Notes under the pieces: model-generated | What the model was told of the DNA's origin: nothing | Databases searched by the model: none | What the model saw: only the letters and a program-made list of their open reading frames with translations | Virus record (IMG/VR): IMGVR_UViG_3300050034_000403 | Coordinates: 25,229 to 89,228 of that record | Source of the DNA: a virus | DNA: 64,000 bases | Strand: one strand, 5' to 3' | Position numbers and translations under genes: made by a program | Shown: one piece after another, positions 1-64,000 of the stretch | Layout: the number at the start of each line of letters is the position of its first letter | Position numbering within the stretch: the stretch's first letter is position 1

Positions 1-903
1 CCTGGCAGCGGCCAGCGTTCCGCTTGTAATGTTGCTGGCATTCGTCGTATCCGTCGTTGCCGAGGTTGCAAGCCCAGTTACCTGCGAGGCTGTGATAGTC
101 CCCGTGAAAATCCCAGAAAAGATAGAGCTGGAAGTTGCTGCAATGAGGTTTCCGTCGCTATCCCAGGCTACAACGACATTTGTGCCCACCGTTCCTGACA
201 CGGTGGCCAATTCGGCAGTTGAGCCAGAATAGCTGAACGGAAAATCGGACGTGGTAAGACGGCGGAAAGTAGGAATCCCTGACGTCCCGTCTGGAGAGGC
301 AAACACAAGGTTTTCTGATTCACTCGCTAATGTGACCGCGAACGTGCCCGCCGTTGTGATTGGCGAACCGGAAACAGAGAAAATGCTCGGCATCGTCAAG
401 CCAACAAAGGTCACACCGCCGCTTCCGCTTCCCGTTCCGCAAGGTGACCCGGTCGACGTGAAGTTCCCATCCACGTCGGTTCCAACGCACTCGTTGGCGA
501 CAGCGCCGGGAAAAGTAGTGGCTATGCCAGCAGAACTCGGATAAGTGCTGAGCAGCGTCACAGGAGACGGATAGGTGTTTGGAGAAACGCCTCCGCTTAA
601 CACAATATCGTATGCTTGGGAGGACAAAGCATAGAGCAACCAGGACGCATCTTCATTTGCCGTAAACGGGTTTGTGAGTGGCGTACTGGAAGAATCCGAG
701 TAAATTGTCGCCAGCGTGGTCGTCCCGGTAAGGTACACCGTTACCGTGCAGTAAGGAATCAGACCTTGCTGATAGTTTGAAGAAAGCAAACCCGACACTG
801 TAGCTTGAGACGCGCCAAGGTCGCAATATCCCGAGATGGGATCAACAGCACCCATTGCGACAGCCGGCGAGATCAATAACAATGCAAGGATAAACTTCTT
901 CAC
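1..903 (-). CDS. Secreted or virion fibre-like protein, 3-prime end outside window
   Basis: Open frame on the minus strand starting at a GTG (901-903) preceded by AGGAGAG, and running off the left edge, so about 301 codons are visible. It opens with MKKFILALLLLISPAVA, a clear signal-peptide-like hydrophobic segment, followed by a segment (GYCDLGA, then CTVTVY) shared with the gene just upstream at 915-2372. The rest is Ser/Thr/Gly-rich low-complexity beta-type sequence typical of phage fibre and adhesin proteins. It starts 11 nt after the upstream stop and looks like a tandem duplicate. A function in host attachment is inference from position after the head genes and from composition. Confidence 0.6.
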   Translation of the reverse strand, partial: MKKFILALLLISPAVAMGAVDPISGYCDLGASQATVSGLLSSNYQQGLIPYCTVTVYLTGTTTLATIYSDSSSTPLTNPFTANEDASWLLYALSSQAYDIVLSGGVSPNTYPSPVTLLSTYPSSAGIATTFPGAVANECVGTDVDGNFTSTGSPCGTGSGSGGVTFVGLTMPSIFSVSGSPITTAGTFAVTLASESENLVFASPDGTSGIPTFRRLTTSDFPFSYSGSTAELATVSGTVGTNVVVAWDSDGNLIAATSSSIFSGIFTGTITASQVTGLATSATTDTTNASNITSGTLAAAR

Positions 904-914
904 GTTCTGCTCTC

Positions 915-2372
915 CTAGTTATGATGAAGATGGCACCACACGGTAGGCGTCACTGTTGCCGATGTTGCATTGTATCGGTCTACATTTTCAGCGTAGTCAA
1001 AGCCTGTTGTCCTCACTGTGTTGACGCCTGTTGAACTTCCCCAGCCTTCGGTCGTGTAGGTCGTGCACCCAATGTAGTAATCTGTGTCAGCCTGTGTAGC
1101 AACAACCGGTGAAACCCCACTGAATAGTTGCGTTCCTTGGCAATCAACGCTATTTCCCCCCACGGTCAAGGTGCATCCAGTGAAGCTGAAGTAGTAGTCG
1201 GTTCCCCCCGGGTTTACGCACCCAGAATTAGTAACGGTGCCGGCTGTCGTTGTGCAAAGAGGGTTGGTAGAAGGACCGATAGCCGACAAAATCAACGTGC
1301 CAGACAGCGTAGTCGCACCGCTAACCGCCAAGCTGGTCAGAGTGCCTAAACTGGTCAACGAAGAATTCACCACGGAGGAATTTAGCGTCGTGCCGCTCAA
1401 TGTGCCTGCCGGCGCAATCACTGCATCGGTGCTTATCGCAGTAATCAGTCCTTTGCCATTCACGGTAATCGATGGAATTGCAGTCGAGGAACCAAAGGTA
1501 CCAACGTCTGTGTTTACCGTCGCCAAAGTCAACACCAAGCTACCTGCGGAATTGGTTACATCGCCCGTATGCGCAGGTTCTGCGGCAGCGGGTAATATCG
1601 AGGACAAACTCAAAACCCCATCCGTGTCATAAAGAAAACCGGTTACGGCAGTCAAGGTAGGCAAGGTAATGTTTTCCAGCGCAACAACTGTGGTTGCGCT
1701 TTGGGTCCCGATCACATCTCCGCTTAATACTCCAGAAAATCCTGGGCCTGCCAAATACACATCCGTAATTGTTACCGGCGAAGGATAGACATAAGGCAAG
1801 ATTCCGCCGCTCATGGAAATGTCATATCCCATATTGTCCGCAGCATAAAACAGCCAAGAAGCATCGGTATTGGCCGTAAATGGGTTGGACAATACAGTAT
1901 CGCTGGAATCCGCATAGAGCGTTGCCAACGCCGGTGTCATCGTCGCGGAAACCGATGCTGTCCCCGAGCAAGTCGCTGTCCCGCTAGAAAGCGTTGCAGT
2001 TGTCGGCGCCGTGGAATAGTCGCCACCTGAAGAAATGGTGATCGCCGCCCCGCTTCCAATCGTGTTTGTGCCCGTCAGCGTAACCGTACCGACAGCGTCT
2101 GTCGTGCCCGTCAAGAATGTAACCGTGCAAGTTTGCCCTGTGGTTCCAGTTGCTGTGCCGCCGCTTGTGTAGGAAGAGTTTTTGACGGAGTAGACGGAAT
2201 CGATATACACAGTCACCGTGCAGCTCGGCACCAGGCCTTGGAAACTATTGGAAGAATTCAAGCCAGAAGTCAGCGCCTTGGTTGCGCCAAGGTCACAGTA
2301 GCCGTTCAGCGCTGTTGTCTGCGCGAATAGCGAAGTCGTGAAAAGAAAAATCGCGAATATTGTCTTTTTCAT
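915..2372 (-). CDS. Secreted or virion fibre-like protein, paralogue of the next gene
   Basis: 485 residues, beginning MKKTIFAIFLFTTSLFAQ, which resembles a signal peptide with a cleavage-like site after FAQ. The following GYCDLGATKALTSGL, CTVTVY and NPFTANTDASWL segments recur in the gene at 1-903, so the two are tandem paralogues. The body is Gly/Ser/Thr-rich with repeated TLSGT-type strands, as in trimeric fibre or adhesin proteins. It ends HLHHN, as some fibre tips do. A signal peptide is unusual for a virion fibre, so an exported phage lipoprotein or adhesin is the alternative. Last long gene of the minus-strand structural run. Confidence 0.6.
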   Translation of the reverse strand: MKKTIFAIFLFTTSLFAQTTALNGYCDLGATKALTSGLNSSNSFQGLVPSCTVTVYIDSVYSVKNSSYTSGGTATGTTGQTCTVTFLTGTTDAVGTVTLTGTNTIGSGAAITISSGGDYSTAPTTATLSSGTATCSGTASVSATMTPALATLYADSSDTVLSNPFTANTDASWLFYAADNMGYDISMSGGILPYVYPSPVTITDVYLAGPGFSGVLSGDVIGTQSATTVVALENITLPTLTAVTGFLYDTDGVLSLSSILPAAAEPAHTGDVTNSAGSLVLTLATVNTDVGTFGSSTAIPSITVNGKGLITAISTDAVIAPAGTLSGTTLNSSVVNSSLTSLGTLTSLAVSGATTLSGTLILSAIGPSTNPLCTTTAGTVTNSGCVNPGGTDYYFSFTGCTLTVGGNSVDCQGTQLFSGVSPVVATQADTDYYIGCTTYTTEGWGSSTGVNTVRTTGFDYAENVDRYNATSATVTPTVWCHLHHN

Positions 2373-2378
2373 GATTCC

Positions 2379-2813
2379 TTAATAAACTCTGCGCGCTGTG
2401 AGACTTCCGTACGCCGATACCGTACCCGCCGTGAACGTTGCCTCGGCAACCAAATAAACCATCGTTGTAGACGTGATATTGATGACCTTGCGCGGAATGG
2501 TGACCGTGGCATTAAACGTAGTTGTTGCAATCGCTGCTGGCGTTGCAAAAAATGCTTCCGTTCCATCCGTAGGAAGAGTGGCCGTTGTTGTGCTAATTCC
2601 ACCTTCCCAAGCGGCGGAGATCACAAACGTAGCCGACGTAGCCATGAAGGTGATTTGTCCCGTCACATCCCAATTGCCTACGGTAAGCTCGATTGATGCA
2701 ACATCGGCTGGTGTCGCCGTAGTCAACGAAATTGCTGAATCAGAAGCGATCGATCCATCAATGGTTTTTGTTTTCACGCTTCCGTAATTTGCAACTTGGG
2801 CCAATCCGCTCAT
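2379..2813 (-). CDS. Hypothetical virion-associated protein
   Basis: 144 residues starting MSGLAQVANYGSVKTKTIDG. Sequence is rich in alternating small and beta-branched residues, predicted all-beta, with no motif I recognise. It sits 6 nt upstream of the fibre-like gene and 4 nt after the stop of the gene at 2818-3195, inside one minus-strand transcription unit. Position suggests a tail or neck accessory protein; this is inference only. Confidence 0.55.
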   Translation of the reverse strand: MSGLAQVANYGSVKTKTIDGSIASDSAISLTTATPADVASIELTVGNWDVTGQITFMATSATFVISAAWEGGISTTTATLPTDGTEAFFATPAAIATTTFNATVTIPRKVINITSTTMVYLVAEATFTAGTVSAYGSLTARRVY

Positions 2814-2817
2814 GCTT

Positions 2818-3195
2818 TTACCTCGTTAACAAAACAGTGATGGCTACAGCATTGGTTAACGTAACCACTTGCACACGCACAAACTTTGCCCAGAAAGATG
2901 GCAATTCGATCCGGCCGACATAGGAAGAATTCAACCCGTCAGTCAACGTGTTGATGGTGACGTAGTGCGTATCTTCGTCCGTATCCGCAGTTTCAACGTC
3001 CACTTCAAACGTTCCTGGATCGGCGCTAAACGCAAATTCCAGCGACATGCCCCACGGATAAAATGCACCGCGTTCCCGACGAAGCTGGTAGGCAATGCTT
3101 GCGACTCCAGCCGCTACCGTTTCGTTTTGGAAGAGAAACACTTGGCGATTCTCGTAAAGAAGCTGCGCTCTTGATGTCCCTGCATAACCGGGCAT
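2818..3195 (-). CDS. Hypothetical virion-associated protein
   Basis: 125 residues from ATG at 3195 (MPGYAGTSRAQ). That start directly follows the stop of the adaptor gene and has a GGGGGG tract upstream; an ATG 15 nt earlier is possible but has poorer spacing. The protein has the look of a beta-sandwich (LEFAFSADPGTFEVDVETAD), similar in style to small neck or tail proteins of podo-like phages. No family assigned. It is tightly coupled to its neighbours on both sides. Confidence 0.55.
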   Translation of the reverse strand: MPGYAGTSRAQLLYENRQVFLFQNETVAAGVASIAYQLRRERGAFYPWGMSLEFAFSADPGTFEVDVETADTDEDTHYVTINTLTDGLNSSYVGRIELPSFWAKFVRVQVVTLTNAVAITVLLTR

Positions 3196-3197
3196 TG

Positions 3198-4211
3198 TTA
3201 ATCCCCCCATCCGCCGACATTTAATTGGCCTTCGACGGTGCTGTACGGTTCACCAAATGCCGATGGGAACCGCTGCATTTTGGTGAAGTAAAGATCCACG
3301 AGGTTCTTGTCCATCACGCGGATAATTCTCAAGCGATCGCTATATTCAGCGCGCGCAGCCTGCGTGAGGAATTGCCAGTTTGCACCGGCGCCGCGCTCCA
3401 TCTCGTCGCCCTTTTGCGATTCCTTCCACAGGTAGAGCATCTCGTAGGCGCGCAGCTTCACCAGTTCTTCCGTCAGAGGAAATGGCAACGTGTCGGAGTT
3501 CTTGACCAGCGGCGGCCAATTCACTTGGCAACCAAAGGTGTACGGCAACTGCGAAATCGGATGTGGCCACAGTTCATAAAGCATCTGGCCCAATGTCGCC
3601 GATCCTGGCCGAGTATCTTGGGCATAAGGAACAACGTAGAGCGGCTCGTCGAAATCGGTTCGCTCCGCGTCTTCGTTGGCCAAATCGATCTGCGTCTTGC
3701 TCCACCAGTCCAACTGGTTGTTGTTGGTGGTGTCGCGGACGTTGTACCAGCGTTTAAAGCCAGCCGGTGCTGGATAGTAGGCCTGATAGGCCATGTAGGT
3801 GCCGTTGGTTTGCTTAGGTTCCATCCACGGTCGATCAATCGTCAGCACTACCGCAGAAGTATCCGTCGAATCCAACGAGATGATGGAGTAGAGCGAATAG
3901 TAAGGAACGCGGATCTGGTACTGCGTGATCAATGGAGGATTGGTGATCGTGGCCAGCCACGCGGCCGAGGCAATCGCGTCACCGGTGATCGTGTTCGTGA
4001 AAGGTGTCACCGTAATCGTTCCAGGGCTAAGAAACGTGCGCGTCGGCGCACCCAACAACGACGGCGTCAGCCATCCACCCGTCTGCAACTGGAACGACCA
4101 CACGTTTTCGTTTTGAATCGTGGCATATGATTCATTGATCTTGGTTTTGACCAAGCCGAGGTTGCAACCGGGAATCCCGAGCAACTCCTGGATCATGTTG
4201 AAAAAAGCCAC
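3198..4211 (-). CDS. Probable head-to-tail adaptor or neck protein
   Basis: 337 residues, GTG start at 4211 after AGGAG (7-nt spacing). Contains many aromatic residues and a C-terminal helical stretch (ELVKLRAYEMLYLWKESQ, then AEYSDRLRIIRVMDKNL) resembling proteins that sit below the portal in short-tailed phages. The order after capsid and decoration genes supports a head-completion or adaptor role. The family is not certain: motif-level evidence is weak and the call rests on length, helical C-terminus and location. Confidence 0.5.
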   Translation of the reverse strand: MAFFNMIQELLGIPGCNLGLVKTKINESYATIQNENVWSFQLQTGGWLTPSLLGAPTRTFLSPGTITVTPFTNTITGDAIASAAWLATITNPPLITQYQIRVPYYSLYSIISLDSTDTSAVVLTIDRPWMEPKQTNGTYMAYQAYYPAPAGFKRWYNVRDTTNNNQLDWWSKTQIDLANEDAERTDFDEPLYVVPYAQDTRPGSATLGQMLYELWPHPISQLPYTFGCQVNWPPLVKNSDTLPFPLTEELVKLRAYEMLYLWKESQKGDEMERGAGANWQFLTQAARAEYSDRLRIIRVMDKNLVDLYFTKMQRFPSAFGEPYSTVEGQLNVGGWGD

Positions 4212-4220
4212 GTTTCACTC

Positions 4221-4508
4221 CTACTTTCTTGAAGTCCGCTTCGCCGTTCTCTTCGTTCCACGCTTGGCACGTGTTCTGTCCGGTGCCGCAAAGCTACGAA
4301 CCGTAATTTCTCTGCGGATACGGCTTTTGTTGCCTCTCGACTTGGAACGCTCTGGGCCATACAAAGCGCCAAAGCCTTTTTCTGCCTTAACGTCTTTTGT
4401 CTCCGTATAGGGACGTTTGGTGCCGGCTTCAGACAGTTGGTGATACGCGCCGCGCTTAAACCGCCGTCTGCCGTGAAGAACCAGTTCCGTATTTTTTGAT
4501 TCCGCCAT
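4221..4508 (-). CDS. Small highly basic protein
   Basis: 95 residues starting MAESKNTELVLHGRRRFKRG and ending in an Arg/Lys tail (RAKRGTKRTAKRTSRK). About a third of the residues are Lys or Arg. Upstream of the adaptor gene and separated from the decoration genes by the inserted HNH gene. Basic tails of this type bind nucleic acid; a DNA-packaging or condensation role is plausible, but the family is not recognised. Confidence 0.55.
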   Translation of the reverse strand: MAESKNTELVLHGRRRFKRGAYHQLSEAGTKRPYTETKDVKAEKGFGALYGPERSKSRGNKSRIRREITVRSFAAPDRTRAKRGTKRTAKRTSRK

Positions 4509-4640
4509 TTTCCCTCCTAATCGCCAGACGACAAGTTCGCATTCTGTTTACCAAGCCAAAGTTGCAACTGAAAATAATGTCTCTGACCGTGTAAAATGGA
4601 AAGCTGCTAAGATTGATTTCCACGCAAGCGAGGCTTGTTT

Positions 4641-5192
4641 ATGCAACCTTTGCGCCAAAAAGTAATTCAACCCGAGAATCAATCTATTAAATTGATTCCG
4701 CTTACTAAAAACCAAGTTGCTATCGTTGACGCGCACTGGTTCGAGGCACTTAATCGATTCAATTGGTGCGCTTCCTGGGACAAACGAGCACAGACGTTTT
4801 ACGCTTCCCGGTATGCCGTTGTGGACGGAAAAGAGACTAGTGTCCTGATGCACCGTGTTATTGCTGGAGATGATTTTCCACATGTTGATCACCGAAACCG
4901 AAACGGTTTGGACAATCGGGAAGAAAATCTTCGTAAATGCAGTTGCTCTCAAAATGGCGCAAATTGTGGAAAGCGCAAGAACAACACCACGGGCTTTAAA
5001 GGCGTGTATGCAATCAAAGGAACTGCAAAGTTTGCGGCTTCCATAAAGTTTCACGGAAAAACAAAAAGTCTTGGGAGATTCCGAAGTAAAGAACTTGCCG
5101 CACGTGCCTACGATCGTGCAGCTATTCTTTTCTTCGGCGAATTTGCATCCCCAAATTTTCCGCATTCCGATTACTCCATACCTATTACGTGA
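4641..5192 (+). CDS. HNH-AP2 homing endonuclease
   Basis: 183 residues from ATG 4641, the only plus-strand gene in the left structural block. An HNH core is visible: LMHRVIAGDDFPHVDHRNRN followed by NGLDNREENLRKC and QNGANCGKRKNN. It continues into an AP2-type DNA-binding domain (GFKGVYAIKGTAKFAASIKF, then LGRFRSKELAARAYDRAA). Such genes are free-standing homing endonucleases that insert next to conserved phage genes. It carries its own hairpin terminator 5 nt after the stop. Its opposite strand relative to neighbours fits recent insertion. Paralogous in architecture to the gene at 12983-13555. Confidence 0.88.
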   Translation: MQPLRQKVIQPENQSIKLIPLTKNQVAIVDAHWFEALNRFNWCASWDKRAQTFYASRYAVVDGKETSVLMHRVIAGDDFPHVDHRNRNGLDNREENLRKCSCSQNGANCGKRKNNTTGFKGVYAIKGTAKFAASIKFHGKTKSLGRFRSKELAARAYDRAAILFFGEFASPNFPHSDYSIPIT

Positions 5193-5196
5193 TACC

Positions 5197-5235
5197 AAAA
5201 GCGGCTCTGCAGATCGCTCCGCAAGAGCCGCTTTT
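5197..5235 (+). terminator. Intrinsic terminator after the HNH gene
   Basis: Perfect 12-bp stem AAAAGCGGCTCT with AGAGCCGCTTTT and a 15-nt loop, starting 5 nt after the HNH stop. The A-rich and T-rich flanks make it usable on both strands, so it may also end minus-strand transcripts here. Confidence 0.8.
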
Positions 5236-5259
5236 GTGCCTTCGGGAGAGAAGACCTCG

Positions 5260-6267
5260 TTAAAACTGTCCGACAAATGCGCTGAGTTGGACTGCTTCTC
5301 CGGATAAATTCTGGCCAGATACAACCTCTGTTCCAACTGAAGATGCTGCGCTAACAGTCACAGCGGTAGCTCCCGCAATGGCGACTGCGCCTGTCGTGAC
5401 AAGTGCTCTGCCATTGAGTGTGCCGCCACCAAGAGTAATTCCGCTTACTGCCAGAATGTTTCCGTTCACCGTCGAAGTCGCTACCGAAGTAAAAGCGCTT
5501 CCAGCCACAAAAACCACATTCGCGGCCTGTGCACCATTGACCAATGCAATTGTCTGTCCACTGGCAAGATTGATCGTCGATCCTGCCACAAAAACAAACA
5601 CAGCACTGGAGTTATTCTGCGCATCCAGAATGATGCCTGTAGGCATCGTCAAGCTGGTCGACCCAAAATAGTTGCCTGCCGTGTACGTCGCTGCCGTCGA
5701 ACCATTGCCACCCGTGCTTAGGTTGGTAAGTCCGGACAGGGTCGGCGTCAATCCCTGGTAGTAGATGATTGCCGCTGTCAATGCAGTCTGGGCGGCAGAC
5801 GCAGCAGCATTGTCAATCACTGCGGGAGAGGTCAGAGTGCCTGGAGGGAAACCACTAATACTCGTGGTCGGATAGCTTCCAATGTTTCCACCCGTAATGA
5901 CTGAACTTCCCACATTCGTGATGCCGGAATATGCCAGCAATGCATAGTTAGCGGCAGTGCCAAGACGTGTCGTGACAACAGAACCACCGGCGCTGGTGCT
6001 TGCAGCAAACCACCGCAAATACCATTGCTGACGGGCGCCAGTTCCCGTGGGGTCAGCATAAACCACGTAATTTTTGCTTAAACTTATTACGCCACCGATA
6101 AGCACATCGATGTAGTAGTTCGTCAGGGCCAGTGTCACCAGATCTCCCGTGCCGGCAACGTAGGACACGGGACCAGTGCCACTTCCAACAAAGAGTCCCC
6201 GCCGTCCAGCAAAGTCTGGATAGAGTGGACCGGCACCGGTACCTTTTCCAATTGCTGTGAGAATCAC
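5260..6267 (-). CDS. Decoration-type virion protein with inserted DUF3494 (ice-binding-like) domain
   Basis: 335 residues, GTG start at 6267 after AAGGAG. Residues 1-95 and 310-335 match the 119-residue product of the neighbouring gene (6289-6648): both have GPLYPDF, VGSGTGP, GARQQWYLRWF and a C-terminal NLSGE.VQL.AFVGQF. Between them lies a roughly 215-residue insertion (about 96-310). It has the hallmarks of DUF3494, the beta-solenoid domain of bacterial and fungal ice-binding proteins: LGTAANYALLAYSGITN, GSYPTTSISGFPPGT, LDAQNNSSAVFVFVAGSTI, NGAQAANVVFVAGS and NGRALVTTGAVAI. The insertion sits in a surface-loop-like position. The carrier is probably a capsid decoration or small virion protein (inferred from place beside the capsid gene). 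The domain may bind glycans or surfaces rather than ice. Confidence 0.8.
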   Translation of the reverse strand: MILTAIGKGTGAGPLYPDFAGRRGLFVGSGTGPVSYVAGTGDLVTLALTNYYIDVLIGGVISLSKNYVVYADPTGTGARQQWYLRWFAASTSAGGSVVTTRLGTAANYALLAYSGITNVGSSVITGGNIGSYPTTSISGFPPGTLTSPAVIDNAAASAAQTALTAAIIYYQGLTPTLSGLTNLSTGGNGSTAATYTAGNYFGSTSLTMPTGIILDAQNNSSAVFVFVAGSTINLASGQTIALVNGAQAANVVFVAGSAFTSVATSTVNGNILAVSGITLGGGTLNGRALVTTGAVAIAGATAVTVSAASSVGTEVVSGQNLSGEAVQLSAFVGQF

Positions 6268-6288
6268 GATGACTCCTTGCTTCGGTTA

Positions 6289-6648
6289 TTAAAACTGGCC
6301 GACGAATGCACCAAGCTGAACCGACTCGCCCGAAAGATTCGTTGTGCTTGTCACTTCAGCCCCAACTGTGCCAGCAGTGGCCAAAGCGACAAACCAGCGG
6401 AGATACCACTGCTGTCGCGCACCAGTTCCTGCGGGATTCGGGTAAACCACATACTTACCGCTCACGCTTGTCACGCCACCGAGAAGAGCATCGATGTAGT
6501 AGTTCGGCAGGTTCAGCGTCACCAGATCCCCTGTGCCAAGGACATAGGACGCGGGGCCAGTACCACTCCCGACAAAGGTCGCGCGTCGACCGATAAAGTC
6601 TGGATAAAGTGGACCGCCGCCGCCTTTTGTGATCGCTGTAAGAACCAT
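6289..6648 (-). CDS. Small virion or decoration-type protein, paralogue lacking the DUF3494 insert
   Basis: 119 residues from ATG 6648, chosen because AAGGAG lies 6 nt upstream. Aligns end to end with the two terminal segments of the 335-residue neighbour at 5260-6267. It contains the shared GPLYPDFIGRR, VGSGTGPASYV, GARQQWYLRWF and LSGESVQLGAFVGQF segments. Together they show a tandem duplication in which one copy received a large domain. Location directly after the capsid and 280-residue gene suggests a capsid or neck surface protein. Confidence 0.65.
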   Translation of the reverse strand: MVLTAITKGGGGPLYPDFIGRRATFVGSGTGPASYVLGTGDLVTLNLPNYYIDALLGGVTSVSGKYVVYPNPAGTGARQQWYLRWFVALATAGTVGAEVTSTTNLSGESVQLGAFVGQF

Positions 6649-6719
6649 GATTGCTCCTTGCTGCAATGACTCGATGACAATGTGCAGGGACGAGCATTGC
6701 TGCCCGTCCCCAACCGTAA

Positions 6720-7562
6720 TTAGTCCTGAACCACCGGCACGTATTGCAACTCGACCTTGAAGAGCTGGGATGCAATCGGCGTGTCGATAGCTACGCCAAT
6801 CGTTGATCCAACGGGCGACCCAGTAGATGCCGTTGTGGCTACAGTTCCGCCGGTTGCTACGTTCACATAGCCTCCAGGGCTGTTTCCAGGTCCAATGGTC
6901 CCGTTACCCAGCACCGTCGCCGTGCCCAGTTCCTGAATGAATCCGTAGTTGCCAGGCGTAATCGAATTCAGGTACACGACTGGGCGAACTGGAATGGCTG
7001 TGCCAGCAGCAACCTGATCAAAGCTGGTCACCAAGTTCGGCGTGGTGCTCAGCTGCGCCACCACCGTGCCAACCGTGCCGCCAGTGACAAGTGTGAAGGT
7101 CGGGGGTGTCGAGTAGCCGTAGCCACCCAGCAACACCGTCGCCGAGGTCACCGTGCCGCCCGAGCCGACTGCCACCTGAATCAAAGCACCGCTTCCACCG
7201 CCACTACCCACCGTGGCTGCGACGTTATAGGTGCCTGCCGTCTGACCAGAACCCGCACCTGTAATCACGACCGACTGCACAGTAGTGCCAGCGCGCAGGT
7301 AACCGACAGTGCCGGTCTTGACGTTGGCCGCAGTTGCACCCGAGTCAACCTGCACAAGGCGGTAGCGACCGGAGAACAGAGTGCCGTTGGTCGTGTATGA
7401 CGCCTGAAACGCTTCCTGGTTGGTCGCGTCAAAGAAGTCACCAAGATTCAGGCCACCGGCAGCGAACGGTTGACCGGTACGGACGTCCGTAAGCCCGGTC
7501 GGCGAAGTGAAGTTAGCGTTGTTCCATGCCAACCATGTAGGCAAAATAGGCTGAAAAGGCAT
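6720..7562 (-). CDS. Virion protein, likely capsid decoration or fibre
   Basis: 280 residues from MPFQPILPTWLAWNNANF. The middle (about 90-160) is a Gly-rich beta segment of the form VVITGAGSGQTAGTY and GSGGTVTSATVLLGGYGY, which recurs in many phage surface proteins as a flexible beta insert. N- and C-terminal parts are more conventional (QLFKVELQYVPVVQD at the end). Sits 10 nt after the major capsid stop, in the same transcription unit. A decoration or head-fibre role is inferred. Confidence 0.55.
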   Translation of the reverse strand: MPFQPILPTWLAWNNANFTSPTGLTDVRTGQPFAAGGLNLGDFFDATNQEAFQASYTTNGTLFSGRYRLVQVDSGATAANVKTGTVGYLRAGTTVQSVVITGAGSGQTAGTYNVAATVGSGGGSGALIQVAVGSGGTVTSATVLLGGYGYSTPPTFTLVTGGTVGTVVAQLSTTPNLVTSFDQVAAGTAIPVRPVVYLNSITPGNYGFIQELGTATVLGNGTIGPGNSPGGYVNVATGGTVATTASTGSPVGSTIGVAIDTPIASQLFKVELQYVPVVQD

Positions 7563-7571
7563 TCCGTCCTC

Positions 7572-8804
7572 CTATGCCGTAAATCCAAACGCGTAATTGG
7601 AATGACGCGGCTGCACGTTGTACAGATTGATACCCAACCGCATGAACAAAGCGTCGATGCTGACGTTGTTCGGCATCGGGGCGCGACGAAGGCCAAAGTT
7701 CCAGCCCTTTTTGTTGGTCGGCCGAATCTTGAAGCTTTCCGGCTCCAAGAAGTACAAAACTTCCGAAGGCTGAATCGTGGTGAGCGAAGGCAGGCCGGAA
7801 CCAGTCGGCGAGACAGTGACGGCCGCACCGTTCTTGGTGAACTGCGGAGTTGTGAACGCCACGGTCGTGGTGCTCGATCCAACGCCATCTGCCAAGTTCG
7901 TGTTGCCAGCCGCACCGTTTGCCGGAGCCAGCTCAATGAAGTTCTGAGCCTGCGCCGAAGGAGCCAGCGGGTCAGCGTAAATATCCACGCCGTTGAAGTT
8001 CAAACCATCCCACTTGATGTCGTGGCGAGTGTTCGAAATATCGCGGCGCTGCGCATCGAGCGCAACGGCAATGGCCTTGAATCCGAAAACGTTGGTGATA
8101 CCCAGCGTCGGATTGCCGCCCGTCACCTTGCACTGCGACCACAACTGCATCAAGGCAGCAAAATCAATCTGCCCCGTGCCACCTGTCGAGGTGCCCAGGT
8201 AAAGCGGCGTCGAGTTCAGCGCGGTTCCGATGTTTCCGTTGCGCGCCTGGCCACCGTAGTTCGCGTAGATGTTGCCATACACGGACGGATCGATGCCGTT
8301 ATTCAGAGCTTCATCCAGACCATTGATGGTCTTGATGCGATTGTCCTGAATCGTCGCGGCAGAGGCTTGGCCGTGGCGGAACGAATCCATCTCCTGCATG
8401 GTGTTCATGGTCATCACCATGGCTTCCATGTAGAGCTGGTACTCGTCGACAATCTTCGACGGACCGGAGTTAATCACACCACCGGTGCCGGAACCGTCAT
8501 CCATCTCCCAGTCGTCCAGCGGATACCAAGTGGCATACGCCTTCGGCAGGAATTTGATGCCGGTGTTGATCTGCTGGCGAGTCACGGTAACAGTCTGGCC
8601 GGGATTCACCGCAGCGCCCTGAGTGCGCCCGTAGAGAATGCCTTCCATCATGCCCGCGCCGCCCAGGAATTCATCCCACACACCGGCTCGGCGGAGCTTC
8701 GCCTGGAAAGGAGTGTCCACGAACAAGTTGTTGAATACTACATTCTTGCGGACACTTTCCAAGTTAGATGCGTCAATTTCGTTATACAATGGGTCCGTAG
8801 GCAT
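7572..8804 (-). CDS. Major capsid protein
   Basis: 410 residues. Position directly downstream of the scaffold gene and in a portal-scaffold-capsid order is characteristic. Sequence features fit an HK97-fold coat protein: an N-terminal helical segment (ESVRKNVVFNNLFVDTPF), a central GITNVFGFKAIAVALDAQRR region, and a C-terminal EVLYFLEPESFKIRP plus MPNNVSIDALFMRLGINLY. It contains NTMQEMDSFRHGQASAATIQ, which resembles the spine helix. Preceded by a 163-nt leader carrying conserved RNA element copy 1. Identification is by synteny and fold-like pattern rather than by a diagnostic motif. Confidence 0.75.
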   Translation of the reverse strand: MPTDPLYNEIDASNLESVRKNVVFNNLFVDTPFQAKLRRAGVWDEFLGGAGMMEGILYGRTQGAAVNPGQTVTVTRQQINTGIKFLPKAYATWYPLDDWEMDDGSGTGGVINSGPSKIVDEYQLYMEAMVMTMNTMQEMDSFRHGQASAATIQDNRIKTINGLDEALNNGIDPSVYGNIYANYGGQARNGNIGTALNSTPLYLGTSTGGTGQIDFAALMQLWSQCKVTGGNPTLGITNVFGFKAIAVALDAQRRDISNTRHDIKWDGLNFNGVDIYADPLAPSAQAQNFIELAPANGAAGNTNLADGVGSSTTTVAFTTPQFTKNGAAVTVSPTGSGLPSLTTIQPSEVLYFLEPESFKIRPTNKKGWNFGLRRAPMPNNVSIDALFMRLGINLYNVQPRHSNYAFGFTA

Positions 8805-8870
8805 ATCTGGTTTCCTTTCAGCGACTTACGCTGCATTCTCCGTTTCGAGAACTTTCGATTGCTCAAACAA

Positions 8871-8936
8871 AAATGGCCCAAGCCATTTCTGGGCTTGAGC
8901 CATTGCTGATTCCCTCGAAAGGGGGGCATGCGTCTC
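8871..8936 (-). ncRNA. Structured leader RNA element, copy 1 (upstream of major capsid gene)
   Basis: One of three related sequences (with 10531-10596 and 16379-16447) in minus-strand 5-prime leaders. Read on the minus strand: GCATGCCCC, a short CCCT-TTCG-AGGG hairpin, then AGCAATGGCTCAAG, a 10-12-nt loop beginning with CCAGAAATGG, and CTTGGGCCATT. The two outer segments pair as an 11-bp stem. The inner AAATGGC/GCCATTT pair forms a competing hairpin. Located 66 nt upstream of the capsid start. Confidence 0.65.
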
Positions 8937-8967
8937 GACTGATCTTCACGTCTTCAAACTGCAAAAA

Positions 8968-9993
8968 TTACGCTGCGGTAGACTCAGAAACTTCCTGCCG
9001 AATCGCCTGCGATGTTGCCTGCCGGCGCTGCGATTCATTCAAGTTCAACGGATCAGGACGCTCGTTGGCCTTCACAGCACGTGCCACATCAGCAAAGCGA
9101 GAAGGCTGCGCAATCCGCACATCCGGATTCGATCCAATCTTTTCGGCCCACTTGCGATCTGTTTCTTCAATCGCCTTCTGCCGCGCTTCTTCCGCTTCCT
9201 TCAGCTTTGCTTCAAAAGGTGCCGAAGCTTCCAGCCGAACCTTTGCGTCGTGCTCTTCCTGCGACTTGCGCTGAATCTCAGCCTGCTTGCCGGCAAAGTC
9301 GTACTTCCGTGCCACGTAATCGCGGAACGGCAACCGGGAGTTGCTGGCTTCTTCTGAGAGTTTGTCGAAGGAATCGGGAAGGAACTGTCCACCGCTCAAT
9401 CGCTGGTATTCCTGCATGGCCCAGCCGACATTGCTAATTCCGGCACCCAGGCGCTGATCGATGGCTTCCATCGTGAACGTTGGGCTACCAGGCGTTCCAC
9501 CCTGCGCACCGGCCACATAGCGGCCTTGTGCATCGCGCTGCTGGTTTGCTGCCTGTGCTTCCTGCGGCTTGTAATTCGGCGCTTCTGTCGGAACAAATCC
9601 GGCGGAGCGTGCGGCTTCATTCTGCGCACGATAGAAAGCGGCTTGCGCTTCCAAATTCGCCTTTTCGGTTCCCCAATTGTTCAATGCCGGCGCAATCTCT
9701 TTGTCGTAAAATTCTGCGTTGGAACGCTGAGCAACTTCGGCCGCTTCTTTTGCTTCTGCCGCAGCCTTTCGTTCCTGTTCAGCTTTTTCGATAGCCTGCT
9801 GTGCTGCCTGGCGCTCTTGCTCTGCCTTTGCGGCAGATTCTTGGGCCTTGGTGGCAGATTCCTGAGCAGTCTTCCGTTCCTGTTCCGCAGTAGTCAGGAC
9901 TCCGGTGAATGCAGTAATCGCCTTTGCATCGAGTGCAGCGATCTGCTCGTCGTTCAATCCGGATTGCTTCAAAATTTCGTTTACTGTCGGCAT
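8968..9993 (-). CDS. Scaffold protein for head assembly
   Basis: 341 residues, predominantly charged alpha-helix with a long coiled coil (residues about 35-100, with repeats such as AQESAAKAEQERQAAQQAIE) and a Glu/Lys/Arg-rich C-terminal half. Low hydrophobicity, high Ala/Gln/Glu content and position between portal and major capsid genes are typical of phage scaffolds, which shape the procapsid and leave before DNA packaging. No protease motif is seen. Confidence 0.75.
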   Translation of the reverse strand: MPTVNEILKQSGLNDEQIAALDAKAITAFTGVLTTAEQERKTAQESATKAQESAAKAEQERQAAQQAIEKAEQERKAAAEAKEAAEVAQRSNAEFYDKEIAPALNNWGTEKANLEAQAAFYRAQNEAARSAGFVPTEAPNYKPQEAQAANQQRDAQGRYVAGAQGGTPGSPTFTMEAIDQRLGAGISNVGWAMQEYQRLSGGQFLPDSFDKLSEEASNSRLPFRDYVARKYDFAGKQAEIQRKSQEEHDAKVRLEASAPFEAKLKEAEEARQKAIEETDRKWAEKIGSNPDVRIAQPSRFADVARAVKANERPDPLNLNESQRRQATSQAIRQEVSESTAA

Positions 9994-10014
9994 GTCACTT
10001 GTTCTCCCGAAGCG

Positions 10015-10332
10015 TTAGTATTGCGGTTGCTGACCCATCGGTGTTGGCTGTGGCGGACTTACCAAAGCCGTTTGCATCTCTTGAATTCCCTGCGATACCT
10101 TTTCCGCACCAGAGGCAAGACGCGGATCGGAGGCAGCCATTTGCTTGGCTGTCTGATACCAACGTGCGAGCAACATCTGCATTGGATTGGCAGGAGCTTG
10201 CGAAGGAGCACCTTGCTGCGGGGCATTTTGGTCAGGTGCGCCTTGCGGCTGAGCGCCAGCTCCTTGATCGGGAGGCGGTGTACCTGCACCTTGTCCTTGG
10301 TCCTGCGGCATTGGTTGTGCACTTGTAGCCAT
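10015..10332 (-). CDS. Pro/Gln-rich small protein between portal and scaffold
   Basis: 105 residues. The N-terminal half is low-complexity Pro/Gln/Gly/Ala (QGQGAGTPPPDQGAGAQPQG). The C-terminal half is a single amphipathic helix region (PMQMLLARWYQTAKQMAASD). Preceded by a good ribosome binding site (AAGGAGATTCCAGTA). Phages often carry such a disordered-helix protein just before the scaffold; an assembly helper is likely. No family recognised. Confidence 0.55.
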   Translation of the reverse strand: MATSAQPMPQDQGQGAGTPPPDQGAGAQPQGAPDQNAPQQGAPSQAPANPMQMLLARWYQTAKQMAASDPRLASGAEKVSQGIQEMQTALVSPPQPTPMGQQPQY

Positions 10333-10395
10333 TACTGGAATCTCCTTGAGCGAGATTCCCCAACGGCAGCATAGCTACCGTTGGGGAAAAGGTAA

Positions 10396-10503
10396 CTACG
10401 CCTTGATGGCGCTGCGCTTGCCGCGGCCCTTGCGACCACGACTCTTGCGGCCCTTCTTCAGATGGCTTGCCTTCATTGCACTAGCCTTGCGACGTTTTGC
10501 CAT
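10396..10503 (-). CDS. 35-residue protamine-like basic protein
   Basis: Begins MAKRRKASAMKASHLKKG and ends RGKRSAIKA; about half the residues are Lys or Arg, with no acidic residues. Start chosen at 10503 because AAGGAGG lies 9 nt upstream. It has its own promoter (10615-10643) and the conserved leader element copy 2, so a 35-codon gene has about 110 nt of dedicated 5-prime control. Likely binds DNA or RNA, perhaps packaged or condensing; inference. Confidence 0.7.
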   Translation of the reverse strand: MAKRRKASAMKASHLKKGRKSRGRKGRGKRSAIKA

Positions 10504-10530
10504 GATGTTTTCCTCCTTGGTGTGAAATAG

Positions 10531-10596
10531 AAATGGCCCAAGGCCATTTCTGGTCTTGAGCCATTGCTGATTCCCCAAGGAGGGGGGGCATGCCGC
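10531..10596 (-). ncRNA. Structured leader RNA element, copy 2
   Basis: Minus-strand leader of the 35-residue basic gene. It has GCATGCC, a CCCC-TCCTT-GGGG hairpin, then AATGGCTCAAG, a 12-nt loop and CTTGGGCCATT forming an 11-bp stem with one G-U pair. The internal AAATGGCC-TTG-GGCCATTT hairpin is mutually exclusive with that stem. Lies 27 nt before the start codon. Confidence 0.7.
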
Positions 10597-10614
10597 TCAA
10601 AAGATTCTGTTAGA

Positions 10615-10643
10615 GCTATAAGCCGAATTCTTTTTCGCGTCAA
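10615..10643 (-). promoter_or_regulatory. Sigma70-type promoter for the 35-residue basic gene
   Basis: Minus strand TTGACG, 17 nt, TATAGC. It lies immediately upstream of leader element copy 2. The region (TTGACGCGA, AATTCGG) is similar to that upstream of copy 3 at 16461-16489. Confidence 0.6.
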
Positions 10644-10652
10644 GTGTTATTT

Positions 10653-10892
10653 TTACAAAATCGTTTCGTCTACATCCAGAATCTTACGAATCTCTTCCGC
10701 TTGTGCATCAGAAATCTTAGTGCGCTGTTCGAGATTTACTCCCTGCACAGAACCCTGGTTATACTGAACAACCATCTTTCCGGTTGTTCTTGTAGCTTGG
10801 AGTAACTCGTCGGTCTGCTGAATATCGGCAGGTAATTCGACGCTTACTTCGGTCAAATAGTAGTCTTTTTGAACCTTGATTTGGACTGCCAT
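10653..10892 (-). CDS. Hypothetical protein
   Basis: 79 residues (MAVQIKVQKDYYLTEVSVEL to LDVDETIL). Mixed beta then helix; no motif recognised. Follows the portal stop by 9 nt and has AAGGAG before its ATG. It is likely cotranscribed with portal and ends near the promoter of the small basic gene. A virion accessory role is possible from context. Confidence 0.55.
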   Translation of the reverse strand: MAVQIKVQKDYYLTEVSVELPADIQQTDELLQATRTTGKMVVQYNQGSVQGVNLEQRTKISDAQAEEIRKILDVDETIL

Positions 10893-10901
10893 GTCTTCTC
10901 C

Positions 10902-12977
10902 TTAGCTTTCGCTTACTACCGTGCGCGGTTCTCCACCTTGCGCGCCTTTTTGCTTGATCTTGGGCGGCTTTCCTCCGCTCGATGGCCGACCGCCACCAGC
11001 GCCCTTGCCACCGCCGCCGCCCTTACCACCGCCCTTACCACCGCCACCTTCTTCTGGTGGCTGAATTCCGAGCTGCTTCATAAACTGCTGTGCCGCAGCA
11101 GCCGCAAGAATCTTCAGCTTTTGCGATTCCAGCTCTTCGTTGAACCATTTTTCATGTTCGGTATTTCCCTGCACCTCGCCATAGTTGGGGATATCGAGGT
11201 TCTTCATCACCGTCGACCAAGAAATCGGCGCACCACCACGCTTCAGTTGCAGCATCATCAATTGACGTTGCATCTGCGTCACCTTCAACAGCGTGCTCGG
11301 CACCGATACCAACCGAATCTGCTTGGCAAACCAACGCGCACGCGTCAGCTGGTTGTAATGCGATGGATCTTCGGGAAAATTACCGCTGATCATCTCGTCG
11401 GGCATGTGGCTCGGAACCAGATCGTCTGGATTAAAGTCAAAAACCTCTCGTGCAATGCTGTCTGGTCCCACATACTCCATGATTCGTCCGACGTTGAACC
11501 ATTGCAGGATCAGGAATTTCATGCGGTAACCAACCGCCTTATTGCCTTTTTCAATGCGTGCGGCAATGCCCTTTGCAATTGGGCCAATGGACTCCAGCAT
11601 CTTGTCGGCCGTGTCATTGGCAATGTTCATCTTCATGTTCTGAAGATTGCCAAGATCCGTCAGGCCCAACTGCGACTGCTTGCACTCCTTCAAATACTTC
11701 AAAAACGTGAAATGCTCCGAGCTAACACGAACTTCTTCAGGAAGAATCGACTGAAGGATGTCTCTCGGCTTGCCGTCTACGCCGTAGCGCACGTCTTGCT
11801 CAAAGATGTCAAAATGCTCAATCTTTGCGCCGCCTGTGGCGGTGTGGTCATAACCGATCGGCGGATTCAACGTAATCGTGATTACGTCGTCTATCTTGCG
11901 CTCGATCTTGCGCGTCGTTGTTTCAATCGATGCCACATCACCTACTAAAGAACGTCCCAGAGGCTCCCAAGCCCAATCATCCACGGTGTACTGAATCACT
12001 GGAATCTTTCCATCCCAGTCAAAGCTTGGTCCGTCGTACATGGGCCGATCGAGTCCAGTGGAAGTAATGATGAGTCGCAGGTTCGGATACACGCGGCAAT
12101 CTTCTACCGTCGCCGGTCGCATGTACGCCAAGCCGTTGCGCATGCCGCCAAAAATCATTTGGCCAACATAGGGAACTTTGTAGAACCAACTGGTGCCAAC
12201 ATCTCCCATTGGCAATTCATAACCGGTATTGTTGATTCGGAGGTCGCGAATAAACGTGTAGCGAATTTCGCAATAAAGATTGCCAAAACTCCGGTTTGGG
12301 CCACCATAGCGGAAGCGCTCGGCGTAATCCATCCGTCGCGCTTGAACCTGCGTTTTGTAACTACGCGGTCCAACTGTCTGCAATTGTCCCTGGAAAAGCG
12401 GGAAACGACCGTGAGCTTCTGCGATCGGCATGTAGTCGTAGACCGTGACGGCGTAAGCATCCTGCACGTCGTTGCTTCGAGGAATCTGAACAGGAACTAC
12501 ATCCAGCAGGCCCAACGCATCGAACACCATCTTGCGTTCGCCATAGCCATATTCGTCCGCGCGCACCTTTGGCCACAGATAACCGATACCGGTAACGCTG
12601 GCATACTGCAAAACTTTCAAAATCTGGAAAGGAAAATCGGATTCCAGGTAGACGCACTTTGATACCTTGGTCAGCATCTCTGCCATTTGCTTATATGCAG
12701 GGATATCCGACCCATATCCGGCAATTTCGCGCACTTCGGAAAGAGTTTCGCAGAACTTGCGGATGTCGTATTTCAGTTCATTGGTGACAAGAATTGACCG
12801 CGACTTATCTCTGAAGATGGCATCGAAAATGCGCATATTCGTGCCCAGGTTCTTGTAGCATGTCTGCCCTTCAAGAAACCCTTCACCTTCTTCGATTTGT
12901 TCCTCGACCCATCCAGCACGCGAACTCGGCGAGGATTCAAACTTTGGGCATTGCCAGCAGGTAGTTTCTAGCTCCAT
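10902..12977 (-). CDS. Portal protein
   Basis: 691 residues from ATG 12977 (MELETTCWQCPKF), preferred over an in-frame TTG 9 nt upstream because of GAGGG spacing. Length and position between terminase and scaffold fit the large portals of P22-like or podo-like phages. Supporting segments: KVRADEYGYGERKMVFDALG, IPVIQYTVDDWAWEPLGRSL (typical portal wing or stem region), and VASIETTTRKIERKID. The C-terminus has Gly/Lys-rich repeats (GGGGKGGGKGGGGGKGAGGG), an unusually long flexible tail. Forms the dodecameric ring through which DNA enters the head. Confidence 0.82.
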   Translation of the reverse strand: MELETTCWQCPKFESSPSSRAGWVEEQIEEGEGFLEGQTCYKNLGTNMRIFDAIFRDKSRSILVTNELKYDIRKFCETLSEVREIAGYGSDIPAYKQMAEMLTKVSKCVYLESDFPFQILKVLQYASVTGIGYLWPKVRADEYGYGERKMVFDALGLLDVVPVQIPRSNDVQDAYAVTVYDYMPIAEAHGRFPLFQGQLQTVGPRSYKTQVQARRMDYAERFRYGGPNRSFGNLYCEIRYTFIRDLRINNTGYELPMGDVGTSWFYKVPYVGQMIFGGMRNGLAYMRPATVEDCRVYPNLRLIITSTGLDRPMYDGPSFDWDGKIPVIQYTVDDWAWEPLGRSLVGDVASIETTTRKIERKIDDVITITLNPPIGYDHTATGGAKIEHFDIFEQDVRYGVDGKPRDILQSILPEEVRVSSEHFTFLKYLKECKQSQLGLTDLGNLQNMKMNIANDTADKMLESIGPIAKGIAARIEKGNKAVGYRMKFLILQWFNVGRIMEYVGPDSIAREVFDFNPDDLVPSHMPDEMISGNFPEDPSHYNQLTRARWFAKQIRLVSVPSTLLKVTQMQRQLMMLQLKRGGAPISWSTVMKNLDIPNYGEVQGNTEHEKWFNEELESQKLKILAAAAAQQFMKQLGIQPPEEGGGGKGGGKGGGGGKGAGGGRPSSGGKPPKIKQKGAQGGEPRTVVSES

Positions 12978-12982
12978 TGCGG

Positions 12983-13555
12983 TCAACCCTCGATTTCATT
13001 CAGTACGGCAAAATTTCCAAACAATTTCACCGCTGCCAGGTTGTACAACACAGCAGCTTCCTCGGGACTGCTACAGATTCCGAGATGATTGTTCTTCCCG
13101 TTGTGCTCAATCTGTGCTGCGAATTTCTTTCCTTTTTTTACTACGCCCCTATATCCCGTACTGCTTTTGTACTTGCGATTAGCTGCGTTTTGACTTGACG
13201 TTGCTACGCGCATTTCGGAACAGCGACAATCCAGTCCGTTCCCGTGGATGTGATCAACCTGAACGCCTTTGCTGACCCCCATAATTACGCGGTGCAACGA
13301 AACGTGTTTTCCATACTCCTCGCGCAATTCTTCCGTCGAAAGTGCTTCTGCATAAAACTTTTTCTTGCTTGGATGTAAATGCCAAAGAAATTGTGCCGCC
13401 AATTCCTTTTTGTCTGCATCGATAAGCGCTTCATGCCCATCGCCAAAAGGAATATGAACGACACCGTCGTCGTCAGTTATCCATGTCGCAGCAAACTCGG
13501 CCCGCTTTTTGCGGAAGTATTCTTTGCGTCCGCGAATTGTTTCCGGTTGAATCAA
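12983..13555 (-). CDS. HNH-AP2 homing endonuclease
   Basis: 190 residues. HNH core: VSLHRVIMGVSKGVQVDHIH, then GNGLDCRCSEMRVATSSQNA and ANRKYKSS. A C-terminal AP2 domain follows: GYRGVVKKGKKFAAQIEHNG, then SSPEEAAVLYNLAAVKLFG. Inserted between the portal and the small gene upstream of it, in the same orientation. Homing endonucleases cleave an intron-less or gene-less allele and spread by repair. Same architecture as 4641-5192, so this phage carries at least two members. Confidence 0.88.
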   Translation of the reverse strand: MIQPETIRGRKEYFRKKRAEFAATWITDDDGVVHIPFGDGHEALIDADKKELAAQFLWHLHPSKKKFYAEALSTEELREEYGKHVSLHRVIMGVSKGVQVDHIHGNGLDCRCSEMRVATSSQNAANRKYKSSTGYRGVVKKGKKFAAQIEHNGKNNHLGICSSPEEAAVLYNLAAVKLFGNFAVLNEIEG

Positions 13556-13574
13556 GCCTTCACCTGATAACTTC

Positions 13575-13599
13575 TATTGCGCATAGTAGGCAAAATTTG
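13575..13599. terminator. Palindrome between HNH gene and terminase-proximal gene
   Basis: The intergenic 13556-13644 contains the near-perfect palindrome TAGGCAAAATTTGCCTA. It could end the upstream minus-strand transcript or bind a protein. No T-run follows, so termination is uncertain. Confidence 0.35.
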
Positions 13600-13644
13600 C
13601 CTACACGTCTACGCTAATTTCACATAGCGTAAGTTATGCGTAAC

Positions 13645-14034
13645 CTATCGTCCTTTCTCATACGCTTCTGCATGCAGATAGCTTTCGCGCCGCATTTTTG
13701 TCTTGTCCGGTCGATTGCCATACGATTCCAAATGTTGGCGCAAGAAGTCACGGTTCAGGTTATTCCGTGCGTTTGCCATCTGGTGGCGCATGTAGCTGCG
13801 CAAGTTGGCGCGGATGGGTCCTTCAATCATTTCTCGCTGCTCGTCTTCCATCTGGTACTTGTAGGCTTCCCACTTACGCATCCGTTCCGACCACACTTCG
13901 GCTTCATGCATGGTGTTGCAGACAATCTTTTCGAAACCCGCTGGTGCCGGGAACTGTTCAGGAAGGCCCATACGGATTTCGCCGCGAGTTCCATCGTGCC
14001 AAAACACGATTTTGGTTGCTAACTGTGCGTTCAA
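13645..14034 (-). CDS. Small protein coupled to terminase
   Basis: 129 residues from a TTG at 14034. That start overlaps the terminase stop as TTGA and has GGGAGG 6 nt upstream, better than an ATG at 14070. Sequence LNAQLATKIVFWHDGTRGEI, then LPEQFPAPAGFEKIVCNT and a charged helical C-terminus (MEDEQREMIEGPIRANLRSY). Phages of this type often have such a conserved protein between terminase and portal. Function unknown. Confidence 0.6.
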   Translation of the reverse strand: MNAQLATKIVFWHDGTRGEIRMGLPEQFPAPAGFEKIVCNTMHEAEVWSERMRKWEAYKYQMEDEQREMIEGPIRANLRSYMRHQMANARNNLNRDFLRQHLESYGNRPDKTKMRRESYLHAEAYEKGR

Positions 14035-16181
14035 TCGAGACCTCCCACAGAAACCATGTTCGAAGAACATACGGCTTTGCTCAACGGAGGTGCTTTCTCC
14101 GTTGGCAATGCATAGCGCTTTTGCGATCTATCCGCAAGAATGTCGAAATCGTGCGCAGTAAAGAAAGATTGCGCCGCAGCACGCACGCGATCATCATGCT
14201 GACCGCTGCGATGCTCCAACTTGGAAACTCTGCCAGCCGCTGCATGCCGCTCCAGCGTTTTCAACTCTTCAATTAACCATCTGGATGTCGGGCGATACCA
14301 GCCACCATTCACAGCTTCCGTAAAGCGCGTCATCAGGATTGGCACACTCCATACGTTGGAATACCAGCCCTGTTTTTTGCCAGAATCATCCTTGATCTTT
14401 TTGCTGTCGTAGCGACGTGGAACGTGATGCCAATGGAAGCCCATCAGCTTCAACTGGTGCTGGCATGTATCACCTGGTCTTCCGATCTGCTCCACGCAAA
14501 ACTTCACGCCACGTGGATCTTTTGCATTTTCGCCATACCAGGCGGCAATGCAAGCTGCAAATCCGACAACTTGTGCAGAGTTGATGCGGTTCGATACCAG
14601 CTCAGCCACCTGATAGTCATATTCATCGCCAAAACGGTTGCGCGTTACCGATACGCAGGTTCTGTCTTCATCCTCTTTGCCAAGACCATCTGCCGTGTCG
14701 ATGCCGCAACTGTAGGTGTATCCAGGGTTGGGCTCTTCATATACCAGCAGCTTGTCAAAGGTTTCCAGCTCCACATCTTCGTCAATCGGAAGGAGAGGAA
14801 CCAAAACCCAGTCATAGCGTTGTCCGCGATCCGATTTCCATGTCACGCGGATATGCGCTTTGTCGTAATCAATCAATGGCTCTGGTGGCTCAAAACCATC
14901 GTCGATGGAATCACCAGTAATGGCGTAGGCTTGCACCTGCTTCTTTCTTTCCTTGGTGTCGCCTTGCACTTCATAAATGTTGTCTTCGATCTCCTGAATC
15001 GTTTCCACATCGAACACGCTGTCATGCACACCTGTCAGCGCTTCATAGTCGTCAGCCGGCATCTGCGCAAGCCAAATCTTCTGACTGTGATTTTTGCAAG
15101 ATTTGGCGTAATTGAATTCCCAAAACCACTGCTGCTCCAGCGGCATCCGCCAATCTTTTCCAACAATCCGTGACAAAAACGGCGTATTGCGAATGTAGGA
15201 CTCGGCACGGATCACATGCTTGCGCGTTGCTTCCATGCGCTTCTTGTAAAAGTCTTCTGGAACCGGGAACTGACGAATCCATGCCTTTTCAGGGTAAAGA
15301 TCCGTCGCCATTGCCCAAGGAATAAATACAGGGCAAAGATCATGCAATCCTTTGGGGAAGTCTTCTTTCGCAGCGCGCCACGTCTCGGCCAACCAGCCGG
15401 TGTTTCCACCACCTGTGCCTTCAAACACCATGAAGAGGTTGGGAGTGGCGTGCGTGGCGCGCAACAGGCCTTCTTCAATCACCTTCTTAGGCTTGGGGAT
15501 ATCCGCCAACTCCGAAACGTGAATTAATGTGGGAGTCCAACCTTGCGCGATACCCGTTGCCTGCATACCAGATTGAATGGACAACACAGATCCGTTATCG
15601 AATGAGCCTTTGGGTCCACGGCGCGGCACCAGCCACCAGGGGCATTGGTTGTAGGCAATATCCAGGATGCGACCGATCAGCTCGGACTTATCCGACTGCA
15701 CCGAGGCCATCACAGCCTGAGTGTGCGGAATGAACAACATCCTTTGAAGAAACTTCAGAGCGGTTTTTGTGGTGATGCCCACCTGCCGCGCTTTCAAAAT
15801 CAAAAGGCGAATAGCAACTTGCTTTTCGTCGAAATCGGCGATTACGGAATCGAAAACTTCTTGCGATTTCCGGTTTTTGAATTTGAAAATCTCGCCGCCT
15901 TCGTTGCAGACGTAGGCGTAGCAATCGTCAAAGTAGTTGCTATCGAGGGCACACATCACCTGCTCGTTCTCTACCCACCGCCAAATTTCCTTTTGGCGCT
16001 TTTGCGTGATGGGACGCACAAGGGAGATATACGAGGACTTCGAGTTTGATTCGATTTTTACGATGGAATCGATGTAGTGCTTGAATTCTTCCACCTGGGC
16101 AAACGTATGAGGGGTAGGCATCCACCCCTCACGCGCGGCGAACTTGTCCAGGTTCTGTACGATAATCTTTTCGGAATACAT
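14031..16181 (-). CDS. terL: Terminase large subunit
   Basis: 716 residues. ATPase part: LLILKARQVGITTKTALKF (about 126-144) is the Walker-A-like segment, and LIHVSELADIP is Walker-B-like. FEGTGGGNTGW is a coupling-type segment. Nuclease part: YSCGIDTADGLGKEDEDRT supplies the first metal-binding Asp, FCVEQIGRPGD the middle acidic site, and RSGQHDDRVRAAA the C-terminal Asp pair. The protein packages DNA through the portal and cuts it. Starts 14 nt upstream of the 36-residue basic gene's stop side and overlaps the next gene by TTGA. Length is at the long end of the family. Confidence 0.92.
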   Translation of the reverse strand: MYSEKIIVQNLDKFAAREGWMPTPHTFAQVEEFKHYIDSIVKIESNSKSSYISLVRPITQKRQKEIWRWVENEQVMCALDSNYFDDCYAYVCNEGGEIFKFKNRKSQEVFDSVIADFDEKQVAIRLLILKARQVGITTKTALKFLQRMLFIPHTQAVMASVQSDKSELIGRILDIAYNQCPWWLVPRRGPKGSFDNGSVLSIQSGMQATGIAQGWTPTLIHVSELADIPKPKKVIEEGLLRATHATPNLFMVFEGTGGGNTGWLAETWRAAKEDFPKGLHDLCPVFIPWAMATDLYPEKAWIRQFPVPEDFYKKRMEATRKHVIRAESYIRNTPFLSRIVGKDWRMPLEQQWFWEFNYAKSCKNHSQKIWLAQMPADDYEALTGVHDSVFDVETIQEIEDNIYEVQGDTKERKKQVQAYAITGDSIDDGFEPPEPLIDYDKAHIRVTWKSDRGQRYDWVLVPLLPIDEDVELETFDKLLVYEEPNPGYTYSCGIDTADGLGKEDEDRTCVSVTRNRFGDEYDYQVAELVSNRINSAQVVGFAACIAAWYGENAKDPRGVKFCVEQIGRPGDTCQHQLKLMGFHWHHVPRRYDSKKIKDDSGKKQGWYSNVWSVPILMTRFTEAVNGGWYRPTSRWLIEELKTLERHAAAGRVSKLEHRSGQHDDRVRAAAQSFFTAHDFDILADRSQKRYALPTEKAPPLSKAVCSSNMVSVGGLD

Positions 16182-16194
16182 CAGCCCTCATGAG

Positions 16195-16305
16195 CTAGCC
16201 CTTGACGGCGATCGTCTTGCTGGCTCTCTTACCGAGCTTCTTGACACGCGGCGTCATTTTCTTCGTTTCGCACAGCTTGCTTGAAACGCGCTTTGTTTTT
16301 GCCAT
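16195..16305 (-). CDS. 36-residue basic protein
   Basis: MAKTKRVSSKLCETKKMTPR, ending RASKTIAVKG. Strong ribosome binding site (CAAGGAGGAACGTC) before the ATG. Like the 35-residue gene at 10396-10503, it is Lys/Arg-rich, begins MAK, and has its own promoter plus the conserved leader element. The two may be functional twins. Too short for most gene finders; the start site and leader make it convincing. Probably binds nucleic acid. Confidence 0.65.
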   Translation of the reverse strand: MAKTKRVSSKLCETKKMTPRVKKLGKRASKTIAVKG

Positions 16306-16378
16306 GACGTTCCTCCTTGGAACTTACGATCCCGCCAACTTGGTTGTTGCGGGAGGGTTGCAATAGGCCGGAAAACAG

Positions 16379-16447
16379 AAATGGCCCAAGGCCATCTCTG
16401 GTCCTGAGCCATTGCTTGTTCCCGCTTGAGCGAGGGGCATGTGTCTC
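16379..16447 (-). ncRNA. Structured leader RNA element, copy 3
   Basis: Minus strand: CATGCCCCTCGCTCAAGCGG forms the first hairpin. AATGGCTCAGG pairs with CTTGGGCCATT as the long stem, where the change to GG is tolerated as G-U. The internal hairpin is weakened by one change (GAGATGGCC). Lies 73 nt upstream of the 36-residue basic gene, and a further GC-rich inverted repeat (CCCGCAACAACCAAGTTGGCGGG) sits between. Confidence 0.65.
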
Positions 16448-16460
16448 GGTAATTGCTTTA

Positions 16461-16489
16461 CATTTATACCGAATTACATCTTGCGTCAA
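16461..16489 (-). promoter_or_regulatory. Promoter upstream of leader element copy 3
   Basis: Minus strand TTGACG followed by TATAAA at 15 nt or TAAATG at 17 nt. Similar in sequence (TTGACGC.A, AATTCGG) to the promoter at 10615-10643. Confidence 0.5.
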
Positions 16490-16498
16490 GCGTAACTT

Positions 16499-17341
16499 TT
16501 AGTTCTCCGAGCGTAACTGTCGGATCGGTACAAGCTTTTGCAATGTATCGCTGGGCGAGGGGAAGAGTTCATCAATGTCATCGTCAAGGCCAAAAACGCC
16601 CTTCTCTTCATGCTCTTCCTTTTCACTGTCACTGGCAGATCCAAACACTGCTTTCCCGATGAATGTTGGACCTTTGGGCGTGGGAAGGAAGCCAAGCGCC
16701 TGGTGGATCATCGTGCGATCCTTCTCGCCGCCGGCCAACTGGGCAAACTGGATTGTCTTTTTCATAATCATCGGATGAGAGCTGAGCGCGATCACCTTCA
16801 CCGCATTCACGGAAGAAGCCTGAAGCGCAAACAAGATGGCACCAGTCAATCGTTGCAGATCGATTTTGGCAGAATAGGCGATCGCTTCCCAGGGCAACAT
16901 CTTACGATCGCTTGTCGGGAGAGAGTCATATTTCCCCAAAAAAGCCGCAATCACTTCATCCTGAGCGCAAAAACGCATGGCGTTTAAAACAGTCGGCAAC
17001 CCACCCTCGGCATTTTTAAACAGTGGGGTGATCTCCGGCAGGGACGCCATCACTTCCGGCTTGATCTTCAGGCGCCGCAGTGCTTCGTCCCTCCGTTTCA
17101 TCCTCATCGAGAGCTTGGGCACTGGCAGCGGATCTTGGGTGGGTTTTAAGGAATTCCCGCTCGCGTTCGCCGATGTATTCTTCTTCCTCGGGGACCGTGA
17201 GCCAATCGTCAAGGGATTCGTCGCTGGCTCCCTGCTCTTCACGGATAAGGTCTTCTGTGGTGGGGACGCGAGAGTAAACAGCTTCGTGGACTTCTTTTCG
17301 TTCTGGCCATTGCTTGGCGAATTGTTTTTCTTGTGTGTCAT
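16499..17341 (-). CDS. Candidate terminase small subunit or packaging accessory
   Basis: 280-residue open frame. The convincing part begins at residue 79 (MRMKRRDEALRRLKIKPEVM, nt 17107) and includes a helical region (LPWEAIAYSAKIDLQRLTGA) and an acidic C-terminus. The first 78 residues are low-complexity and overlap the other-frame gene at 17016-17411, so the true N-terminus is unclear. Neither start has a good ribosome binding site. A frameshift from the upstream frame is possible. It lies just before the promoter for the next unit and the terminase gene, which suggests a packaging role, but no small-terminase motif was recognised. Confidence 0.5.
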   Translation of the reverse strand: MTHKKNNSPSNGQNEKKSTKLFTLASPPQKTLSVKSREPATNPLTIGSRSPRKKNTSANASGNSLKPTQDPLPVPKLSMRMKRRDEALRRLKIKPEVMASLPEITPLFKNAEGGLPTVLNAMRFCAQDEVIAAFLGKYDSLPTSDRKMLPWEAIAYSAKIDLQRLTGAILFALQASSVNAVKVIALSSHPMIMKKTIQFAQLAGGEKDRTMIHQALGFLPTPKGPTFIGKAVFGSASDSEKEEHEEKGVFGLDDDIDELFPSPSDTLQKLVPIRQLRSEN

Positions 17342-17411
17342 GAATGCCTGTCAGTGCAGTTGCCATCTGTTCAAATGCCGCCACAAGTCGCTCTTCAAAG
17401 TCTTCTGTCAT
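17016..17411 (-). CDS. Acidic protein, possibly frameshifted into the next gene
   Basis: 131 residues from ATG 17411, which overlaps the upstream stop as ATGA. Sequence MTEDFEERLVAAFEQMATAL is helical and acidic (LDDWLTVPEEEEYIGERERE). The last 35 residues (from about DEDETEGRS) are in a region where the other frame encodes the better-looking MKRRDEALRR helix, so the real product may end earlier or shift frame. Coupled translation with 17408-17698 is clear. Confidence 0.5.
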   Translation of the reverse strand: MTEDFEERLVAAFEQMATALTGIHDTQEKQFAKQWPERKEVHEAVYSRVPTTEDLIREEQGASDESLDDWLTVPEEEEYIGEREREFLKTHPRSAASAQALDEDETEGRSTAAPEDQAGSDGVPAGDHPTV

Positions 17412-17698
17412 GGCTTCGGCTCCTCCACCCAATCGCCAGTTCCCTTGCCAAAGTCTGGCCGAACCAAGCGAGAACGCCATTCTCCGGTTTCTTCATCCAG
17501 GACAGACGGCAATGGTGGATCATTCAGCATCGCATCAAGCCGTGCGCGCAGGGTTGTTGGCGTTGTCCACAACCCTACTTCACTGTGCACTTCAAACAGC
17601 TGTCCATCACTGCGAAGGGCGCGAAGGAACTGAAAACGATGCGTGTCCACAGTGACTGGCTTCATCCATTCTGTCCGCAACCAACGCAGTTCGCTCAT
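17408..17698 (-). CDS. Hypothetical protein
   Basis: 96 residues from ATG 17698 (MSELRWLRTEWMKPVTVDTH), chosen because AGGAG lies 7 nt upstream. It overlaps the end of the upstream gene by about 90 nt in another frame. The C-terminal part, RARLDAMLNDPPLPSVLDE, has no recognised motif. Part of a tight four-gene chain before the terminase unit. Confidence 0.55.
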   Translation of the reverse strand: MSELRWLRTEWMKPVTVDTHRFQFLRALRSDGQLFEVHSEVGLWTTPTTLRARLDAMLNDPPLPSVLDEETGEWRSRLVRPDFGKGTGDWVEEPKP

Positions 17699-18017
17699 TG
17701 GTTTTCTCCTGAGGAACGTCTCCGTATTCTGGCCAAATTGGAGTCGATAGCTCTTCGATGGAGCTTGGAATGCTTGTTCCATCGAATGGAAGCTCAGGCG
17801 TCAAGTTTTGCACCAGGTGGTAGGGCTTTCCAAGCGTCGGGTTAGCGCAATTTCTGTGCTCGACCTGATCTGCCCAGAAAAGCCCTGCCTTGACGTGGCG
17901 ATACTTGTGCGCCTTCAAAATGCGCTTATGGCACAGCCAGCAAGTCCGATGATGAACGGTCTCCAGGTGGAAAATCCCGATCAAGCGTTCAAACCAGGAC
18001 TGTTTTTTCTCTCCCAT
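17607..18017 (-). CDS. Small Cys/His protein, possible zinc binder
   Basis: 136 residues, start MGEKKQSWFERLIGIFHLET with AAGGA upstream. Contains CWLCHKRILKAHKYRH and a later HRNC, an arrangement (C-x2-C ... H-x-C) that could hold one zinc ion. The C-terminal 30 residues overlap the next gene's start. Function unknown. Confidence 0.55.
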   Translation of the reverse strand: MGEKKQSWFERLIGIFHLETVHHRTCWLCHKRILKAHKYRHVKAGLFWADQVEHRNCANPTLGKPYHLVQNLTPELPFDGTSIPSSIEELSTPIWPEYGDVPQEKTNERTALVADRMDEASHCGHASFSVPSRPSQ

Positions 18018-18026
18018 TGCGCATCC

Positions 18027-18311
18027 TTACTTCTTCACCGGCAGTGCAGGCTTGGGCTGTTCCGGTTCCACGATAAAGTTCTGTGGATTCACGCGGTAGC
18101 CGGGATGGCTGGCAGCGAACTCTGTCAGGATGGTTTGTTCCTGCTGCAGCGCATCCTGCCACTGCTTCTGCACGTCCTGCTTGATCTTTTCGCAGCTCTG
18201 AAGAGCAATACGATCTGCGGTGCTCAGCTGCGGTACCTGATTCGGTTTCGGTGCCTGTTGCGCAAATGCCGGCGTCAATGCCAGCACGAAAATCGCCAAC
18301 CAACGTTTCAT
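18027..18311 (-). CDS. Small exported protein
   Basis: 94 residues from ATG 18311 with AAAGGAG upstream. MKRWLAIFVLALTPAFAQQ is a textbook signal peptide with an AFA cleavage site. The mature part is helical with one Cys (IALQSCEKIKQDVQKQWQDA) and a Pro-rich C-terminus (PEQPKPALPVKK). In this position it could be a spanin-like or envelope-modifying protein, but there is no lipobox, so it is left as hypothetical exported. Confidence 0.65.
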   Translation of the reverse strand: MKRWLAIFVLALTPAFAQQAPKPNQVPQLSTADRIALQSCEKIKQDVQKQWQDALQQEQTILTEFAASHPGYRVNPQNFIVEPEQPKPALPVKK

Positions 18312-18329
18312 TGTCTTCTCCTTTGAACT

Positions 18330-18432
18330 TTGCGCGGGCCAAAGGCAGGAATTCGAACCGACGACCCTCTCCGCAACAGGTGCGCCCACCTTTACACGGA
18401 GCCGCTCTACCACTGAGCTACTAAGGTCCGCG
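18330..18432 (-). tRNA. Degenerate tRNA-like sequence with insertion in the anticodon loop
   Basis: Minus strand has an intact D-arm (GCTCAGTGGTAGAGC), a 5-bp anticodon-like stem CTCCG/CGGAG and a T-loop (GGTTCGAATTC). The anticodon loop is 23 nt instead of 7 and contains a hairpin AGGTG-GGCG-CACCT. The T-stem does not pair. The outer stem GCGCGGACC/GGCCCGCGC pairs 8 of 9 but is offset from a normal acceptor. Best read as a decayed tRNA or tRNA-derived element between the genes at 18027 and 18465. Confidence 0.4.
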
Positions 18433-18464
18433 CGTTCCTCCGGGTACAAGGCCGGAGAACTTCG

Positions 18465-18872
18465 TTACGCCTGCTTCTGCTTTTTGGCGTAATGCCGTTT
18501 CTTCACGACGACGGCACCTTCCTCATTCTTGCCAAGGGTAGGCACGTCCTGGCCGCTGCGTTCGCGCACAACGTTGAGATGCGGTTCAAGCGCAATCTCA
18601 ACATCGGCATCAACTTCTGTGTTGATGATTGGAGATTCTCCGTCTACGGGAAAGTCTTCGCTCGCCGGAGCACTGACATGGACGTCAACCTTGACTTCTG
18701 CTGTGTCGAGTCCGCGCAGATTCAGATGGACCTTGACTGATCCGTCGTAACCGCCTGTGTAGGCATCCATCTCGCGCAGATTGCAATCACCGCGCAGTTT
18801 TTCAGCGACTTGATCGAGCACGTCGTTGATAATCTCTTCTCCCGTCAAACCCTCTACGTAATCGTCTTCCAC
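18465..18872 (-). CDS. Hypothetical acidic protein
   Basis: 135 residues, GTG start at 18872 after AGGAGAGG. N-terminal helix (GEEIINDVLDQVAEKLRG), then a regular beta region with alternating residues (KVHLNLRGLDTAEVKVDVHV), then a basic tail (VVVKKRHYAKKQKQA). No family assigned. Located immediately before the tRNA-like element. Confidence 0.55.
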   Translation of the reverse strand: MEDDYVEGLTGEEIINDVLDQVAEKLRGDCNLREMDAYTGGYDGSVKVHLNLRGLDTAEVKVDVHVSAPASEDFPVDGESPIINTEVDADVEIALEPHLNVVRERSGQDVPTLGKNEEGAVVVKKRHYAKKQKQA

Positions 18873-18890
18873 TGAAGCACCTCTCCTGAT

Positions 18891-19133
18891 TTATTCCTTC
18901 GCGTCGCTCTTGCATCTCAAAAGAAACCAAAACTTCGCCATCTCCAGCATCCCAAGGAAGTGCGAATTTTCCAACTGGTTGGATGACCATGCCAAGTCGC
19001 CATTTTGCGTTTTGTAAATCACCACAATCTCTGTCGGCTCGTCGTTTCCAAAGTCTTCCATGCAATCGATCAGCACCTGGGTTGGGCTGCGTGGAGTTTT
19101 CTTTTCTTCTTCCACCCTATGCAGCCTCTTCAT
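18891..19133 (-). CDS. Conserved small phage protein
   Basis: 80 residues. CMEDFGNDEPTEIVVIYKTQ followed by GDLAWSSNQLENSHFLGML resembles a widespread small phage protein of unknown function that is often near regulators. Overlaps the end of the helix-turn-helix gene by 17 nt; a GTG 18 nt further in is an alternative start. Function unknown. Confidence 0.55.
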   Translation of the reverse strand: MKRLHRVEEEKKTPRSPTQVLIDCMEDFGNDEPTEIVVIYKTQNGDLAWSSNQLENSHFLGMLEMAKFWFLLRCKSDAKE

Positions 19134-19350
19134 TGCTGTACTTCGCCTTGAGCGCCAAAAACTTTCTTAACGTATCAGGAAACGGAATTACCTTTCCTGC
19201 TTCGATCAGCTGCACCGTGCGCCGACTCAAGCCCAGCACTTCAGCCAGCTTGACCTGCGTAAACAGATGATCGTGACGAAACTTGCGCCACTCTTTCTGG
19301 CGAGCGTCTCGTTCTTGCAAATCTTCTTCGGTTGGCTTGGGTCTTGGCAT
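19117..19350 (-). CDS. XRE-family helix-turn-helix regulator
   Basis: 77 residues, start after AAGGGAG. The segment FTQVKLAEVLGLSRRTVQLIEAG is a classic Cro/CI-type helix-turn-helix (quoted in parts: KLAEVLGLS, SRRTVQLIEAG). Small single-domain size suggests a Cro-like or antitoxin-like regulator. It heads the minus-strand unit leaving the 19.6-19.8 kb control region and may act on the inverted repeat at 19716-19742. Confidence 0.75.
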   Translation of the reverse strand: MPRPKPTEEDLQERDARQKEWRKFRHDHLFTQVKLAEVLGLSRRTVQLIEAGKVIPFPDTLRKFLALKAKYSNEEAA

Positions 19351-19435
19351 TGTTTACGCTCCCTTGAGCACCCGCATTACTTCCATCTCCATAAATTGGC
19401 GGGAAACCAATTTCGTGTCAACGGTAATTTTGTGC

Positions 19436-19627
19436 CTACCACACATCCTGCCGAAATTGCGCCGGCCGACGAACGCGCTTTGCCGCGCGGTATCGCTGCA
19501 TACTCTTCCGTCCCCGTCCGCCACGCATCAGATACCGCTGCAACGGAGTTTCCGCATAAAAATTGTCGCAAAGAAGCTTCAGCAACTTTGCCATTTTTGT
19601 CGGATTGGTCTTACGCAAAGCACACAT
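19436..19627 (-). CDS. Hypothetical small basic protein
   Basis: 63 residues MCALRKTNPTKMAKLLKLLC, then AETPLQRYLMRGGRGRKSMQ. GGGGAAG lies 8-10 nt upstream. First gene of the leftward unit. No family. A shorter overlapping frame (19377-19571) looks less plausible. Confidence 0.4.
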   Translation of the reverse strand: MCALRKTNPTKMAKLLKLLCDNFYAETPLQRYLMRGGRGRKSMQRYRAAKRVRRPAQFRQDVW

Positions 19628-19715
19628 AACTTCGCTTCCCCACTTTGCGCATAACCTACGCCAGTCTTGGTTTTCTGTCTACTGTGATTTTTCATTGCGC
19701 AAGGATTGCGCTCAC

Positions 19716-19742
19716 TTAGCGAACTGTAACTGCATTCGCTAA
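19716..19742. promoter_or_regulatory. Operator-like inverted repeat in a divergent intergenic region
   Basis: TTAGCGAA, 11 nt, TTCGCTAA: perfect 8-bp arms, between the leftward genes (19627) and rightward genes (19833). Nearby are a second repeat (AAAGG-CCAAAA-CCTTT) and a direct repeat TAGTGCGATTT twice. Typical of a phage switch operator; the neighbouring XRE protein and the ribbon-helix-helix protein are candidate binders. Confidence 0.5.
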
Positions 19743-19832
19743 AGCATCAGTGTAGATAAAGGCCAAAACCTTTATTTTTAAGTAGTGCGATTTTAGTGCG
19801 ATTTACGTGATAATATGCATTCAGGAGATTTT

Positions 19833-20033
19833 ATGGCACGCATGACAATTGCACTTCCCGCTGAGATTGTAAAAATCGTCAATGACACTGCCCAAAAAGA
19901 GTCGGTTCCAAAAACAGAGATCATTCGACGTATGTTCACTGTGTTGAAGGTAGCCCAGGAAGAAAAAGACAAGGGGAACTCTCTTGGAATCATCAACGGA
20001 GAGAAGGTTATTGCCCGCATTGTTGGTGTATAA
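19833..20033 (+). CDS. Ribbon-helix-helix type DNA-binding protein
   Basis: 66 residues from ATG 19833 with AGGAG 7 nt upstream. MARMTIALPAEIVKIVNDTA followed by SVPKTEIIRRMFTVLKVAQE is the beta-helix-helix pattern of Arc/CopG-type proteins (a strand with alternating residues, then two helices). Likely a dimeric repressor acting on the adjacent control region. First rightward gene of the pair. Confidence 0.6.
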   Translation: MARMTIALPAEIVKIVNDTAQKESVPKTEIIRRMFTVLKVAQEEKDKGNSLGIINGEKVIARIVGV

Positions 20034-20038
20034 ACTTC

Positions 20039-20311
20039 ATGGAAAATGAGAACAAAGAAAAACCGATCATCGTCGATCTTGGCCAACGCGAAGACGTGCC
20101 TCGTCCTGAACTCGATCCACAAAAGCTATTGTCTTTTGCGCAGCAAATCCTGATGGTTTTAGTCTTTTTAATGTTTCTGGCTTGCGGGGTTTTATTGCGT
20201 TGGCCCGGATCAAAAGAAGCTCAAACCATCTTTGAACAAGCAAGAACGATTCTCCCGCCAATGGTGACGCTTGTTCTTGGCTTTTACTTTGGCGGTCGTC
20301 ATTCTCGATAA
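20039..20311 (+). CDS. Small two-helix membrane protein
   Basis: 90 residues, 5 nt after the ribbon-helix-helix gene. Two hydrophobic segments: FAQQILMVLVFLMFLACGVL (about 33-52) and ILPPMVTLVLGFYFGGRHSR at the C-terminus, with a charged N-terminus (MENENKEKPIIVDLG). Topology resembles small holins or inner-membrane accessory proteins. It is far from the endolysin (38.2 kb), so a holin role is only a guess. Confidence 0.55.
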   Translation: MENENKEKPIIVDLGQREDVPRPELDPQKLLSFAQQILMVLVFLMFLACGVLLRWPGSKEAQTIFEQARTILPPMVTLVLGFYFGGRHSR

Positions 20312-20323
20312 TTTTTCAGAACA

Positions 20324-20356
20324 GGAATAGCCTGTATGTCTTGTTCATGCGGGCTA
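20324..20356 (+). terminator. Terminator after the membrane protein gene
   Basis: GAATAGCC and GGCTATTC form an 8-bp stem with a 19-nt loop followed by TTTAT, just after the stop at 20311. Confidence 0.6.
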
Positions 20357-20409
20357 TTCTTTATCACTATTCAGAAATTTTCAGGGCAAAAAAGCTGAGC
20401 ATGGCTAAT

Positions 20410-21028
20410 GTTGCGTCTATTCGGCGCACTGTAGAAGCTGTTTGATTGTTGCGCTTATCCAGCGCACTATGACTATCTTGCAACCTTTTTATAGCCAAAA
20501 AGCCGTGATGATTCTCGTGTTGCATCTACTCGATGCACTGAAACTGCCTTGTGACTTTGTGCTATTCCTTGACGCGTTGCGCTTTCTCGGCGCACTCATA
20601 CGTCTATAAATATCCCTTGTGTATTATTGCGCTTATTCAGTGTATTGTTGCGCTTATCCAGCGCACTCCTACTTTGTCGCACATGTTGCATCTCTCCGAT
20701 GCACTTTGACTGTACACCCCTACCTATCCATGTTGCATCTGCTCGATGCACTCATACTGTGCTCCTCAACCTATCCATGTTGCGCCTATGCGGTGCACTG
20801 AAACCGCATTACTGCGAAATCCAAGGCTCACGTACGTTGCATCTTCTCGATGCACTTCAACCAGTCTGCTATACAGCAGACAAAAACGAATGCCAATGGA
20901 GGTTGCATCTGTTCGATGCACTCATACGGATTTGGTACGGGATGCTGTTGTTGCGCTTATCCAGCGCACTAGAACATCTTGTCAGCTCATTCTTCAGGTT
21001 GCGCCTGCTCGACGCACTCATATGACAC
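20410..21028. CRISPR. Array 1: degenerate CRISPR-like hairpin array
   Basis: At least 12 units at 20410, 20448, 20519, 20576, 20626, 20647, 20685, 20732, 20779, 20836, 20902, 20950 and 20998. Each keeps the 5-prime core (GTTGC, stem, 5-nt loop, stem, ACT) but most have lost the 3-prime tail. Start-to-start spacing is irregular (21-71 nt). Stems vary with compensation: TGCATC/GATGCA, TGCGCT/AGCGCA, TGCGCT/GGCGCA, TGCGCC/GGTGCA, TGCGCT/AGTGTA. Only 20448 and 20519 keep a full 37-nt unit. Open frames through it are artefacts. Reads as a decayed version of arrays 2-4. Confidence 0.75.
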
Positions 21029-21071
21029 CTCAATACTTTGCGCCAAGCCCCCGCGTTGTCAACAAATTTCT

Positions 21072-21599
21072 TTAGCTCCGCGATGCCAGAATTTTGGTTG
21101 CCTCAGTCAATGTAATCATAAGCGTTTGTGGATTGATCGGCGAAGCGATGAAGCCGTATTTCTCGTAGAACTGTTTTGCATCCTTAGAAATTGCATTTAC
21201 CAAAACCGCACGAATGCCGGCAATCTCAGCAGCCTGCAAAGTGCGCAAAACCGCATCCCGCAAAAGATCCGCCCCAATCCCGCGATGCTGAAAGTGTTCA
21301 TCCACAGCCAGTCGTCCGATCAGCATCACGGGCACTGGATCGGGCATGTTGCGCTTGATGCGTGTGGGTGCCTCGACATGTGCCACAGCACCAGTCGCCA
21401 GCGCATAAAAACCAACGACATGACCTTCTGAGCACACCACTTTAGTACGCGATGCTCCATTCTTCTCGTTTTGAAGTGCCCGCGTCTTCAACCACAGATT
21501 GAGAGATGATTCGCCACAGCAGAATTGCGTAAGATCATGTTCCACTGTCAGCTTTTCTGGAGCGGTAATACGGATCTTGGACGCCTCTACTCCTCCCAC
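21072..21599 (-). CDS. GNAT-family toxin (TacT-like acetyltransferase)
   Basis: 175 residues, GTG start overlapping the antitoxin end by 13 nt. Has GNAT features: FYALATGAVAHV, VMLIGRLAVDEHFQHRGIGA (acetyl-CoA-binding Q/R-x-x-G-x-G/A, here QHRGIGA), DLLRDAVLRTLQAAEIAGIR and KQFYEKYGFIAS. Toxins of this type acetylate the amino group of charged tRNA and stop translation. Partner DUF1778 protein precedes it. The pair borders array 1. Confidence 0.88.
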   Translation of the reverse strand: MGGVEASKIRITAPEKLTVEHDLTQFCCGESSLNLWLKTRALQNEKNGASRTKVVCSEGHVVGFYALATGAVAHVEAPTRIKRNMPDPVPVMLIGRLAVDEHFQHRGIGADLLRDAVLRTLQAAEIAGIRAVLVNAISKDAKQFYEKYGFIASPINPQTLMITLTEATKILASRS

Positions 21600-21871
21600 G
21601 ATGGTTTCCTCGCTAGCAGCTTTGCCAGTTTTGGGTTGGACTTGGGAGGATTGTCTAGCATGTCATTGAAGCGTTGGAACTCTTCTTTCCCGAGACGGAA
21701 GTAGCAGCGATCAAGCAAAATCGCTTCCGCTTCCCTGCACGCCGCATCCAGCATGAAATCCGTGCGGTTCCTTCCCAGCACTTCTGCTGCACTATCAATT
21801 AATGTCTTTTGCCGCAGATTGGCACGCAAATTGATGTTCGTAGCCCGCAATTCAGCAACGACAGAACCCAT
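21587..21871 (-). CDS. DUF1778 antitoxin
   Basis: 94 residues from ATG 21871, chosen for AGGAGG upstream. RATNINLRANLRQKTLIDSA and LGRNRTDFMLDAACREAEAI are diagnostic of DUF1778 ribbon-helix-helix antitoxins. The C-terminal tail (DMLDNPPKSNPKLAKLLARK) matches the part that wraps the GNAT toxin. Represses its own operon and blocks the toxin. Confidence 0.9.
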   Translation of the reverse strand: MGSVVAELRATNINLRANLRQKTLIDSAAEVLGRNRTDFMLDAACREAEAILLDRCYFRLGKEEFQRFNDMLDNPPKSNPKLAKLLARKPSWEE

Positions 21872-21933
21872 GACCCACCTCCTGAATGTATACACAATGA
21901 GCGTACAGCATCGTGCGCACAATGTAAAGCGCC

Positions 21934-22215
21934 TTAGTACAGCTTGCGGCAGTCATAACACCAGAACCCGTCAGGCCGCTGGAAACCCTTGTGCCCCTTG
22001 TCGTGTGGGCATCTGGCAAGGCCAGCAGGACTCGAATCCGCGACAGGCCGATTATGAGTCGGTTGCTCTACCGGCTGAGCTACAGTCCCGCTGTTCCACT
22101 TCCGCGTGCGACACTCGGGATTACGGCATTGCGCGGGTATCGGTTTACGAACGTCTACCGGCCAAAGATACCCACACACGTCGCATCGATATGCCTCCAT
22201 CTTAGTTTTGCCCAT
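21934..22215 (-). CDS. Zinc-ribbon protein containing a tRNA-like segment
   Basis: 93 residues. N-terminal ribbon AYRCDVCGYLWPVDVRKPIP followed by AQCRNPECRTRKWNSG is close to the product of 44628-44822 (CDVCG, then CWNRKCRSWRWNSG). The middle (GTVAQPVEQPTHNRPVADSS) is the translation of a tRNA-like sequence, a well-known spurious peptide. The C-terminal ARCPHDKGHKGFQRPDGFWC plus CRKLY adds Cys/His pairs. Either a real gene captured tRNA sequence in frame or the frame is read through a decayed tRNA. Operator palindromes lie directly upstream. Confidence 0.5.
   Translation of the reverse strand: MGKTKMEAYRCDVCGYLWPVDVRKPIPAQCRNPECRTRKWNSGTVAQPVEQPTHNRPVADSSPAGLARCPHDKGHKGFQRPDGFWCYDCRKLY
22014..22089 (-). 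tRNA. tRNA-like remnant with CAT anticodon, inside a reading frame
   Basis: Minus strand GGGACTG, TAGCTCAGCCGGTAGAGC (D-arm), CCGA-CTCATAA-TCGG (anticodon loop, CAT) and GATTCGAGTC (T-loop). The 3-prime side (TGGCCTT) does not pair with the 5-prime acceptor GGGACTG, and T-stem position 53 is A instead of G. Probably not a working tRNA; more likely a fossil or an integration scar. Confidence 0.4.
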
Positions 22216-22284
22216 GAGTAGATTCTACTCACCAGCCTGAGTAGAATCTACTCAGCACTACCACCATTTGAGTCGAGCCGACTC
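22216..22284. promoter_or_regulatory. Three tandem operator palindromes
   Basis: GAGTAGATTCTACTC at 22216-22230, TGAGTAGAATCTACTCA at 22238-22254 and GAGTCGAGCCGACTC at 22270-22284. All share GAGTMGA half-sites. They sit immediately upstream of the minus-strand zinc-ribbon gene, the first one touching its start codon. Fits a repressor that blocks this promoter; the repressor is not identified. Confidence 0.65.
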
Positions 22285-22348
22285 AGCATGCCATAAACAA
22301 TGCACACCGCAGTTCGTAAGCTGGCAGCTTATATCGTGCAGCACCGCG

Positions 22349-22603
22349 TTACTCATCCCATGAATCTGCAAAACCAATAGCCCCATACCCGTCTATCGTA
22401 ATAATGAAAAGGTCCTGCCACCCAATGCGCGGATCACCATCCTTGCTGTACCGCCTTGCATGTATCGCATCAGGAGCAACATCGATGAAATGAGCAAGAT
22501 CCTGTGCAATATGCCGCTTCACATCATCCACACTCGCAAACGTCCGAACCGTCTCCATCGACTCTGCCAAACCACCACGATGAAACCTAAAACGTATTCC
22601 CAC
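22349..22603 (-). CDS. Conserved small protein of unknown function
   Basis: 84 residues from GTG 22603, chosen for AGGAGGGGTGGGGAA upstream. VGIRFRFHRGGLAESMETVR, then HIAQDLAHFIDVAPDAIHAR and GYGAIGFADSWDE. The organised alpha-beta pattern and a good start support a real gene. It resembles small mobile-element proteins of unknown function. Last leftward gene before the divergent control region. Confidence 0.55.
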   Translation of the reverse strand: MGIRFRFHRGGLAESMETVRTFASVDDVKRHIAQDLAHFIDVAPDAIHARRYSKDGDPRIGWQDLFIITIDGYGAIGFADSWDE

Positions 22604-23116
22604 TTCCCCACCCCTCCTAACACCGCAGCGCATAAACTGACAACTCCTATCCTGCCACATACGCAACGCTCAAGCATATCAACTTTGCGCTTCCGTTGCG
22701 CTCTATCCACTACGCTACCTAAATTTTCATAGATTTTCCTTTGCGCTTCCGTTGCGCTTCTAGCTTCGGAATTTCTATATTTTTTCCGGGTGAGGGCTAA
22801 GGCGTCATAGACGTCGGGCCACCCCCCCAGCCCGGACAACTAAGGAAACGCGCGCGACTATAGACGCGACAATTGACTAGGATCTACCACCGCCGGCAGC
22901 ATTGCGCAGACCGGCCGGCAGGCCACCGCCGCTAAATCTGTAGAATTGGCGACAGACTACCACCCCGGACAGCCACACACCCCTGAAACTGGCCTACAGA
23001 CGGCTCTAGAGCACTGCTAGAGGCGCTAGGTGCGCTCTGTAGCGCCATTGCCGCGCCAGCCTATGCGCGCACCCGTGGCAGGCCGCACAGCGCTTGCATT
23101 GCGCCTGTTTACGCGT

Positions 23117-23125
23117 TTTGATAGG
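23117..23125 (+). promoter_or_regulatory. TTTGATAGG motif, copy 0
   Basis: First occurrence of the motif that precedes eight later plus-strand units, here followed by GGCCC. Lies in the divergent control region, about 300 nt from the first rightward gene. Confidence 0.4.
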
Positions 23126-23348
23126 GGCCCATGAATCTTGGATAGGCGAGCAAAGGCTTTGTTCCTCCCATCATGTATTGCGCCTTTTGCGCCTGTTGCC
23201 CTGTACCGCCGCACACAGAGAACCGGCATTTTGCCGCTTTGCCGGTAGCGCAGAGTATCGCACCAAACCCGCATAGGCGTTAGGCTTGCGGCTCTTATGC
23301 TTGCACCACGCTGGTATACGTACGCCAACTAAATCGAAACGAATCGTC

Positions 23349-23379
23349 ACAGCACAACGATTTATACTTGCAATGCTGT
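23349..23379. promoter_or_regulatory. Palindromic control element, copy 1
   Basis: ACAGCA and TGCTGT flank a core ACGATTTATA followed by CTTGCAA. A second copy with different but still paired arms lies at 25095-25129. About 45 nt upstream of the first rightward gene, suggesting a promoter with an overlapping operator. Confidence 0.5.
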
Positions 23380-23422
23380 TACGTTTCGGGCATAGTAATA
23401 ACAGCACGGGAGACGACACACA

Positions 23423-23569
23423 ATGACGGCACAGGGAATCATGCAGAACGTACGAATCTTGGAATACCTGAAGAAAGAGGTTCGCATCCTCACCAACCGC
23501 ACGTCGCGTGACCAATCACTGTATGACGCTATCCGCATTGTGAGCGGCGTTACTCGCGGAAACCTTTAA
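23423..23569 (+). CDS. 48-residue hypothetical protein
   Basis: MTAQGIMQNVRILEYLKKEV, then ILTNRTSRDQSLYDAIRIVS and GVTRGNL. Start follows GGGAGA. Helical. First gene of the rightward early-type block, directly after palindromic element copy 1. Not recognised. Confidence 0.5.
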   Translation: MTAQGIMQNVRILEYLKKEVRILTNRTSRDQSLYDAIRIVSGVTRGNL

Positions 23570-23576
23570 CCAATGC

Positions 23577-23603
23577 GCCCGCTCGTGGGCATGGTACGCG
23601 AGC
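23577..23603 (+). promoter_or_regulatory. Leader hairpin of class B, copy 1
   Basis: GCCCGCTCGTGGGC, then ATGGTACGCGAGC. The GCTCG/CGAGC stem corresponds to GCCCG/CGGGC in three other copies (28228, 29013, 29327), a compensated change. Lies 33 nt before the start of the next gene. Confidence 0.5.
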
Positions 23604-23636
23604 AAGAATCTACAAGGCACACGGGAGAGAGACACA

Positions 23637-24161
23637 ATGCTTACACCTGAACCTGATACCAAACTGACGTTGATTAACAGCAAAGGGCGCATTGTCGCCT
23701 ATGCGTTTCCGTGCCGTGTTGAGGCGTTTGCTTCCGATTTTAACTATCGGCTGGAGAATGGCGCGGGTTGCGGCTGTGACAAGGAATGTTTGTTTAAGGC
23801 GTTCGCGTATGTTTGGTTAGACGCAACGTCCTGCAATGCTTCGGGACCGCTTGCGGCGGAATGGGTCGAGTACATGAAAACCAAACTGCGCGACACTAAA
23901 CGGTTTCCGGTCGTCATTCTTGAACGGAAGGAACAGAGCGCAAACACGGAAGAGCGCAAGGTAAAAATCGTTGCGCAGTTTGGGCCGGAGTACAGCTTTG
24001 TGTCTGACAGCCAAGATACAGCGCCGATCAAGGAATCTGTACCGGACGCGAAAAACTATGATGCGTTCTTTGTGTTGTCGGGAGACGGCGAGTATACGGC
24101 AGTTTGGGGCATGGTTGGGATTGTCCCGTACCGCTCGAAGCTTGTAACGCGGCTGCTGTAA
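23637..24161 (+). CDS. Hypothetical protein with Cys-rich segment
   Basis: 174 residues. NGAGCGCDKECLFKAFAYVW contains a compact C-x-C-x3-C group that could hold a metal. The rest is alpha-beta (VVILERKEQSANTEERKVKI). The start follows GGGAGAGAGACACA. Downstream of class B hairpin copy 1. Unknown function; one of a run of small rightward genes likely expressed early. Confidence 0.55.
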   Translation: MLTPEPDTKLTLINSKGRIVAYAFPCRVEAFASDFNYRLENGAGCGCDKECLFKAFAYVWLDATSCNASGPLAAEWVEYMKTKLRDTKRFPVVILERKEQSANTEERKVKIVAQFGPEYSFVSDSQDTAPIKESVPDAKNYDAFFVLSGDGEYTAVWGMVGIVPYRSKLVTRLL

Positions 24162-24236
24162 TCAACGCGCCCGCTCGCACACAGCGCAAACTATCACGCA
24201 CGACTAACAGAGGCAAAGCCTCAAGGACACAAGGCA

Positions 24237-24602
24237 ATGGCATACGAAACGGCAGAGCAACTTGCAGCGGTACAGGCATGGGCAAAGCAGCACGGGCGCA
24301 CGTGGAAAGCGGCATTGCGCGCGGCATGGGCGAGCGGAGACTATCAGGGTTTCGACGGCGCGCCGCTTTTGCAGCAACTACGAAACGCGTTTGGGCCGTC
24401 GTGGCTTTTGTCGTTTCGTTTGCCGGTTGACGCGCCCGCGCCGGTAGATCCTGCCCGCGTGAAGTGGATGGAGTCCATCTTGGCGAACGATACGCGCTCA
24501 ACAGACTATGAGCTGGGGCTGTTTTTCATCGCGCATGCCGTGCCGGAAGCCATGGCGAAAAGTTACATTGCGCATCGTACCGATTACCGCAACTCGCTCT
24601 AG
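24237..24602 (+). CDS. Hypothetical protein
   Basis: 121 residues, MAYETAEQLAAVQAWAKQHG then TWKAALRAAWASGDYQGFDG. The pattern of Trp and Ala (QLRNAFGPSWLLSFRLPV) is seen in small mobile-element proteins sometimes placed near DUF932 genes. No catalytic motif. Preceded by GGACACAAGGC. Confidence 0.55.
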   Translation: MAYETAEQLAAVQAWAKQHGRTWKAALRAAWASGDYQGFDGAPLLQQLRNAFGPSWLLSFRLPVDAPAPVDPARVKWMESILANDTRSTDYELGLFFIAHAVPEAMAKSYIAHRTDYRNSL

Positions 24603-24638
24603 GGCGCATAGCAGGCCATAGGCCAAGGATTACGAATT

Positions 24639-24863
24639 ATGCCTTACACAGATGCAGAGCGGGTTATCGTACAGCGGCGCATTTTCGGCTGCACGTCTGA
24701 AGAGCTGGAAACCATCGTAGATGCGCAGCATCCGCGCTTAGAGATTGCACTCTCTGTGCTGTCGGACGCGCAAGAGCTGATACGGCGCGGGCAGGCGGAG
24801 AGCGCACGGCAAGCCATTAACAGAGCAAAATACATGATCAACGCGGCGGAGCACAGAGCATGA
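24639..24863 (+). CDS. Hypothetical helical protein
   Basis: 74 residues MPYTDAERVIVQRRIFGCTS, then LSDAQELIRRGQAESARQAI. All-helical. Its TGA overlaps the start of the next small helix-turn-helix gene (ATGA). The pair is probably translated together. Confidence 0.5.
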   Translation: MPYTDAERVIVQRRIFGCTSEELETIVDAQHPRLEIALSVLSDAQELIRRGQAESARQAINRAKYMINAAEHRA

Positions 24864-24991
24864 GCGAAACGGAAAAAGCCGTGGTTGCCTTATGGCGCAA
24901 GGGCCGCACTTCGCAAGACATTGCGCGAGAGACGGGTATCCCGCTCTATCGCGTGCGCGCCATCCTTGCCGATCTTGCAGCGATTCTTTAA
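24860..24991 (+). CDS. 43-residue helix-turn-helix protein
   Basis: MSETEKAVVALWRKGRTSQD then IARETGIPLYRVRAILADLA. This is a bare helix-turn-helix of the kind found in resolvase C-termini and Trp-repressor-like proteins (GRTSQDIARETGIPLYRVR pattern). Start overlaps the previous stop. It is too short for most gene callers; a DNA-binding role is likely. Confidence 0.55.
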   Translation: MSETEKAVVALWRKGRTSQDIARETGIPLYRVRAILADLAAIL

Positions 24992-25094
24992 TCGCGCAAA
25001 AACGCTTGGCGCATAAGGTCGCGGACAAGTGGGCAAAAGAAGCGTACTAATACTCGCCGGGATACGTCCCGGCATTACTTTTGCACATAATCTG

Positions 25095-25129
25095 TTACGG
25101 CATTACGATTTATAGTTGCAATGCCGTAA
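25095..25129. promoter_or_regulatory. Palindromic control element, copy 2
   Basis: TTACGGCATT and AATGCCGTAA flank ACGATTTATA and GTTGC. Same core as 23349-23379 with compensated arm changes. About 50 nt upstream of the next gene, with GATAGGG following. Confidence 0.5.
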
Positions 25130-25175
25130 CTATCATGATAGGGTTATATCAGTTCAGGAGAGAGAGGAACACACA

Positions 25176-25376
25176 ATGAGCACGGAAAAAGGTTTGTGCG
25201 GTTACGTTTGTTTTTATCAGGGAAAGCGCGTGGAAGTCTACGCGGAATCAATGCTTGCAGCACAGAAGCTTGTGGCGGCGCAATTGCAAGTGCCTGCCAG
25301 AAAGCAGTATTTAATCTCTGTGAATCTTTGCGAGCGCGAAGACGGCTCGGACGTGATTCATACGGCAACGTTCTAA
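25176..25376 (+). CDS. Hypothetical protein
   Basis: 66 residues MSTEKGLCGYVCFYQGKRVE, then VAAQLQVPARKQYLISVNLC. GGAGAGAGAGG lies upstream. The shape (beta-beta-alpha-beta) resembles small conserved phage and plasmid proteins of unknown function. It stands alone after control palindrome 2. Confidence 0.55.
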   Translation: MSTEKGLCGYVCFYQGKRVEVYAESMLAAQKLVAAQLQVPARKQYLISVNLCEREDGSDVIHTATF

Positions 25377-25413
25377 GACGGGTTTTTCCCGTCTACGTGG
25401 TAATCGGTCCACG
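25376..25413 (+). terminator. Two hairpins after the 66-residue gene
   Basis: AGACGGG-TTTTT-CCCGTCT starts at the stop codon, followed by ACGTGG-TAATCGGT-CCACGT. They may end transcription or form the leader of the DUF932 gene 75 nt downstream. Confidence 0.55.
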
Positions 25414-25486
25414 TGCTGAATGAGCGCAAGTCAGAGACTTTAAGCGCGAAACGGGAACCTAGTTCCGAGTCCTATAGGGGGACAGA

Positions 25487-26434
25487 ATGAACAACTTTGC
25501 ACACAATTTTTCTATCGGCGCGGCAATCAATCCTAGCGTAGCTCTTCGCCTGCAGAACCCACTTTCCATGGATGAATTGCGCCATTACGCGCCTAGCGCG
25601 TTCGCCACTTCCGCGCATGAATCCCGCTCTGCCCGCTATACCTATATTCCCACGTCAGACGTTATTGACGGCCTTATGAAAGAGGGTTTCCAGCCCTTCA
25701 AGGCTACGCAAGGCCGCTCGCGTGTCGCGGGCAAGGCCGAATACACAAAGCATATGATTCGCTTCCGTCACCCCGATTCTTTCTCCGCAATTCAGAAAGT
25801 CGGCGATTCCGTTCCCGAAGTCGTGCTTGTGAACAGCCACGACGGCACGAGCGCGTATAAATTGAGCGCCGGTCTTTTCCGTCTCGTTTGCTCGAATGGC
25901 CTTATGGTTTCAGATTCCACGGTTGAAATGCTCTCCATCCAGCATAAGGGCGACATTGTTCGCGATGTGATTGAAGGATCTTTTCAGATTGTCGGCCAGA
26001 GCGAAAAAGCGCTCGCGCGCGCCGATGAATGGAATCAGTTGCAACTCACGGCAGGCGAGCAAGGCGCATTCGCCGATGCGGCGCGCCAGCTTCGCTTTGC
26101 CGATGTAGAGGGCAAGATTGCAACGCCGATTACCGCCGAGCAACTTCTTCGCCCGCGTCGTGAGGCAGATGCTACCGGCCTGATCAACTGGCGCACCCCT
26201 ACCGCGCCGAAACCGGACCTCTGGCACACTCTGAACGTCGTACAGGAAAACGTTGTGCGCGGCGGCCTGCATGGCATGCAGCACGGCACAGACCCGCAGA
26301 CCGGCCGCCGCACCATGCGCCGCGTTACGACGCGCGAGGTTCGCGGCATCGATCAAGATGTACGCCTGAACAGAGCTTTGTGGCAACTGGCGGAACGCAT
26401 GGCGGAGCTGAAGGGCGCGGCTGTAGCTGCCTAG
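25487..26434 (+). CDS. DUF932 phage/plasmid-like protein
   Basis: 315 residues. DUF932 hallmarks: RYTYIPTSDVIDGLMKEGFQ, KHMIRFRHPDS, EVVLVNSHDGTSAYKLSAGL, RLVCSNGLMV and KGDIVRDVIEG. These proteins are common on phages and plasmids and are often strongly expressed; their molecular function is not firmly known. Start follows GGGGGACAGA. Central gene of the rightward block. Confidence 0.85.
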   Translation: MNNFAHNFSIGAAINPSVALRLQNPLSMDELRHYAPSAFATSAHESRSARYTYIPTSDVIDGLMKEGFQPFKATQGRSRVAGKAEYTKHMIRFRHPDSFSAIQKVGDSVPEVVLVNSHDGTSAYKLSAGLFRLVCSNGLMVSDSTVEMLSIQHKGDIVRDVIEGSFQIVGQSEKALARADEWNQLQLTAGEQGAFADAARQLRFADVEGKIATPITAEQLLRPRREADATGLINWRTPTAPKPDLWHTLNVVQENVVRGGLHGMQHGTDPQTGRRTMRRVTTREVRGIDQDVRLNRALWQLAERMAELKGAAVAA

Positions 26435-26511
26435 CTCGCACGTATCGGGCAGGCGCAATGCCTGCCCATTTTCTTTATCGATCACAGCCACAACATTCAA
26501 AGGATGCGCCC

Positions 26512-27318
26512 ATGTTCAGGATTGAATTCCATCTTAGCTATCAAGACGAAGTTTGCTACGACGTTTTAGGCCACGACACAATTAGGCAGATTGAGGCATA
26601 CTCCGCCCCACAGCATACGCTCGATTACATGCGCACCACGTTCAACCATAACGGGGATGCAACGGCATTCGAGCGCAACATTTTGAGCCGTCAAGGTGGC
26701 GCGGTGATTCGCGCTGTTTACGGTGACCACGAAAGTTATCCCTATCGTTGGACGCCGGAAGCGTACGCGCTTTTCGTGGGCGAGCTGTACCGCATGCGCG
26801 CCGATTATATGGCCGATTACGCGCTCAAAGTCGAAAAGTATGGTCTTGCCGACTGGGGCGAACCCGCGCCCATGCGCCCGGTTCCGCGCCCTATTTACTT
26901 TGATAGGAGCATGGAACAAAACCGCTTTCAGGTCGAGCCGTGGTTTAACTCTGCCGTCTCTGCCAGCATCAAAAACGCGATTATTCTTGCGGAACGTATG
27001 CGCGCCTATGACGCGATTCAAGGGCCGCGCGTTGGCGATTGGCTGGACACTCCCAAGGGGCAATTCAGGATTGCGTACCGTATGACGGATGCAGTCCAGC
27101 CCACCATGTACACGGCCGAAGAGAATCAAGGCTTTTACTTGGGCGGCGCTATTTCCTATAGCGGTAGCCTAGACGAGCCCGTCCAGCTCGACCGCCTGCA
27201 GCCCACGGAAGAAAAGCGCGCGGCGCTTGTTTGGTTTTTCAGCGAGAATGACGTGCGCGCGCATAACAGCGTTTATCAGAAGGCCGATTTTCGCGTCTTC
27301 CGTTTGATCGGAGAGTAA
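26512..27318 (+). CDS. Hypothetical protein
   Basis: 268 residues from ATG 26512 (MFRIEFHLSYQDEVCYDVLG). Contains EAYALFVGELYRMRADYMAD and VGDWLDTPKGQFRIAYRMTD. An N-terminal extension to 26380 is unlikely because it lies over the DUF932 stop. The C-terminal half has a beta-rich pattern. No family recognised. Follows DUF932 by 77 nt. Confidence 0.55.
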   Translation: MFRIEFHLSYQDEVCYDVLGHDTIRQIEAYSAPQHTLDYMRTTFNHNGDATAFERNILSRQGGAVIRAVYGDHESYPYRWTPEAYALFVGELYRMRADYMADYALKVEKYGLADWGEPAPMRPVPRPIYFDRSMEQNRFQVEPWFNSAVSASIKNAIILAERMRAYDAIQGPRVGDWLDTPKGQFRIAYRMTDAVQPTMYTAEENQGFYLGGAISYSGSLDEPVQLDRLQPTEEKRAALVWFFSENDVRAHNSVYQKADFRVFRLIGE

Positions 27319-27323
27319 CGGCT

Positions 27324-27560
27324 ATGTACACAACTTTTGAAGATGAGCGCGCGGTATACGTTGCCGCGAACGGTGAAGCGCTGGTAACGGCAACGATCAA
27401 CGGCAAGCGCGAGTATGTTGCCGCAACGAAAGACGGCTATCGCACCGATTATCCGCTCAACTATGGTAACGGGCAAGTGGGATGGGATAACCCGGAATGG
27501 TTCACGGATGGATTCAAGAAGCATGCGCGCGCGGCGATTCTCGCCGGAAAGGGGCTCTAG
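27324..27560 (+). CDS. Hypothetical protein
   Basis: 78 residues MYTTFEDERAVYVAANGEAL then REYVAATKDGYRTDYPLNYG. Follows the previous stop by 5 nt and abuts the next start. An alpha-beta domain of unknown function. Confidence 0.5.
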   Translation: MYTTFEDERAVYVAANGEALVTATINGKREYVAATKDGYRTDYPLNYGNGQVGWDNPEWFTDGFKKHARAAILAGKGL

Positions 27561-27998
27561 ATGGGTTATTGCTACAGTCAAAGCGGCCGTTTGTTGTGCG
27601 ACTATTGCGGCGCAGAAGGCGCGAGAAAGTATCGGTGCCCGTTTGAATGGTGCCAACCCGTCGCGGCCTGTCCAGCTTGCCGCAAGAATCACGCGGAACA
27701 CTTCGGGCGCGCGGCTCACCGTGAGAACGGATGCGAAAAAAGGCATCTGCAATTTGCCGCTGAACTGGCGGAGCGCGCGGCGGCAATCGCTGCAGGCGAG
27801 TTTGTTCTTTCCGCTGGCCTGACCGCTGGAAACGATATGGTTCACGCCCTTTTTCACAGCGCCACCGGCGAAAAAGGTAAACTGATTCCACGCGCAATTT
27901 ATGCGCAACGCGAGAGTTTTTCCGGCTGCATGACCATTGGAAAGTTCGAAGAGCTGGCCGGGCATGCTTTGCCCGATGCGCCTGCGAGTTTTCACTAA
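27561..27998 (+). CDS. Cys-rich zinc-binding protein
   Basis: 145 residues. LLCDYCGAEGARKYRCPFEW then CQPVAACPACRKNH gives eight Cys/His ligands in the first 50 residues, enough for two zinc sites. The remainder is helical (AAELAERAAAIAAGEF). Starts 0 nt after the preceding stop, so translationally coupled. Confidence 0.6.
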   Translation: MGYCYSQSGRLLCDYCGAEGARKYRCPFEWCQPVAACPACRKNHAEHFGRAAHRENGCEKRHLQFAAELAERAAAIAAGEFVLSAGLTAGNDMVHALFHSATGEKGKLIPRAIYAQRESFSGCMTIGKFEELAGHALPDAPASFH

Positions 27999-28224
27999 CG
28001 TGATTGTTTACGTCGATCATGTTGACGGTTTTTTCAACGGTATGGTTTGGTGCAGGCGCAAGGATGGCACGCCGATACTGCTAGAGATTGAGGATTACCA
28101 GAGTCTAGCGTCTCTAGTGGGCAAAGTTATATCTGTCGGAGTGGCGCCCGATGGCTTGAGTACGTTTGACCCTTGCGTGTTGGATACGTTGCCCGAGTGG
28201 GCGCAACGTTGGGCAGCGAGATAA
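27976..28224 (+). CDS. Hypothetical protein
   Basis: 82 residues from ATG 27976; a GTG at 28000 just after the previous stop is an alternative. NVIVYVDHVDGFFNGMVWCR then LVGKVISVGVAPDGL. Beta-rich, no family. The coding frame is continuous and codon use resembles its neighbours. Confidence 0.4.
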   Translation: MRLRVFTNVIVYVDHVDGFFNGMVWCRRKDGTPILLEIEDYQSLASLVGKVISVGVAPDGLSTFDPCVLDTLPEWAQRWAAR

Positions 28225-28227
28225 CCG

Positions 28228-28256
28228 GCCCGCCCGTGGGCATAGAGTACGCGGGC
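28228..28256 (+). promoter_or_regulatory. Leader hairpin of class B, copy 2
   Basis: GCCCGCCCGTGGGC, 8-9 nt, TACGCGGGC. Stem GCCCG/CGGGC, ending 12 nt before the ATG of the next gene, so it can affect ribosome access. Confidence 0.55.
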
Positions 28257-28268
28257 AAGGATGGCAGC

Positions 28269-28496
28269 ATGCTGAACACTGAAACCAATACCCCGGCGAT
28301 GGAAGCGCGCATTTTGCGCGCAGTGAATACGCAATTGGTGAACCCGGCCCGCTCCTACGTGGAATTCAGCGCAGTTTTCGAGCATGGCCAGTGGTGGATT
28401 ACGCATCTACCGAGTGGCGCGCAGTGGTCTGTCTGCGATGCGTCCGGCCCGAATGGATTCGACTTCGAGCAGGTAACGCTCGGGAGCGAAGAGTAG
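28269..28496 (+). CDS. Hypothetical protein
   Basis: 75 residues from ATG 28269 (MLNTETNTPAMEARILRAVN), then YVEFSAVFEHGQWWITHLPS. Alpha then beta. Start is positioned just after class B hairpin copy 2 with AAGGATGG. No family. Followed by an AGTCC-type palindrome. Confidence 0.5.
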   Translation: MLNTETNTPAMEARILRAVNTQLVNPARSYVEFSAVFEHGQWWITHLPSGAQWSVCDASGPNGFDFEQVTLGSEE

Positions 28497-28502
28497 GCGC
28501 AT

Positions 28503-28519
28503 AGTCCAGATTCCGGACT
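28503..28519 (+). repeat. Gene-end palindrome, copy 1
   Basis: AGTCCAGATTCCGGACT, 7 nt after a stop. One of five copies (others 29518, 33976, 40731, 59546), all near gene ends and all reading ATT at the centre in the gene's own direction. Confidence 0.5.
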
Positions 28520-28541
28520 CGCTTATGATAGCGGTCACTTT

Positions 28542-28550
28542 TTTGATAGG
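28542..28550 (+). promoter_or_regulatory. TTTGATAGG motif, copy 1
   Basis: Followed by a T-rich stretch (CCCAAACTTTTC) and a GCGGC-GGCACA-GCCGC type hairpin before the start at 28606. Same arrangement as the other copies. Confidence 0.5.
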
Positions 28551-28605
28551 TGCCCAAACTTTTCACCTTTAGCGGCGGCACAGCCGCAAGAATGGAGCTT
28601 TCACC

Positions 28606-28917
28606 ATGGCACAGGAACCGAAACAGATTATCGCAATTCCGGAGTTGGACAGCGCGGCAGGCGCGGCACAGATGGAAATCAGCACCGAAAAGTATGACGA
28701 CGGCCGCCTTGTTTCCGCCGCTCACCTGCATTTTGTGAAAGATGGCTCACTCACGTTTAGAGTGTACGGCGATTTTCGTAAGGTCCTTTTGCGCACCGTT
28801 GCCCGCGCAACGCAGAAGAATCTGAACACGCAACACGCCAGCGTGTTCACGCCTGCAGCCATCGACGCATTGAAAGCGGAAGCGCTCGCCTTCTACGCCG
28901 AAAAGAGGAAAAAGTGA
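28606..28917 (+). CDS. Hypothetical protein
   Basis: 103 residues MAQEPKQIIAIPELDSAAGA, then SAAHLHFVKDGSLTFRVYGD. Ends KAEALAFYAEKRKK. Ribosome binding site GGAG lies inside the leader ATGGAG. Overlaps the next microprotein start as GTGA. No family recognised. Confidence 0.55.
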   Translation: MAQEPKQIIAIPELDSAAGAAQMEISTEKYDDGRLVSAAHLHFVKDGSLTFRVYGDFRKVLLRTVARATQKNLNTQHASVFTPAAIDALKAEALAFYAEKRKK

Positions 28918-29006
28918 AAATTCAAGCTTTGCGCTTTGGCTTGCCTCTTTCCATTGCGCTGTACGCGCTAGGCTATGTCCTAGTCCGGCATTTTCTCCAG
29001 CACTAG
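28914..29006 (+). CDS. 30-residue single-span membrane microprotein
   Basis: GTG start overlapping the previous TGA. VKIQALRFGLPLSIALYALG then YVLVRHFLQH. One hydrophobic helix (FGLPLSIALYALGYVLV), positive N-terminus. AAGAGGAAAAA upstream. Small phage membrane peptides often inhibit host proteins or act in lysis timing; here function unknown. Confidence 0.45.
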   Translation: MKIQALRFGLPLSIALYALGYVLVRHFLQH

Positions 29007-29012
29007 CACCCT

Positions 29013-29038
29013 GCCCGCCCGTGGGCAGATACGCGGGC
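29013..29038 (+). promoter_or_regulatory. Leader hairpin of class B, copy 3
   Basis: GCCCGCCCGTGGGC, 4 nt, TACGCGGGC, ending 11 nt before the next ATG. Confidence 0.55.
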
Positions 29039-29049
29039 ATAGAGGGAGC

Positions 29050-29319
29050 ATGAAAGCTCATTTTAACTACCCTGTGGAATTCCAGACACACCCCGATTAC
29101 AGGGCACATTCCGGACAAGTCGTGGAAATTGTGCGTGCACTAAGCAGATTAGAAGCAGACTTTCATGACGACCCGCAACTTGAACGCATGTTCAAAATTC
29201 GCGCGGCCGATGGATGGCAGGGCGATGCTTTTGAAAGCGAACTTTCGCGCCCGAAGAATATCACGGTGAAAGAGTTTGCAAAATTCTGCGATGGCCTTGT
29301 CAGAGACGCAGCGAAGTAA
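29050..29319 (+). CDS. Hypothetical protein
   Basis: 89 residues MKAHFNYPVEFQTHPDYRAH, then VVEIVRALSRLEADFHDDPQ. Start 11 nt after class B hairpin copy 3 with AGGGAG. Helical. No family recognised. Confidence 0.55.
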   Translation: MKAHFNYPVEFQTHPDYRAHSGQVVEIVRALSRLEADFHDDPQLERMFKIRAADGWQGDAFESELSRPKNITVKEFAKFCDGLVRDAAK

Positions 29320-29326
29320 CAGCTCC

Positions 29327-29348
29327 GCCCGTGGGCTAGTACGCGGGC
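29327..29348 (+). promoter_or_regulatory. Leader hairpin of class B, copy 4
   Basis: GCCCGTGGGCTAGTACGCGGGC shortened form: GCCCG and CGGGC pair, the upstream GCCC is replaced by CTCC. Ends 11 nt before the next ATG. Confidence 0.5.
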
Positions 29349-29359
29349 AAGGAACGGCG

Positions 29360-29509
29360 ATGTATAACGACACGGTTTTACTCCTTGCTCTAGGCGTTGT
29401 GGGTTTTTGGTGCTGGCGACTGGACGAGCATCTGCACACGACAAAAGAAAGCATTCTCGAACGCTTGGACGAGCTGGAAAAGCAACTCAAGGAAAGCCGG
29501 AAAGCGTAA
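29360..29509 (+). CDS. 49-residue membrane-anchored coiled-coil protein
   Basis: MYNDTVLLLALGVVGFWCWR (one transmembrane helix), then a coiled coil ESILERLDELEKQLKESRKA. Similar in architecture to small Rz-like or holin-accessory proteins, but there is no lysis gene nearby. Start 11 nt after class B hairpin copy 4. Confidence 0.55.
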   Translation: MYNDTVLLLALGVVGFWCWRLDEHLHTTKESILERLDELEKQLKESRKA

Positions 29510-29517
29510 TCTAACAG

Positions 29518-29534
29518 AGTCCAGATTCCAGACT
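29518..29534 (+). repeat. Gene-end palindrome, copy 2
   Basis: AGTCCAGATTCCAGACT, 9 nt after the stop at 29509, directly followed by TTTGATAGG copy 2. The stem has two mismatches relative to the ideal form. Confidence 0.45.
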
Positions 29535-29542
29535 TTGATAGG
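29534..29542 (+). promoter_or_regulatory. TTTGATAGG motif, copy 2
   Basis: Followed by CAACAGATTTTTAAC and then the hairpin GCGGC-ACA-GCCGC, AAGGAG and the ATG at 29586. Confidence 0.5.
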
Positions 29543-29585
29543 CAACAGATTTTTAACGGCGGCACAGCCGCAAGGAGAAAAGAGT

Positions 29586-30038
29586 ATGTCTGCATTTATG
29601 GTCAGCAAAGAACACATTGACGCAATTATTGCCGTAGTGGCACAGGGTCCGGCACAGTCGGAACAAGACCGGCAGCAGTGGGAAGATTCCATGAAATACG
29701 GTATTCTCCCGGACTCTTCAGATCCGCTTGGCGAGTTGGGAAATACGCTCATCCGCGAGAATCTGGCCAGCATCAATGCGCGCTATCCCGATACGGTTAA
29801 CCACCCCGAGCGCGTACCCGGCCCGTGTGAGCCTTATTGGCTGGTCCCGTACGTCTTCCACAGCCCGAAGCGCATCCCTACCGTTGTTGAGGCATTCAAG
29901 CTGATTCATTCCTATCAGTATCAGAGCTGCGAACATAACGGTTGGGAAACCTCGCAGGCAAAGCGCACTTGTGAAAAGTTGATTAACCTCTTGATTATGG
30001 CGCTGCCCGGCTACAAAAGCGCCAAGTGGGAAATCTAG
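29586..30038 (+). CDS. Conserved plasmid/phage protein of unknown function
   Basis: 150 residues MSAFMVSKEHIDAIIAVVAQ. Contains NTLIRENLASINARYPDTVN, then AFKLIHSYQYQSCEHNGWET and CEKLINLLIMALPGY, a pattern (VSKEHID ... YQSCEH ... A) found in proteins common on plasmids and phages with no assigned function. AAGGAG upstream. Behind motif copy 2. Confidence 0.6.
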   Translation: MSAFMVSKEHIDAIIAVVAQGPAQSEQDRQQWEDSMKYGILPDSSDPLGELGNTLIRENLASINARYPDTVNHPERVPGPCEPYWLVPYVFHSPKRIPTVVEAFKLIHSYQYQSCEHNGWETSQAKRTCEKLINLLIMALPGYKSAKWEI

Positions 30039-30043
30039 GCATA

Positions 30044-30057
30044 TTTGATAGGCGACC
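30044..30057 (+). promoter_or_regulatory. TTTGATAGG motif, copy 3
   Basis: TTTGATAGGCGACC followed by CGGG-TTTTT-CCCCG hairpin and the ribosome binding site of the gene at 30107. Confidence 0.5.
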
Positions 30058-30106
30058 AATTCACGCGTAACAGTCGGGTTTTTCCCCGGCAGAATCGAGG
30101 AGCACC

Positions 30107-30505
30107 ATGGAATTTCAATTAAAAATCGAATTAGGCAATGACGCCATGCAGACGGCTGACGACATTCGCGCAGCCGTAAAGGACGTGGCCAAGTATCTCA
30201 AGGATTGGCGCCCCGGCGAGCTGCCCGAAGCTGGGGACAATGCGCCTATCCGCGACGTAAACGGGAACACTGTGGGCGGGTGGGAGATAGTCAAGCACGC
30301 GCCCGCGTCTAATCCGCTCGAAGATCCAAGCAACCTGGCCACCGTTCTAGCTGCCTTGCGCCTGTTCCAACGCACCTATGACGGCTACGCCGCAAAGCAC
30401 ATCTATGATGCGTTCCCGGATCACTTCACGGCCGCCGACGGCAGCACTATCGAGCCGCTTAGCACCGATGACATTGACGCGCTTTGTGTGGATCTGAACG
30501 CGTAA
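30107..30505 (+). CDS. Hypothetical protein
   Basis: 132 residues MEFQLKIELGNDAMQTADDI. N-terminal segment NDAMQTADDIRAAVKDVAKY resembles small phage proteins of unknown function. C-terminal helical half (NLATVLAALRLFQRTYDGYA). AGGAGCACC upstream. Behind motif copy 3. Confidence 0.55.
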   Translation: MEFQLKIELGNDAMQTADDIRAAVKDVAKYLKDWRPGELPEAGDNAPIRDVNGNTVGGWEIVKHAPASNPLEDPSNLATVLAALRLFQRTYDGYAAKHIYDAFPDHFTAADGSTIEPLSTDDIDALCVDLNA

Positions 30506-30514
30506 ACTTGCCCT

Positions 30515-30523
30515 TTTGATAGG
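30515..30523 (+). promoter_or_regulatory. TTTGATAGG motif, copy 4
   Basis: Followed by CGACCAACTTTTTCC, then the hairpin TCCGG-AATTT-CCGGA and a GAGG ribosome site before 30575. Confidence 0.5.
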
Positions 30524-30574
30524 CGACCAACTTTTTCCAACTATCCGGAATTTCCGGAGGCATGAGGTAACACA

Positions 30575-30739
30575 ATGAAAACGAAAACCTATGTTTTTTC
30601 TGTGACTCTGAAAGGCAAAGGCGACAACCCGGACGACGCCTGGAAGGATGCAGTCGACGCATTTTCACTCGACGCCGGCATTACGCCCGACGCCTACGAA
30701 GAAGAGGACGAAGACAGCGACGACGACGAAGACAGCTAG
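30575..30739 (+). CDS. 54-residue acidic protein
   Basis: MKTKTYVFSVTLKGKGDNPD, then DDAWKDAVDAFSLDAGITPD and an Asp/Glu tail (EEEDEDSDDDEDS). Strongly acidic C-terminus. ATGAGG upstream. A small beta-alpha protein with an acidic tail could mimic DNA, as several phage anti-defence proteins do; this is speculation. Confidence 0.6.
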   Translation: MKTKTYVFSVTLKGKGDNPDDAWKDAVDAFSLDAGITPDAYEEEDEDSDDDEDS

Positions 30740-30748
30740 CGCACCCCA

Positions 30749-30757
30749 TTTGATAGG
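30749..30757 (+). promoter_or_regulatory. TTTGATAGG motif, copy 5
   Basis: TTTGATAGGGGACACTTTTT, then a GGGGC-TCA-GCCCC hairpin and the methyltransferase start at 30826. Confidence 0.55.
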
Positions 30758-30825
30758 GGACACTTTTTTCATGACAATCACGATTTTTTAGCAGGGGCTC
30801 AGCCCCAAGAATGGAAGAAAACACC

Positions 30826-31821
30826 ATGGCAACCATGACCATGCCCGCCGTCCGCACCGCCACCACCCCCACCAGCAAACTCGTTATCCGTTTCCGCACC
30901 TGGGCCGATGCCCTGCAGCCGAAGATCGAGCACGCAGGCCGACCGATGACGCAGAACCCGACGCCGAAGCGTCAACGGGAATATCAGGGCCGGATGCACG
31001 ATTGCCGCAACCTGGAGCGCACACAGCGGGCACTGCGCGCCCTGGCCGATGCGCTCGAAGCCGGAACGGTTCCGCCCGAGCTGGCCGCGCTTACCAAGAA
31101 AGCTGAAATTGAACACATGGTGCATAAGGGAATCGATTGCGGCAGGGGCGGCTATTATTCCGTGATGGAATCGGACGACTACGCCGAGACTTCGCCAGCG
31201 GCGCGGCTCCTGCAAGGCATGATCGAGGGCAATTCCGCCGAGCGCACCGAACGCGAACGGCTGCGCAAGATTGACGCGCTCGCGGCCGAAATCAAGCTCA
31301 GTAGCTACCCTGGCTATTTCCCCACGCAGAAACCCGTGATTGAAATCATGCTGCGCCGTGCGCACATTCAGCCCGGCATGAGGGTATTAGAGCCGGAAGC
31401 CGGTAGCGGAGACATTGCCGATGGCGTGAGCGCGGCGGTCCCTGGCGTCATTTTGGAAGTGATCGAGCCGGTTTTCAAGCTCCGCGAGCTGCTGGAGCTG
31501 AAGGGCTACAAGCTGGTAGGCGAGGACCTGATGCAGCTTTCACGCTCCGAGCTGGGCCAGTATGACCGCATTGTTATGAACCCGCCTTTTGAGCGGCAGC
31601 AAGACCTCGACCACATCCGCCGCGCCTACAATCTGCTCGCCCCGCGCGGTATCCTGGTCTCTGTCTTGAGTCCAAGTTTTGAATTCCGCTCAGACCGCAA
31701 GAGCACCGATTTTCGCGCGTGGCTGGATGAGGTAAGCGCCACGTGGGAAAACCTGCCCGAAGGATCTTTCAAGGCCAGCGGTACAGGCGTCAGCACGCGG
31801 CTTTTAGTCGTTGAGCGATAG
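30826..31821 (+). CDS. SAM-dependent DNA methyltransferase
   Basis: 331 residues from ATG 30826, chosen for GGAAG upstream. Motif I VLEPEAGSGDIADG binds S-adenosylmethionine and motif IV NPPF (RIVMNPPFERQQD) places it among N6-adenine or N4-cytosine DNA methyltransferases. Then HIRRAYNLLAPRGILVSVLS fits motif V-VI. The N-terminal 150 residues are helical and may bind DNA. No cognate nuclease is adjacent, so it is probably an orphan that protects phage DNA. Confidence 0.82.
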   Translation: MATMTMPAVRTATTPTSKLVIRFRTWADALQPKIEHAGRPMTQNPTPKRQREYQGRMHDCRNLERTQRALRALADALEAGTVPPELAALTKKAEIEHMVHKGIDCGRGGYYSVMESDDYAETSPAARLLQGMIEGNSAERTERERLRKIDALAAEIKLSSYPGYFPTQKPVIEIMLRRAHIQPGMRVLEPEAGSGDIADGVSAAVPGVILEVIEPVFKLRELLELKGYKLVGEDLMQLSRSELGQYDRIVMNPPFERQQDLDHIRRAYNLLAPRGILVSVLSPSFEFRSDRKSTDFRAWLDEVSATWENLPEGSFKASGTGVSTRLLVVER

Positions 31822-31828
31822 GAGACTC

Positions 31829-32065
31829 ATGGGCTACGCGCAGGCGATGAAATGGCAACGCACCCACCGCAAGGGAACTCGGCAGCCGGTTCTGATGTCC
31901 ACCGGCTCCGGGTTCTGGCCCGCTCATTCCTGGCTGGAAAGAATCTTCTGGCCATACCTCAAACGGTGCGAGGCGGCTGGTATCGAGCCGATGGAATGCC
32001 AAGCCTATTACAATGCAACGCTCAGCGGCGGCGCAGGCGACCCGCGCCTCTCTGAACAGGATTAA
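31829..32065 (+). CDS. Small conserved mobile-element protein
   Basis: 78 residues MGYAQAMKWQRTHRKGTRQP, then STGSGFWPAHSWLERIFWPY. Follows the methyltransferase by 7 nt with TAGGAG upstream. Its Trp-rich pattern is met in short plasmid and phage proteins of unknown function; probably works with the methyltransferase. Confidence 0.5.
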   Translation: MGYAQAMKWQRTHRKGTRQPVLMSTGSGFWPAHSWLERIFWPYLKRCEAAGIEPMECQAYYNATLSGGAGDPRLSEQD

Positions 32066-32073
32066 CACCCCAT

Positions 32074-32082
32074 TTTGATAGG
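32074..32082 (+). promoter_or_regulatory. TTTGATAGG motif, copy 6
   Basis: TTTGATAGGGGACACTTTTT followed by the hairpin CTAGG-ACCCAGC-CCTAG, about 70 nt ahead of the VapBC pair. Confidence 0.5.
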
Positions 32083-32197
32083 GGACACTTTTTTCACGCA
32101 TAGACGCGTTTTTAACTAGGACCCAGCCCTAGCCCAAACGTATAACCAAATTTATGCTCAAATGGGTGCTATAGTTGGTTCACGGAGGAAACAAGGC

Positions 32198-32395
32198 ATG
32201 AGAGCAACCGTATCCCTTGACGACAATCTGTTACGAACAGCAGAAGAGTACAGCGGCTTGACAGAAAGGGCAGCATTGATTCGCGCCGCATTAAAGTCAC
32301 TGATTGCGAGAGAAGCCGGTCGTAGACTTTTGGCTTTGGCCGGAACCGCCCCGGACATTGAGGACGTGCGGAGATTGCGAGTAGCTGAACAGTGA
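32198..32395 (+). CDS. vapB: VapB-type antitoxin
   Basis: 65 residues from ATG 32198. MRATVSLDDNLLRTAEEYSG then ERAALIRAALKSLIAREAGR is the ribbon-helix-helix of the VapB/DUF2191 type, with a C-terminal tail RLLALAGTAPDIEDVRR that blocks the PIN toxin. Overlaps the toxin start (GTGA). Confidence 0.85.
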   Translation: MRATVSLDDNLLRTAEEYSGLTERAALIRAALKSLIAREAGRRLLALAGTAPDIEDVRRLRVAEQ

Positions 32396-32763
32396 TTCTC
32401 GCAGACACTTCAATCTGGATAGCCATGTTTCGAACTGGCGCTTACAGTGCAGAGCTGCACACATTGATTGCCAATGATCAACTCTGCACGCACCCTTTTT
32501 TGATTGCGGAGCTAGCACTCGGCACATTGCCAGAACGCAAAAAGACACTGGCGTATCTTGACCAGCTAATTTCTATTCCTCCCGTGCAATTGGAGGACAT
32601 TCGGTACATGATCGAGGCACGGGGATTTGCTTCAAAGGGAATCGGCTTAACGGATGCGCATTTAATTGCATCTTGTTTGGCAATTCCGGGAACTCTGCTT
32701 TGGACTCTTGATCGCAAACTGGGCAATGTCGCTGAATCTCTGAACATTCGCGCTACTCTCTAA
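32392..32763 (+). CDS. vapC: VapC PIN-domain toxin
   Basis: 123 residues, GTG start overlapping VapB. MILADTSIWIAMFRTG supplies the first catalytic Asp, LIAELALGTL the Glu, IGLTDAHLIASCL the D/A-H segment, and LWTLDRKLGNVAE the last Asp. PIN toxins cleave tRNA or rRNA. Likely stabilises the element or aborts competing infection. Confidence 0.9.
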   Translation: MILADTSIWIAMFRTGAYSAELHTLIANDQLCTHPFLIAELALGTLPERKKTLAYLDQLISIPPVQLEDIRYMIEARGFASKGIGLTDAHLIASCLAIPGTLLWTLDRKLGNVAESLNIRATL

Positions 32764-32783
32764 CACCCCAAGGAGCCAACACC

Positions 32784-33335
32784 ATGAGCAAGCCTGAAGT
32801 ATCCCGACGCAACGAAGACGGAGACCGCATCGCCGTCATTCACTCATACGCGCCTGGAGACGGTAACCTGTCTTTTGTGGCCGCCGATGTCGAGCATCCT
32901 CACAGCGCCGTTTCTCCCAGTCCAACCCGCGAAGAGTGCGAGGCCGCGTGTCCCGATGGCTGGGAACTCTATCAGGAAGGGCCGTCCTGGCGCGCTCGCA
33001 GGTTCGCGACTGCCTCGCCAATTACCGCACCGATTCTGCTCCCGCTTCCGGCGCTGAAGGAAAAAGACTTTTCCATTGAAGCCGACGCACAAGGCTACCG
33101 GATCATTTACAAGGGTCACAACATCGGCGGAGCCGGTACTCTCGGCAAATTCAAAGGAGCGGGAAGACCACGCGCCGGTTTTCCAAACCGCGCAGTCGAA
33201 CAGACGGCGGATTACCACCAACAGGCGCAATCTGAAATAAAGAGTCTCCTTGCCGGTCATGGACAGGCACGCTTTCAAACCATCATCGACGAAATCGACG
33301 CTGAACCAGTCCCGGACTTCAAGCAACCCTCATAG
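32784..33335 (+). CDS. Hypothetical protein
   Basis: 183 residues MSKPEVSRRNEDGDRIAVIH. Contains a beta-rich N-terminal half and a segment YRIIYKGHNIGGAGTLGKFK followed by GAGRPRAGFPNRA, then a helical C-terminus. AAGGAG upstream, 20 nt after vapC. Not recognised. Confidence 0.55.
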   Translation: MSKPEVSRRNEDGDRIAVIHSYAPGDGNLSFVAADVEHPHSAVSPSPTREECEAACPDGWELYQEGPSWRARRFATASPITAPILLPLPALKEKDFSIEADAQGYRIIYKGHNIGGAGTLGKFKGAGRPRAGFPNRAVEQTADYHQQAQSEIKSLLAGHGQARFQTIIDEIDAEPVPDFKQPS

Positions 33336-33340
33336 CACGT

Positions 33341-33349
33341 TTTGATAGG
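33341..33349 (+). promoter_or_regulatory. TTTGATAGG motif, copy 7
   Basis: TTTGATAGGGGACACTTTTT followed by GGGGC-TCA-GCCCC hairpin before 33415. Confidence 0.55.
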
Positions 33350-33414
33350 GGACACTTTTTCAACGACAGAAACGCATTTTAACGGGGGCTCAGCCCCAGA
33401 AAGGCTTTTGCCTT

Positions 33415-33996
33415 ATGCCTCTTTTGGCTACCGTTCCTACTCCTCCCACGCCGATCAGCGCACCGGAACCAGAACGCCACAGAGGCCGACCAGCCCTCAC
33501 AGATGAAGAGCGCGAAGAGCGGCGACTTGCACGGAACAAAGCACGGCGCGAACAGCGCCAAGCCGCGCACGTTGCCGTAGAACCCCCGCCGCCTGCCGTG
33601 GAAGTCGAAGAACCCCAGCCCACTCCACCACCAGCGCCACCACACGTTTACTTTGCGCTGGGCCAACGTGCCCGCGCTTTGCTGGGCTTTGGTCTAGGGG
33701 CATTCGTGCCCCTGGCCAGCTACATGGAAATTCACTTTGAAGTGGGTCACCACCCGCAGCTCTGGTTTCTCGTGGCCGGGGCGCTTGCTTACTCCGCGAT
33801 CAGCGTCTACACCTGGGCCGTCGAGGCCTTTCATTACCAGCTCAAGGCACTCGGCTTTGTCGTGCTGCTTGAAGGCACCATGACGTTCTGCAGCATCCTC
33901 TGGCTGAGTTTGGCCGGGCTGGCAATTCTCATGATCCTGAACGCCATCACCGCCGCTGTTACGTTGCAGGCGCGCAGTCCGGATTCCGGACTCTAG
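33415..33996 (+). CDS. Four-helix membrane protein with basic/proline-rich N-terminus
   Basis: 193 residues. N-terminal 80 are Pro/Arg/Glu-rich with an AT-hook-like RGRPALTDEEREERRLARNK. Then four hydrophobic segments (ALLGFGLGAFVPLASYM, LWFLVAGALAYSAISVY, ALGFVVLLEGTMTFCSI, LWLSLAGLAILMILNAI). A membrane anchor with a nucleic-acid-binding cytoplasmic arm is unusual; function unknown. Its stop lies within gene-end palindrome copy 3. Confidence 0.65.
   Translation: MPLLATVPTPPTPISAPEPERHRGRPALTDEEREERRLARNKARREQRQAAHVAVEPPPPAVEVEEPQPTPPPAPPHVYFALGQRARALLGFGLGAFVPLASYMEIHFEVGHHPQLWFLVAGALAYSAISVYTWAVEAFHYQLKALGFVVLLEGTMTFCSILWLSLAGLAILMILNAITAAVTLQARSPDSGL
33976..33992 (+). repeat. Gene-end palindrome, copy 3
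   Basis: AGTCCGGATTCCGGACT, perfect 7-bp stem with ATT loop, encoding the last residues and reaching to 4 nt before the end of the membrane protein gene. Confidence 0.55.
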
Positions 33997-34067
33997 CAAA
34001 TCGCTCGGCGGTGCGAATACAAGTTGACGCATTGATACGACAGGCGCAAAGTATTGGATAGGCCCTA

Positions 34068-34076
34068 TTTGATAGG
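34068..34076 (+). promoter_or_regulatory. TTTGATAGG motif, copy 8
   Basis: TTTGATAGGGGACCAAG followed by a T-run, 60 nt upstream of the gene at 34128. A weaker GGATAGG copy lies 12 nt upstream (34056-34062). Confidence 0.5.
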
Positions 34077-34127
34077 GGACCAAGTTTTTTTGAATACTCC
34101 GGCAATTCAAAGAACCGAGGCGAAAGA

Positions 34128-34343
34128 ATGTATTTGTTTCCTGACATGCTCAATTTGACTGAAGTCAAGTGGCCCACAGATGCACATCGCGATGTGGCCG
34201 AAAAGGCACTGCTTGGCAATCGCAACTACAGCCGTCTTTCTGATCTGACAGAGGCGACAAGGATTATCTCCCATATTCCTGCCGACAAGATCAAAACGGT
34301 AACCGCCGTGGACCTTATGCGTCTTGGCATCATGATCGATTAA
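34128..34343 (+). CDS. Hypothetical protein
   Basis: 71 residues MYLFPDMLNLTEVKWPTDAH, then YSRLSDLTEATRIISHIPAD and LMRLGIMID. Start after GAGGCGAAAG. Alpha-helical; not recognised. Confidence 0.5.
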   Translation: MYLFPDMLNLTEVKWPTDAHRDVAEKALLGNRNYSRLSDLTEATRIISHIPADKIKTVTAVDLMRLGIMID

Positions 34344-34358
34344 CGAAAGCGAGACTCA

Positions 34359-34964
34359 ATGAGCGTTGAAAAAGTCGAAAAGATTTTCAGCAAATGCGTT
34401 TGCGAACGGCCGGATTGCCCTGGCAAGGGCAAACCCTGGTACTTCAAGGGGGGAGAGCTTCCCGACCGTTGCCACTGGTGCAAGCGCATCAAGTGGTGGG
34501 GCATCGATCTTTCTCTTGAAGAGCGTAACAAGGTGCGGCAACAGTACATCCAAGACGTTGTAAAAATCGTCAACAAATGCGTATGCGAGCACGACGATTG
34601 CCCGGGGCAGGGCAAGCCCTGGTACTCGAAGAATGAGGCGATTCCCGCTCGTTGCCACTGGTGCAATCGTACAAGCTGGAACGGCGTCGACCGCCGACTG
34701 CTCAGCCAGAAATCCATCTGGGTGCGTGTCCAACAGTGCACCGTATGCGGCGGCACGGAATGGGCCACGGATGAGGCAGGCGAATCGGTCTGCGTACACT
34801 GCACGAAATCGGCTTCGCCGCGGCTCAAGCCAAAAGAGCGAAAGATTGTGCCTGCCGCTCATGCACCTGGCTGCACCTGCGCACTGTGCCGCAAGAAGCG
34901 CGCCAAGAAACCCGCTGCAGCCATTGCGCTGCCCAAACCCAAGAGAGTGAGGAACCCGGAATGA
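34359..34964 (+). CDS. Multi-zinc-ribbon protein with an internal duplication
   Basis: 201 residues. Two near-identical units: KCVCERPDCPGKGKPWYFKG then LPDRCHWCKRIKWWGID (about 9-47), and KCVCEHDDCPGQGKPWYSKN then IPARCHWCNRTSWNGVD (about 72-110). A third ribbon QQCTVCGGTEWATDE then ESVCVHC follows, and a fourth Cys pair APGCTCALCRKK. So four zinc sites are plausible. Proteins of this kind bind RNA, DNA or RNA polymerase. It overlaps the next start by ATGA. Confidence 0.6.
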   Translation: MSVEKVEKIFSKCVCERPDCPGKGKPWYFKGGELPDRCHWCKRIKWWGIDLSLEERNKVRQQYIQDVVKIVNKCVCEHDDCPGQGKPWYSKNEAIPARCHWCNRTSWNGVDRRLLSQKSIWVRVQQCTVCGGTEWATDEAGESVCVHCTKSASPRLKPKERKIVPAAHAPGCTCALCRKKRAKKPAAAIALPKPKRVRNPE

Positions 34965-35176
34965 ACATGCAGATCATCTTGCGGCAACTCGACAGCGACG
35001 ACTTTGGAAAGATGCTGAAAGTCTGCAAAAGCTCACGCGAACGGTTTTACCTGGAAGCCGCGCGCATTAATCCAAACTTTGAATACCACATCGATCTGCC
35101 CGGCCCCGATGGCCCTACCAAACCCGTCGACATGCAAACGTGGCTTGCCGACAAAGAAAGGTTCCCCGACGACTGA
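34961..35176 (+). CDS. Hypothetical protein
   Basis: 71 residues MNMQIILRQLDSDDFGKMLK, then CKSSRERFYLEAARINPNFE. Coupled to the zinc-ribbon gene by a 4-nt overlap. No family. Confidence 0.5.
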   Translation: MNMQIILRQLDSDDFGKMLKVCKSSRERFYLEAARINPNFEYHIDLPGPDGPTKPVDMQTWLADKERFPDD

Positions 35177-35204
35177 GCAAAATGATGGCACAATGGGAGG
35201 TCAA

Positions 35205-35912
35205 ATGACGGAAAAAGTACACTTTCGCAAGGATCTGACAGGCAAAGTCTTTGGTCGGCTTACTGTAACGGGATACTCGCATCAAGCCGGAAAGTCATCG
35301 GTTTGGAACTGCCTTTGCGTCTGCGGAAATACGACTCAAGTTCGCCAAAGCAATCTTACGAGGGGCGGCGTTGTTTCCTGTGGTTGCCGCAGAAAAGAAA
35401 TTCAAAATCACATCAAGTTCTATTCTCCAGAATCTGCTCTTACGCATGGCTGCGCTCGCACACGGTTAGGAAAAAGGACTGCTGTCTATACGATATGGTG
35501 TGGGATGAAACGGCGTTGTTCTTCACCAAAATGCAAATGCTTTTCGTACTACGGCGGACGTGGAATCAAAGTCTGCAAACGATGGGAAAAGTTTGAAAAC
35601 TTCCTGGCGGATATGGGTAAGCCAAAACCGGGAATGACACTTGACCGCTTTCCGGATAAAGACGGCGATTATGAACCGACAAATTGCCGATGGGCTACAT
35701 GGAAAGAGCAGGCAAACAATCAACGCCCCCGTTCATTTTTCATTGACAAGCCTGAACATGCTGACATTTTGCAGAAAATCTTATCGCTGCACTCTTTGGG
35801 CAAAACTACCAGAGATATTGCAGACGTGCTGAATTCTATGAAAATTATGTCACCCCGTGGAAAATGCTGGTGGGGATCAGGCATTGATCGTATCTTGCGC
35901 AATCATCGATAG
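35205..35912 (+). CDS. Putative homing endonuclease with Cys-rich N-terminus
   Basis: 235 residues from ATG 35205 with GGGAGG upstream. N-terminal KVFGRLTVTGYSHQ and a zinc group WNCLCVCGNTTQV then GGVVSCGCRRKE. The second part has the signature YTIWCGMKRRCSS, FSYYGGRGIKVCKRW, FENFLADMGKPKPG, LDRFPDKDGDYEPTNCRWAT, seen in a widespread family of phage homing-endonuclease-like proteins. The C-terminus may be a helix-turn-helix (HSLGKTTRDIADVLNSM). Probably mobile. Confidence 0.7.
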   Translation: MTEKVHFRKDLTGKVFGRLTVTGYSHQAGKSSVWNCLCVCGNTTQVRQSNLTRGGVVSCGCRRKEIQNHIKFYSPESALTHGCARTRLGKRTAVYTIWCGMKRRCSSPKCKCFSYYGGRGIKVCKRWEKFENFLADMGKPKPGMTLDRFPDKDGDYEPTNCRWATWKEQANNQRPRSFFIDKPEHADILQKILSLHSLGKTTRDIADVLNSMKIMSPRGKCWWGSGIDRILRNHR

Positions 35913-35919
35913 GAGAAAA

Positions 35920-36600
35920 ATGGAAGCTGTTTCATATATGCGGTGTTCTGGCGAAAGCCAAGTTCTCGGCGATACGTGGGAACGTCAGCGCGCAGTTATC
36001 GTTAAATATGCCGCCGCCAATGAAATTGCAATTGTCGATGAATTCCGGGATGAAGGCGTAACAGGCAAGATGGAGTTGGAAGGACGTGCCGGTCTTTCAG
36101 CCTGCATACAATTCATCCGTGAAAAGGGAATCAAGCTTGTTTTGGTTGAGTCCAGCGACAGATTGGCCCGCGACATGATCGTGGCAGAAGTTGTTGTACG
36201 CGAGTTTCAAAAGATTGGAGTTCGCGTCATTTCTGCGTCTGGCGGTATCGATCTAACCGAGGGAGACGATTCCAACCCCACGGCTAAACTAATTCGTCAG
36301 ATTCTAGCGGCCGTCGCCGAGTTTGATCGCTGCGTAATCGTACTTAAGCTACGCGGTGCGCGCCAGCGCAAAAAGGCTAGGGGAGAACGAGGAGATGGCC
36401 GGCACGCCTTTGGAGAAAAGCCTGGAGAAGCCGTGGTTCTCGCACAGATTCGTGCGTTAAAGGCCCAAGGAGAGACGATCAGGACCATTGCCGACACCTT
36501 GAACGCCGCCGCCATTCCAACGCGCATGGGGGGCACCTGGAAGGCCGGGACGGTGGCAAAGATCCTTGCTCGTGAGAAATTTCACAGCGCTTGCGCGTGA
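35920..36600 (+). CDS. Serine recombinase (resolvase family), intact catalytic site
   Basis: 226 residues from ATG 35920 with AGGAG. Resolvase N-terminal domain: VSYMRCSGESQ has the catalytic Ser and Arg, LVLVESSDRLARD is the second conserved region, then AEFDRCVIVLKLRGARQRKK. C-terminal helix-turn-helix (IRALKAQGETIRTIADTLNA). Short relative to large serine integrases, so a resolvase or invertase. It directly precedes array 2, an arrangement worth noting. Confidence 0.85.
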   Translation: MEAVSYMRCSGESQVLGDTWERQRAVIVKYAAANEIAIVDEFRDEGVTGKMELEGRAGLSACIQFIREKGIKLVLVESSDRLARDMIVAEVVVREFQKIGVRVISASGGIDLTEGDDSNPTAKLIRQILAAVAEFDRCVIVLKLRGARQRKKARGERGDGRHAFGEKPGEAVVLAQIRALKAQGETIRTIADTLNAAAIPTRMGGTWKAGTVAKILAREKFHSACA

Positions 36601-36663
36601 ATTACGCGTTTTCATCGGAATTAGGGTATTTGAAAGCAAAAAGGTAGTTGAGCTATATCAAGA

Positions 36664-37967
36664 GTTGCATCTATGCGATGCACTTCAACTGCATTGCTAC
36701 CGATATGGTAGCGCTGTCGCTACGGATTTCGCGTTGCACTTATCCAGTGCACTTCAACTGCATTACTACGCTGGTGGGTCCTTGTAAGTTGCATCTACGC
36801 GATGCACTCAAACTGCTTTGATGCTTGCTACCTTTTGGCACATTTCCATTTTTCCAGTAGTTGCATCTATGCGATGCACTGAGACTATTTTGCGACACGG
36901 AGTTGAATCAAGAAGCAATAAGCCTGTTGCATCTATGCGATGCACTTTGACTGCTTTGCTATCCCACTAATAAGCCTTTGCAGGATCATTTTCCCAGTTG
37001 CATCTGCTCGATGCACTTTAACTACCTTGCGACCATGTGAGAATGCTGGTGGCTCTCTCTTGACGAAGTTGCATCTGCTCGATGCACTCAAACTACATTG
37101 CGACACGGCTACGGAAGCCGTCTTGCTGCTGCTATGAATGTTGCATCTGTTCGATGCACTTTAACTACCTTGCGACGACTGTTTATGCTTTTGAACTCAC
37201 ACACTACGACCGTTGCATCTGTTCGATGCACTGAAACTACATTGCGACAGCAGAAAAAATCGAGAAATGATTCCGATACCATGTTGCATCTGCTCGATGC
37301 ACTGAAACTACCTTGCGACGAAACCTGGAAAACCTGTCCACCGGGACCGTAATAGTTGCATCTGCTCGATGCACTAAAACTATCTTGCGACGTTCGACTT
37401 CAGCCAAGAGAGACATGACCGCGAGTGTTGCATCTGTTCGATGCACTTAAACTATCTTGCGACCCTATAATTTGTCCAGACACTAGCGTCCACAACCGTT
37501 GCATCTGTTCGATGCACTGAAACTGCCTTGCGACGCATGTACTCCCAAAGCGTGTACTCTTGATGCAAGTTGCATCTGTTCGATGCACTGAAACTACATT
37601 GCGGCTTGGTGAGCCCTTGGAAAGTGTTAGCAGGTCATCAAGGTTGCATCTGTTCAATGCACTGAAACTATCTTGCGGCATGATCGAGCAGTTGAGCAAT
37701 ACAAGGTGCGATACGCGTTGCATCTGTTCGATGCACTTTAACTACCTTGCGACACGAAATTGCGGGACTCTTTTACCAGGTGATGGATGTTGCATCTGTT
37801 CGATGCACTGAAACTACATTGCGACCTAAACATCACCATGCAGGACAAGCTCGACCTCCAGTTGCATCTGTTCGATGCACTGAAACTACATTGTGACTCG
37901 CCACCTTCGGAAGAAACAAGAAGACCAGAAGTTGCATCTGTTCGATGCACTGAAACTACATTGCGGC
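36664..37967. CRISPR. Array 2: CRISPR-like array, 19 repeats
   Basis: 37-nt repeats starting at 36664, 36733, 36788, 36860, 36926, 36997, 37068, 37140, 37212, 37283, 37355, 37427, 37498, 37569, 37643, 37717, 37789, 37861 and 37931. The main form on the plus strand is GTTGCATCTGTTCGATGCAC followed by TGAAACTACATTGCGAC. Spacers are 33-37 nt and all different (two left-end ones are shorter). Period 69-74 nt. The left five repeats diverge (tails ending TTGCTAC or GATGC, and one with the compensated stem TGCACT/AGTGCA), while the right 14 are nearly constant. By usual CRISPR behaviour the leader is then on the right, and transcription would be leftward. No cas gene is nearby. Confidence 0.9.
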
Positions 37968-38103
37968 TGCGCTCATTATAACGCTTTGCGATTGAAGAAG
38001 ATCAAGGACGTTTTTCGCGAACCTCGCAAATCTGCGCTCTTCTAGTTGGGATGCTCGATACAATGCCCTCATTATCTCCTTCAAAATCATTTTCTTACGC
38101 CTT
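37968..38103. promoter_or_regulatory. Candidate leader of array 2
   Basis: 136 nt between the conserved end of the array and the terminator of the lysis unit. Moderately AT-rich with TTTTTCGCGAACC and CATTATAACGC. No coding frame. If the array is transcribed leftward, this is where its leader promoter should be. Confidence 0.4.
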
Positions 38104-38144
38104 GCGCGAACCTCCCGCCTTTTTCCGGCCGCTTAGGGTTCGCG
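38104..38144 (-). terminator. Terminator of the endolysin unit
   Basis: GCGAACC and GGTTCGC arms flank a GC-rich centre about 10 nt after the endolysin stop. Confidence 0.5.
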
Positions 38145-38154
38145 GAAAACCAGC

Positions 38155-38700
38155 TCAAATCGTCGGTTGATACGTGCCGGCCATCAATTGCTTGGCGATC
38201 ACGTCGTTTTGGTTGGGCCATGCCGCACGGCGCGCCAACCCTTCTCGCTGCGCTTCCCGCACCGCATCCGCTTTGATCCATCGATCATAACTCTGGTACT
38301 GGATCAGCCGCATCCATTCCAGCACCAGCGTGCTGATCGCTTGATTCACAGCCGCCAGCGTGCCCGGTCCAAAAAGGCCATCCACCTCCACAGTGTGGCC
38401 CGCATGGATCAGCGCGGCCTGCAAATGCTCAATACCGGTCTCTGTGCCCTGGTTTACCCCATCGTCAAGCAGCTTGGTGGCCACGTCCTGGTTCACGATC
38501 TGGCTGTAGAGCGGATTCCAAAAATACTTCAGATAAAGCGCGGTCGCTTCCTCGGCCGTCTTTGGCTGGGCAATCTTAAGAAGCTTGCACGTGGCCGCTG
38601 ACCATCCGAACTTGGTCTTGCCGCCAGGGTCACCCTTCAGGGTTCCCACGCCCCCCTCATGCGCCAGCACCACCTTGATCGCCACATTGAAATCAGCCAT
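38155..38700 (-). CDS. Endolysin, GH108-type muramidase
   Basis: 181 residues from ATG 38700. N-terminal MADFNVAIKVVLAHEGGVGT contains the catalytic Glu of GH108 (HEGG). Next come DPGGKTKFGWSAATCKLL and TAEEATALYLKYFWNPLYSQ, then a C-terminal peptidoglycan-binding type helix pair (DGLFGPGTLAAVNQA). Cuts glycan chains of the host wall. No transmembrane segment, so export would need a holin. Overlaps the deformylase stop. An upstream extension to 38901 is not used. Confidence 0.9.
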   Translation of the reverse strand: MADFNVAIKVVLAHEGGVGTLKGDPGGKTKFGWSAATCKLLKIAQPKTAEEATALYLKYFWNPLYSQIVNQDVATKLLDDGVNQGTETGIEHLQAALIHAGHTVEVDGLFGPGTLAAVNQAISTLVLEWMRLIQYQSYDRWIKADAVREAQREGLARRAAWPNQNDVIAKQLMAGTYQPTI

Positions 38701-39232
38701 GCACCAGCTCTCCCTGCCCCAGCAAAAAGCTTTCGTACGCCCGCAAGACGTGCGCCTTGCCCACAGGCTGGCAGCGGTCGATGAAGAATACGCCGTCAAG
38801 ATGATCGATTTCATGTTGCACAATCCGTGCGGCCGCGCCCCGATAAATGGTGAGATTTTCAGCGTCAGGCTCTTCGAGGGTGCCATTGCGCACATGCACA
38901 ATCTCGCTACGCCATATTCTGGCCTTGGCCCGCTCGGTCGGCGGCAAACTCAGGCAGCTTTCCGTCGCCAGAAAATCCTTTCCTGCCCAGTTCACAATCT
39001 CTGGATTAATCAACACCTGAATTTCGTTCGACGGGGGCAACTTCACCACCGCCAGTTGCAGAAAGACGCCTACCTGCGGGGCAGACAGTCCGGTGCCGTC
39101 GTGTTGTTGCATCAGGCGCAACATCTGGCGGATCAACACGCGCACATTGTCCGACTTTTGTACGCGTCGACAGGCTCTGCCTGCGAGTTCTCTGTGGTAA
39201 AAATTCAGCGACAACTTTCCCAAGCGCGGCAT
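38693..39232 (-). CDS. def: Peptide deformylase
   Basis: 179 residues. All three motifs are present: GTGLSAPQVG (motif 1), ESCLSLP (motif 2, normally EGCLS, here Glu-Ser-Cys) and QHEIDHLDG (motif 3, metal-binding His pair and catalytic Glu). Removes the formyl group from new proteins. Some phages carry it to keep nascent proteins processed during infection. Its neighbours are a sigma-like helix-turn-helix protein and the endolysin. Confidence 0.93.
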   Translation of the reverse strand: MPRLGKLSLNFYHRELAGRACRRVQKSDNVRVLIRQMLRLMQQHDGTGLSAPQVGVFLQLAVVKLPPSNEIQVLINPEIVNWAGKDFLATESCLSLPPTERAKARIWRSEIVHVRNGTLEEPDAENLTIYRGAAARIVQHEIDHLDGVFFIDRCQPVGKAHVLRAYESFLLGQGELVHG

Positions 39233-39235
39233 AGG

Positions 39236-39514
39236 CTATCCCTTGCTTCCTTGGTCCCATCCATATTTTTCGATGTATTCGCGGTCGCACTCGACAGAGC
39301 CACATTGCAAAAGCTCTTTCTCTGAAGCAGCCACCGCGTAAAGGCAATCCAGCAAGATAGGAAACGCCTCTGGAGTGTTTTTCAGCTTTCGTTGCGCATT
39401 CTTCAGGTCTGTGGTGACAGTGCGTTCAGACACACCCATCCGCTCCGCAATCACGCGGACAGGCATTACTCCATTTGCAAATTCTTCATAGGTTTTTCTT
39501 CCGCGCTTGCCCAT
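39236..39514 (-). CDS. Helix-turn-helix protein, sigma region 4-like
   Basis: 92 residues from ATG 39514, with GAGGAGCGAGC upstream. GKRGRKTYEEFANGVMPVRV then IAERMGVSERTVTTDLKNAQ is a helix-turn-helix with the spacing of sigma region 4 or a phage late activator. Upstream of the deformylase and endolysin, so it may control late transcription. Confidence 0.6.
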   Translation of the reverse strand: MGKRGRKTYEEFANGVMPVRVIAERMGVSERTVTTDLKNAQRKLKNTPEAFPILLDCLYAVAASEKELLQCGSVECDREYIEKYGWDQGSKG

Positions 39515-39701
39515 GCCGCTCGCTCCTCGGTGCACGATGCGCAGTGTATGCGCAGTGCTGGAGCGGATTATAAACAGGCATGTTTGTAAAACTCTTCGAG
39601 GTCGAAGAAAGGCGAGAAAGGTTCTATTTGGATCGAAAAAAAGGAAGCGTTGGCAGAGTAGCCACGTTGACATCTGTAAACTATAGCGATACAGTTCCTA
39701 T

Positions 39702-39980
39702 ATGATTAAGTCGTTCCGGCATGCCGGGCTGGAAAAGTTTTTCAAGACCGGCAGCAAGGCCGGGATTCAGCCACATCATGCTGCAAAGTTGGAAGAGCAG
39801 CTATCTCTTCTCAACCGCGCAAGGAGTCCCGACGATTTGGCAAAGCCTGTGTCGTGGGGATTGCATCAGTTGCATGGCAAAGAGAAACACTGGTCAATAC
39901 GGGTAAACGGAAACTGGCGGTTGACCTTTACCTTCGATGGCGAGGATGTAATTCTCTTGGACTATAAGGATTACCACTAA
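39702..39980 (+). CDS. higB: HigB/RelE-type toxin
   Basis: 92 residues MIKSFRHAGLEKFFKTGSKA, GWLHQLHG-like segment (SWGLHQLHGKEKHWSIRVNG), NWRLTFTFDGEDVILLDYKD and YH. This is the HigB family (host-inhibition of growth, ribosome-dependent mRNA cleavage). Toxin first, then antitoxin, the order typical of HigBA. Confidence 0.92.
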   Translation: MIKSFRHAGLEKFFKTGSKAGIQPHHAAKLEEQLSLLNRARSPDDLAKPVSWGLHQLHGKEKHWSIRVNGNWRLTFTFDGEDVILLDYKDYH

Positions 39981-39989
39981 GGGGAGAAA

Positions 39990-40274
39990 ATGCCTACTGA
40001 AATGTACAACCCGGCTCATCCTGGCCGTGTGCTGCGCGACTACTTGGAAGGTGTGAATATCACGCATTTTGCAAAGCACATCGGCGTATCCCGCGTGACG
40101 CTTTCCAAGGTGCTCAACTGTCGTGGGGGCATCACGGCGGAAATGTCCATCCGGCTTTCTGCTGCGCTAGGGACGCACCCGAGCCTGTGGTTTGAGATGC
40201 AAACCGACTACGATTTTGCTCAAGCGAGGAAAAAGAAAATCCCAAAGATTCCTCTCTTCAGCAAGGCCGCGTAG
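39990..40274 (+). CDS. higA: HigA antitoxin
   Basis: 94 residues, 9 nt after higB, GGGGAG upstream. NPAHPGRVLRDYLEGVNITH, FAKHIGVSRVTLSKVLNCRG and ITAEMSIRLSAALGTHPSLW form the XRE helix-turn-helix of HigA. Neutralises HigB and represses the operon. A 9-bp stem hairpin covers its stop codon. Confidence 0.93.
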   Translation: MPTEMYNPAHPGRVLRDYLEGVNITHFAKHIGVSRVTLSKVLNCRGGITAEMSIRLSAALGTHPSLWFEMQTDYDFAQARKKKIPKIPLFSKAA

Positions 40275-40286
40275 GCATACGCGGCC
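40265..40286. terminator. Bidirectional hairpin between higA and the membrane protein gene
   Basis: GGCCGCGTA-GGCA-TACGCGGCC, perfect 9-bp stem spanning the higA stop, 6 nt before the end of the convergent gene. Confidence 0.55.
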
Positions 40287-40292
40287 GGGGAT

Positions 40293-40712
40293 TTAGTTCA
40301 TTTTAGAAAGGTCGTCAGGCTCCTGAAATGCGACCTTCACCTTGCATACGACGTGTTGCGGTTCAACCGCCGCATCTGCCATATTCATGCCTTTTGAGTT
40401 CACAGAACGAAACAAAAAACCCAACAGTTTCTTGTTGTTACTTGTCAGTGTCGCTATGCAGTCTTTCTGCAGCTTGACAACACGAAACCACGCAAGATTT
40501 CTAAAGGTAAGGCAAACGCATAAAGCCGATGCTACTAGCGCAAGTGGCCAGAGCATCGGCTTTTTGTGCAAATAGTCAGAGTAAATACATGCTCCCACCG
40601 ACACGAGCCACACGCTAACAGTCAAGTCGTAGACGGCAAAAAGCACCGACCGCCAAAGGAATGGCAGACATTCCCAAGCGGCTTCCGTCCGATTTCTGAT
40701 CTCTTTGATCAT
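40293..40712 (-). CDS. Membrane protein of unknown function
   Basis: 139 residues. Two transmembrane segments: SVLFAVYDLTVSVWLVSVGA and MLWPLALVASALCVCLTF, followed by a soluble C-terminus (AVEPQHVVCKVKVAFQEPDD). Convergent with higBA. AGAGAAGACCC upstream of ATG. Could be a superinfection-exclusion or lysis accessory protein; no evidence for either beyond topology. Confidence 0.55.
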   Translation of the reverse strand: MIKEIRNRTEAAWECLPFLWRSVLFAVYDLTVSVWLVSVGACIYSDYLHKKPMLWPLALVASALCVCLTFRNLAWFRVVKLQKDCIATLTSNNKKLLGFLFRSVNSKGMNMADAAVEPQHVVCKVKVAFQEPDDLSKMN

Positions 40713-40730
40713 GGGTCTTCTCTTTCTGTG

Positions 40731-40746
40731 GTCCGGAATCTGGACT
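40731..40746 (-). repeat. Gene-end palindrome, copy 4
   Basis: Reading on the minus strand AGTCCAGATTCCGGAC, 5 nt after the stop of the gene at 40752-40976. Same orientation relative to its gene as the other copies. Confidence 0.5.
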
Positions 40747-40751
40747 GCGGT

Positions 40752-40976
40752 TCAGCGGGCTTTTTCTACCTTCACCCAAGGATACCCGACCGGCGTGCAA
40801 ACAAGTTCGGGGTCGTGGCACAGACTGTTAAAGATCCCCGCACGCGTATCGCTGGCTGTGGCCTCAAACACGGAATACCGTCCAATCTCCAGTACGCGGG
40901 CTTTGACGCTCTCGTAGGTCAGGTTCTTCTTCATGTCCATGGTCGATTCAAAGTGGTCGACACAAGCTTTGTTCAT
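40752..40976 (-). CDS. Hypothetical protein
   Basis: 74 residues from ATG 40976 (MNKACVDHFESTMDMKKNLT), then ARVLEIGRYSVFEATASDTR. Start overlaps the previous stop by ATGA-type arrangement with AGAGG upstream. Not recognised. Confidence 0.55.
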   Translation of the reverse strand: MNKACVDHFESTMDMKKNLTYESVKARVLEIGRYSVFEATASDTRAGIFNSLCHDPELVCTPVGYPWVKVEKAR

Positions 40977-41221
40977 ATCCAAACCTCTACGATGCAAGGG
41001 TCGTCATTCTCGTAGCGTTCCAAGCAAAAGAGTCCAGGCGGAACGTGCTTCCGAATCTCGGGGAGCGTATCGGCCAAAGCCACATCGTCGGTCGGGAAAA
41101 AGTCGCCGGCCGTAATGCCCCAGCGCCGCATCACAAAGTGGTCAGGATAATCGCGCGGATGGTCATAGATCACCCACTGGGAAATTTCAGAGTGCGGCTT
41201 GGCTGTCGAATCGTTTTCCAT
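40973..41221 (-). CDS. Hypothetical protein
   Basis: 82 residues from ATG 41221 (MENDSTAKPHSEISQWVIYD), then HPRDYPDHFVMRRWGITAGD. The WVIYDHPRDYPDHFVMRRW pattern matches a small conserved phage protein of unknown function. AGAGGAACA upstream. Next to array 3. Confidence 0.6.
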   Translation of the reverse strand: MENDSTAKPHSEISQWVIYDHPRDYPDHFVMRRWGITAGDFFPTDDVALADTLPEIRKHVPPGLFCLERYENDDPCIVEVWI

Positions 41222-41252
41222 TGTTCCTCTAGATTTACGGCTTCTTGTATCT

Positions 41253-41994
41253 GTTGCATCTATCCGATGCACTGCAACTGCATTGCTACGATGTCCATCC
41301 TAGCCAGTTTCCCATTGTTGGTTGCATCTACGCGATGCACTCAAACTACCTTGCGACCGGAGACTACGGTGTTGCCCACCCTGATCTAGTTGTTGCATCT
41401 GTTCGATGCACTTAAACTACCTTGCTACCCCACGCCCACGTTGCTTTGAAGCGGTTGCCGTTGTTGCATCTATCCGATGCACTAAGACTATCTTGCTACA
41501 CGTTTGCAGATTACCGTTATCGCATCTGGGGCGTTGCATCTATGCGATGCACTTTGACTGCTTTGTTACCTGGCAGTACACGCATGCGTGACAGTTCGAA
41601 CAGTTGCATCTACTCGATGCACTTCAACTGCTTTGCTACGAAGCGGATGTGCTATTCGCTGGGTATCTTAATGGTTGCATCTACGCGATGCACTCAAACT
41701 GCCTTGCGACCAAATGCTGGAATTTGTGAATGCAGCTTTAAAACGTTGCATCTGTTCGATGCACTTCAACTACCTTGCGACATTGACCGAAGGTCAAGCA
41801 ACTCATGCTAAGTACGTTGCATCTACTCGATGCACTGAAACTACCTTGCGACCAGCGAGACAGGTTCATCACTGGCGAGTCGTTGAAGTTGCATCTACGC
41901 GATGCACTCAAACTACATTGCGACCAGTATTTCGACCGCATGAATCGCTTTGCCATGGTTGCATCTGCTCGATGCACTTCAACTACTGGGAGTG
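41253..41994. CRISPR. Array 3: CRISPR-like array, 11 repeats
   Basis: Repeats start at 41253, 41321, 41392, 41463, 41533, 41603, 41674, 41745, 41816, 41888 and 41958. Period 68-72 nt, spacers about 33-35 nt. Core GTTGC, stem TGCATC/GATGCA constant, loop variable (TATCC, TACGC, TGTTC, TACTC, TATGC, TGCTC). Tail ACTTGC.AC varies between GCGAC and GCTAC. The last repeat loses its tail at about 41983. Frames through it (for example 41675-42139) are translation of repeats, not genes. Confidence 0.9.
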
Positions 41995-42021
41995 CACCCG
42001 AGGGGTACACTCCCACTTTGT

Positions 42022-42561
42022 TTACCGCTTGGTCAACTCGGCAAGATTGGCCGCCACAAGCCGGACAAACTCCTGCTCCGGCAGCTCGTTTTCCCGAGCG
42101 ATCTGGGCAGCCAGGCTTTCCAGTTTGCCCATCGCATAGCCCACCATCGCGGGAGGAATCGGCGCAATTTCCAGCTGCTTCTTCACCACGACCGCGATCT
42201 CGCCTTGCGGCGCCACCACAGGAATCGGCTTCTTATGGTAACTTCTCTTCGACGCTGCGACGGTGTTCTTCTTCCCTTCTTGCTTTCGCTTAAGAGAGGA
42301 CAAAGTAGCAGGCGATGAACCATGGACACCATGCTTCGCGAAGCGATGTATTCCATAGCCACGTGTGTCTTTGAATCCAGTCATCCCGCATTCTGGGCAC
42401 TTCAATGTTGCCGGATCTGGTTTGGCGATTGGACTTGTCATTGTCATCTCCTCGGTATCGATAATCGATGCTTCCGTTTGTTCGTTTGTTTCAATCCGCG
42501 CGCCCAGGTGAGGCGCGATCTCTCCATCTTCTTCAAGAGGTGTATCTTGATGCGCTTCCAT
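42022..42561 (-). CDS. Zinc-finger protein
   Basis: 179 residues from ATG 42561 with GAGGATATAGG upstream. A single C2H2-like finger: KCPECGMTGFKDTRGYGIHR then FAKHGVHG. The rest is acidic-helical at the N-terminus and helical at the C-terminus (LAAQIARENELPEQEFVRLV). A DNA- or RNA-binding phage protein; function unknown. Confidence 0.55.
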   Translation of the reverse strand: MEAHQDTPLEEDGEIAPHLGARIETNEQTEASIIDTEEMTMTSPIAKPDPATLKCPECGMTGFKDTRGYGIHRFAKHGVHGSSPATLSSLKRKQEGKKNTVAASKRSYHKKPIPVVAPQGEIAVVVKKQLEIAPIPPAMVGYAMGKLESLAAQIARENELPEQEFVRLVAANLAELTKR

Positions 42562-42653
42562 CCTATATCCTCGTGGAACAAAATTCGTTAGAAAAATACA
42601 CCGTTTTTGCGTTATTCCGTACACAGACAATCAACAGACGTTTTTACCGCTCG

Positions 42654-43028
42654 TTATGGCTCATCTGCCCACGGCGACAAACCATATTTTTCCCACTTGG
42701 GGTCAAAGCGGCAATTCGCCGGTGCACCTTCAAAAAGCGGCGCGATCTGCTCATCGGAGAACCCGGCTAAGCCACAACCAATCCGCACCACGTGGAACTC
42801 CAAATCCGTGTGCGCCCGCGCATACTCCAGAAACATGTCAACACTGGCTTGAATGTCGATCAGTCGCCGCACTTTGTACGGAGTGATCTTTGTCGGAATC
42901 GCATAGGCATTGCCCGTGCGGCCTTCGCCCACACCAAACTTCGCGCCATATTCCCGCGCGGCAATCTTCGCCGTGCCTGCGCCATGTATTCCACGCTGAT
43001 TCGATCCAAAACAAAAGATTTTATCCAT
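42654..43028 (-). CDS. Conserved non-structural protein (A1S_2505-like)
   Basis: 124 residues MDKIFCFGSNQRGIHGAGTA, then AAREYGAKFGVGEGRTGNAY and AIPTKITPYKVRRLIDIQAS. The F-GSN-GIHGAG opening and AIPT segment define a small family widespread in phages and related in style to macro domains. GAGAAGGCACC upstream. Possibly binds ADP-ribose-like ligands; not proven. Confidence 0.8.
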   Translation of the reverse strand: MDKIFCFGSNQRGIHGAGTAKIAAREYGAKFGVGEGRTGNAYAIPTKITPYKVRRLIDIQASVDMFLEYARAHTDLEFHVVRIGCGLAGFSDEQIAPLFEGAPANCRFDPKWEKYGLSPWADEP

Positions 43029-43037
43029 GGTGCCTTC

Positions 43038-43763
43038 TCAGCTTTCAAAAAGTCGCTTGAGCGCCGGACGCTCCTCGGCTGGTCGACGATCTCGGTCTGC
43101 TTCGTCCATAAAGTCTTTGGGAAGTTGAGCCGCATCAAGAGCGGTAAAAACCTTGGCCAAGCTCGGCTTATTCTCGCTCTCCAACCTCCGAAAAACCACG
43201 CGCCACACCCAGGTCTCCGGGGTTATCCCCGCACTTTCGTCCATCGCATCGTTGGACTTGATCTCACGCATGCGCTGCGCATGCACCTCTGTCACTTCGA
43301 GCGAAAGCTGCGATGCCCAACGGGGCATTGCAACAGAGCTGCGCCATACGTTGTCCGATGCTCCGCACCCGCATTCTTCCGGTTTTTTGCTGGGGTGGTC
43401 AGACAAGAAGATGACGCGCTTGCGCCAGTAATCCAACAACACGGGGTCTTTTTCTACCTTCCATGAAACCGGCATTCTGTACTTTTCCAGCACTTGCGGA
43501 TGCGGTTCCACACGCGCCCACACCTGCCGAACCCAAAGCAGATCACCAGGGGCTCCGTACGGGCAACGCCACCTCTCTTCATCGGCGCTGTACCAGTGCA
43601 ACGAAGTCGCGAAATCTTGAATTAAGGTTTCTCCCGGCGGTTGGGGATAGATAGGCCTAGCCATTTGCGTGATCAAGCCACGCTTGATTTTATTGACGCT
43701 TTCCGAGGGAAACGTAACCGACCGCCAGCTAGGTTTTCGATTCCCAAAAAGTTGTTTTGTCAT
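43038..43763 (-). CDS. ASCH-domain type phage protein
   Basis: 241 residues from ATG 43763. An N-terminal basic segment is followed by RWRCPYGAPGDLLWVRQVWA, which is the usual ASCH/PUA-like phage signature (CPYG-PGD-LWVRE-W). Later CGCGASDNVWRSSVAMPRWA and LSLEVTEVHAQRMREI complete it. ASCH domains bind RNA or modified nucleotides. The C-terminus is helical. Ten nt after the next gene. Confidence 0.75.
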   Translation of the reverse strand: MTKQLFGNRKPSWRSVTFPSESVNKIKRGLITQMARPIYPQPPGETLIQDFATSLHWYSADEERWRCPYGAPGDLLWVRQVWARVEPHPQVLEKYRMPVSWKVEKDPVLLDYWRKRVIFLSDHPSKKPEECGCGASDNVWRSSVAMPRWASQLSLEVTEVHAQRMREIKSNDAMDESAGITPETWVWRVVFRRLESENKPSLAKVFTALDAAQLPKDFMDEADRDRRPAEERPALKRLFES

Positions 43764-43771
43764 CACTTTGC

Positions 43772-44116
43772 CTATCTTACCAAGTGGACGTAAACCTCCA
43801 GACCCTTCGCCCGAGCCGTCTTGATCATGTGCTCGGTACCGCGGCTTTTGCCGTCCCACAGCGCGATCAGCGCTTCGCCGTATTCTGCCATTTGCACATT
43901 GCGCAGGTATCCGGCCTGACCGCCGTTCCGTTCCCAATTGGCAGGGAAACTGACAACCGGAATTCCGCGACGTTGTGCCCACCAGTTGCCGAGCCGGTCA
44001 GCTCCGCGCGCTTCGCCGCATACCACTTCGGTGATCTTGAATCCAGATTCGCGAATCGCATCATAAAGCAGCTGTATATCGGTCATCGTTCGGCTGCCAG
44101 CAATAATGGTTTTCAC
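43772..44116 (-). CDS. SLOG/DUF2493 nucleotide-binding protein
   Basis: 114 residues, GTG start after GAGGTGG. MKTIIAGSRTMTDIQLLYDA, then VVCGEARGADRLGNWWAQRR and FPANWERNGGQAGYLRNVQM. The GSR, GGARGAD and NxxM motifs define DUF2493, a Rossmann-type SLOG domain probably binding a nucleotide or NAD derivative. Common in phages; possible role in signalling or NAD-linked defence. Confidence 0.85.
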   Translation of the reverse strand: MKTIIAGSRTMTDIQLLYDAIRESGFKITEVVCGEARGADRLGNWWAQRRGIPVVSFPANWERNGGQAGYLRNVQMAEYGEALIALWDGKSRGTEHMIKTARAKGLEVYVHLVR

Positions 44117-44125
44117 AACGCCACC

Positions 44126-44251
44126 TCACTTGCTCCGGGCTCTCACTTTTTCTTCAAGCCAGCGCGCGAAGCGATCCGCAAAGTGCCAAGCGCCCAGAGC
44201 CAAGCAGCAACTCACCACGGTAGCTCCAAAAAGCGCCCAAACGTCCCCCAT
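44126..44251 (-). CDS. 41-residue membrane microprotein
   Basis: MGDVWALFGATVVSCCLALG then AWHFADRFARWLEEKVRARS and K. One transmembrane helix followed by a basic amphipathic segment. AAGGAG is 9 nt upstream of the ATG and it follows the XRE gene stop by 4 nt. Missed by length filters. Confidence 0.5.
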   Translation of the reverse strand: MGDVWALFGATVVSCCLALGAWHFADRFARWLEEKVRARSK

Positions 44252-44255
44252 GGCT

Positions 44256-44474
44256 TCAGTTCTCCTTGTTCTTGATCTCCCAAATATCCTCCACGGAAAG
44301 ATGCAAAAAACGAGCCAATTTCAACGCGGTAGACAAGCTTACAGCACCATTCAGCTCTAGTCGTTTCACCACGGATACAGCAATCCCCGACTGCTTTGCG
44401 ACTTGATCCGCCGAAAGACCAGCTTCGTTGCGCAACGCGCGCAAATCCACTCGCAGAACTACCTCTTCTTCCAT
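44256..44474 (-). CDS. XRE-family helix-turn-helix regulator
   Basis: 72 residues from ATG 44474 (MEEEVVLRVDLRALRNEAGL). SADQVAKQSGIAVSVVKRLE is the helix-turn-helix, and ALKLARFLHLSVEDIWEIKN is the typical C-terminal helix of Cro/CI-like proteins (YxxLA-ALxVxxxxL). Probably a repressor of the leftward small-gene unit. Confidence 0.85.
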   Translation of the reverse strand: MEEEVVLRVDLRALRNEAGLSADQVAKQSGIAVSVVKRLELNGAVSLSTALKLARFLHLSVEDIWEIKNKEN

Positions 44475-44627
44475 CTCTGTCCTCGGTCCGCAATTTTTGA
44501 GCGATTTCGATGCTCCCAAATTTTAATCGCTTTCCACAATACCCATTTTGAACCGAAAAAACCACAAAAATCATAGAACATAGGATTTTCCCGCATTATG
44601 GGCGCAAATTAAAAGCGACAGAACATT

Positions 44628-44822
44628 TTAACTTTTCGGAGGTTTCACTTGTGTCTGTTCCGGTTTTACACGTGGCCACGTCCGCCGATCTTCTCCCCCA
44701 GAATTCCAACGCCAACTTCTGCATTTGCGATTCCAGCATCGCTCAGGCAAAGGCTTTGCCTTGTCATACACTTCCTTCGCCCCGCAAACATCACACACCA
44801 AAATATCGCCATTGGTAATCAT
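44628..44822 (-). CDS. Small zinc-ribbon protein
   Basis: 64 residues MITNGDILVCDVCGAKEVYD, then ERCWNRKCRSWRWNSGGEDR. Single ribbon C-x2-C ... C-x4-C. Closely related to the N-terminus of the product at 21934-22215, so this phage carries two versions; here the sequence after WNSG is an unstructured Pro/Lys tail. Confidence 0.6.
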   Translation of the reverse strand: MITNGDILVCDVCGAKEVYDKAKPLPERCWNRKCRSWRWNSGGEDRRTWPRVKPEQTQVKPPKS

Positions 44823-44916
44823 TTCATCACTTTACCCAATTGAGCATTTTTTTGCCAACCATTCAGGAACGTTTGGCCTAAATATCAGGTACAATGTCCC
44901 CACAAGGAGGATACAG

Positions 44917-45534
44917 ATGCGTGTTGCAATTTACAGTTGCACCCCCATAAAGGATGATCCACACATCGCCGAAAACCAGATTCAGCGCATGGAAGAGATG
45001 GTACTGCGCTATGGCTGGAGAACGACACACATCTACCGCGATCTTGTGACCTCCCCGGGCGCGGATCGCGATGCTTACAAGAAGATGCTGCTGGACGCGA
45101 AACAGCATCATTTTGATGCGCTCATCTTCTGGACGCTCAACCAGCTCACTCGTCAAAATGCCAACAATACCATATTGCTTCTGCACAAACTCTCTTGTTG
45201 GAATGTCGGATTCTGTTCTTATACAGAGCGGCACCTGGATTCCTGCCACACCTCAAGGGAGACAGTGTTCGCGATTATCGCCCTACTGGTTGAGCAAAAC
45301 AGCGTTTACATCGGAGAAAAAACGCGCATTGGCATTGAGAAACAACAGCAGATGCATACACCAGGCCCCAACGGACGATTCGGCCCCGGCAGGCCTCCGG
45401 CCGTCTTTGACCAAGAAAGGGCTCAGGAGCTTCGCGCAAAAGGGAAGTCGTATACCACCATAGCCACCGTTTGCGGCGTTTCAAAGGCAACGATTTCCAG
45501 GTACTTTAAAGAAGCGAGGGAACACTCAGTTTAG
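44917..45534 (+). CDS. Serine recombinase-like protein with degenerate active site
   Basis: 205 residues from ATG 44917 after AAGGAGG. Overall it matches resolvases: MRVAIYSCTPIKDDPHIAEN, KMLLDAKQHHFDALIFWTLN, QLTRQNANNTILLLHKLS. At the place of the catalytic A-R-V-S it reads SCTP, and the D-R-L-x-R of the second motif reads NQLTRQ. Serine and the key arginines seem lost. The C-terminal PGPNGRFGPGRPPAVF plus a helix-turn-helix (SYTTIATVCGVSKATISRYF) is intact, so DNA binding should remain. Its end overlaps the convergent gene by 9 nt. Confidence 0.75.
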   Translation: MRVAIYSCTPIKDDPHIAENQIQRMEEMVLRYGWRTTHIYRDLVTSPGADRDAYKKMLLDAKQHHFDALIFWTLNQLTRQNANNTILLLHKLSCWNVGFCSYTERHLDSCHTSRETVFAIIALLVEQNSVYIGEKTRIGIEKQQQMHTPGPNGRFGPGRPPAVFDQERAQELRAKGKSYTTIATVCGVSKATISRYFKEAREHSV

Positions 45535-45918
45535 GGCTGGATTAAAGCGACTGGCGCAATGCTTTTCTGCCTCCTTGCATTCTTCAACCAGATGGCGATG
45601 GCCTTCTAACGCTTCTTCCTTCGAGGTATACCGCCGCTGTTCTCCGTTGAGAGGACCACCAAACACCATCGTTTCCCAAAGCACCGGCTCGTGAAGGAGC
45701 GGATCTTGCAGACAAAATGAGAGGAACCTTTCGTCCAAACCGAGGAAGATAGTTGAGACTTTCCCCCAACTGAAGTTGGTGGTTGCCAAATGGCGATCAT
45801 GGGCTTCGAGCCATTCGGCCCATTTCAGCACATCGTGCTCGGGCACCGGATTGCCTTCGTCGTTCAAAACATACGAGCCAATCCACGGATGTTCAGATTC
45901 GTCCTCAGTACCCATCAT
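45526..45918 (-). CDS. Conserved phage protein of unknown function
   Basis: 130 residues. W-x-x-L-E, then FSWGKVSTIFLGLDERFLSF and HEPVLWETMVFGGPLNGEQR, then RYTSKEEALEGHRHLVEECK. This W-aromatic pattern recurs in phage proteins of unknown function. Overlaps the upstream gene's stop. Next to the degenerate recombinase. Confidence 0.65.
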   Translation of the reverse strand: MMGTEDESEHPWIGSYVLNDEGNPVPEHDVLKWAEWLEAHDRHLATTNFSWGKVSTIFLGLDERFLSFCLQDPLLHEPVLWETMVFGGPLNGEQRRYTSKEEALEGHRHLVEECKEAEKHCASRFNPALN

Positions 45919-47141
45919 GCCTCCTCTACCGCATCCTTATGCTCTTGGCAAACATAGATTCCGGGGGCGATCCGTTGAATCACGCCATCTCTATTCAAAG
46001 TCGACAACAGCGCGTACACATATTGTTTGGCATTTGCACGTTTTGCTGCTGGCAGCGCTTGGACAACCTCGGCATTGCTCCACTTGCGGCCAGGGTTTTC
46101 TTTAATCACCTTCAGCACATCCTCGCGATGGCACGCTGTTGGAGAGTTGAGGGAAGACCTGTGATATTGGCGCTTCTCTTCCCCCTCATGATGCTTATGC
46201 GCAGTGTGCGCAGGGGCCCGCAAGATGGATTCAACACTTGAGCTTTGTTCCGCCACCAGCGCACAGGCTGCAATCACTTCATCCAACTGGTGCAAATATT
46301 CGCGCTGCTGCTCACCTAAAAACTCTTCTTTGTCCAGTTTGTCTTGAAGGACGGCGAGCTGGGCTCTCAAATCAGTTTGTCGGGCGGTAGATTGGTCCAA
46401 CGTAAAAACGACGCTCGTCTTTGCCGTGCGCAATTGGTCCACCATCGAACGTAAATGACCATCGAAAGGCGTCGATTGCTCCAACCATTTGAGGCTCTGA
46501 GGTAACGCAGCAACAGATTGTGGCGTCTCTTCTTGGCCGGGGTGCTCTTCCACCACCTTTTCATTGGGATCTAAAACCAAAACCTCTGGAGTTTCTGGCG
46601 GCCGAATCGGTGTCACCGTGGCAACCAAGCTGAGTTTAGGTGCATCTACTTCAGCAGGTGCCTCGATCTCAGGAATAATAGGAATTTCGGCTACAGGTTC
46701 AGGTGCCGGGGCCTGTTGTGGCGGCGCTTCCGGCGCAACAGCAACAGGGGTTTCAACCTTCGTTTCTTCAACTTTTGGCTCTTCAATCTTTACTTCTTCG
46801 GCCTTTGGCTCTTCAATCTTTGGTTCTTCCACCTTGGGTTCTGGCAAAGGAGGTTCAGACTTTTCTACCAATTCCGGCGAAACAGGGTACACATGAACAG
46901 AAAATGCATTTTTTCTACTGGGCGGCGTCACATACCGAGGCGCGGAAGGCTCTTTTGTGAAAGGCGTACCGGCAATCGCCTGATATGGATTCTTGAAAAC
47001 AGTGGAAATAGGTTTCTTCTTTGGAGATCGTCTAGCAGACTTTATCGCAGATGCAATCAATACCTCTGTCTTTCGGTGGAGTTGATCGCTCGGGGATACT
47101 AGAACGGCTGCCAACTTGTCACGCATCAATGGATTTCTCAT
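45915..47141 (-). CDS. Large protein with disordered Glu/Pro/Lys centre and winged-helix-like C-terminus
   Basis: 408 residues from ATG 47141 with TGGAGG 6 nt upstream. N-terminal basic region (SAIKSARRSPKKKPISTVFK). Residues 90-190 are low-complexity with imperfect repeats such as EEPKIEEPKAEEVKIEEPKV. Then a coiled coil (LRAQLAVLQDKLDKEEFLGE). C-terminal segment (VLKVIKENPGRKWSNAEVVQ) resembles a winged helix. Function unknown; possibly a DNA-organising or regulatory protein. Confidence 0.6.
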   Translation of the reverse strand: MRNPLMRDKLAAVLVSPSDQLHRKTEVLIASAIKSARRSPKKKPISTVFKNPYQAIAGTPFTKEPSAPRYVTPPSRKNAFSVHVYPVSPELVEKSEPPLPEPKVEEPKIEEPKAEEVKIEEPKVEETKVETPVAVAPEAPPQQAPAPEPVAEIPIIPEIEAPAEVDAPKLSLVATVTPIRPPETPEVLVLDPNEKVVEEHPGQEETPQSVAALPQSLKWLEQSTPFDGHLRSMVDQLRTAKTSVVFTLDQSTARQTDLRAQLAVLQDKLDKEEFLGEQQREYLHQLDEVIAACALVAEQSSSVESILRAPAHTAHKHHEGEEKRQYHRSSLNSPTACHREDVLKVIKENPGRKWSNAEVVQALPAAKRANAKQYVYALLSTLNRDGVIQRIAPGIYVCQEHKDAVEEA

Positions 47142-47260
47142 TCGTTTCCTCCAGGGCATTACAGGTCATTACTGCACAGTCCAAAAAGGGTTGTCGAAGA
47201 CACTCTATGATAAAGAGCCCCCTTTGTCCAACAAAAACCTACGCGCATCCTTTCAGTAAA

Positions 47261-47300
47261 CAGTAAGCGGCCAACAGTTTCAACTGTCAGCTACTTACTG
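47261..47300. terminator. Hairpin in the intergenic region
   Basis: CAGTAAG/CTTACTG outer stem with inner ACAGT-TTCA-ACTGT, after the stop at 47317 on the minus side and before the gene at 47141. Confidence 0.5.
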
Positions 47301-47316
47301 CTCACTGCGGGCGTGC

Positions 47317-48252
47317 TCACATCGTCGCTTCAAACTTCGGCTCGGACCACGCCTCAACGTACGCGGCGGTTTCCGGGTCCAGTTCACGCGTCAGGGTGCG
47401 CGAAAAAGTCATAAAGTCTTGCAGCGGAGTCAGCGTCACGATCAAAAAGGGATCAATTGCCAGCTGTTCCACGTAAAACATGGCTTCCGGCAGCTCGCGC
47501 TTGATCTCGATAGCCTTTTGCAGCGCAAACTCCGGCACCGGCTGGCGATAGTCCTTCAAAGGCGTAATCCGCCATGTCGGGTCGAACATCTTGCCAGAGG
47601 TGCTGTAGTGCTGAGCCATCTGCTTCTTGTACGCAGAAACGCCCTTTTCTTCGAGCACTTGAATTTCCAGCTTGGCCAGCACCCGCTTCAGCGTGCCAGG
47701 CGTACGCAGCTCCTGGCGCAGCGGGGTGTAGCCCAACAGCGCTTCCGCTTCACTCGCCAGCTTTTGCCGTGGATCGGTCAAGTCCAGATCCTGGACTTCC
47801 ACCGGTACCCGCTGCAACATATCCCGGCTCGGCTCATCCACCACTTCAAGCGCCGGAGTCATAGCATTTGCCGTATCACCCCCATTGAAACCGTATATGC
47901 CTTGGCCAACCGGGGTATAAGAACCGCTGCTATTGCTATACCAGTAGCTGTACGCACGCTGGAGTCCCGCATAGCTTACCGACGCACCGGTTCCTTGGCC
48001 ACTGCGTGAAAGGTCCGTATTCCATGGCCACTGAGCCGGAATTGCCGGGGCGTAGATCGCATTGTTCTGCCGCAGCGCTGCAAGCTCTGTCTGCAGGGTC
48101 GGCAGGGATGGCAGGGATCGAACGCCAGTCAGCCGATAGGCTTCTTCTTCCGTCGGCGCAACCATGATGTCTGTCGATGCACTAGAATGGCCCGTCAACC
48201 GATCGATGGTGCGCTGACGTGCTCCTGAAAATACAGTCGCAAAATTTGGCAT
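47317..48252 (-). CDS. Hypothetical protein
   Basis: 311 residues from ATG 48252 (MPNFATVFSGARQRTIDRLT) with GAGGAGAAGA upstream. Middle Gly/Ser/Tyr-rich region, then a helical C-terminal half with LTDPRQKLASEAEALLGYTP, KLEIQVLEEKGVSAYKKQMA and AIEIKRELPEAMFYVEQLAI. No family recognised. It may be a virion or DNA-binding protein. Confidence 0.55.
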   Translation of the reverse strand: MPNFATVFSGARQRTIDRLTGHSSASTDIMVAPTEEEAYRLTGVRSLPSLPTLQTELAALRQNNAIYAPAIPAQWPWNTDLSRSGQGTGASVSYAGLQRAYSYWYSNSSGSYTPVGQGIYGFNGGDTANAMTPALEVVDEPSRDMLQRVPVEVQDLDLTDPRQKLASEAEALLGYTPLRQELRTPGTLKRVLAKLEIQVLEEKGVSAYKKQMAQHYSTSGKMFDPTWRITPLKDYRQPVPEFALQKAIEIKRELPEAMFYVEQLAIDPFLIVTLTPLQDFMTFSRTLTRELDPETAAYVEAWSEPKFEATM

Positions 48253-48290
48253 TATCTTCTCCTCGATGGAATTTGGTTTCCTGTGCGTTA

Positions 48291-48527
48291 CTAAGGTGCC
48301 AATACTTCTGGTTTGGCACCAGCCATAAATCGATCCAAGAGTTTGTGCGCGCAAGCCTGCCCACACACATGCTCGGTTTCGTCTTCGTCGAGCCGGTGCT
48401 CCTGCACCGCCCTTTCCCACGTTTGCAAGTGGAAGCCGACGTGCGTCGACACAAGAACAAACCAATGGTTGGCGTCCTTGTGCTCAACCCCACAGCAGCT
48501 GCACGCGTAAACTTTTTTGAGCGTCAT
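48291..48527 (-). CDS. Zinc-binding small protein
   Basis: 78 residues MTLKKVYACSCCGVEHKDAN, then HVCGQACAHKLLDRFMAGAK. Cysteines at C-x-C-C and C-x3-C are arranged for one zinc ion. Between the hypothetical 311-residue gene and the antirepressor. Confidence 0.6.
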   Translation of the reverse strand: MTLKKVYACSCCGVEHKDANHWFVLVSTHVGFHLQTWERAVQEHRLDEDETEHVCGQACAHKLLDRFMAGAKPEVLAP

Positions 48528-48626
48528 CCGTTACTTCCTCTTAGGTGGAACAAGCAGCGCACGAGCCAAAACAAGAGTTACCACCAACAGCAATAATTCC
48601 AATCCCATTCCCACCTAACTTCCCAC

Positions 48627-48742
48627 TAGAGCATTTTTCCAATTGGTGTAGAGCGAAAGCAGGATGCCGAGTGGATTTTTCCTTAAGAAAAAGCCACCTT
48701 GCACGCCACTCAACACTGCACGTGTATTGGAAAAATGCTCTA
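48627..48742. mobile_element. MITE-like element with 17-bp terminal inverted repeats
   Basis: TAGAGCATTTTTCCAAT (48627-48643) and ATTGGAAAAATGCTCTA (48726-48742) are perfect inverted repeats around 82 nt. The interior holds GTGG-ATTTTTCC and GAAAAAGCCAC arms that also pair, and GAGTGG/CCACTC. The right end supplies the stop codon of the antirepressor gene. No gene inside. Size and ends fit a miniature inverted-repeat element, but could be a large termination or attenuation structure. Confidence 0.5.
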
Positions 48743-49582
48743 ACTCATTACATCGTTGTCAATCAATCTAGCCAGCCAATTAAGCCCTTTTCCTGTAACT
48801 AGCACCTGCGAATACAAGTGTTCAAATCCACCCTCAAAATAAGTCTTTTCCTTTACCACAAAATAGCCCAACTCGATGTAGCGCTGGTACGGCAGGTTAT
48901 CAGTAATGAAAATTTGTTTTAACCGCAAAAGGACAAACAGCCGGGTGCGTCCCGTCTGCAAAATCTTGGCGGCTTCCAGCATGGTGTGCAAACCATCGGC
49001 TGTGGCAATCCGGTCTGCAATTTGCGCTTTGGGAGCCATGATCGCCTTTTGCTTTTCAAGCGCTTCAATCTCCCGCTCGCGCTGTTGCCGCAGCTGGTAC
49101 TCGGCCGCGTACTGCCGATAGCGCTCTGCCAGCGCCAAAGCCGCAGTGCCCGGATCGGTCAAGTCAACCAACGCCGGACCGGCCAACTGTGTTTCCAACT
49201 CCTGCCACCGGTCAATGATCCTGGCGCGCAAATCCACCCGGTAGCCAGAGATCAACACCAGCGTCTCTCGCTTCGGCAACTGGATTTCAGCGATAGAACC
49301 CAGGTTATCCACGTAGACGTTAACCCCTTTGTTCTCAATAGCTCGTTTTTGAGCTATTGAATCTAAAGAGTTTGCAGCACCCTTTTCTTCAAAGCTCAAG
49401 GTCGAAGGATCGATTCCTGGCCGGGGATAAAGGTCGCACAACATCGCACGAATATCGCGCAGCACATTCCTGTGTTCTTTCCCAGTCAGCGCCGCAATCT
49501 CGCGGCTACTCATTCTCACTGGAACCTGCGGCGGAATTTGCGCATTGCGTGCGTCAGAAAACAAGCTTAAGGTTGTGCCCAC
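48740..49582 (-). CDS. Phage antirepressor: Rha domain plus KilAC domain
   Basis: 280 residues, GTG start after GGAGGTGATAC. N-terminal VRMSSREIAALTGKEHRNVL then RDIRAM and NVYVDNLGSIAEIQLPKRET fit the Rha (pRha) domain. C-terminal DGLHTMLEAAKIL, FVLLRLKQIFITDNLPYQRY, GYFVVKEKTYFEGGFEHLYS and QVLVTGKGLNWLARLI is the ANT/KilAC domain. Such proteins counter prophage repressors or host functions during lytic growth. Ends within the MITE-like element. Confidence 0.9.
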   Translation of the reverse strand: MGTTLSLFSDARNAQIPPQVPVRMSSREIAALTGKEHRNVLRDIRAMLCDLYPRPGIDPSTLSFEEKGAANSLDSIAQKRAIENKGVNVYVDNLGSIAEIQLPKRETLVLISGYRVDLRARIIDRWQELETQLAGPALVDLTDPGTAALALAERYRQYAAEYQLRQQREREIEALEKQKAIMAPKAQIADRIATADGLHTMLEAAKILQTGRTRLFVLLRLKQIFITDNLPYQRYIELGYFVVKEKTYFEGGFEHLYSQVLVTGKGLNWLARLIDNDVMS

Positions 49583-49612
49583 GTATCACCTCCATCCAGA
49601 GATTGGAAAAGT

Positions 49613-49643
49613 GGGGAGATTGCTGTATAGAAGCAATCTCCCC
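49613..49643 (-). terminator. Terminator between the protease-like and antirepressor genes
   Basis: GGGGAGATTGCT-GTATAGA-AGCAATCTCCCC, 12-bp stem followed on the minus strand by ACTTTTCC. A second repeat pair AAAGCCGTC ... GACGGCTTT (about 49656 to 49731) reaches to the protease-like stop. Confidence 0.65.
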
Positions 49644-49729
49644 CCCCTCAAAGCCGTCCCTGCGGATCAAACTGCAATCCGTTCCCTTCGGCAGCGGGAG
49701 ATGCAGAACGGCCAACTCGTGCGACGGCT

Positions 49730-50485
49730 TTAGCGAATCGCATCCAAATCTGCGTTCAACGCTGCCGCATCAAACCCAGAAGGAGCTTTGCCGGTCGTCA
49801 GCCAATCGGCGCCGATCAGCGCGTACGTCTCGTCGCAATACTTATCCCAAAATGCCTTGGTCATCTGCAGCGGGCCTCCCCAGGTAATGCAGGTGAAACT
49901 CCCGGCATCGTACTTTGGCACAAAGACGCAGTGGCCACCCCAACTTCCCGGTTCGGCATTTTCGCCCGTTTGGCTGGTCACATCCCATACCGTCTGGTTC
50001 TGCGCCGTCACCGGCAGGTTCAATCCGATGTACACGCCGCCAAACAAAAAAATGGCTTGCTGAATCTCGGTCAGGTTTTGGAAGTCGGCAGAGGCAAAGG
50101 CACCCAGGGCATGGCCACCCAAGCCGTACTTGCGCCACTTGGTCAGCACATCCAGTTCCACGCCGCCATTGTCCGTTGTGGAGTCTCCCGGCACATAGCC
50201 GTCCCAACTTTCGTAGGCGCTTTCAATCACCGAATCGGCAATCGTGATCATGCTGGTGGTGTTGGCAGACCACACCTGCACGGCATGGCCACAGCCGGCA
50301 ATCGTGCAATCACCCAACGTGTCGTTGAGCATCATGCCCCATTGCGCAGTGCCCTTGGTCCAGTCCGCGCTTGCGGGCGGTGTGGGCAACGCTGGAGTCA
50401 GATACTTGGCAAACTTCAGCGTGCGCGTATCTGTTTTGATCGCCTTGCGCCCAAGCCGTTTTCCAAACAACTCATGCTGTCTCAT
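49730..50485 (-). CDS. Papain-like cysteine protease candidate
   Basis: 251 residues from ATG 50485, which overlaps the upstream stop as ATGA. A likely catalytic Cys in LNDTLGDCTIAGCGH (preceding a Gly/helix as in papain folds), and a likely catalytic His in GSWGGHCVFVPKYD followed by an Asp/Asn-bearing strand (TWGGPLQMTKAFWDKYCDET). N-terminal GKRLGRKAIKTDTRTLKFAK is basic. No signal peptide. It may process virion proteins or host targets. The family assignment is by residue pattern only. Confidence 0.55.
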   Translation of the reverse strand: MRQHELFGKRLGRKAIKTDTRTLKFAKYLTPALPTPPASADWTKGTAQWGMMLNDTLGDCTIAGCGHAVQVWSANTTSMITIADSVIESAYESWDGYVPGDSTTDNGGVELDVLTKWRKYGLGGHALGAFASADFQNLTEIQQAIFLFGGVYIGLNLPVTAQNQTVWDVTSQTGENAEPGSWGGHCVFVPKYDAGSFTCITWGGPLQMTKAFWDKYCDETYALIGADWLTTGKAPSGFDAAALNADLDAIR

Positions 50486-51279
50486 GCCGCTTCCTCGCTC
50501 GCGCTGCTTTCGCCGCAGCAAACCTTTAAAATCTCGCCCATTTCTTGGATGTGCGCCGCGAATAACGTGCGCAGCGCTTCCAGCTCTTCCACGCTGTGTG
50601 CTTCTGTGACTGCGCGCGTCAACCGTGGAATCGACTCGGCCATAAAGCCCACCAGCGTTGGCTTGTCGTGGTATTCGGCAAGCAGCAGCTCCAGCGCATA
50701 GCCGGGGTCGTCAATGCCGTGCTCGTGTTGCCATTCCTCAAGGCCGCTCTCGATGAACTCGCGTTGCGACTGTCTAACGCTCCATTTCACCGAGGTGCTT
50801 CTGTCTTTGGGCGACGTATTCTCGGCCAATGCCGCATACTTCCCCACTTCGCTTTGGAACTCTCGCGCCTGCATGGTGGCGGCTGCATTCAGCAAGGCAG
50901 GGTCAGCACGCATCGCAGAAGGGGCCTTGGCCAATTCCTCGGCGTTTTCAATCGTCATTGAAAGAAATTGCTCTTTGCTGAGCATCTGCAACTGCTCCGC
51001 CAAACCCACCATCATGTACCAGGTTGAGCGGCCAATGCCTTTGCTGGCGCGGTAGCTCTTTTCGTCGGGATAACCCAACCGTTCCCAGCCGTTGTAGCGC
51101 TTGATGAAGTAGCCCTCCCAGCCAATCAGCATTGACCGCTTGTTCAGCGCCACCCACGATTCGGTAATTGCTCGATCACTCTCGTGCAGCCGTTCATCAA
51201 GACTTTTCGCCGGAGCAATCCCACCTGTGTTCACGAGCATCAGAGCGTGCTCGTTCGCTTGAAACGCTTCTGTACCCAT
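50482..51279 (-). CDS. Hypothetical protein
   Basis: 265 residues from ATG 51279 with GAGGAGA upstream. Helical throughout: LDERLHESDRAITESWVALN, KGIGRSTWYMMVGLAEQLQM and LSKEQFLSMTIENAEELAKA. The GRSTWYMMVGLAEQ segment could be a helix-turn-helix, and the helical arrangement resembles ParB-like or replication-accessory proteins. No catalytic motif. Function unknown. Confidence 0.5.
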   Translation of the reverse strand: MGTEAFQANEHALMLVNTGGIAPAKSLDERLHESDRAITESWVALNKRSMLIGWEGYFIKRYNGWERLGYPDEKSYRASKGIGRSTWYMMVGLAEQLQMLSKEQFLSMTIENAEELAKAPSAMRADPALLNAAATMQAREFQSEVGKYAALAENTSPKDRSTSVKWSVRQSQREFIESGLEEWQHEHGIDDPGYALELLLAEYHDKPTLVGFMAESIPRLTRAVTEAHSVEELEALRTLFAAHIQEMGEILKVCCGESSASEEAA

Positions 51280-51290
51280 GCCGATTCTCC

Positions 51291-51503
51291 TCAATCCGTG
51301 TTTTCTTCCTGACCCGAATACTTGTCGAGCCAGGTGTTAAAGTGAACGGTCAACGTCTTGGCCTCATCGATCGTCAAGCCGTTGTCGCAAGAAAAACTCG
51401 TCCCATCCTTGCGCACCACCAGCACCAGCAACTTAGCAATCTGCGTGTCTTCTTCAATCAGGCGAGCGGCAATGGCCGCAGGTGTTTCCGGAAAAGTTGT
51501 CAT
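51291..51503 (-). CDS. Hypothetical protein
   Basis: 70 residues MTTFPETPAAIAARLIEEDT, then LVLVVRKDGTSFSCDNGLTI. Overlaps the methyltransferase stop as ATGA with CAGGAG upstream. Not recognised. Confidence 0.55.
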   Translation of the reverse strand: MTTFPETPAAIAARLIEEDTQIAKLLVLVVRKDGTSFSCDNGLTIDEAKTLTVHFNTWLDKYSGQEENTD

Positions 51504-52840
51504 CCCGCTTTCTCCTGTTTGTTGAACAACGGTGCGTCACCTTCAATGCGCCGTCGTGCCATCTCTGCATATTCCGCGTTCAGCTCAATACCGATAAAAT
51601 TGCGGCCATAGCGCAGTGCCACCACGCCCGTAGTTCCCGAGCCTGCAAACGGGTCCAGCACGGTATCGCCTTCTTTGCTTCCGGCCAGAACGCAAGGTTC
51701 CACCAGCTTTTCCGGATAAGTCGCAAAGTGTGCTTCGGGAAACGCCTGTGTGGCAATCGTCCACACGCTGCGCTTGTTGCGTGTTTCCACAAGATCTTTC
51801 ACGGCAGCGCTAAAACTCTCGTTCTGCTTGATGTGGCCTGCTTCGCGCCAGCCAGCGCCGCGACCAAATGCTGCACCGCGCGCACTGCGAACTTCGTCGG
51901 GGTCTGCTTGCGATCCTTTTTCACCCAATGGCCGCAGTTTCGGCTGGTATCCAACGAACCCATCTTCACGGCCTTCCTTGTGAAAAGATCCGTGGCCACC
52001 ATTTCCTGTGCTGGTATCCCATCCATCTGGTGTCTTCCATTTTGCTTTTGGATTCACGCCAGTACCACGCGAATGCGCATTGCCAGTAACAGGCTCGCTG
52101 ATTGCGGCCTGATCAAAGAAGTATCGCGGCGACTTCGTCAGCAAAAAAAGATACTCATGCGACTTTGTGCAACGATCATGCACACTTTCCGGCATTGGAT
52201 TTGGCTTTTCCCAGATAATGTCCTGACGCAAATACCAACCATCGGCACGCAATGCAAATGCCAGCATCCACGGCATGCCTACAAGATCTTTGGGCTTCAT
52301 TCCGCATGGAACAGAACGTGGTACTGCAACCAAATTCTCTGTTTTGGGAAGAGTGTGGTAACCCGAAGGTGAGCACGTTTGCAAAGTATTTTTAATCCCA
52401 ATTTTTGAACCGCCGATTGCCCCCGAAGCGTAGCAATCACCCATATTCATCCAGCACGTTCCGTCCTTGCGCAACACACGTCGTACTTCGCCAAACACCG
52501 CCACCATCTTGTCGACATATTCTTCAGGTGTCTTTTCCAAACCAATCTGTTGATCCACACGCACCGCACCACACTGCGCGCATACATCGCGATACTGAAT
52601 CTCGGTTACTTCGCCTTGCTTATGGCCGCCGCCACGGAACCGCTCACCCAACGCCGCCAGCCCCAAGCCAGTACGAATGGTATGAGCAACATGCTTGCAG
52701 TCAGGATCGCCGCCATCCCATGTCGCAGTGCCGTAATCCCGCAGTCCCCAGTAAGGTGGCGACGTGACGACACACTGCACACTCTCTGTCGCCAAAGTGC
52801 GGAGCACTTCCGTCACGTCACCTTCCAAGATTCGATACAC
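51500..52840 (-). CDS. DNA methyltransferase, beta class (N4-cytosine or N6-adenine)
   Basis: 446 residues, GTG start after GAGG. Motif IV CVVTSPPYWGLRD is near the N-terminus and motif I DPFAGSGTTGVVAL (about residue 395) near the C-terminus, the circularly permuted order of class beta enzymes. A Cys-rich insertion (CAQCGAVRVDQQIG) lies between. No restriction partner adjacent. Likely protects phage DNA from host restriction. Confidence 0.88.
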   Translation of the reverse strand: MYRILEGDVTEVLRTLATESVQCVVTSPPYWGLRDYGTATWDGGDPDCKHVAHTIRTGLGLAALGERFRGGGHKQGEVTEIQYRDVCAQCGAVRVDQQIGLEKTPEEYVDKMVAVFGEVRRVLRKDGTCWMNMGDCYASGAIGGSKIGIKNTLQTCSPSGYHTLPKTENLVAVPRSVPCGMKPKDLVGMPWMLAFALRADGWYLRQDIIWEKPNPMPESVHDRCTKSHEYLFLLTKSPRYFFDQAAISEPVTGNAHSRGTGVNPKAKWKTPDGWDTSTGNGGHGSFHKEGREDGFVGYQPKLRPLGEKGSQADPDEVRSARGAAFGRGAGWREAGHIKQNESFSAAVKDLVETRNKRSVWTIATQAFPEAHFATYPEKLVEPCVLAGSKEGDTVLDPFAGSGTTGVVALRYGRNFIGIELNAEYAEMARRRIEGDAPLFNKQEKAG

Positions 52841-52861
52841 GCTCGCCTCGCAGTTCTCTGT

Positions 52862-53050
52862 TTATGCTGCCGCTCGTTGCGTATTCTTCAACTTTGGATG
52901 GATTTTTTGCTGCTTCGAAATTCCCAACAGCAAGCGCCGCGATGCATCGTCGGCGCATCGGTCGAGCTGGTCCAAAAGGGGTGGCAACTTATCCGCCTGC
53001 TTGGTTGACAGCCCAAACCGATGCACGTATTTCAACTTGCGCATATTCAT
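52862..53050 (-). CDS. Hypothetical protein
   Basis: 62 residues from ATG 53050 (MNMRKLKYVHRFGLSTKQAD), then LLDQLDRCADDASRRLLLGI. The longer frame to 53233 overlaps the next gene and is not used. Helical; no family. Confidence 0.45.
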   Translation of the reverse strand: MNMRKLKYVHRFGLSTKQADKLPPLLDQLDRCADDASRRLLLGISKQQKIHPKLKNTQRAAA

Positions 53051-53057
53051 GGCAGCC

Positions 53058-53270
53058 TCAAGCCACTTTCCGTCTGCGCACCACCACAGACCGGTAAACA
53101 GCTTTCTTCGTTTTTTCCTCTGCATTCCAGCGCAGAACGTCAAGCGCGCAAATCCGCTGCAGCGCCCAAGTGCGATCCAGCAGATGCTCGTCGGCGGCTC
53201 TGGCCAATGCCCGCCGAAAAAGTACCAACTCAAACGGATTCATCGTCACGGTTACATCGGTTTTAGCCAT
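53058..53270 (-). CDS. Hypothetical protein
   Basis: 70 residues MAKTDVTVTMNPFELVLFRR, then ALARAADEHLLDRTWALQRI. Its start overlaps the primase-helicase stop by 1 nt. Basic tail (VYRSVVVRRRKVA). Probably a replication accessory. Confidence 0.5.
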   Translation of the reverse strand: MAKTDVTVTMNPFELVLFRRALARAADEHLLDRTWALQRICALDVLRWNAEEKTKKAVYRSVVVRRRKVA

Positions 53271-55930
53271 TAGTCATACCTCTCAATCGATGCATGAACA
53301 TTGGGATCAAACGGAATTGGTCCCCTCTCCAGCGGCACCAAAGCCAAGTTCCCGCCGCCGTGCTGAATGGTGAAGGAGATCGGCTCACGAGATTCAGCCG
53401 CCTTGGTTTCAAACTCGGCGCGACGGATCATCTTTTTCTCTCCAGCGTCTTCAATCGAGAAACCGATGGACCATTCCGTCCAGCCGTGAATCGAAGTTGC
53501 TCCGCGAATGCGCGTGAAGAAGCGACCGTTGCCAGCTTCCTTGCTCACGTGGTGAATCACGCCGATGGCACAACCGGCTTGCTGGCCCATCTGGCCAATC
53601 TTTTTCACCACCTGCGCCATCTCTGTGTTGTTGTTCTCGTCGCGGTTGTGCAGCCGGTTCAGCACGTCGAAGATGGCAAACTCCACGCCACGCTCTTTCA
53701 GGTCTTCGGCCATGTGCGTCAGCTGGTCGTCGTTGTCCACGTCAAAGTCGCCAAGCTGTTCGCGCGTGTTCACCCACAGCCAGCCTGTCGGGTCTTCCCC
53801 AGGGTCAATGCCTTTTCCGCGCAGCAACGCCTGCATGCGCACCTTGGTCAGCATCGGAGAATCCTCGCGGCTGATGTAGGCCGTGCGGATGCGGCGGGGA
53901 ATCTTGCACCCCAGCCACGGCTTGCCTGTGGCCAATGAAAGCAGCAGATCGAGCGATGCCAGGGATTTTCCAGTCTTCGGCTCGGCCGCAATCATGCCGT
54001 TGCCGCCTACCTGGATTACGCCATCCACCAGCCACTCGATTTCCGCATCGGCGGTCATGGACCATTCCACAGCGTCCACCAGCCAGTTCTCTCTCTTGGC
54101 ATCCGTTCCCACCCAGAGAGGCGATTCCACAATTCGCTTCTCCAGCTCGGCCACGGTGTGTTCTTTCAAAAAGTCGCTGACGTCGCTTTTCTCCGGCATC
54201 TCCGGGAAGGAGATCACGCGCACGGCATAGGCAAAGGGAGCAACGGAAGCCGCAACCGTCTCTGCGTAGATCTGGCCAGGCTCGTCGTGGTCGGCGAAGA
54301 TCATCACCTGCTTGCCGGTAAAGTACGGCGCGTAAGAGTCCAGCCACTTCGGCGAATGCCCCTTCTGCCATGCACCGTCGTAGGTCGTCGTCGTGGCAAT
54401 TGAAAAGGCATGCTTGGCGAAAAGATCGGCTTCCAGAAGATTGTCCGCATCCTTTTCGCCCTCGCATTGTCCACAAACCATTGACTTTCCGTTGCGGCGC
54501 ACTACGATAAAACCCGATGGAACAGTGCAGCAATAAACTTCCCCGGCATAAGGCTTCGATGTATACGCTTTGCCTTTTACGCCAATGCATTGCCGCCACA
54601 TTTTTGGCTGCAAATTGAGAATGTATTCTGTGTGACTGTTCTGTCTTTGTCTTTCCCGCACAGTCATCACACAAGAATGGCCAGTAATCGCACAGCATGC
54701 GCTGATGATCTGTGCATTATTTTCATCTGCCGTAAAATAGCGCAAGCCATTGCTTCCAATACCATCACCATCCCAATAGCGCAATTCGTCCAAAACCGCT
54801 GTACGCACCGAAACAGGCCAATTTAGCATCTCCCAGCTAAATTTTTTATCTGGAAGAAAACGCAGCATGCGAAGTTTTTGCCGATTTTCCAAGATGAACA
54901 ATGTCCATCCTGGCGTAGATTTAAACTCCATTTCTCGCCACGACAATTTGCACGCCATCAACAATGAACGCAGATGCTTTTTCTTGCGCTCCTTTTTCAA
55001 ATTCCAGGTCAGTTGATAACCACGCGGATAGATTCCGTCCGCCTGAATACTTACCAGTAGCCGCGCTTCGGCAATCGTCGGCACATCAGCGTTTTCACCT
55101 GTTGAAATGCCCGAAGTGGGCAATTGCCAACAAGAACGAACATCGTCGGCAGCAACCACCACAGGATCGCTGTAACTTTTTTGGTCCTTTTTTCGGCGTA
55201 TCAGCGTGCGATGTTCTGGAGTCACCAAAAGATCGCACCAACGTCCGTGAAAGTTAACTAAGTTTCCGTCAAAATCAAATTTCTGCACAGCGCTTGGATG
55301 TACCCACTGAATCGATTCATCTTCACGCGTATATTGCGCAATCGTATGCTGAACCGTTAATTGCGGAAGCGGAATCCAGCCAGACGGTGTAAGCACTTCG
55401 GTATCCGGCGCATAGCAGAAAAAAACGATATTTGCCTTCACCAGATGCGGCAGGTTGTAGAGCACGCGCCGCGTCCGTTCGCCTTCCTTGGCGTCGATGC
55501 CCGGCTTCCATGCACCATCCACCAGCCGGAAAACGCGGAAGGTCTTTTCGCCAATCTCTGGCTGGTAACGCCGCTTCTGGAACAGTGCCAATCCGTTCTC
55601 GTCGCGATAGTCGTAGATCGCCACGGGGGGTCCGAGCTGCATCTCACCCTCACGGCGTGCCACCGGCGCGGCTCCGGTAATTTCAGCCACGTTGGTTTCG
55701 GCTTGCTCCAGCGAGCAGTGAGAGAACCGCGCTTCGAACTGGAAGACGTTGCCCTTGGCGCCGCAGGCGTGGCAGTTGAAGCCGCCGTTCCCGTCCAGGA
55801 AGAGCGTGCAGGATGGAGTCGCTTCGTCGTGGAAGGCGCAACGCACGGCAGCCTTCTCACGCGCCGGAATGTGCTGCCCTGGGTGGCGGTGTTCGAAGTA
55901 GTGCCGAATTTGGTCGAAGCTAAGCTGCAT
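53270..55930 (-). CDS. Primase-helicase (CHC2/TOPRIM plus RepA-like ATPase) interrupted by an intein
   Basis: 886 residues. Residues 1-90 form a CHC2-type zinc finger (CAFHDEATPSCTL, CHACGAKGNVFQF). The TOPRIM motif is split by the intein: the host sequence VFF before the intein joins CEGEKDADNLLEADL after it. Downstream GKQVMIFADHDEPGQ continues TOPRIM. A RepA/DnaB-like AAA ATPase follows, with Walker A AAEPKTGKSLASLD and Walker B FAIFDVLNRL. So one protein synthesises primers and unwinds DNA. It is overlapped by the DUF1376 gene at its start. Confidence 0.9.
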   Translation of the reverse strand: MQLSFDQIRHYFEHRHPGQHIPAREKAAVRCAFHDEATPSCTLFLDGNGGFNCHACGAKGNVFQFEARFSHCSLEQAETNVAEITGAAPVARREGEMQLGPPVAIYDYRDENGLALFQKRRYQPEIGEKTFRVFRLVDGAWKPGIDAKEGERTRRVLYNLPHLVKANIVFFCYAPDTEVLTPSGWIPLPQLTVQHTIAQYTREDESIQWVHPSAVQKFDFDGNLVNFHGRWCDLLVTPEHRTLIRRKKDQKSYSDPVVVAADDVRSCWQLPTSGISTGENADVPTIAEARLLVSIQADGIYPRGYQLTWNLKKERKKKHLRSLLMACKLSWREMEFKSTPGWTLFILENRQKLRMLRFLPDKKFSWEMLNWPVSVRTAVLDELRYWDGDGIGSNGLRYFTADENNAQIISACCAITGHSCVMTVRERQRQNSHTEYILNLQPKMWRQCIGVKGKAYTSKPYAGEVYCCTVPSGFIVVRRNGKSMVCGQCEGEKDADNLLEADLFAKHAFSIATTTTYDGAWQKGHSPKWLDSYAPYFTGKQVMIFADHDEPGQIYAETVAASVAPFAYAVRVISFPEMPEKSDVSDFLKEHTVAELEKRIVESPLWVGTDAKRENWLVDAVEWSMTADAEIEWLVDGVIQVGGNGMIAAEPKTGKSLASLDLLLSLATGKPWLGCKIPRRIRTAYISREDSPMLTKVRMQALLRGKGIDPGEDPTGWLWVNTREQLGDFDVDNDDQLTHMAEDLKERGVEFAIFDVLNRLHNRDENNNTEMAQVVKKIGQMGQQAGCAIGVIHHVSKEAGNGRFFTRIRGATSIHGWTEWSIGFSIEDAGEKKMIRRAEFETKAAESREPISFTIQHGGGNLALVPLERGPIPFDPNVHASIERYD
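54467..55417 (-). other. Intein with LAGLIDADG-type endonuclease in the TOPRIM motif
   Basis: Residues 172-488 (317 aa). Starts CYAPDTEVLTPSGWIPL (Block A, Cys1). Block F/G-like VYCCTVPSGFIVVRRNGKSM ends VCGQ, followed by Cys as +1. The usual penultimate His is absent (Gly-Gln instead), an uncommon ending. The centre has LLVSIQADGIYPRGY and ELRYWDGDGIG, two DOD-type endonuclease motifs. Splicing would rejoin IVFF to CEGEKDAD and restore TOPRIM. Confidence 0.9.
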
Positions 55931-56777
55931 ACGTGCCTTCGTAGGCCTTCATGCCTTTTTTCAAGCCCCACATCGAAGATGTTTTCCAAATGCCTTCGCC
56001 AAAAAACTTTTGCGCACTCATCGGAGAAGCGCGTAGCTTGCCAGCTTTGGCACAGGCAATGTACGTATGCCAAGCCCGGATCATTCCGTCGCGAATTCCA
56101 TCAAGATCGTCAGGATGATCTTTCAACTCGCATTCAGCCTGTTGCGCAATTTGATCTACAGCCCAAGGGGTGGTGATTTTAGTTCCTTCAATCACCGCTC
56201 GCGCAATCATCCAGGATTGATCGGAAATCGGAAGGGGATTTTTTAAAGAAGCGTTCGCCGCAGGCGACAAAAAAGCATTTTGTCCGCTGCGCGGGGCGCT
56301 TTTCTTTTTTTCCCCCTCGTCACTAAGCAGCGGACTTGGTGACGATAAAGATATAGGTAAAGGTAAAGGTAACGGGCATGAGCCAAGCATTGCTTGTGCA
56401 TTACTCTGAGTATTGCTTGGAGTAATGCTTAAAGCATCGTTCCAACGCGCTTTTGCGGCTTTTGACGCCTTATCTTGCGCTTTTGCCCGTTTTCGCATCC
56501 ATTTTTCTCTTTCTAGGTCACTGCGTTTTTGATGAAGTAATCCATCTTTTTCGAGTGCGAAGAATTGCATAAGCAATGCTTGGTTTATGCTCCAAGCATC
56601 CATTGAGAGCTTGGCGATGTTCGCCAGTTGCATGGGATCATTCGGCAATGGTCCCTTTCGCCAGTAGTGCATCAGCAGCAGCAAATACGCTCCGTGCTGG
56701 GTTGTGTCCAGGTGGGACGTATCTGCGAGGTAATCGCCGATTGACAGCGGCATCCAAATGTCGACCTTGGAATCCAT
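55920..56777 (-). CDS. DUF1376-type replication accessory protein
   Basis: 285 residues from ATG 56777. IWMPLSIGDYLADTSHLDTT then QHGAYLLLLMHYWRKGPLPN and LANIAKLSMDAWS match DUF1376. This N-terminal winged-helix-like domain is seen in phage replication-initiation proteins (often before helicase loaders). The centre is Ser/Pro-rich and disordered. The C-terminus has IRDGMIRAWHTYIACAKAGK. Its end overlaps the primase start by 11 nt. Confidence 0.85.
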   Translation of the reverse strand: MDSKVDIWMPLSIGDYLADTSHLDTTQHGAYLLLLMHYWRKGPLPNDPMQLANIAKLSMDAWSINQALLMQFFALEKDGLLHQKRSDLEREKWMRKRAKAQDKASKAAKARWNDALSITPSNTQSNAQAMLGSCPLPLPLPISLSSPSPLLSDEGEKKKSAPRSGQNAFLSPAANASLKNPLPISDQSWMIARAVIEGTKITTPWAVDQIAQQAECELKDHPDDLDGIRDGMIRAWHTYIACAKAGKLRASPMSAQKFFGEGIWKTSSMWGLKKGMKAYEGTYAA

Positions 56778-56919
56778 CAAGTTTCATCTGCCTCGCATTG
56801 CGTCAATCTGCATCATCTTTTCCTGCGTTTCTTGAAAAAATGCGCAAAGAATCCCCGGCCGCTCAAGAAAGCAGAGTGGCAAAGTCGCATCGATTCAATG
56901 CAATTTTTAGGTGTGGGAG

Positions 56920-57132
56920 TTACGCAGCTCTCTCGGCAGCACGCTCGGCCAGCCAGTGATCAATGTCGGCAGACAGCCAACCCATGGCACGCATGCTGAG
57001 CTTTACCGGAGCGGGGAAAGAACCCGACTTTTGGAGTGAATAGATCGTGCTAGCGCTCAGTCCGACCATCGCTACCACTTGCTTCTTACGCAGAATCGCT
57101 GGCGATCCTGGTACCTCGGTAGGTTTCTTCAT
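56920..57132 (-). CDS. AlpA-family helix-turn-helix regulator
   Basis: 70 residues MKKPTEVPGSPAILRKKQVV, then MVGLSASTIYSLQKSGSFPA and MGWLSADIDHWLAERAAERA. This is the AlpA/excisionase-like fold (RKKQV ... STIY ... GWxxxDIDxWL). Probably controls replication or excision; sits between the replication gene and the integrase. Confidence 0.9.
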   Translation of the reverse strand: MKKPTEVPGSPAILRKKQVVAMVGLSASTIYSLQKSGSFPAPVKLSMRAMGWLSADIDHWLAERAAERAA

Positions 57133-57249
57133 CTCAATATCCTCAAGCGAAACTACCGTGATTATTCGCGTTTTTTTTTGCTTTGCAAGCGGAATTTTTA
57201 AAACTAATGCTATAAGTCGAGATAAGTCGAGAATGAGCTAAAACGTCGA

Positions 57250-57304
57250 GGTAAAAAGGCCGGCGCACGGGGTATTTTCCCCTCGCGGCCGGCTCGTTTT
57301 TTTA
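57250..57304. terminator. Strong bidirectional terminator after the integrase
   Basis: GCCGG ... GGGG-TATTTT-CCCC ... CCGGC nested GC-rich stem followed by CGTTTTTTT on the plus strand, with TTTTTACC on the other. It lies 11 nt from the integrase stop. Confidence 0.75.
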
Positions 57305-57314
57305 AATTTTGTTG

Positions 57315-58592
57315 TTAGGCGGCGGGAATTTCTCGCGTTGCTTTATTGCGGCACTCGTCCAAAAAATCTGCCCAGGCTTGCATCATTTGTCGACGCGGTT
57401 CAAGATATTGCGCATAGTTGTAAGCCTGTGAAACCGTATCGCCAGCTCCAGAAACATGGGAAAGTTGCGTTTCAATGTGAAGATGATTGAAACCTTTCTC
57501 GTGCAGATAGGTCGATGCAAGACCTCGCCATCCATGCCCTGTCATCGTCCGATGATAGCCAAGGCGTTTCAGCGTATGCAGCAGGATGTTGCTGCAGATC
57601 GTCTTTGATGCGTGGCCACCAATACTCGGAAACATATATTCTCCAGAACCAGAGAGTTCGTAGAGTCGCTTGAACGCATCAAGACTCTGCCGCGAAAGTG
57701 GAACCAAGTGCGCTCTCTTTTCCTGTCTCCTGCCTTTCATCCGTTGCGGAGGAATAGCCCACAGCTTTTTTTCCCAATCGATTTCTTCCCAGCGTCCAGA
57801 AAGTAATTCTGTAGTACGCAAGAAGGTCAGACTCATCAGTTTCAGAGCAAGACACGTCACGGGATAGCCGGTGTTTTGATCCATCTTCTGAATTAGAGCA
57901 GGCAATTCAGAGAGCGAAATACGCGCAAAATGCCCTTTCACGGTTCTGGAAAGAATGTCCTCTGAACGGATACTCGTGGCGGGATTCAGACTGTTCCCGT
58001 CCAATATTCCATTATTCTGCCCCCAGGTAAAAATCTGCCGAATCGTCTGCAAATTGCGTCGAGCACTATCATGTGAACCCCGATCATCTGTTGCTCTAAT
58101 CGCATCCACAATATCCAGGCGCTGGATGTCTTCCGGGCGCATTTTACCAAGTCGCGGAATCGTATCGCCTTCCAGCCGACGTTGAACTCTATCGATATAC
58201 TTTTGGTTTTTGTCGTTTTTCCACCAAGCAAACCATTGCCGCGCCAGATTTTCAAAGTTCGGCTCGGTCGCTGTCTTTTTTTTCTTCGCAGCCAGCGCTT
58301 CTCGCAGCTCATGCTTGGCTTCCTGGCGCTCTGCCATAGGATCGGTGCCAGCGGCCAGCTTTGCCCGCGCCTCGGCGTGGAGGAGCCGTGCCTGGGCCAA
58401 AGATACGTCAGGATATTTGCCAAAGGCCATTTGCTTCTGCTTGCCTTCACAGCGGTACTTCCAGCGCCACAGCTTTCCACCAGTCGGTGCGATGAGCAAA
58501 TGAAGACCGCCGTGGTCAAAAATCTTGTAGGGCTTGGGCTTAACCGCTGCCTTTTCACACTGCAAGTTTGAAAGTTCACCCACTATTTTCAT
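57315..58592 (-). CDS. int: Tyrosine recombinase, P4-type phage integrase
   Basis: 425 residues from ATG 58592, chosen for AAGGAACAGG upstream; a longer start at 58703 is unlikely. N-terminal DUF4102 domain: LQCEKAAVKPKPYKIFDHGG, LHLLIAPTGGKLWRWKYRCE, MAFGKYPDVSLAQAR. Catalytic residues: FLRTTELLSGRWEEID (Arg), MTGHGWRGLASTYLHE (His-x-x-Arg), LSHVSGAGDTVSQAYNYAQY (His and nucleophile Tyr). P4-type enzymes usually integrate into tRNA or tmRNA genes. Places the phage among temperate ones. Confidence 0.95.
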   Translation of the reverse strand: MKIVGELSNLQCEKAAVKPKPYKIFDHGGLHLLIAPTGGKLWRWKYRCEGKQKQMAFGKYPDVSLAQARLLHAEARAKLAAGTDPMAERQEAKHELREALAAKKKKTATEPNFENLARQWFAWWKNDKNQKYIDRVQRRLEGDTIPRLGKMRPEDIQRLDIVDAIRATDDRGSHDSARRNLQTIRQIFTWGQNNGILDGNSLNPATSIRSEDILSRTVKGHFARISLSELPALIQKMDQNTGYPVTCLALKLMSLTFLRTTELLSGRWEEIDWEKKLWAIPPQRMKGRRQEKRAHLVPLSRQSLDAFKRLYELSGSGEYMFPSIGGHASKTICSNILLHTLKRLGYHRTMTGHGWRGLASTYLHEKGFNHLHIETQLSHVSGAGDTVSQAYNYAQYLEPRRQMMQAWADFLDECRNKATREIPAA

Positions 58593-58931
58593 GATTTCTA
58601 CCTGTTCCTTCTCCCCGATGGCGTATTGGGGGCACACCGCATGAGTCAAAGTGTACCAAAAAATGCCCCCAGAAAAGCGCCGTTTACAGATGATCGTCCC
58701 CAACTCTCCTAAACGCTAATGATTCAAAAAGTCGATAGGCAAAAAGGAGAAATCCTTTGTTCTAAATGGGTTAGAAGGGTAAAAACAGGGGAGAAACGTC
58801 GAGATAAGTTTAGATTATATATGTGGAGTTGTGTCCTACCACGGAATACTTAGAACGAACAAAACAAAGGACTTATTCCTTGCTTTTTAAGAAGTGCCCC
58901 CAAAAATGTCCCAGCATCGGATTTTCTTTCA

Positions 58932-58976
58932 AAAAGTATGTCGGCGATCACTGAGAGCGATCGCCGACATACTTTT
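58932..58976. terminator. 18-bp perfect hairpin at the end of the excisionase-like gene
   Basis: AAAAGTATGTCGGCGATC and GATCGCCGACATACTTTT with a 9-nt loop, ending at the stop codon of the gene at 58976-59236. A- and T-runs flank it, so it can stop transcription both ways. A role at the recombination site is also possible. Confidence 0.75.
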
Positions 58977-59236
58977 CAGAGGCATGCCCTGTTCTCTAGC
59001 GTAAGTATAGTCATAGAGTGCGGACGTTGTTCTAGCGTCTGCAAAAATACTTTTAATTCGGAGGCGCGGTAACGGTATGTGCACTTGCCATTGGAACCAA
59101 TCACAAAAGCAATGCAAGGGATTTTGCCTTCATGCGCCCAGCGCTTAATCGTGTTCACGCTAAAGCCGAGATATTTGGCCGCTTCTTTGGCATCGATCAG
59201 AGGTTCAAGCGGTGGTTCTGCAGATGCGATACCCAT
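58976..59236 (-). CDS. Excisionase-like helix-turn-helix protein
   Basis: 86 residues MGIASAEPPLEPLIDAKEAA, then KYLGFSVNTIKRWAHEGKIP and CTYRYRASELKVFLQTLEQR. This is the MerR-like excisionase fold (DAKEAAKYLGFSVNTIKRWAHEGKIP). AAGGAG upstream. Next to the integrase in the same direction, so probably the directionality factor. Confidence 0.88.
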   Translation of the reverse strand: MGIASAEPPLEPLIDAKEAAKYLGFSVNTIKRWAHEGKIPCIAFVIGSNGKCTYRYRASELKVFLQTLEQRPHSMTILTLENRACL

Positions 59237-59581
59237 TTGCTGTACTCCTTCATGCTTCTACAAACTGTTCATTCTCAATCAATTTGCATTAACTATCCCT
59301 TTTTGAAACAGAATTCATCGGAAGTGTAGCATAAAGCAGCAAAAAATGTAAAATAACGTGAAAAAGATTTTTAGAGTGCAAAGAGGCACATAACAAAGGG
59401 CCAGCCACCGAGGAGAGACCAGCCCTTTGCAAAATAACCGCTTATGAAGAGCACCAGTTCAGAAGCGGCACCAGCACAGGCAAGAACTACCCGCCTGTTT
59501 GCATTGAACTTCCGTTCCGATTTTCTGTCAAGACTGTTTTTTGGCAGTCCGGAATCCGGACTGCCCCCACCGCGCACAGGA
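59237..59581. other. Intergenic region with palindrome and hairpin
   Basis: 345 nt without a convincing gene. Contains AAAGGGC ... GCCCTTT (59396-59439, loop with GAGGAGAGACC) and gene-end palindrome copy 5. AT-rich part at 59277-59375 may hold a promoter for the excisionase-like gene. Confidence 0.45.
59546..59562 (-). repeat. Gene-end palindrome, copy 5
   Basis: AGTCCGGATTCCGGACT on the minus strand, 20 nt after the stop of the gene at 59582-59875. Identical to copy 3. Confidence 0.55.
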
Positions 59582-59875
59582 TCAATTCGGCTTTTGGGAG
59601 CCACTTGGGGTTGGCATCGCGTAAAGGGCCAGCTGATCCAGAACCTGGTTTGAAAATTCTTTGGAAAACGATTCTTTCCATGGATCATCCAGGTGAAACG
59701 CCGTATGGGCCAGAATTCTCCCGGCGCACTTCGGGCAGCCAAACAAAAAGTGATCCCCCTCCACGACCTCGGGGTCGTTGCTATCCTGCATAACCCAGCA
59801 CAAAACCGCAGAGTGAATATCATGCTGCTTCAAAAGCGCTTCAAATGCTTTGGTGAATTCCTGGCTAGGCATCAT
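59582..59875 (-). CDS. Hypothetical protein with a Cys pair
   Basis: 97 residues from ATG 59875; GGGAGGG is 6-8 nt upstream. SQEFTKAFEALLKQHDIHSA, then HFLFGCPKCAGRILAHTAFH. A single C-x2-C plus His residues. No family. Confidence 0.55.
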   Translation of the reverse strand: MMPSQEFTKAFEALLKQHDIHSAVLCWVMQDSNDPEVVEGDHFLFGCPKCAGRILAHTAFHLDDPWKESFSKEFSNQVLDQLALYAMPTPSGSQKPN

Positions 59876-59975
59876 GGTCTTCCCTCCCCCGAGCATCTTT
59901 CCCTCGGCTTACGCGGTGGCGCTCGGTTTATGCCTCGTGAGCGCCACTGTCAATGCCTTCAAATGAGCGTGTTGT

Positions 59976-60323
59976 TCAAGCCGTAGGGGCCTCAGGTGCC
60001 TTCGGCGCTTCTGGCTCGGTGGAAGGGGCAACATGATTATTCGTCCGCGTCCGACGTGGCTTATTCGATTTGTAGACATAAACGCTTTTGGAATTTGGCG
60101 GGCACGAAACCCACAAATTGTGGTTGTTGGCACTGCTGAAGGTTCGGATCACATTGGCTGCTTTTGCCGCCAAAATAGCGTTGGCAAAGTCTTCAATTGC
60201 GACCTTCGGCAGACCGTCTTCTCCCAGCGATGCATTCAACGCCGCATCAATCAACGGCTTATATTGATCGATATGCGACTTTTTCGGGAAAGCCTTGGTT
60301 TGATCCATCATGCGTAATGGCAT
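59976..60323 (-). CDS. Hypothetical protein
   Basis: 115 residues, ATG 60323 with AAGGAG upstream (MDQTKAF at 60308 is an alternative). AIEDFANAILAAKAANVIRT, then SSANNHNLWVSCPPNSKSVY and a Pro/Ala/Thr tail (EPEAPKAPEAPTA). Small alpha-beta core with disordered tail. Unknown. Confidence 0.55.
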   Translation of the reverse strand: MPLRMMDQTKAFPKKSHIDQYKPLIDAALNASLGEDGLPKVAIEDFANAILAAKAANVIRTFSSANNHNLWVSCPPNSKSVYVYKSNKPRRTRTNNHVAPSTEPEAPKAPEAPTA

Positions 60324-60455
60324 ATTGACACAGCTCCTTGGTGCTATTTTTATTACGCAAAAATCATACGCTTTCTTTGCGCTTTTTCTCCCCTATTATG
60401 CGACCGTGGCCAAGAACAATAAACATCTGCGTTCTCTACCACGGCCGGCATGGGC

Positions 60456-61529
60456 TTACAGGAACAACTTGTCCGCAGGATCACTGCCCTTTTCTTGCTT
60501 TTTGCCAAACTGTTCTTGAATGGCATCGAGCACTTGCTGGAACTGATCCTGCCGGATCAAGTACCGATGCTGAACTTCAAACTCCTTGTCGAGAAACGCC
60601 TTGATCTGATCTTCTGTCAGGTTCAGCTTGCGCTGAATATCGAACAGCGTCACGGCATCTTCGAAAGAAATATGGATCTTGGGGTCATGGCCAGGCCGCG
60701 TCTCCCATTCTTCCCGCTTGCTGGGCTTTTTCTGACTCGCCTTCTTGCCCAGCGAGCAGTCCGCCGTGTGGCCATTCAGGGTGCGGCACTCCGCGCAAAT
60801 CTCCGCCTCTGGCGCCCGCTGCGTTCCTTCATGGCCATGGCCGCGATTGGGTTCTGAAGATACCTTGAGCGTGCCCAGCTCGCGCCGGGCTTTGTCCAGC
60901 TTGTGGTTTTCTGGCGGCAGAAATGCCGGTTCCTGCGTTGGCAGTTCTTCGTCCACATAGATCTGCCCCAGCTCCTCCGGCCAACCACGCCGAAGTGCCA
61001 GCCCCTCGGCGCACTTTGTGAGCTGATTTATCGGCATTTTTTCCCACATTGTGTTCGGTTCAACCTTGTTGGTGTTTCTGTTCCGCTTTGTTTGCACAAA
61101 TTCCCGGTAGAAGGCAGTCGCACCAAACTCGTGCCAAGCATTATCGTTTCGCGAGAACTTCTTTACCCAAACTGTCACGCGAAGATCTTCCTTGCCCGTG
61201 TCTTCCACCAGCGGCAGCTTTTCAGAAGGCATATAGAGTTCCGTCCGGTTGGCGATCGCGCGGTAGCCGTCGATACCAGTCTGGATGGTCATCTTGTCTG
61301 CATAGCCGCCCTTCTCTGTGTCCCAGGTCGAGCGCTTTACGGCATGGATTTGCCGCTGCAATGGGTCCAGATGCCGCATACGGGCTACGTGGCAAAACAG
61401 CGCAAATTCTTCGTCCGTCAACCCGGCCGCCACTGTACGTTTCACTAGATCCAGTTCGTTCTCCCACTCCCGGCTTACCTGAAGCTGGGCTGGGACAGAC
61501 GCATTTACTGCAATCGCTGTTTCAGGCAT
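60456..61529 (-). CDS. bet: Bet/RecT-type single-strand annealing protein
   Basis: 357 residues from ATG 61529 with GGAGGG. RecT signatures: TDEEFALFCHVARMRHLDPL, QRQIHAVKRSTWDTEKGGYA, DKMTIQTGIDGYRAIANRTE, KKFSRNDNAWHEFGATAFY, MWEKMPINQLTKCAEGLALR. Anneals complementary strands after exonuclease resection. The C-terminal part carries a small Cys group (EICAECRTLNGHTADC) not typical of Bet. Confidence 0.93.
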   Translation of the reverse strand: MPETAIAVNASVPAQLQVSREWENELDLVKRTVAAGLTDEEFALFCHVARMRHLDPLQRQIHAVKRSTWDTEKGGYADKMTIQTGIDGYRAIANRTELYMPSEKLPLVEDTGKEDLRVTVWVKKFSRNDNAWHEFGATAFYREFVQTKRNRNTNKVEPNTMWEKMPINQLTKCAEGLALRRGWPEELGQIYVDEELPTQEPAFLPPENHKLDKARRELGTLKVSSEPNRGHGHEGTQRAPEAEICAECRTLNGHTADCSLGKKASQKKPSKREEWETRPGHDPKIHISFEDAVTLFDIQRKLNLTEDQIKAFLDKEFEVQHRYLIRQDQFQQVLDAIQEQFGKKQEKGSDPADKLFL

Positions 61530-62013
61530 TGGATTCCCTCCATGACTTGCCCTCGATAATTCGTTGAATGGTTTGGTATACGACCCCATAGCGAGCCGCA
61601 ATGTCTTTCAAAAAAAAGCCAGATTTGCGCAAGCGACGAATTTCTGCGACTTGGATCGCTGTTAACTTGGCGGCCGAACTATTTTCACCTCTAGGCCTGA
61701 CTTTGCAAGTGCGGCCTTTTCTAACGCAATCGCGCATATTGTCGCGATTGGTTCCGTCAAATAAATGAGCGGGATTGCAGCAGGGTGGATTGTCGCAATG
61801 ATGACACGCATTCAGCGCCTGATAGCCATGCGCTAAGAAAAACGAATGCCGATGGGCTTTTACATACCGTCGCGGATTAGCCATACGAAACTTTCCATAT
61901 CCGCCACGAGATCTTGACGCTGTCCATATCCAGCACGGACCGAGTTCAGGACAAGATTTTGGGATTGGCCCGTTTTTGTCAACTTTTGACCAAAATCTTT
62001 CCGTATCCGTCAT
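61522..62013 (-). CDS. HNH homing endonuclease splitting the recombination cassette
   Basis: 163 residues from ATG 62013 with AGAGG. HNH core LACGYQ-like: LGPCWIWTASRSRGGYGKFR, HRHSFFLAHGYQALNACHHC, DNPPCCNPAHLFDGTNRDNM. C-terminal helix-turn-helix KLTAIQVAEIRRLRKSGFFL plus RYGVVYQTIQRIIEGKSW. Inserted between exonuclease and bet, with 4-nt and 8-nt overlaps to both, a tidy insertion. Confidence 0.92.
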   Translation of the reverse strand: MTDTERFWSKVDKNGPIPKSCPELGPCWIWTASRSRGGYGKFRMANPRRYVKAHRHSFFLAHGYQALNACHHCDNPPCCNPAHLFDGTNRDNMRDCVRKGRTCKVRPRGENSSAAKLTAIQVAEIRRLRKSGFFLKDIAARYGVVYQTIQRIIEGKSWRESNA

Positions 62014-63059
62014 TTGGATACCTCTGTGCCAATCTGTACCAGTACGGGATGTCTCACAAACGGACAGATCTGGTGATATCCGCACCATTTGCGATCGCAA
62101 CCCCACCAGCTTTGGTTGGCCGGCACAAAGACGCCGGTTTTCATGGCGTGGATCAAATTGGTGAAGCGGTTTAAAAATACCTGCACGTCGTCCATGTCGC
62201 GTGTGGTGATCGTGGGCACGTATTTTAATGTCGGCTTCGCGGCATTGGTGCGGACCAGAAAATCCAACACCATTTTGTCGGGCAATTTCCCGTCCACGAC
62301 GTAGCTGGCTAGGGAATAAGCAGTAAGCTGCTCGGAATCATCGGCCGTGCCCGCTTTATTGTTCCCGTCCATATAGGACGGAATAGGCGATTTGCCCGAT
62401 GTTTTTGTGTCACGGATGACGAGCAATTCCTTATCTCCGTCATGCACAATTTCCTGCACGTCCTGCTCACCCACGAAATCAACGCCTGTGCGGGCAGCGG
62501 CATTTAATGACCGCGCCTGTGCGTGCAGGATATTGGCCGCGTATTTGTCGGGCGTCGCTTCTGCCGAAGCGTGCAATTCTTTTGCCCGGGAGCGCAAAAA
62601 AGCGTCCATGTCCACGGAGAATTTACGGCGTGTGCGGACTGGCTGAATTTTCGGTGCCGCCTCGTCGTGGTGCAATCCGGACAAAGAAATCGCCTTGTCC
62701 TTTGCCTCGCCCAATACCTGGTCCAGGCTTTTGCCATCCTTTTTCTCGTCCTGATCGAGTTCGATGGGTTCGTTTTTCTGCTCCTGCTCGAACTTGGCGG
62801 CCGAGATCGCGAGCACGTCGTCGCGCTTCAACAGCTCCCCTGTCTCGATCTTGTGGTCGAGATCCTGCGTCACCGATTCGTCTGTGGATTTGCCCACCAG
62901 CAGAAACGCGTTCGGCGGCGACTTGATGCCGAGGATGTAGCAGAAAAGGAAGCGCTGGCCACAATCTGCGGCCATGTTCAGCGCAGAGACGTGGATCTGA
63001 CGGCGCTGTTTGGATTTAGGCGTAATTTGTTCGATAGAAGGAACGACAGAATCTCTCAT
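62010..63059 (-). CDS. PD-(D/E)XK exonuclease, Cas4/RecB-like
   Basis: 349 residues. HVSALNMAADCGQRFLFCYI (first Cys), then ELLVIRDTKTSGKS (D-x-K metal site), and C-terminal SWWGCDRKWCGYHQICPF, three more cysteines. Four conserved cysteines suggest an iron-sulphur cluster as in Cas4. Partnered with Bet for recombination, like lambda Exo. It lies 330 nt from CRISPR-like array 4, so a Cas4 connection should be checked, though context favours phage recombination. Confidence 0.85.
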   Translation of the reverse strand: MRDSVVPSIEQITPKSKQRRQIHVSALNMAADCGQRFLFCYILGIKSPPNAFLLVGKSTDESVTQDLDHKIETGELLKRDDVLAISAAKFEQEQKNEPIELDQDEKKDGKSLDQVLGEAKDKAISLSGLHHDEAAPKIQPVRTRRKFSVDMDAFLRSRAKELHASAEATPDKYAANILHAQARSLNAAARTGVDFVGEQDVQEIVHDGDKELLVIRDTKTSGKSPIPSYMDGNNKAGTADDSEQLTAYSLASYVVDGKLPDKMVLDFLVRTNAAKPTLKYVPTITTRDMDDVQVFLNRFTNLIHAMKTGVFVPANQSWWGCDRKWCGYHQICPFVRHPVLVQIGTEVSK

Positions 63060-63158
63060 AGCGTCCTCAATAATTTGAGAGATAGTCTGAATCCAATTTT
63101 TTGTCTACTGTAAAAAATTAGAGTAGACGCGCAGCGGAGTTTGCCTTATGCTGCGCGC

Positions 63159-63335
63159 ATGGAAAAGAAAACCAAGTTGACGAAAGCCGATCCAGATTTT
63201 TATAGAAAGATTGCCGCCATTGCCGGCAACAATCTGGTGCGCAAGAAGGGTACAGAATACTTCTCTAAGCTGGCGGCAAAAAGCCACCCACGCGATCATT
63301 ATTTTGGCGGACGCCCCAAGAAGAAAGTGGCGTAA
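63159..63335 (+). CDS. 58-residue basic protein
   Basis: MEKKTKLTKADPDFYRKIAA, then NNLVRKKGTEYFSKLAAKSH and YFGGRPKKKVA. From ATG 63159; the GCGCGC before it gives no ribosome site. Rightward, divergent from the exonuclease and followed directly by array 4. The GGRPKKK tail is AT-hook-like. Confidence 0.5.
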   Translation: MEKKTKLTKADPDFYRKIAAIAGNNLVRKKGTEYFSKLAAKSHPRDHYFGGRPKKKVA

Positions 63336-63392
63336 CCGATTCCTTTTTTTTGCTGCCGTGCTCATGAGGCGCGAGGTTGTCGCGATTACCGG

Positions 63393-64000
63393 GTTGCATC
63401 TATTCGATGCACTAAAACCGCATTGCTACGGTGGAATGTCCACTTCTTCGTCAGACGTATACAGTTGCATCTATCCGATGCACTAAAACTGCGTTGCTAC
63501 AATAATCTCCCAATGGAGTGGGAACCCGACTATGTTGCACTTGTCCAGTGCACTAAAACCGCGTTACTGCATCGGCTTTTTGTATTTCTCCGTGTTGACG
63601 ACAGGTTGCACTTGTCCAGTGCACTAAAACTGCGTTGCTACGCCTGTCCATAAAGAATAAGCCTGAGGACATTAAGTTGCACTTGTCCAGTGCACTAAAA
63701 CTGCGTTGCTACGCCCAATGTCTCCGATGATGCTCTCTGGACGAACGGGTTGCACTTGTCCAGTGCACTAAAACTTCGTTGCTACGAGGTGCCGAGATGG
63801 GCAAAGACAACATTTATGTGGTTGCATCTATCCGATGCACTAAAACTTCGTTGCTACCACCCAAGATGGTGAACACCGATGGGCGCTCCACCGTTGCATC
63901 TATGCGATGCACTAAAACTGCGCTGCTACCGTCTCAGACCGTTACAGGCATCAACGTATAAATGTTGCACTTGTCCAGTGCACTAAAACTACGTTGCTAC
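63393..64000. CRISPR. Array 4: CRISPR-like array, 9 repeats visible and continuing
   Basis: Repeats start at 63393, 63464, 63534, 63605, 63676, 63749, 63821, 63893 and 63964; the last ends exactly at the window edge. Period 70-73 nt, spacers 33-36 nt. Two stems alternate within one array: TGCATC/GATGCA with loops TATTC, TATCC and TATGC, and TGCACT/AGTGCA with loop TGTCC. Tail mostly AAAACTGCGTTGCTAC. Both bases of the stem change together, so the stem is under selection. Confidence 0.9.

Follow-up and report, generated by a model that had tools for sequence, protein, structure and literature searches.

In riboswitches and other leader attenuators with two folds, an irregular 5′ domain shares a strand with a hairpin that resembles a terminator or masks the ribosome-binding site (RBS). 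To our knowledge, RNA switches in phages have been described mostly for single genes. The genes e, soc, 49 and I-TevI of phage T4 have leaders that sequester the RBS, and their late transcripts begin inside the 5′ arm and so escape masking (PMC3014915, PMC2988022). In the com/mom system of phage Mu a small phage protein opens a hairpin beside a masked start site (PMC6483171), and the type I toxin mRNAs aapA3 and hok contain metastable hairpins (PMC6733600).

The leader RNA element analysed here, about 75 nt in length, is present as three full copies, all on the minus strand, in the window, a 64,000-nt stretch (positions 25,229–89,228) of an 89,228-base IMG/VR virus record. The whole record contains six full copies, including those three, and one reduced copy outside the window that lacks helices P2 and P3.

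As in the T4 leaders, a long RNA helix would mask the Shine-Dalgarno (SD) sequence and start codon of late phage genes; such pairing was predicted in the leader (0.80 in class A), not for the SD of window copies B and C, and no late promoter was found inside the 5′ arm. Unlike in T4, the basic-gene copies have their promoter upstream of the whole element, so that the escape must differ; most other copies have no promoter, helices compete with one another, and copies are numerous within a genome. The masked start site adjoining a hairpin recalls Mu com/mom, but several genes share the element, unlike in that single-gene system, and no binding protein is known. The likeness to riboswitches lies in an irregular 5′ domain and a hairpin, terminator-like or masking the RBS, that have one strand in common: the conserved domain P4-P1 uses segment 1, as does P2. 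However, no ligand is known, no known RNA family was found in Rfam 15 (gathering threshold and, for the element, E up to 1), and the genes are phage virion genes and not the metabolic genes of riboswitches. As in aapA3 and hok, transient local hairpins would give way to a long-range closed fold over the SD; unlike in those mRNAs, no antisense RNA partner was found, and phage late genes are concerned instead of toxins.

Results and Discussion

Position and Sequence of the Leader Element

The first-pass annotation had placed three copies of one element of about 65 nt at 8871, 10531 and 16379. The three copies were confirmed by a 26-base core with three exact matches in the window (0 of 100 shuffles); the length had been underestimated by about 10 nt, and the three positions given are those of the long stem's 3′ arm. 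The assignment to the leaders of the capsid gene (PHROG major head) and of two tiny basic protein genes (35 and 36 aa) was borne out. That annotation had missed the 5′ third, made up of helix P4 and hairpin P1, as well as four further copies in this virus and the complementarity between the 5′ part and the RBS; helices P1 and P4, the copy-specific RBS pairing and the terminator-like tail are additions of the present analysis. From 5′ to 3′ the element consists of GAGnnRCAUGCC, a variable C-rich/G-rich P1, GAAYMA, segment 1 (GCAAUGGCUCAAG), segment 2 (AGAAAUGG), segment 3 (CUUGGGCCAUUUCU) and a U-rich tail.

Copy A (10524–10598, minus strand, 98 bits) lies 20 nt before the gene for the 35-aa basic protein (10396–10503, minus strand). 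The 5′ strand of its P4, GAGCGGCATGC (10588–10598), has GCAATGGCTC (10567–10558) as open-fold partner. The 5′ arm and loop of the P1 hairpin CCCC-TCCTT-GGGG (10573–10585) double as an anti-Shine-Dalgarno sequence, the anti-RBS stretch CCTCCTTGG (10575–10583) being complementary to 10520–10512. The P2 hairpin (10532–10565), with an 11-bp outer stem (AATGGCTCAAG/CTTGGGCCATT) followed by the U-rich tail, and the P3 hairpin AGAAATGGCC-TTG-GGCCATTTCT (10529–10551) exclude each other. The SD sequence CCAAGGAGG is located at 10512–10520, and a promoter-like TTGACG-17-TATAGC at 10615–10643, conserved in relatives, was not flagged by the scan tool; all these features are on the minus strand.

Copy B (8864–8936, minus strand) precedes the major capsid protein gene (7572–8804, minus strand; PHROG major head protein) by 59 nt, with an SD that follows the element after about 45 nt; its P2 hairpin (8872–8904, minus strand) is terminator-like, with the tail TTTGTTTG. 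Copy C (16372–16447, minus strand; P2 hairpin at 16380–16413) is found 66 nt before the gene for the 36-aa basic protein (16195–16305), upstream of the terminase large subunit gene (14031–16181), with a promoter-like TTGACG-17-TAAATG at 16461–16489, all on the minus strand. The similar promoters (CTTGACGC) previously ascribed to two copies were found at nearly equal distance from the element, and the capsid copy has none.

Distribution and Putative Host

Pattern and capsid searches of IMG/VR yielded 68 distinct close copies, and a covariance model was scanned against the whole record of the window's virus and against those of 21 relatives, 22 records in all. Matches were obtained in all but one of these (21 of 22). 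The original proposal would have been refuted by relatives that lack the element or in which both stems are broken; none occurred among the relatives examined. Five candidates (L056, L057, L059, L061 and L072) gave no scan match, yet a diverged copy was recognisable by eye at the same place, and they were rejected as element-free relatives. The records being fragments, and reduced copies being counted, about three to eight sense-strand copies per record were found in close relatives and one or two in distant ones.

What remains constant across capsid identities of 65–100% is the site in the leader of a basic gene of 33–40 aa, about 1.6 kb upstream of the capsid gene; this tiny gene was preceded by the element in every relative checked. 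Other sites are the leaders of the capsid gene, the second basic gene before terminase, a gene whose product starts with MSFWSSLFGG, an 85-aa gene and an HNH endonuclease gene. As judged from the sequences, the element seems to have multiplied within the window's clade, because these other sites are mostly found there.

In L090, an HNH endonuclease gene with its own leader copy was observed in the same virus (703–1452, minus strand). Extra ORFs are inserted after the capsid leader, ahead of the capsid gene, in L030 (6513–6995) and L016 (6112–6730), and at the same site in L029, L043, L080 and L002; the ORF inserted in L016 had a weak LAGLIDADG-like match.

The only cultured relatives found were the Tunturiibacter phages Tunturi_1/2 (PMC11924767), with a capsid 27% identical, which suggests Acidobacteria (Acidobacteriota) as the host of these soil viruses. 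The element was looked for in Tunturi_1 and no copy was found. Among the bacterial genomes of GTDB, a related capsid was detected in one single-cell contig, where the element match was only weak (E 0.034).

Other Features of the Window

Four plus-strand arrays (20410–21020, 36664–37970, 41253–42015 and 63393–63990) contain 51 repeats of about 37 nt (GTTGCATCTGTTCGATGCAC...), mostly spaced by about 71 nt. With 38 distinct spacers of 29–37 nt they are CRISPR-like, within a virus record. The repeats diverge by paired changes in their hairpin, and three spacers recur only in what seems to be the same array of the close relative L018. At 28524–34107 (plus strand), TTTGATAGGGGACACTTTTT occurs six times and TTTAGCGGCGGCACAGCCGCAAGAATGGA four times, possibly as a second repeated leader/terminator set, for plus-strand genes. 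Since tyrosine integrase and RecT family genes are present (57315–58703 and 60456–61601, minus strand), the virus is probably temperate. Two direct repeats of 233 nt (6006–6622, minus strand; 76% identical, 384 nt apart; ORFs 5260–6267 and 6289–6666) are probably a tandem gene duplication.

Covariation of the Helices and the Two Folds

The 11-bp stem with paired substitutions (P2) and the competing internal hairpin (P3) reported for the three window copies were both present across the 68 distinct copies, with paired changes in each. In this alignment P1, P2 and P3 each had 93.7–95.3% standard pairs with two-sided changes, and their covariation score was reached by none of 500 shuffles. Segment 3 is common to P2 and P3, and segment 1 is contested by P4 and P2. 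By mutual information, leaving out two mostly gapped columns, the 5′ half of segment 3 covaries best with segment 1 (P2) and the 3′ half with segment 2 (P3). This supports the idea that the two hairpins exclude each other and serve as a switch or protein-binding site, since both are conserved and compete for one strand; a bound protein or ligand is inferred. A pseudoknot of P3 with the upper half of P2 was not excluded, but its connecting loop would be 0–3 nt.

Outside one clade, P3 was rebuilt from different sequence in each of the 18 copies tested: the loop side of P2 was still complementary to its 3′ arm (p ≤ 0.05 each, loop shuffles). It was lost in the clade L049/L052/L055. P4 pairs GAGnnRCAUGC with GCAAUGGCUC, with one bulged A, and is nearly invariant in close copies; distant copies alter both strands together, from GAG:CUC to UAG:CUA and from CAUGC:GCaAUG to CGCGC:GCaGCG, CAGAC:GUCaUG, CGUGC:GUgACG, CUUGC:GUAgAG and CGCGG:CUgGCG. 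When P4 strands were swapped among copies, pairing as good as that of the own strands was reached in only 6 of 5000 permutations.

Models of the closed fold (R1; P1 and P2), the open fold (R2; P4, P1 and P3) and sequence only (R3) were trained on close copies only. Both R1 and R2 outscored R3 on most held-out distant copies, with R1/R2/R3 scores of 43.0/54.1/33.5 bits for L050, 43.8/46.7/24.4 for L064, 53.1/49.7/35.9 for L067 and 34.2/30.0/16.0 for L062; L075 gave 30.0 and 41.4 bits with R1 and R2, and no match with R3. Little or nothing was gained with R2 in copies without P3, as in L055 (42.4/20.8/23.1). Within a comparative analysis, these scores on distant copies are the strongest evidence that both folds are selected.

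Pairing of the 5′ Part with the Ribosome-Binding Site

The 5′ part of the element (CAUG and the 5′ arm of P1) is complementary to the downstream SD and start codon. Thus CCUCCUUGG matches the SD CCAAGGAGG in window copy A, and the diverged copies of L049 (ACAGACUCC:GGAGUCUGU), L075 (CCUUUGGG:CCCAAAGG), L013 (UCCUUGGAG:CUCCAAGGA) and L086 (CGACAUGCCC:GGGCAUGUCG) keep the match with other letters. Because a C-rich sequence pairs with any SD, RBS regions were swapped among the copies of the same genome. The mean energy of the 5′ part with its own RBS was −18.4 kcal/mol versus −16.6 (sd 0.33) for the within-genome swaps (0 of 5000; 10 of 5000 without class A), and in the reversed-RBS control the effect was gone and not significant. 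As C-rich 5′ parts pair somewhat with any SD, the swaps show only excess pairing.

In full folds, the mean probability of the SD being paired with the 5′ part was 0.80 for class A (basic gene), 0.66 for capsid copies, 0.42 for class C and 0.56 for the others, higher in own than in swapped leaders (p 0.0004). Clear SD masking within the window was predicted only for copy A (10524–10598); in copies B and C the SD is 45–50 nt away, and the fold leaves it unpaired with the 5′ part (P 0.04 and 0.01). As the ribosome site of the capsid copy is distant, P2 must act there. Blocking segment 1 alone in silico had only a small effect and did not free the RBS. From the end of the element to the start codon there are mostly 11–25 nt in the commonest classes. 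Two reduced copies without P2 and P3 keep P4, P1 and the anti-RBS, which suggests that the alternative between P4-P1 and RBS pairing is the core.

Terminator-Like Tail and Promoters

In computation only, a GC-rich hairpin followed by a U-tract, the mark of an attenuator, was found in the leader; termination itself is inferred. The d score of P2 with the U-rich tail (d'Aubenton-Carafa scale) was above zero in 103 of 113 copies and 18.1, 40.5 and 19.4 for window copies A, B and C; a general scan flagged copy B only. Since the tail persists in distant lineages, including the clade without P3, P3 alone cannot explain it. Of the 46 copies in classes A and C, 42 have the motif TTGAC 38–50 nt ahead of the element, versus 1 of the 13 capsid copies.

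The tail kept in distant lineages even without P3, the positive terminator scores with 40.5 for the capsid copy, and the promoter directly upstream in those 42 of 46 basic-gene copies could all be accommodated by attenuation or antitermination only, with P2 a terminator unless P4-P1 and P3 form and the anti-Shine-Dalgarno likeness secondary. A terminator, however, does not need the spacing to the start codon, mostly 11–25 nt in the commonest classes; the 5′ part fits its own RBS beyond within-genome swaps; two reduced copies retain P4, P1 and the anti-RBS in the absence of P2 and P3, and an unrelieved terminator before the promoterless capsid gene would starve capsid synthesis. Attenuation as the sole function is unlikely, although it cannot be set aside.

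Energetics and Further Explanations

For the element alone, the energies of the open and closed folds were nearly equal in copy A (−28.5/−29.6) and copy C (−28.4/−28.5) and less equal in copy B (−21.7/−27.7). With the RBS included the closed fold led by 12–16 kcal/mol on average, so that the open state depends on timing during transcription or on a bound factor. Since the folds are near-equal for the element alone in copies A and C and P4-P1 is transcribed first, it is plausible, on these modelled energies, that the decision is taken while the leader is transcribed.

The lead of the full-length closed fold and the completion of P4-P1 before segment 3 is made are also what would be expected of a kinetic timer without any factor, in which nascent P4-P1 and P3 allow a short burst of translation followed by irreversible closure, and metastable hairpins in mRNA leaders provide a precedent (PMC6733600), such folds being described for other phage mRNAs as well as toxin mRNAs. 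Capsid production, however, requires sustained synthesis, and the unpaired loop sequence of P4-P1 is conserved beyond a timer's need; we regard such a timer as rather improbable. A role in stabilising or processing the mRNA, as a 5′ hairpin or an RNase III site that boosts late genes without switching, would suit leader hairpins before abundant virion genes and the mid-operon copy before capsid, but it leaves unexplained the competing helices covarying on shared strands and the copy-specific RBS pairing, and hardly merits retention.

A leader peptide (MAQDQxW) of a ribosome-mediated attenuator was rejected, its frame not being conserved (AUGGCUC frames relative to the gene 25/35/29; loop lengths in all three classes modulo 3). 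Pairing of the U-rich tail with the GAAYMA linker was weak and not significant, and was discarded. A trans-encoded complement of segment 1 was searched for in the window, where only the elements themselves and chance-like matches were obtained.

Proposed Mechanism

The element is best read, with reasonable though not strong confidence, as an RNA switch with two states that acts in cis on virion genes and other late genes, in whose 5′ leaders it lies. Competing conserved helices, dual-use strands, a terminator-like hairpin and copy-specific RBS masking fit an expression switch. Comparison supports P1, P2, P3 and P4, their exclusivity, the copy-specific RBS pairing and the terminator-like score; all of the evidence is comparative and computational, without experiment or transcript data.

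In the proposed open fold, GAGnnRCAUGC would pair with GCAAUGGCUC to form P4 (bulged A), closing P1, and segments 2 and 3 would form P3. P3 would occupy part of the U-rich tail, the anti-Shine-Dalgarno sequence of P1 would be kept off the ribosome site, and the gene would be expressed. In the closed fold, GCAAUGGCUC would quit P4 and pair with segment 3 as P2, a hairpin with a U-tract resembling an intrinsic terminator; on read-through, the freed 5′ strand (CAUG and the P1 5′ arm) could pair with the gene's own SD and start codon. The closed state would block the gene by termination, masking or both, neither of which is more than inferred in cells, as is the direction of the switch.

P4-P1 is made first and probably forms first. 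A factor, itself inferred like any trigger, may bind the conserved asymmetric loops (GAAYMA opposite CC; nnR opposite G), hold P4-P1 open and coordinate the genes, a coordination which is likewise inferred. These loops, conserved while the helices vary, are the likeliest inferred site for a trans-acting factor; whether opening or closing results from binding is also a matter of inference. Only tentatively can it be proposed that P4-P1 might sense one specific protein or small molecule, made by the phage or by the host, the copies forming an RNA-wired regulon in which a single signal would open the capsid, packaging and structural genes at once, through antitermination combined with unmasking of the RBS.

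Experimental Section

The d'Aubenton-Carafa score was calculated by our own implementation of the published formula. Folding energies ignore tertiary contacts, magnesium and protein. Some delimitations (P3 retention test, P4 strand test) rest on manual work or a simple search. Because many of the copies are related, counts of cells are not independent events.

Conclusions

A single structured RNA seems to have multiplied from one location until genomes carry it at as many as eight, every copy adapting its 5′ strand to the ribosome site of its own gene with both competing folds kept. The element offers a testable route to the timing of virion production in uncultivated soil phages and a new RNA family for annotation.

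Follow-up and report, generated by a model that had tools for sequence, protein, structure and literature searches.

With moderate confidence, the cluster of hairpins here called array 1 is regarded as a secondary, leaderless and compacted array of a phage type V system with a Cas12m-like effector, still able to encode crRNAs. It lies in a window of 64,000 nt (the whole stretch of DNA that was analysed), i.e., bases 25229-89228 of an IMG/VR virus record of 89,228 bases, the contig labelled G000. The terminase large subunit, the major head protein, the integrase and RecT encoded on this contig identify it as a phage, which is probably temperate, and Cas12 relatives (48-61% identity) encoded on three Acidobacteria MAG contigs suggest a host among the Acidobacteria. 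The following features are referred to (window coordinates, except for the last):

14031..16181, minus strand: terminase large subunit (phrog_2, 1.6e-8)
20410..21023, minus strand (crRNA sense taken as minus): array 1, 12 hairpin units (26-nt cores)
20619..20661, no strand: 21-nt tandem duplication (Tandem Repeats Finder), source of a false 13th unit at 20626 and of a 21-nt spacing
20682..20783, no strand: two diverged 47-nt tandem units, each a hairpin plus a 21-nt guide (tandem-repeat search and sequence)
21072..21599, minus strand: GNAT acetyltransferase resembling the toxin TacT, immediately preceding array 1 in the minus sense (Pfam PF13508, 1.7e-10)
21587..21922, minus strand: TacA-like antitoxin (Pfam PF08681, 2.9e-24)
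36664..37967, minus strand: array 2, 19 units, 37-nt repeats, period 70-74 in its regular part
37975..37980, minus strand: TATAAT, upstream of the first array 2 repeat in the minus sense
38016..38025, minus strand: leader motif GAGGTTCGCG (minus sense), with another copy about 137 nt from array 2
41253..41986, minus strand: array 3, 11 units, period 68-72
57315..58703, minus strand: tyrosine integrase (Pfam PF13356/PF00589)
63393..64000, minus strand: array 4, 9 units, incomplete because the contig ends here; the same array stands behind cas12 in the relative G3
contig 1554-1981, outside the window: left array

The hairpin core follows the pattern GTTGCRYY-N5-RRYGCACT, which has 58 matches on the contig, falling into five clusters, versus none for a reversed-pattern control. 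In array 1, the hairpins start at 20410, 20448, 20519, 20576, 20647, 20685, 20732, 20779, 20836, 20902, 20950 and 20998, with spacings of 38, 71, 57, 71, 38, 47, 47, 57, 66, 48 and 48 nt. All 12 are detected by a covariance model built without array 1 at E values up to 1, ten of them at 0.02 or better. A degenerate lone repeat at window position 19705 falls short of E 1 with the same model. The initial annotation had counted about 13 units with spacings down to 21 and 38 nt. The hairpins are indeed real and far beyond chance, and the spacing of 38 nt was found again, but the unit at 20626 and the spacing of 21 nt go back to the tandem duplication, which copies part of the 20647 hairpin and leaves the flanks of the copy broken (ATTGC...GTATT); this pseudo-unit was left out of all unit counts because it would give a gap of 0.

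The stems of array 1 are paired at 95.8% of 72 cells, and both 5-nt hairpin flanks are intact in all 12 units, both being features that selecting units by pattern favours. Matched changes on both sides of the stem occur in 13 cells, at three pair positions, compared with 5.7 (sd 2.2) in shuffles, none of 500 shuffles being as high. Concerning the array 1 core, GTNNNAGTGC...GCAAC, the G at -26 is kept in 10 of 12 units and the T at -25 in 11. The tails, described previously as mostly lost, were compared, at a 95% null, with a reference set of 52 regular tails from this lineage. Their loss proved uneven: in seven units, the outer 11 nt score at background, and in the other five they exceed the null (clearly at 20448, 20519 and 20779, barely at 20836 and 20902), whereas the inner 5 nt, beside the hairpin, exceed it in nine (all except 20410, 20647 and 20998). 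The two 47-nt units share their first 10 guide nt and differ at 4 of the other 11; that all four mismatches lie outside the first 10 nt has a chance of about 0.055 (post hoc, own arithmetic).

With spacings of 38-71 nt and a mean repeat identity of 0.59 over 37 nt, array 1 lacks the fixed spacing and near-identical repeats of a CRISPR array. Arrays 2-4 come closer to such regularity, with a 37-nt repeat, e.g., GTTGCATCTGTTCGATGCACTGAAACTACATTGCGAC, spacers of about 34 nt (mostly 33-37 nt) and mean repeat identities of 0.83-0.86. The longest runs common to adjacent repeats are 5-10 nt in array 1 and reach 33 and 37 nt in arrays 2 and 4. A coding role of array 1 was rejected, as the plus-strand ORFs across it are out of step with the spacings. 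By blastn, no matches were obtained for array 1 in INPHARED or for array 2 in PLSDB, and only chance-level ones for array 2 in INPHARED; an Rfam scan returned nothing but a tRNA. Two further observations concern the neighbourhood of the arrays: an inverted repeat at window positions 22215-22254 has perfectly matching 17-nt arms, TGAGTAGATTCTACTCA / TGAGTAGAATCTACTCA, spaced 6 nt apart, and serine recombinase reading frames (35079-36600) adjoin array 2.

Relatives were gathered from IMG/VR by the hairpin pattern and also by protein. A cas12 gene is present in seven of the 13 phage records tested (G3, G5, G9, G10, G12, G13 and G14), and in all seven an array stands behind it on the same strand, either directly (G3, G5, G9, G10 and G12, the arrays of G5 and G10 being practically the same) or after cas4-cas1-cas2 (G13 and G14). 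The latter genes lie between cas12 and the array at L110:860-2804 (G14) and L111:860-2804 (G13); all three are named by Pfam in G14, whereas in G13 cas1 and cas2 were identified by genome search and cas4 is presumed from an ORF of the same length in the same place. On the window's own contig, tblastn with eight Cas12s detected no cas12, neither Cas1 nor Cas2 was found, and PADLOC on its 74 ORFs gave no Cas among the 25 of 100 families listed. Cas genes in the same element are thus found via relatives, including G3. This phage has arrays 2 and 3 in common with the window, in a region more than 99% identical, as well as the distal spacers of array 4, and about 100 nt separate the end of its cas12 from array 4. 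Since the window's contig stops inside array 4, the cas12 of this phage probably lies just beyond the contig end. No Cas12 was found in INPHARED, and PLSDB gave only TnpB-like and other weak matches.

Solitary repeats were noticed in two relatives. One, at L045:10269-10297 (plus strand, G3), scores 33.5 bits (E 8.6e-8); it runs in crRNA sense on the cas12 strand and stops about 24 nt before the conserved start codon of cas12, a place where G12 has a whole array. This solitary repeat may be a 5' element for autoregulation, or else what is left of an array upstream. The other, a full repeat at L077:11500-11536 (plus strand, G5; 44.7 bits), lies where an ORF encoding a C5 cytosine methylase domain begins.

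Eight distinct Cas12 proteins are readable as a whole (726-771 aa), seven of them 48-63% identical to the protein of G3. Their assignment to the Cas12m family is based on PADLOC, PDB sequence and Foldseek matches. PADLOC ranks Cas12u1 (V-U1, now V-M) and Cas12f about equally, at 1e-22 to 1e-31 (Cas12u1 at 7e-23 to 1.5e-29, one Cas12f model similarly), and Pfam reports a Cas12f1-like TNB domain; the best PDB sequence matches are Cas12m. For the AlphaFold model of the G3 protein, which is of middling quality (pLDDT 70.3, pTM 0.40), the top four Foldseek matches are all Cas12m (1.6e-18 to 5.8e-16, TM 0.23-0.31), as are the top four rows of VIA (Z 14.8 to 12.9), where model residues 120-727 align over 399-443 residues at an rmsd of 15-19, too large for the domains to be superposed as a single body. 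The RuvC triad is D-E-D in six of the eight proteins and E-E-D in two, a glutamate replacing the RuvC-I aspartate at L091:2907-5144 and L093:10004-12265. Residues 1-120 (L089:10001-10360), predicted to be mostly strands, remain outside all Cas12m fold matches.

Most likely, the hairpin serves the Cas12m-like protein of the phage as a handle on its crRNA. In minus-strand reading, the 3' part of the repeat comprises A(-21), G(-20), the arm U(-19) to C(-14), the loop, the arm G(-8) to A(-3), A(-2) and C(-1). According to the available text on the Cas12m2 structure (PMC10442227), a flipped A(-24) is followed there by a non-canonical G(-23):A(-2) pair and by a 6-bp helix of C(-22)-C(-17) with G(-8)-G(-3), C(-1) is read base-specifically, nt -36 to -30 of the crRNA are disordered, and the guide duplex measures 17 bp. 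Compared with this published text, the repeat matches position for position from the 3' end, with a loop 3 nt shorter; the A, the predicted 6-bp helix, the putative G:A pair and the terminal C of a V-M handle can all be read in it. A pseudoknot partner of the Cas12m2 type in the 5' part of the repeat, sought in six registers over 239 distinct repeats, did not rise above shuffles. For GoCas12m, PMC11013384 describes a crRNA of approximately 50 nt, to which the repeat contributes approximately 30 nt.

Concerning the strand, the initial annotation had deduced plus-strand RNA from G-U pairs in the stems at 20410, 20576, 20626 and 20779. These pairs are correctly described for the plus strand, but 20998 presents the reverse case. 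Among the 12 true units, three of four wobble pairs are plus-strand (the false unit at 20626 adds two more), and over 315 distinct units there are 13 wobbles on the plus strand versus 17 on the minus strand, so that wobbles are uninformative on strand. Since the array follows cas12 on the same strand in all seven records, the crRNA sense was taken as minus; cas12 and array strands agree with it in 7/7. TATAAT precedes the first repeat by 7 nt in array 2 and by 9 nt in the left array. The motif GAGGTTCGCG, with one mismatch allowed, is located within 150 nt upstream in the crRNA sense in 9 of 31 arrays, compared with 0 of 31 on the opposite strand there and 2 of 31 behind the array, a test that is partly circular because the motif was first noticed in the same sequences. 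Cas12 orientation, leader motif and TATAAT boxes thus all contradict the plus-strand deduction. Array 1 itself has neither leader motif nor TATAAT, and no minus-strand promoter-like site passed the scan there. As tacA-tacT immediately precedes it on the minus strand, and as no minus-strand terminator-like site was found in window 20000-22300, read-through is possible, and we infer that array 1 is transcribed on the minus strand.

Over 284 spacings of distinct units in 12 phage records, the gap between hairpins is never below 16 nt. Spacings below 66 nt number 21, and the six smallest gaps (16, 17, 17, 18, 18 and 19 nt) come from three lineages (array 1, G7 and G4). Two guide gaps in array 1 are only 17 nt, or 12 nt if the inner 5 tail nt must stay. 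For these counts, units were allowed no more than one mismatch in their 10 flank bases, by which rotted hairpins elsewhere are undercounted, and units identical over 57 nt were counted once; under a null of uniform gaps, such a floor has a rough probability of 1e-4. A looser scan yielded seven closer pairs, each with one imperfect member in a tail, in a spacer or over a spacer-repeat joint. The floor of 16 nt is close to the 17 bp of the guide duplex in Cas12m2. As to targets, the best matches of spacers in 10 phage contigs are 16 nt long, which by our own arithmetic is about chance level, and three leader-proximal 22-mers matched only their arrays of origin in IMG/VR.

These observations would fit an array pared down to the needs of the crRNA, with a minus-strand unit of the form 5'-GTNNN-A-G-(6-bp hairpin)-AC-guide-3', in which Cas12 would hold the hairpin handle and the guide would follow directly. 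The outer 11 nt of the repeat would be dispensable for use of the guide (the matching 5' end is disordered in Cas12m2) and would be free to go once spacer uptake stops; they may serve uptake or trimming, for which array 1 would no longer need them. Probably read through from the tacA-tacT operon, the minus-strand transcripts would be cut by Cas12 near the handle, so that handle plus guide could load. By analogy with Cas12m, the loaded complex would then bind and block its target DNA; we accordingly presume that array 1 crRNAs load, and silence rather than cut the target. The unlike repeats should recombine little, freezing the guides, a weak suggestion drawn from degenerate CreTA repeats, which resist recombination in a haloarchaeon (available text of PMC9458426). 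Between phages, unit changes are seen in arrays 2 and 4: array 2 has one unit fewer and one different spacer compared with G1, and of the array 4 spacers some recur in G3, others being different there. These cases are too few, and too confounded by the identical block around array 1, to link repeat unlikeness to array stability.

The main rival is plain decay, i.e., a dead old array that loses pieces by small deletions, its remainder being too young to have mutated; the hairpins would then merely look kept because deletions that remove hairpins are invisible. Such decay agrees with the lack of a leader and of a clear promoter, with the seven outer tails at background, and with irregular units present also at the old ends of other arrays. 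The array 1 site is known from only two other contigs (G2 and L115), and about 7.5 kb around it are identical in all three, so no selection can be read there; for this reason an argument from the identity of array 1 between contigs was withdrawn. No more distant relative with an array at this site was found. Decay is difficult to reconcile, however, with ten flank bases intact in every unit, with the compensated stem changes, with the absence of gaps below 16 nt among 284, and with the lack of any array 1 spacing above 71 nt that could conceal a rotted hairpin, and we consider it unlikely, though a serious contender. In the acidobacterial MAG contig L096, whose cas12 is split over two frames (128-2731), three hairpins with decayed tails stand behind that gene at regular 72-73 nt spacing; plain decay, as in this contig, looks different from array 1.

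An own function of the hairpin, as proposed initially, is retained insofar as the hairpin survives where other parts of the unit are lost, and keeps its pairing through compensated changes, but a crRNA handle suits it better than the decoy for host Cas processing that had been suggested. As an RNA anti-CRISPR, array 1 would titrate a host or rival Cas protein. Solitary repeats in phages can act as Racrs (available text of PMC10651486), and hairpins that outlast their tails would suit this role; a Racr, however, is a single repeat without a guide, matching a host repeat, whereas the 12 tandem units of array 1 leave room for a guide (16 nt or more) between them, the phage lineage encodes a Cas12 itself, and a pattern scan of genome_contigs yielded no such repeat in host genomes. 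The decoy is thus very improbable. Still less credence is given to hairpins of a plus-strand RNA, or sites bound by a protein, that have nothing to do with CRISPR: the wobbles within array 1 lean towards the plus strand, but those of the family do not, and the evidence on strand given above favours minus. The compacted, crRNA-encoding array remains the preferred reading.

Among known systems, type V-M (Cas12m; MmCas12m2, GoCas12m) is the most similar in protein, fold and handle, and shares a single effector beside an array. Differences exist in the length of the phage Cas12s (around 600 aa in type V-M), the approximately 120 N-terminal residues outside the fold match, the 5-nt hairpin loop, the several arrays per phage and cas4-cas1-cas2 in two phages. 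As far as the available texts of the following sources go, the degenerate repeats of CreTA / CreA (PMC9458426) likewise keep what the effector needs; yet CreTA works with Cascade (type I), involves an RNA toxin and has one or two repeats, compared with 12 units in a phage. A CreTA guide is expected to match the promoter of a linked toxin in part; beside array 1, the neighbouring pair is tacA-tacT. The CRISPR systems of huge phages (Cas12j/CasPhi, PMC7162821) equally comprise a phage-borne type V effector of about 750 aa near arrays; by fold ranking, however, that effector belongs to another Cas12 family, and the compacted secondary array is found here. Racrs (PMC10651486) have CRISPR-repeat hairpins in phage genomes in common with array 1. 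Phage-borne type V systems and multi-array phages were already known (PMC7162821, PMC12607003), and V-M has been noted in prophages (PMC11656645); sets of the cas4-cas1-cas2 type are, according to surveys, nearly absent from CRISPR-bearing phages (PMC7162821, PMC12607003). In the accessible portions of the open-licence literature, we found no report of Acidobacteria phages with Cas12m or a type V system like this group, nor of an array trimmed to handle plus guide.

Tentatively, and with more doubt than conviction, it may be proposed that phages freeze useful memories in this way: an array would shrink to what a crRNA covers, namely some 21-26 nt of handle and some 17-24 nt of guide, while the repeat portion that serves only uptake or trimming would be discarded and the repeats would diverge against recombination. 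Such arrays, along with the solitary repeats that closely precede cas12 and a DNA methylase gene, might then make the Cas12m-like protein a programmable regulator of itself, the host or rivals, and not only an agent of immunity. The analysis brings to light a group of phages, linked to Acidobacteria, whose genomes each hold several arrays; two of the records include cas4-cas1-cas2. If the preferred reading is true, array 1 constitutes a natural deletion experiment, according to which the hairpin and about 5 nt would be needed for guide use and the outer 11 nt only for acquiring or trimming, and the natural guide floor of a type V-M-like system would be 16-17 nt; trimmed arrays would represent natural designs for compact, recombination-resistant multiplex guides.

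Follow-up and report, generated by a model that had tools for sequence, protein, structure and literature searches.

A multi-array CRISPR system, probably related to Cas12m, carried by soil phages of Acidobacteria

Introduction

Type V CRISPR systems of subtype V-M (Cas12m), formerly V-U1 and also found under the old name Cas12u1, are already known. Characterised Cas12m proteins carrying D-E-D, H-D-D or N-D-D residues in their RuvC site bind dsDNA without cutting it and act as roadblocks, and V-U systems are typically devoid of acquisition genes (PMC11013384). Phages, for their part, are known to carry repeat decoys (reviewed in PMC11656645). Here we describe phages of Acidobacteria that carry a relative of V-M with several arrays; it came to attention as an apparent CRISPR array without cas genes. 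We estimate a probability of roughly 85% that a phage-borne type V system, related to subtype V-M, underlies the arrays, a reading built on sequence comparison.

Results

The window, i.e. the whole 64,000-nt stretch of DNA analyzed here, corresponds to positions 25229-89228 of an 89,228-bp IMG/VR virus record and derives from a soil phage with an acidobacterial host. The reported array and its leader are as follows.

36664-37967, minus strand: CRISPR array A, 19 repeats of 37 nt and 18 spacers, leader end at 37967 and degenerate trailer end at 36664
37968-38114, minus strand: leader of array A, with TATAAT some 10 nt ahead of the first repeat, and motif copies

The initial annotation had described CRISPR geometry, with a period of 69-74 nt and spacers of 33-37 nt. 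The geometry was borne out by the 19 repeats of 37 nt. Two steps near the left end, of 55 and 66 nt, depart from the period and correspond to short spacers of 18 and 29 nt; the spacer length holds for 15 of 18 spacers, the other three measuring 18, 29 and 32 nt. The suggested type V-like crRNA, with a hairpin directly before the spacer, is likewise seen on the minus strand, where the repeat consensus is GTCGCAATGTAGTTTCAGTGCATCGAACAGATGCAAC and the 3' end consists of the hairpin GCATC-GAACA-GATGC followed by AAC and then the spacer. Stem pairing is kept by covariation: across 240 distinct repeats of the family, 98-99% of stem cells pair and compensatory swaps occur in both directions (CG to TA and TA to CG; e.g. 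GCATC..GATGC to GCACT..AGTGC), showing that the hairpin is under selection.

Array A does not show the near-identity by which CRISPR repeats are recognized, with 16 distinct repeats among 19, a mean pairwise identity of 0.85 and the most degenerate copies at the left; repeat identity reaches 1.00 within arrays of the same repeat family in G017, G019 and G026. Many differences between the repeats of one array are unusual for an active CRISPR array. As the repeats of array A and of two further arrays, B and D (listed below), vary at many positions within the array, some of their units may be dead.

Within the leader, the motif GAGGTTCGCGAAAA is found at 38012-38025 with a near-copy at 38101-38114. 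The motif is in excess over shuffles and, in a comparison of leaders, also precedes other phage arrays and one bacterial array (L027). A consensus scan of the array A leader for sigma-70 promoters returned no full promoter, and an Rfam search detected tRNA only. Two partial serine-recombinase genes are located directly left of array A (35079-36600), and a tyrosine integrase is encoded at 57315-58703.

Array A had been taken for a lone array. The same repeat was found in three further arrays of the window and one elsewhere in the record, i.e. four arrays in the window and five in the 89-kb record.

20410-21034, minus strand: array D, about 8 repeats, highly degenerate and unevenly spaced
41253-41994, minus strand: CRISPR array B, 11 repeats, spacer order identical in four sister phages
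63393-64000, minus strand: CRISPR array C with at least 9 repeats, truncated at the contig end
record positions 1538-1981 (outside the window), plus strand: fifth array, same repeat

Two spacers of array A have accepted targets.

37464-37497, minus strand: spacer 7, 32/34 match to contig C336 of the Acidobacteriaceae MAG bog_218, 5'-TTC flank
37392-37426, minus strand: spacer 8, 29/35 match to phage IMGVR_UViG_3300022872_000004, 5'-TTC flank

Spacer 7 matches C336 with 2 mismatches and 30 bases running. This contig also encodes the conjugation protein TrbI and belongs to a conjugative element. A spacer from a second phage lineage targets the same C336 gene with 1 mismatch and a TTC flank; the gene (L136 453-1337) is of unknown function, lies near trbI and is thus hit independently by two phage lineages. 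Spacer 8 has 6 mismatches; the gene whose start codon its target spans matches a DNA-primase PHROG. Among the remaining phages of the family, one spacer matches 3300050034_000025 with 4 mismatches and others match Acidobacteriaceae contigs with 2-4 mismatches, including one within the gene for a RepB-type primase. A shuffled control against the fetched phages gave zero matches at up to 8 mismatches, and a larger null of 23,157 shuffled spacers yielded none at up to 6.

Overall, ten phage spacers have accepted targets (two of array A and eight others), and 5'-TTC adjoins the target for nine of the ten, against a chance of about 1/64 per site. One site was counted per spacer and the list was picked by mismatch count rather than flank, bar the exclusion of a single 6-mismatch host-genome match (L147) lacking TTC and judged to be at chance level. 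The one target of the ten without TTC is located in a conserved housekeeping gene. Four matches of a G005 spacer in a conserved host methyltransferase gene, without TTC, were judged to reflect conservation and not targeting. The proposed spacer search was productive among fetched phages and Acidobacteriaceae contigs, but concatenated spacers found no match in INPHARED phages or PLSDB plasmids, and most spacers of the window have no known target. The initial annotation had named spacers that never match a mobile element as grounds for giving up the CRISPR reading; the matches found, with their TTC motif, contradict this, and on such target evidence the arrays are proper CRISPR.

Guides of the same kind are also directed at these phages.

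L027 3957-4276: bacterial five-repeat array of an Acidobacteriales MAG, between respiratory-chain genes and a receptor-like gene
50514-50546, minus strand: protospacer of L027 spacer 1 with 3 mismatches and a TCC flank, where two genes of the window phage meet

The bacterial array shares the repeat family and leader motif of the phage arrays; an effector search in its MAG found none. Since its spacers match many phages of the family, including a phage cas12m gene in one case (7 mismatches), hosts and phages appear to use the same class of guides on each other.

The observation that no cas gene is visible in 64 kb stands, and it extends to the other 25 kb of the record. A Cas1 Pfam search found none in the record, and PADLOC run on 97 + 76 ORFs (window and rest of the record) identified no cas effector, cas1, cas2 or cas4, its matches being limited to HTH-type CasR/Csa3 and CARF. 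The suggested search for a RuvC-type gene in the rest of the genome was negative as well, a Cas12m-like profile matching neither the window nor the other 25 kb.

An exact search of bacterial genomes with 22 nt of the repeat gave no match, and the route to an effector was a degenerate tandem-hairpin pattern run on bacterial genomes. One hit of this pattern, in Rhizobium (L026), was rejected as a coding repeat. On a contig of MAG Acidobacteriaceae bog_218 (L025), repeats are found directly after a 689-aa ORF, and two repeats adjoin. The ORF matches Cas12m structures (UnCas12m4a, E 2.4e-8, profile 1.4e-10; also Cas12m) as well as PADLOC Cas12u1 (1e-23). Homologues with 55-61% identity are present in six phages of the family, directly upstream of a same-repeat array where examined, and the effector occurs in three Acidobacteriaceae genomes, out of 300 genomes sampled. 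The effector open frames span 704-770 aa. Their best PDB match is Cas12m and their best PADLOC match a Cas12u1 or Cas12f profile at equal score, in the C-terminal half only; the N-terminal ~330 residues have no significant match. A RuvC domain and a zinc ribbon are recognizable in the effector of a sister phage. In the effector tree, phages fall on one side of a branch and hosts on the other with moderate support (87/91); an AlphaFold prediction of the effector on six sequences was too poor for use (pLDDT 49). A diverged host effector (G170) adjoins a short array of the same hairpin shape with another stem, TGGCTC...GAGTCA:

L092 7871-8040: 3-repeat array with the altered stem, adjacent to a cas12m-like gene of an Acidobacteriaceae contig (476 kb)

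Outside these lineages, plasmid pPRO1 of Pelobacter propionicus (L134 3056-5473) encodes a 664-aa zinc-ribbon protein followed by four 37-nt repeats. This protein is the nearest plasmid relative of the effector (27% identity), and the region is a putative, unannotated type V-like locus.

The RuvC residues read D-E-D in three phages, the sister phage included, E-E-D in two phages and D-E-N in the host protein of L025. Effectors retaining the intact D-E-D triad might cleave target DNA, an alternative that departs from the explanation favored here in the last step only. Because E-E-D and D-E-N occur in the same family, catalysis is not conserved in it, and characterised Cas12m proteins with D-E-D bind without cutting, as do those with other triads. 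We consider cutting unlikely, albeit the most credible of the alternatives. Silencing by DNA binding is most likely, since characterised Cas12m proteins of varied triads behave in this manner; by family resemblance, the effector would work like Cas12m.

The 40 kb that the sister phage IMGVR_UViG_3300022849_000036 shares with the window are for the most part 92-99.7% identical; identity falls to 84.5% in one short stretch.

10471-12495 of IMGVR_UViG_3300022849_000036: cas12m
12706-13987 of IMGVR_UViG_3300022849_000036: array directly downstream of cas12m, homologous to array C

Its Cas12m-like gene (770 aa) lies directly upstream of this array, which has five trailer-side spacers in common with the truncated array C. 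Because the sister phage carries cas12m upstream of the homologous array, the missing gene most likely lies just beyond the contig end of the window, about 1-2 kb away and upstream of array C. As the gene is absent from the record, its presence in the window phage rests on synteny with one sister. Exact IMG/VR scans for the contig-end spacer of array C found no continuing contig, and scans for two leader-proximal spacers found neither continuation nor target. Of the options first put forward for the effector, a location elsewhere on the same phage is thus probably right, by sister-phage synteny, and an effector of an unknown kind need not be assumed, given the Cas12m-like character of the sister-phage protein with its RuvC and zinc ribbon. 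The picture of CRISPR without Cas looks like a contig-end effect, produced by an assembly break inside an array. In three other records of 26,902 bp (G019, G021 and G022), 22 identical repeats start about 90 bp from the contig end, and an effector may also sit just off the contig there.

Alternatively, the arrays could be orphans in phages without an effector of their own, their crRNAs loading onto a Cas12m-like protein of the host. In favor of this, the effector is encoded in Acidobacteriaceae chromosomes and MAGs, and the repeat and leader motif recur in the bacterial L027 array; three of the four arrays in the window lie at a distance from any effector, and none was seen in 18 of the 24 phage records fetched. 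All phage records are fragments, however, the effector was found in only 1% of the sampled host genomes, and at the equivalent position a nearly identical sister phage encodes an effector itself. Such supply in trans is improbable next to an effector encoded by the phage itself.

A phage-encoded system also accords with the turnover of the arrays. Three sister phages agree in the spacer order of array A, bar one replaced and one deleted unit, and array D is identical in three phages. Array C and the cas12m-adjacent array of the sister share trailer-end spacers and differ in leader-end spacers, which in this comparison of two phages is the polarity expected of spacer acquisition; leader-end turnover was seen only in the cas-adjacent array. 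Repeat identity shows a similar tendency, amounting to 0.84-1.00 in cas-adjacent arrays and less, down to 0.62, in the majority of the distant ones, with exceptions such as G019 and G003, records without an effector.

A complete acquisition module was found in one phage, IMGVR_UViG_3300022824_000016, which shares structural genes with the window phage at 70-82% DNA identity. Here cas12m, cas4, cas1, cas2, a leader and 11 identical repeats stand in one row.

L028 10594-12535 (IMGVR_UViG_3300022824_000016): cas4-cas1-cas2, between the Cas12m-like gene and the array

The best matches of the three genes are Cas4c, Cas1c and Cas2c, of the type I-C kind. Cas1 is absent from the other five effector-carrying phage records, including that of the sister phage with cas12m.

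A further explanation holds that the repeats mimic host CRISPR repeats as decoy or anti-CRISPR RNA and occupy the host effector, with the spacers as passive fill. Phage repeat decoys have precedent, the role would suit a degenerate array of single hairpins like array D, and hairpins of this class are also turned against these phages by the host. For a decoy, 18 unique spacers of near-constant length would be needless; moreover, array A spacers match mobile elements with TTC beside the target, and sister phages encode a full effector and, in one case, a full acquisition module. We regard a decoy function as very improbable. Finally, the strong within-array repeat variation and some irregular spacings might point to a satellite or structural repeat family outside CRISPR, its units separated by unrelated sequence. 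This reading is ruled out by the TTC-flanked targets, the linkage to Cas12m-like genes and the cas4-cas1-cas2 operon beside 11 identical repeats.

Discussion

The phage-borne type V system favored here would operate as follows. The arrays would be transcribed leftwards from their leaders and the transcripts cut into crRNAs carrying the conserved hairpin before the spacer. The Cas12m-like protein would take each crRNA to 5'-TTC protospacers in competing phages and conjugative elements of the same Acidobacteria, where binding, presumably in place of cutting, would block the rival's gene expression or its replication. New spacers would be added chiefly to the array adjoining the effector gene, and arrays A, B and D may represent older static libraries readable by the same effector.

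These findings document a phage lineage whose CRISPR system probably acts by silencing and, in one member, is accompanied by a full acquisition module. Phage and host guides share one hairpin class and are directed at phages and conjugative elements, so that each set can be compared with the other; inter-element competition by DNA-binding Cas12 thereby becomes directly testable. They also illustrate how an assembly break inside an array can give a false picture of an effector-less CRISPR array; with this ordinary explanation, the puzzle of CRISPR without Cas is removed.

Among known systems, V-M is closest. Common to both are a single effector with C-terminal RuvC and zinc ribbon, whose nearest sequences are Cas12m structures and the Cas12u1 profile, a crRNA hairpin adjoining the spacer, a variable RuvC triad, a 5' T- or C-rich target motif (here TTC, for 9 of 10 phage spacers) and carriage by mobile elements (PMC11656645). 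The systems differ in that the open frames are 704-770 aa here as opposed to ~600 aa, that the ~330 N-terminal residues are unmatched and the nearest plasmid protein is only 27% identical, and that there are several arrays per phage genome. Unlike V-U systems, which typically lack acquisition genes (PMC11013384), one locus has cas4-cas1-cas2; this module resembles that of type I-C in its best matches, yet it is joined to a Cas12m-like effector and not to a type I-C cascade. We tentatively raise the possibility, with somewhat less than even confidence, of a separate type V subtype of Acidobacteria phages. Its DNA-binding effector, related to Cas12m and 700-770 aa long, would have a new N-terminal region; an I-C-like cas4-cas1-cas2 module would accompany it in one phage or more; and several arrays, scattered over each genome, would be used in trans to silence rival phages and conjugative elements, with hosts using the same class of system against the phages. 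Viral mini-arrays and orphan arrays (PMC11656645) similarly equip viruses with guides against their relatives and against other mobile elements, but the arrays described here are long (up to 22 repeats), number several per genome and have an effector encoded by the lineage. Multi-array phages from landfill (PMC12607003) carry up to six arrays, some of them likewise far from any cas gene; the six-array phage combines Cas9, Cas12b2-like and Cas12f1-like effectors, whereas the phages of Acidobacteria have one repeat family and one effector type.
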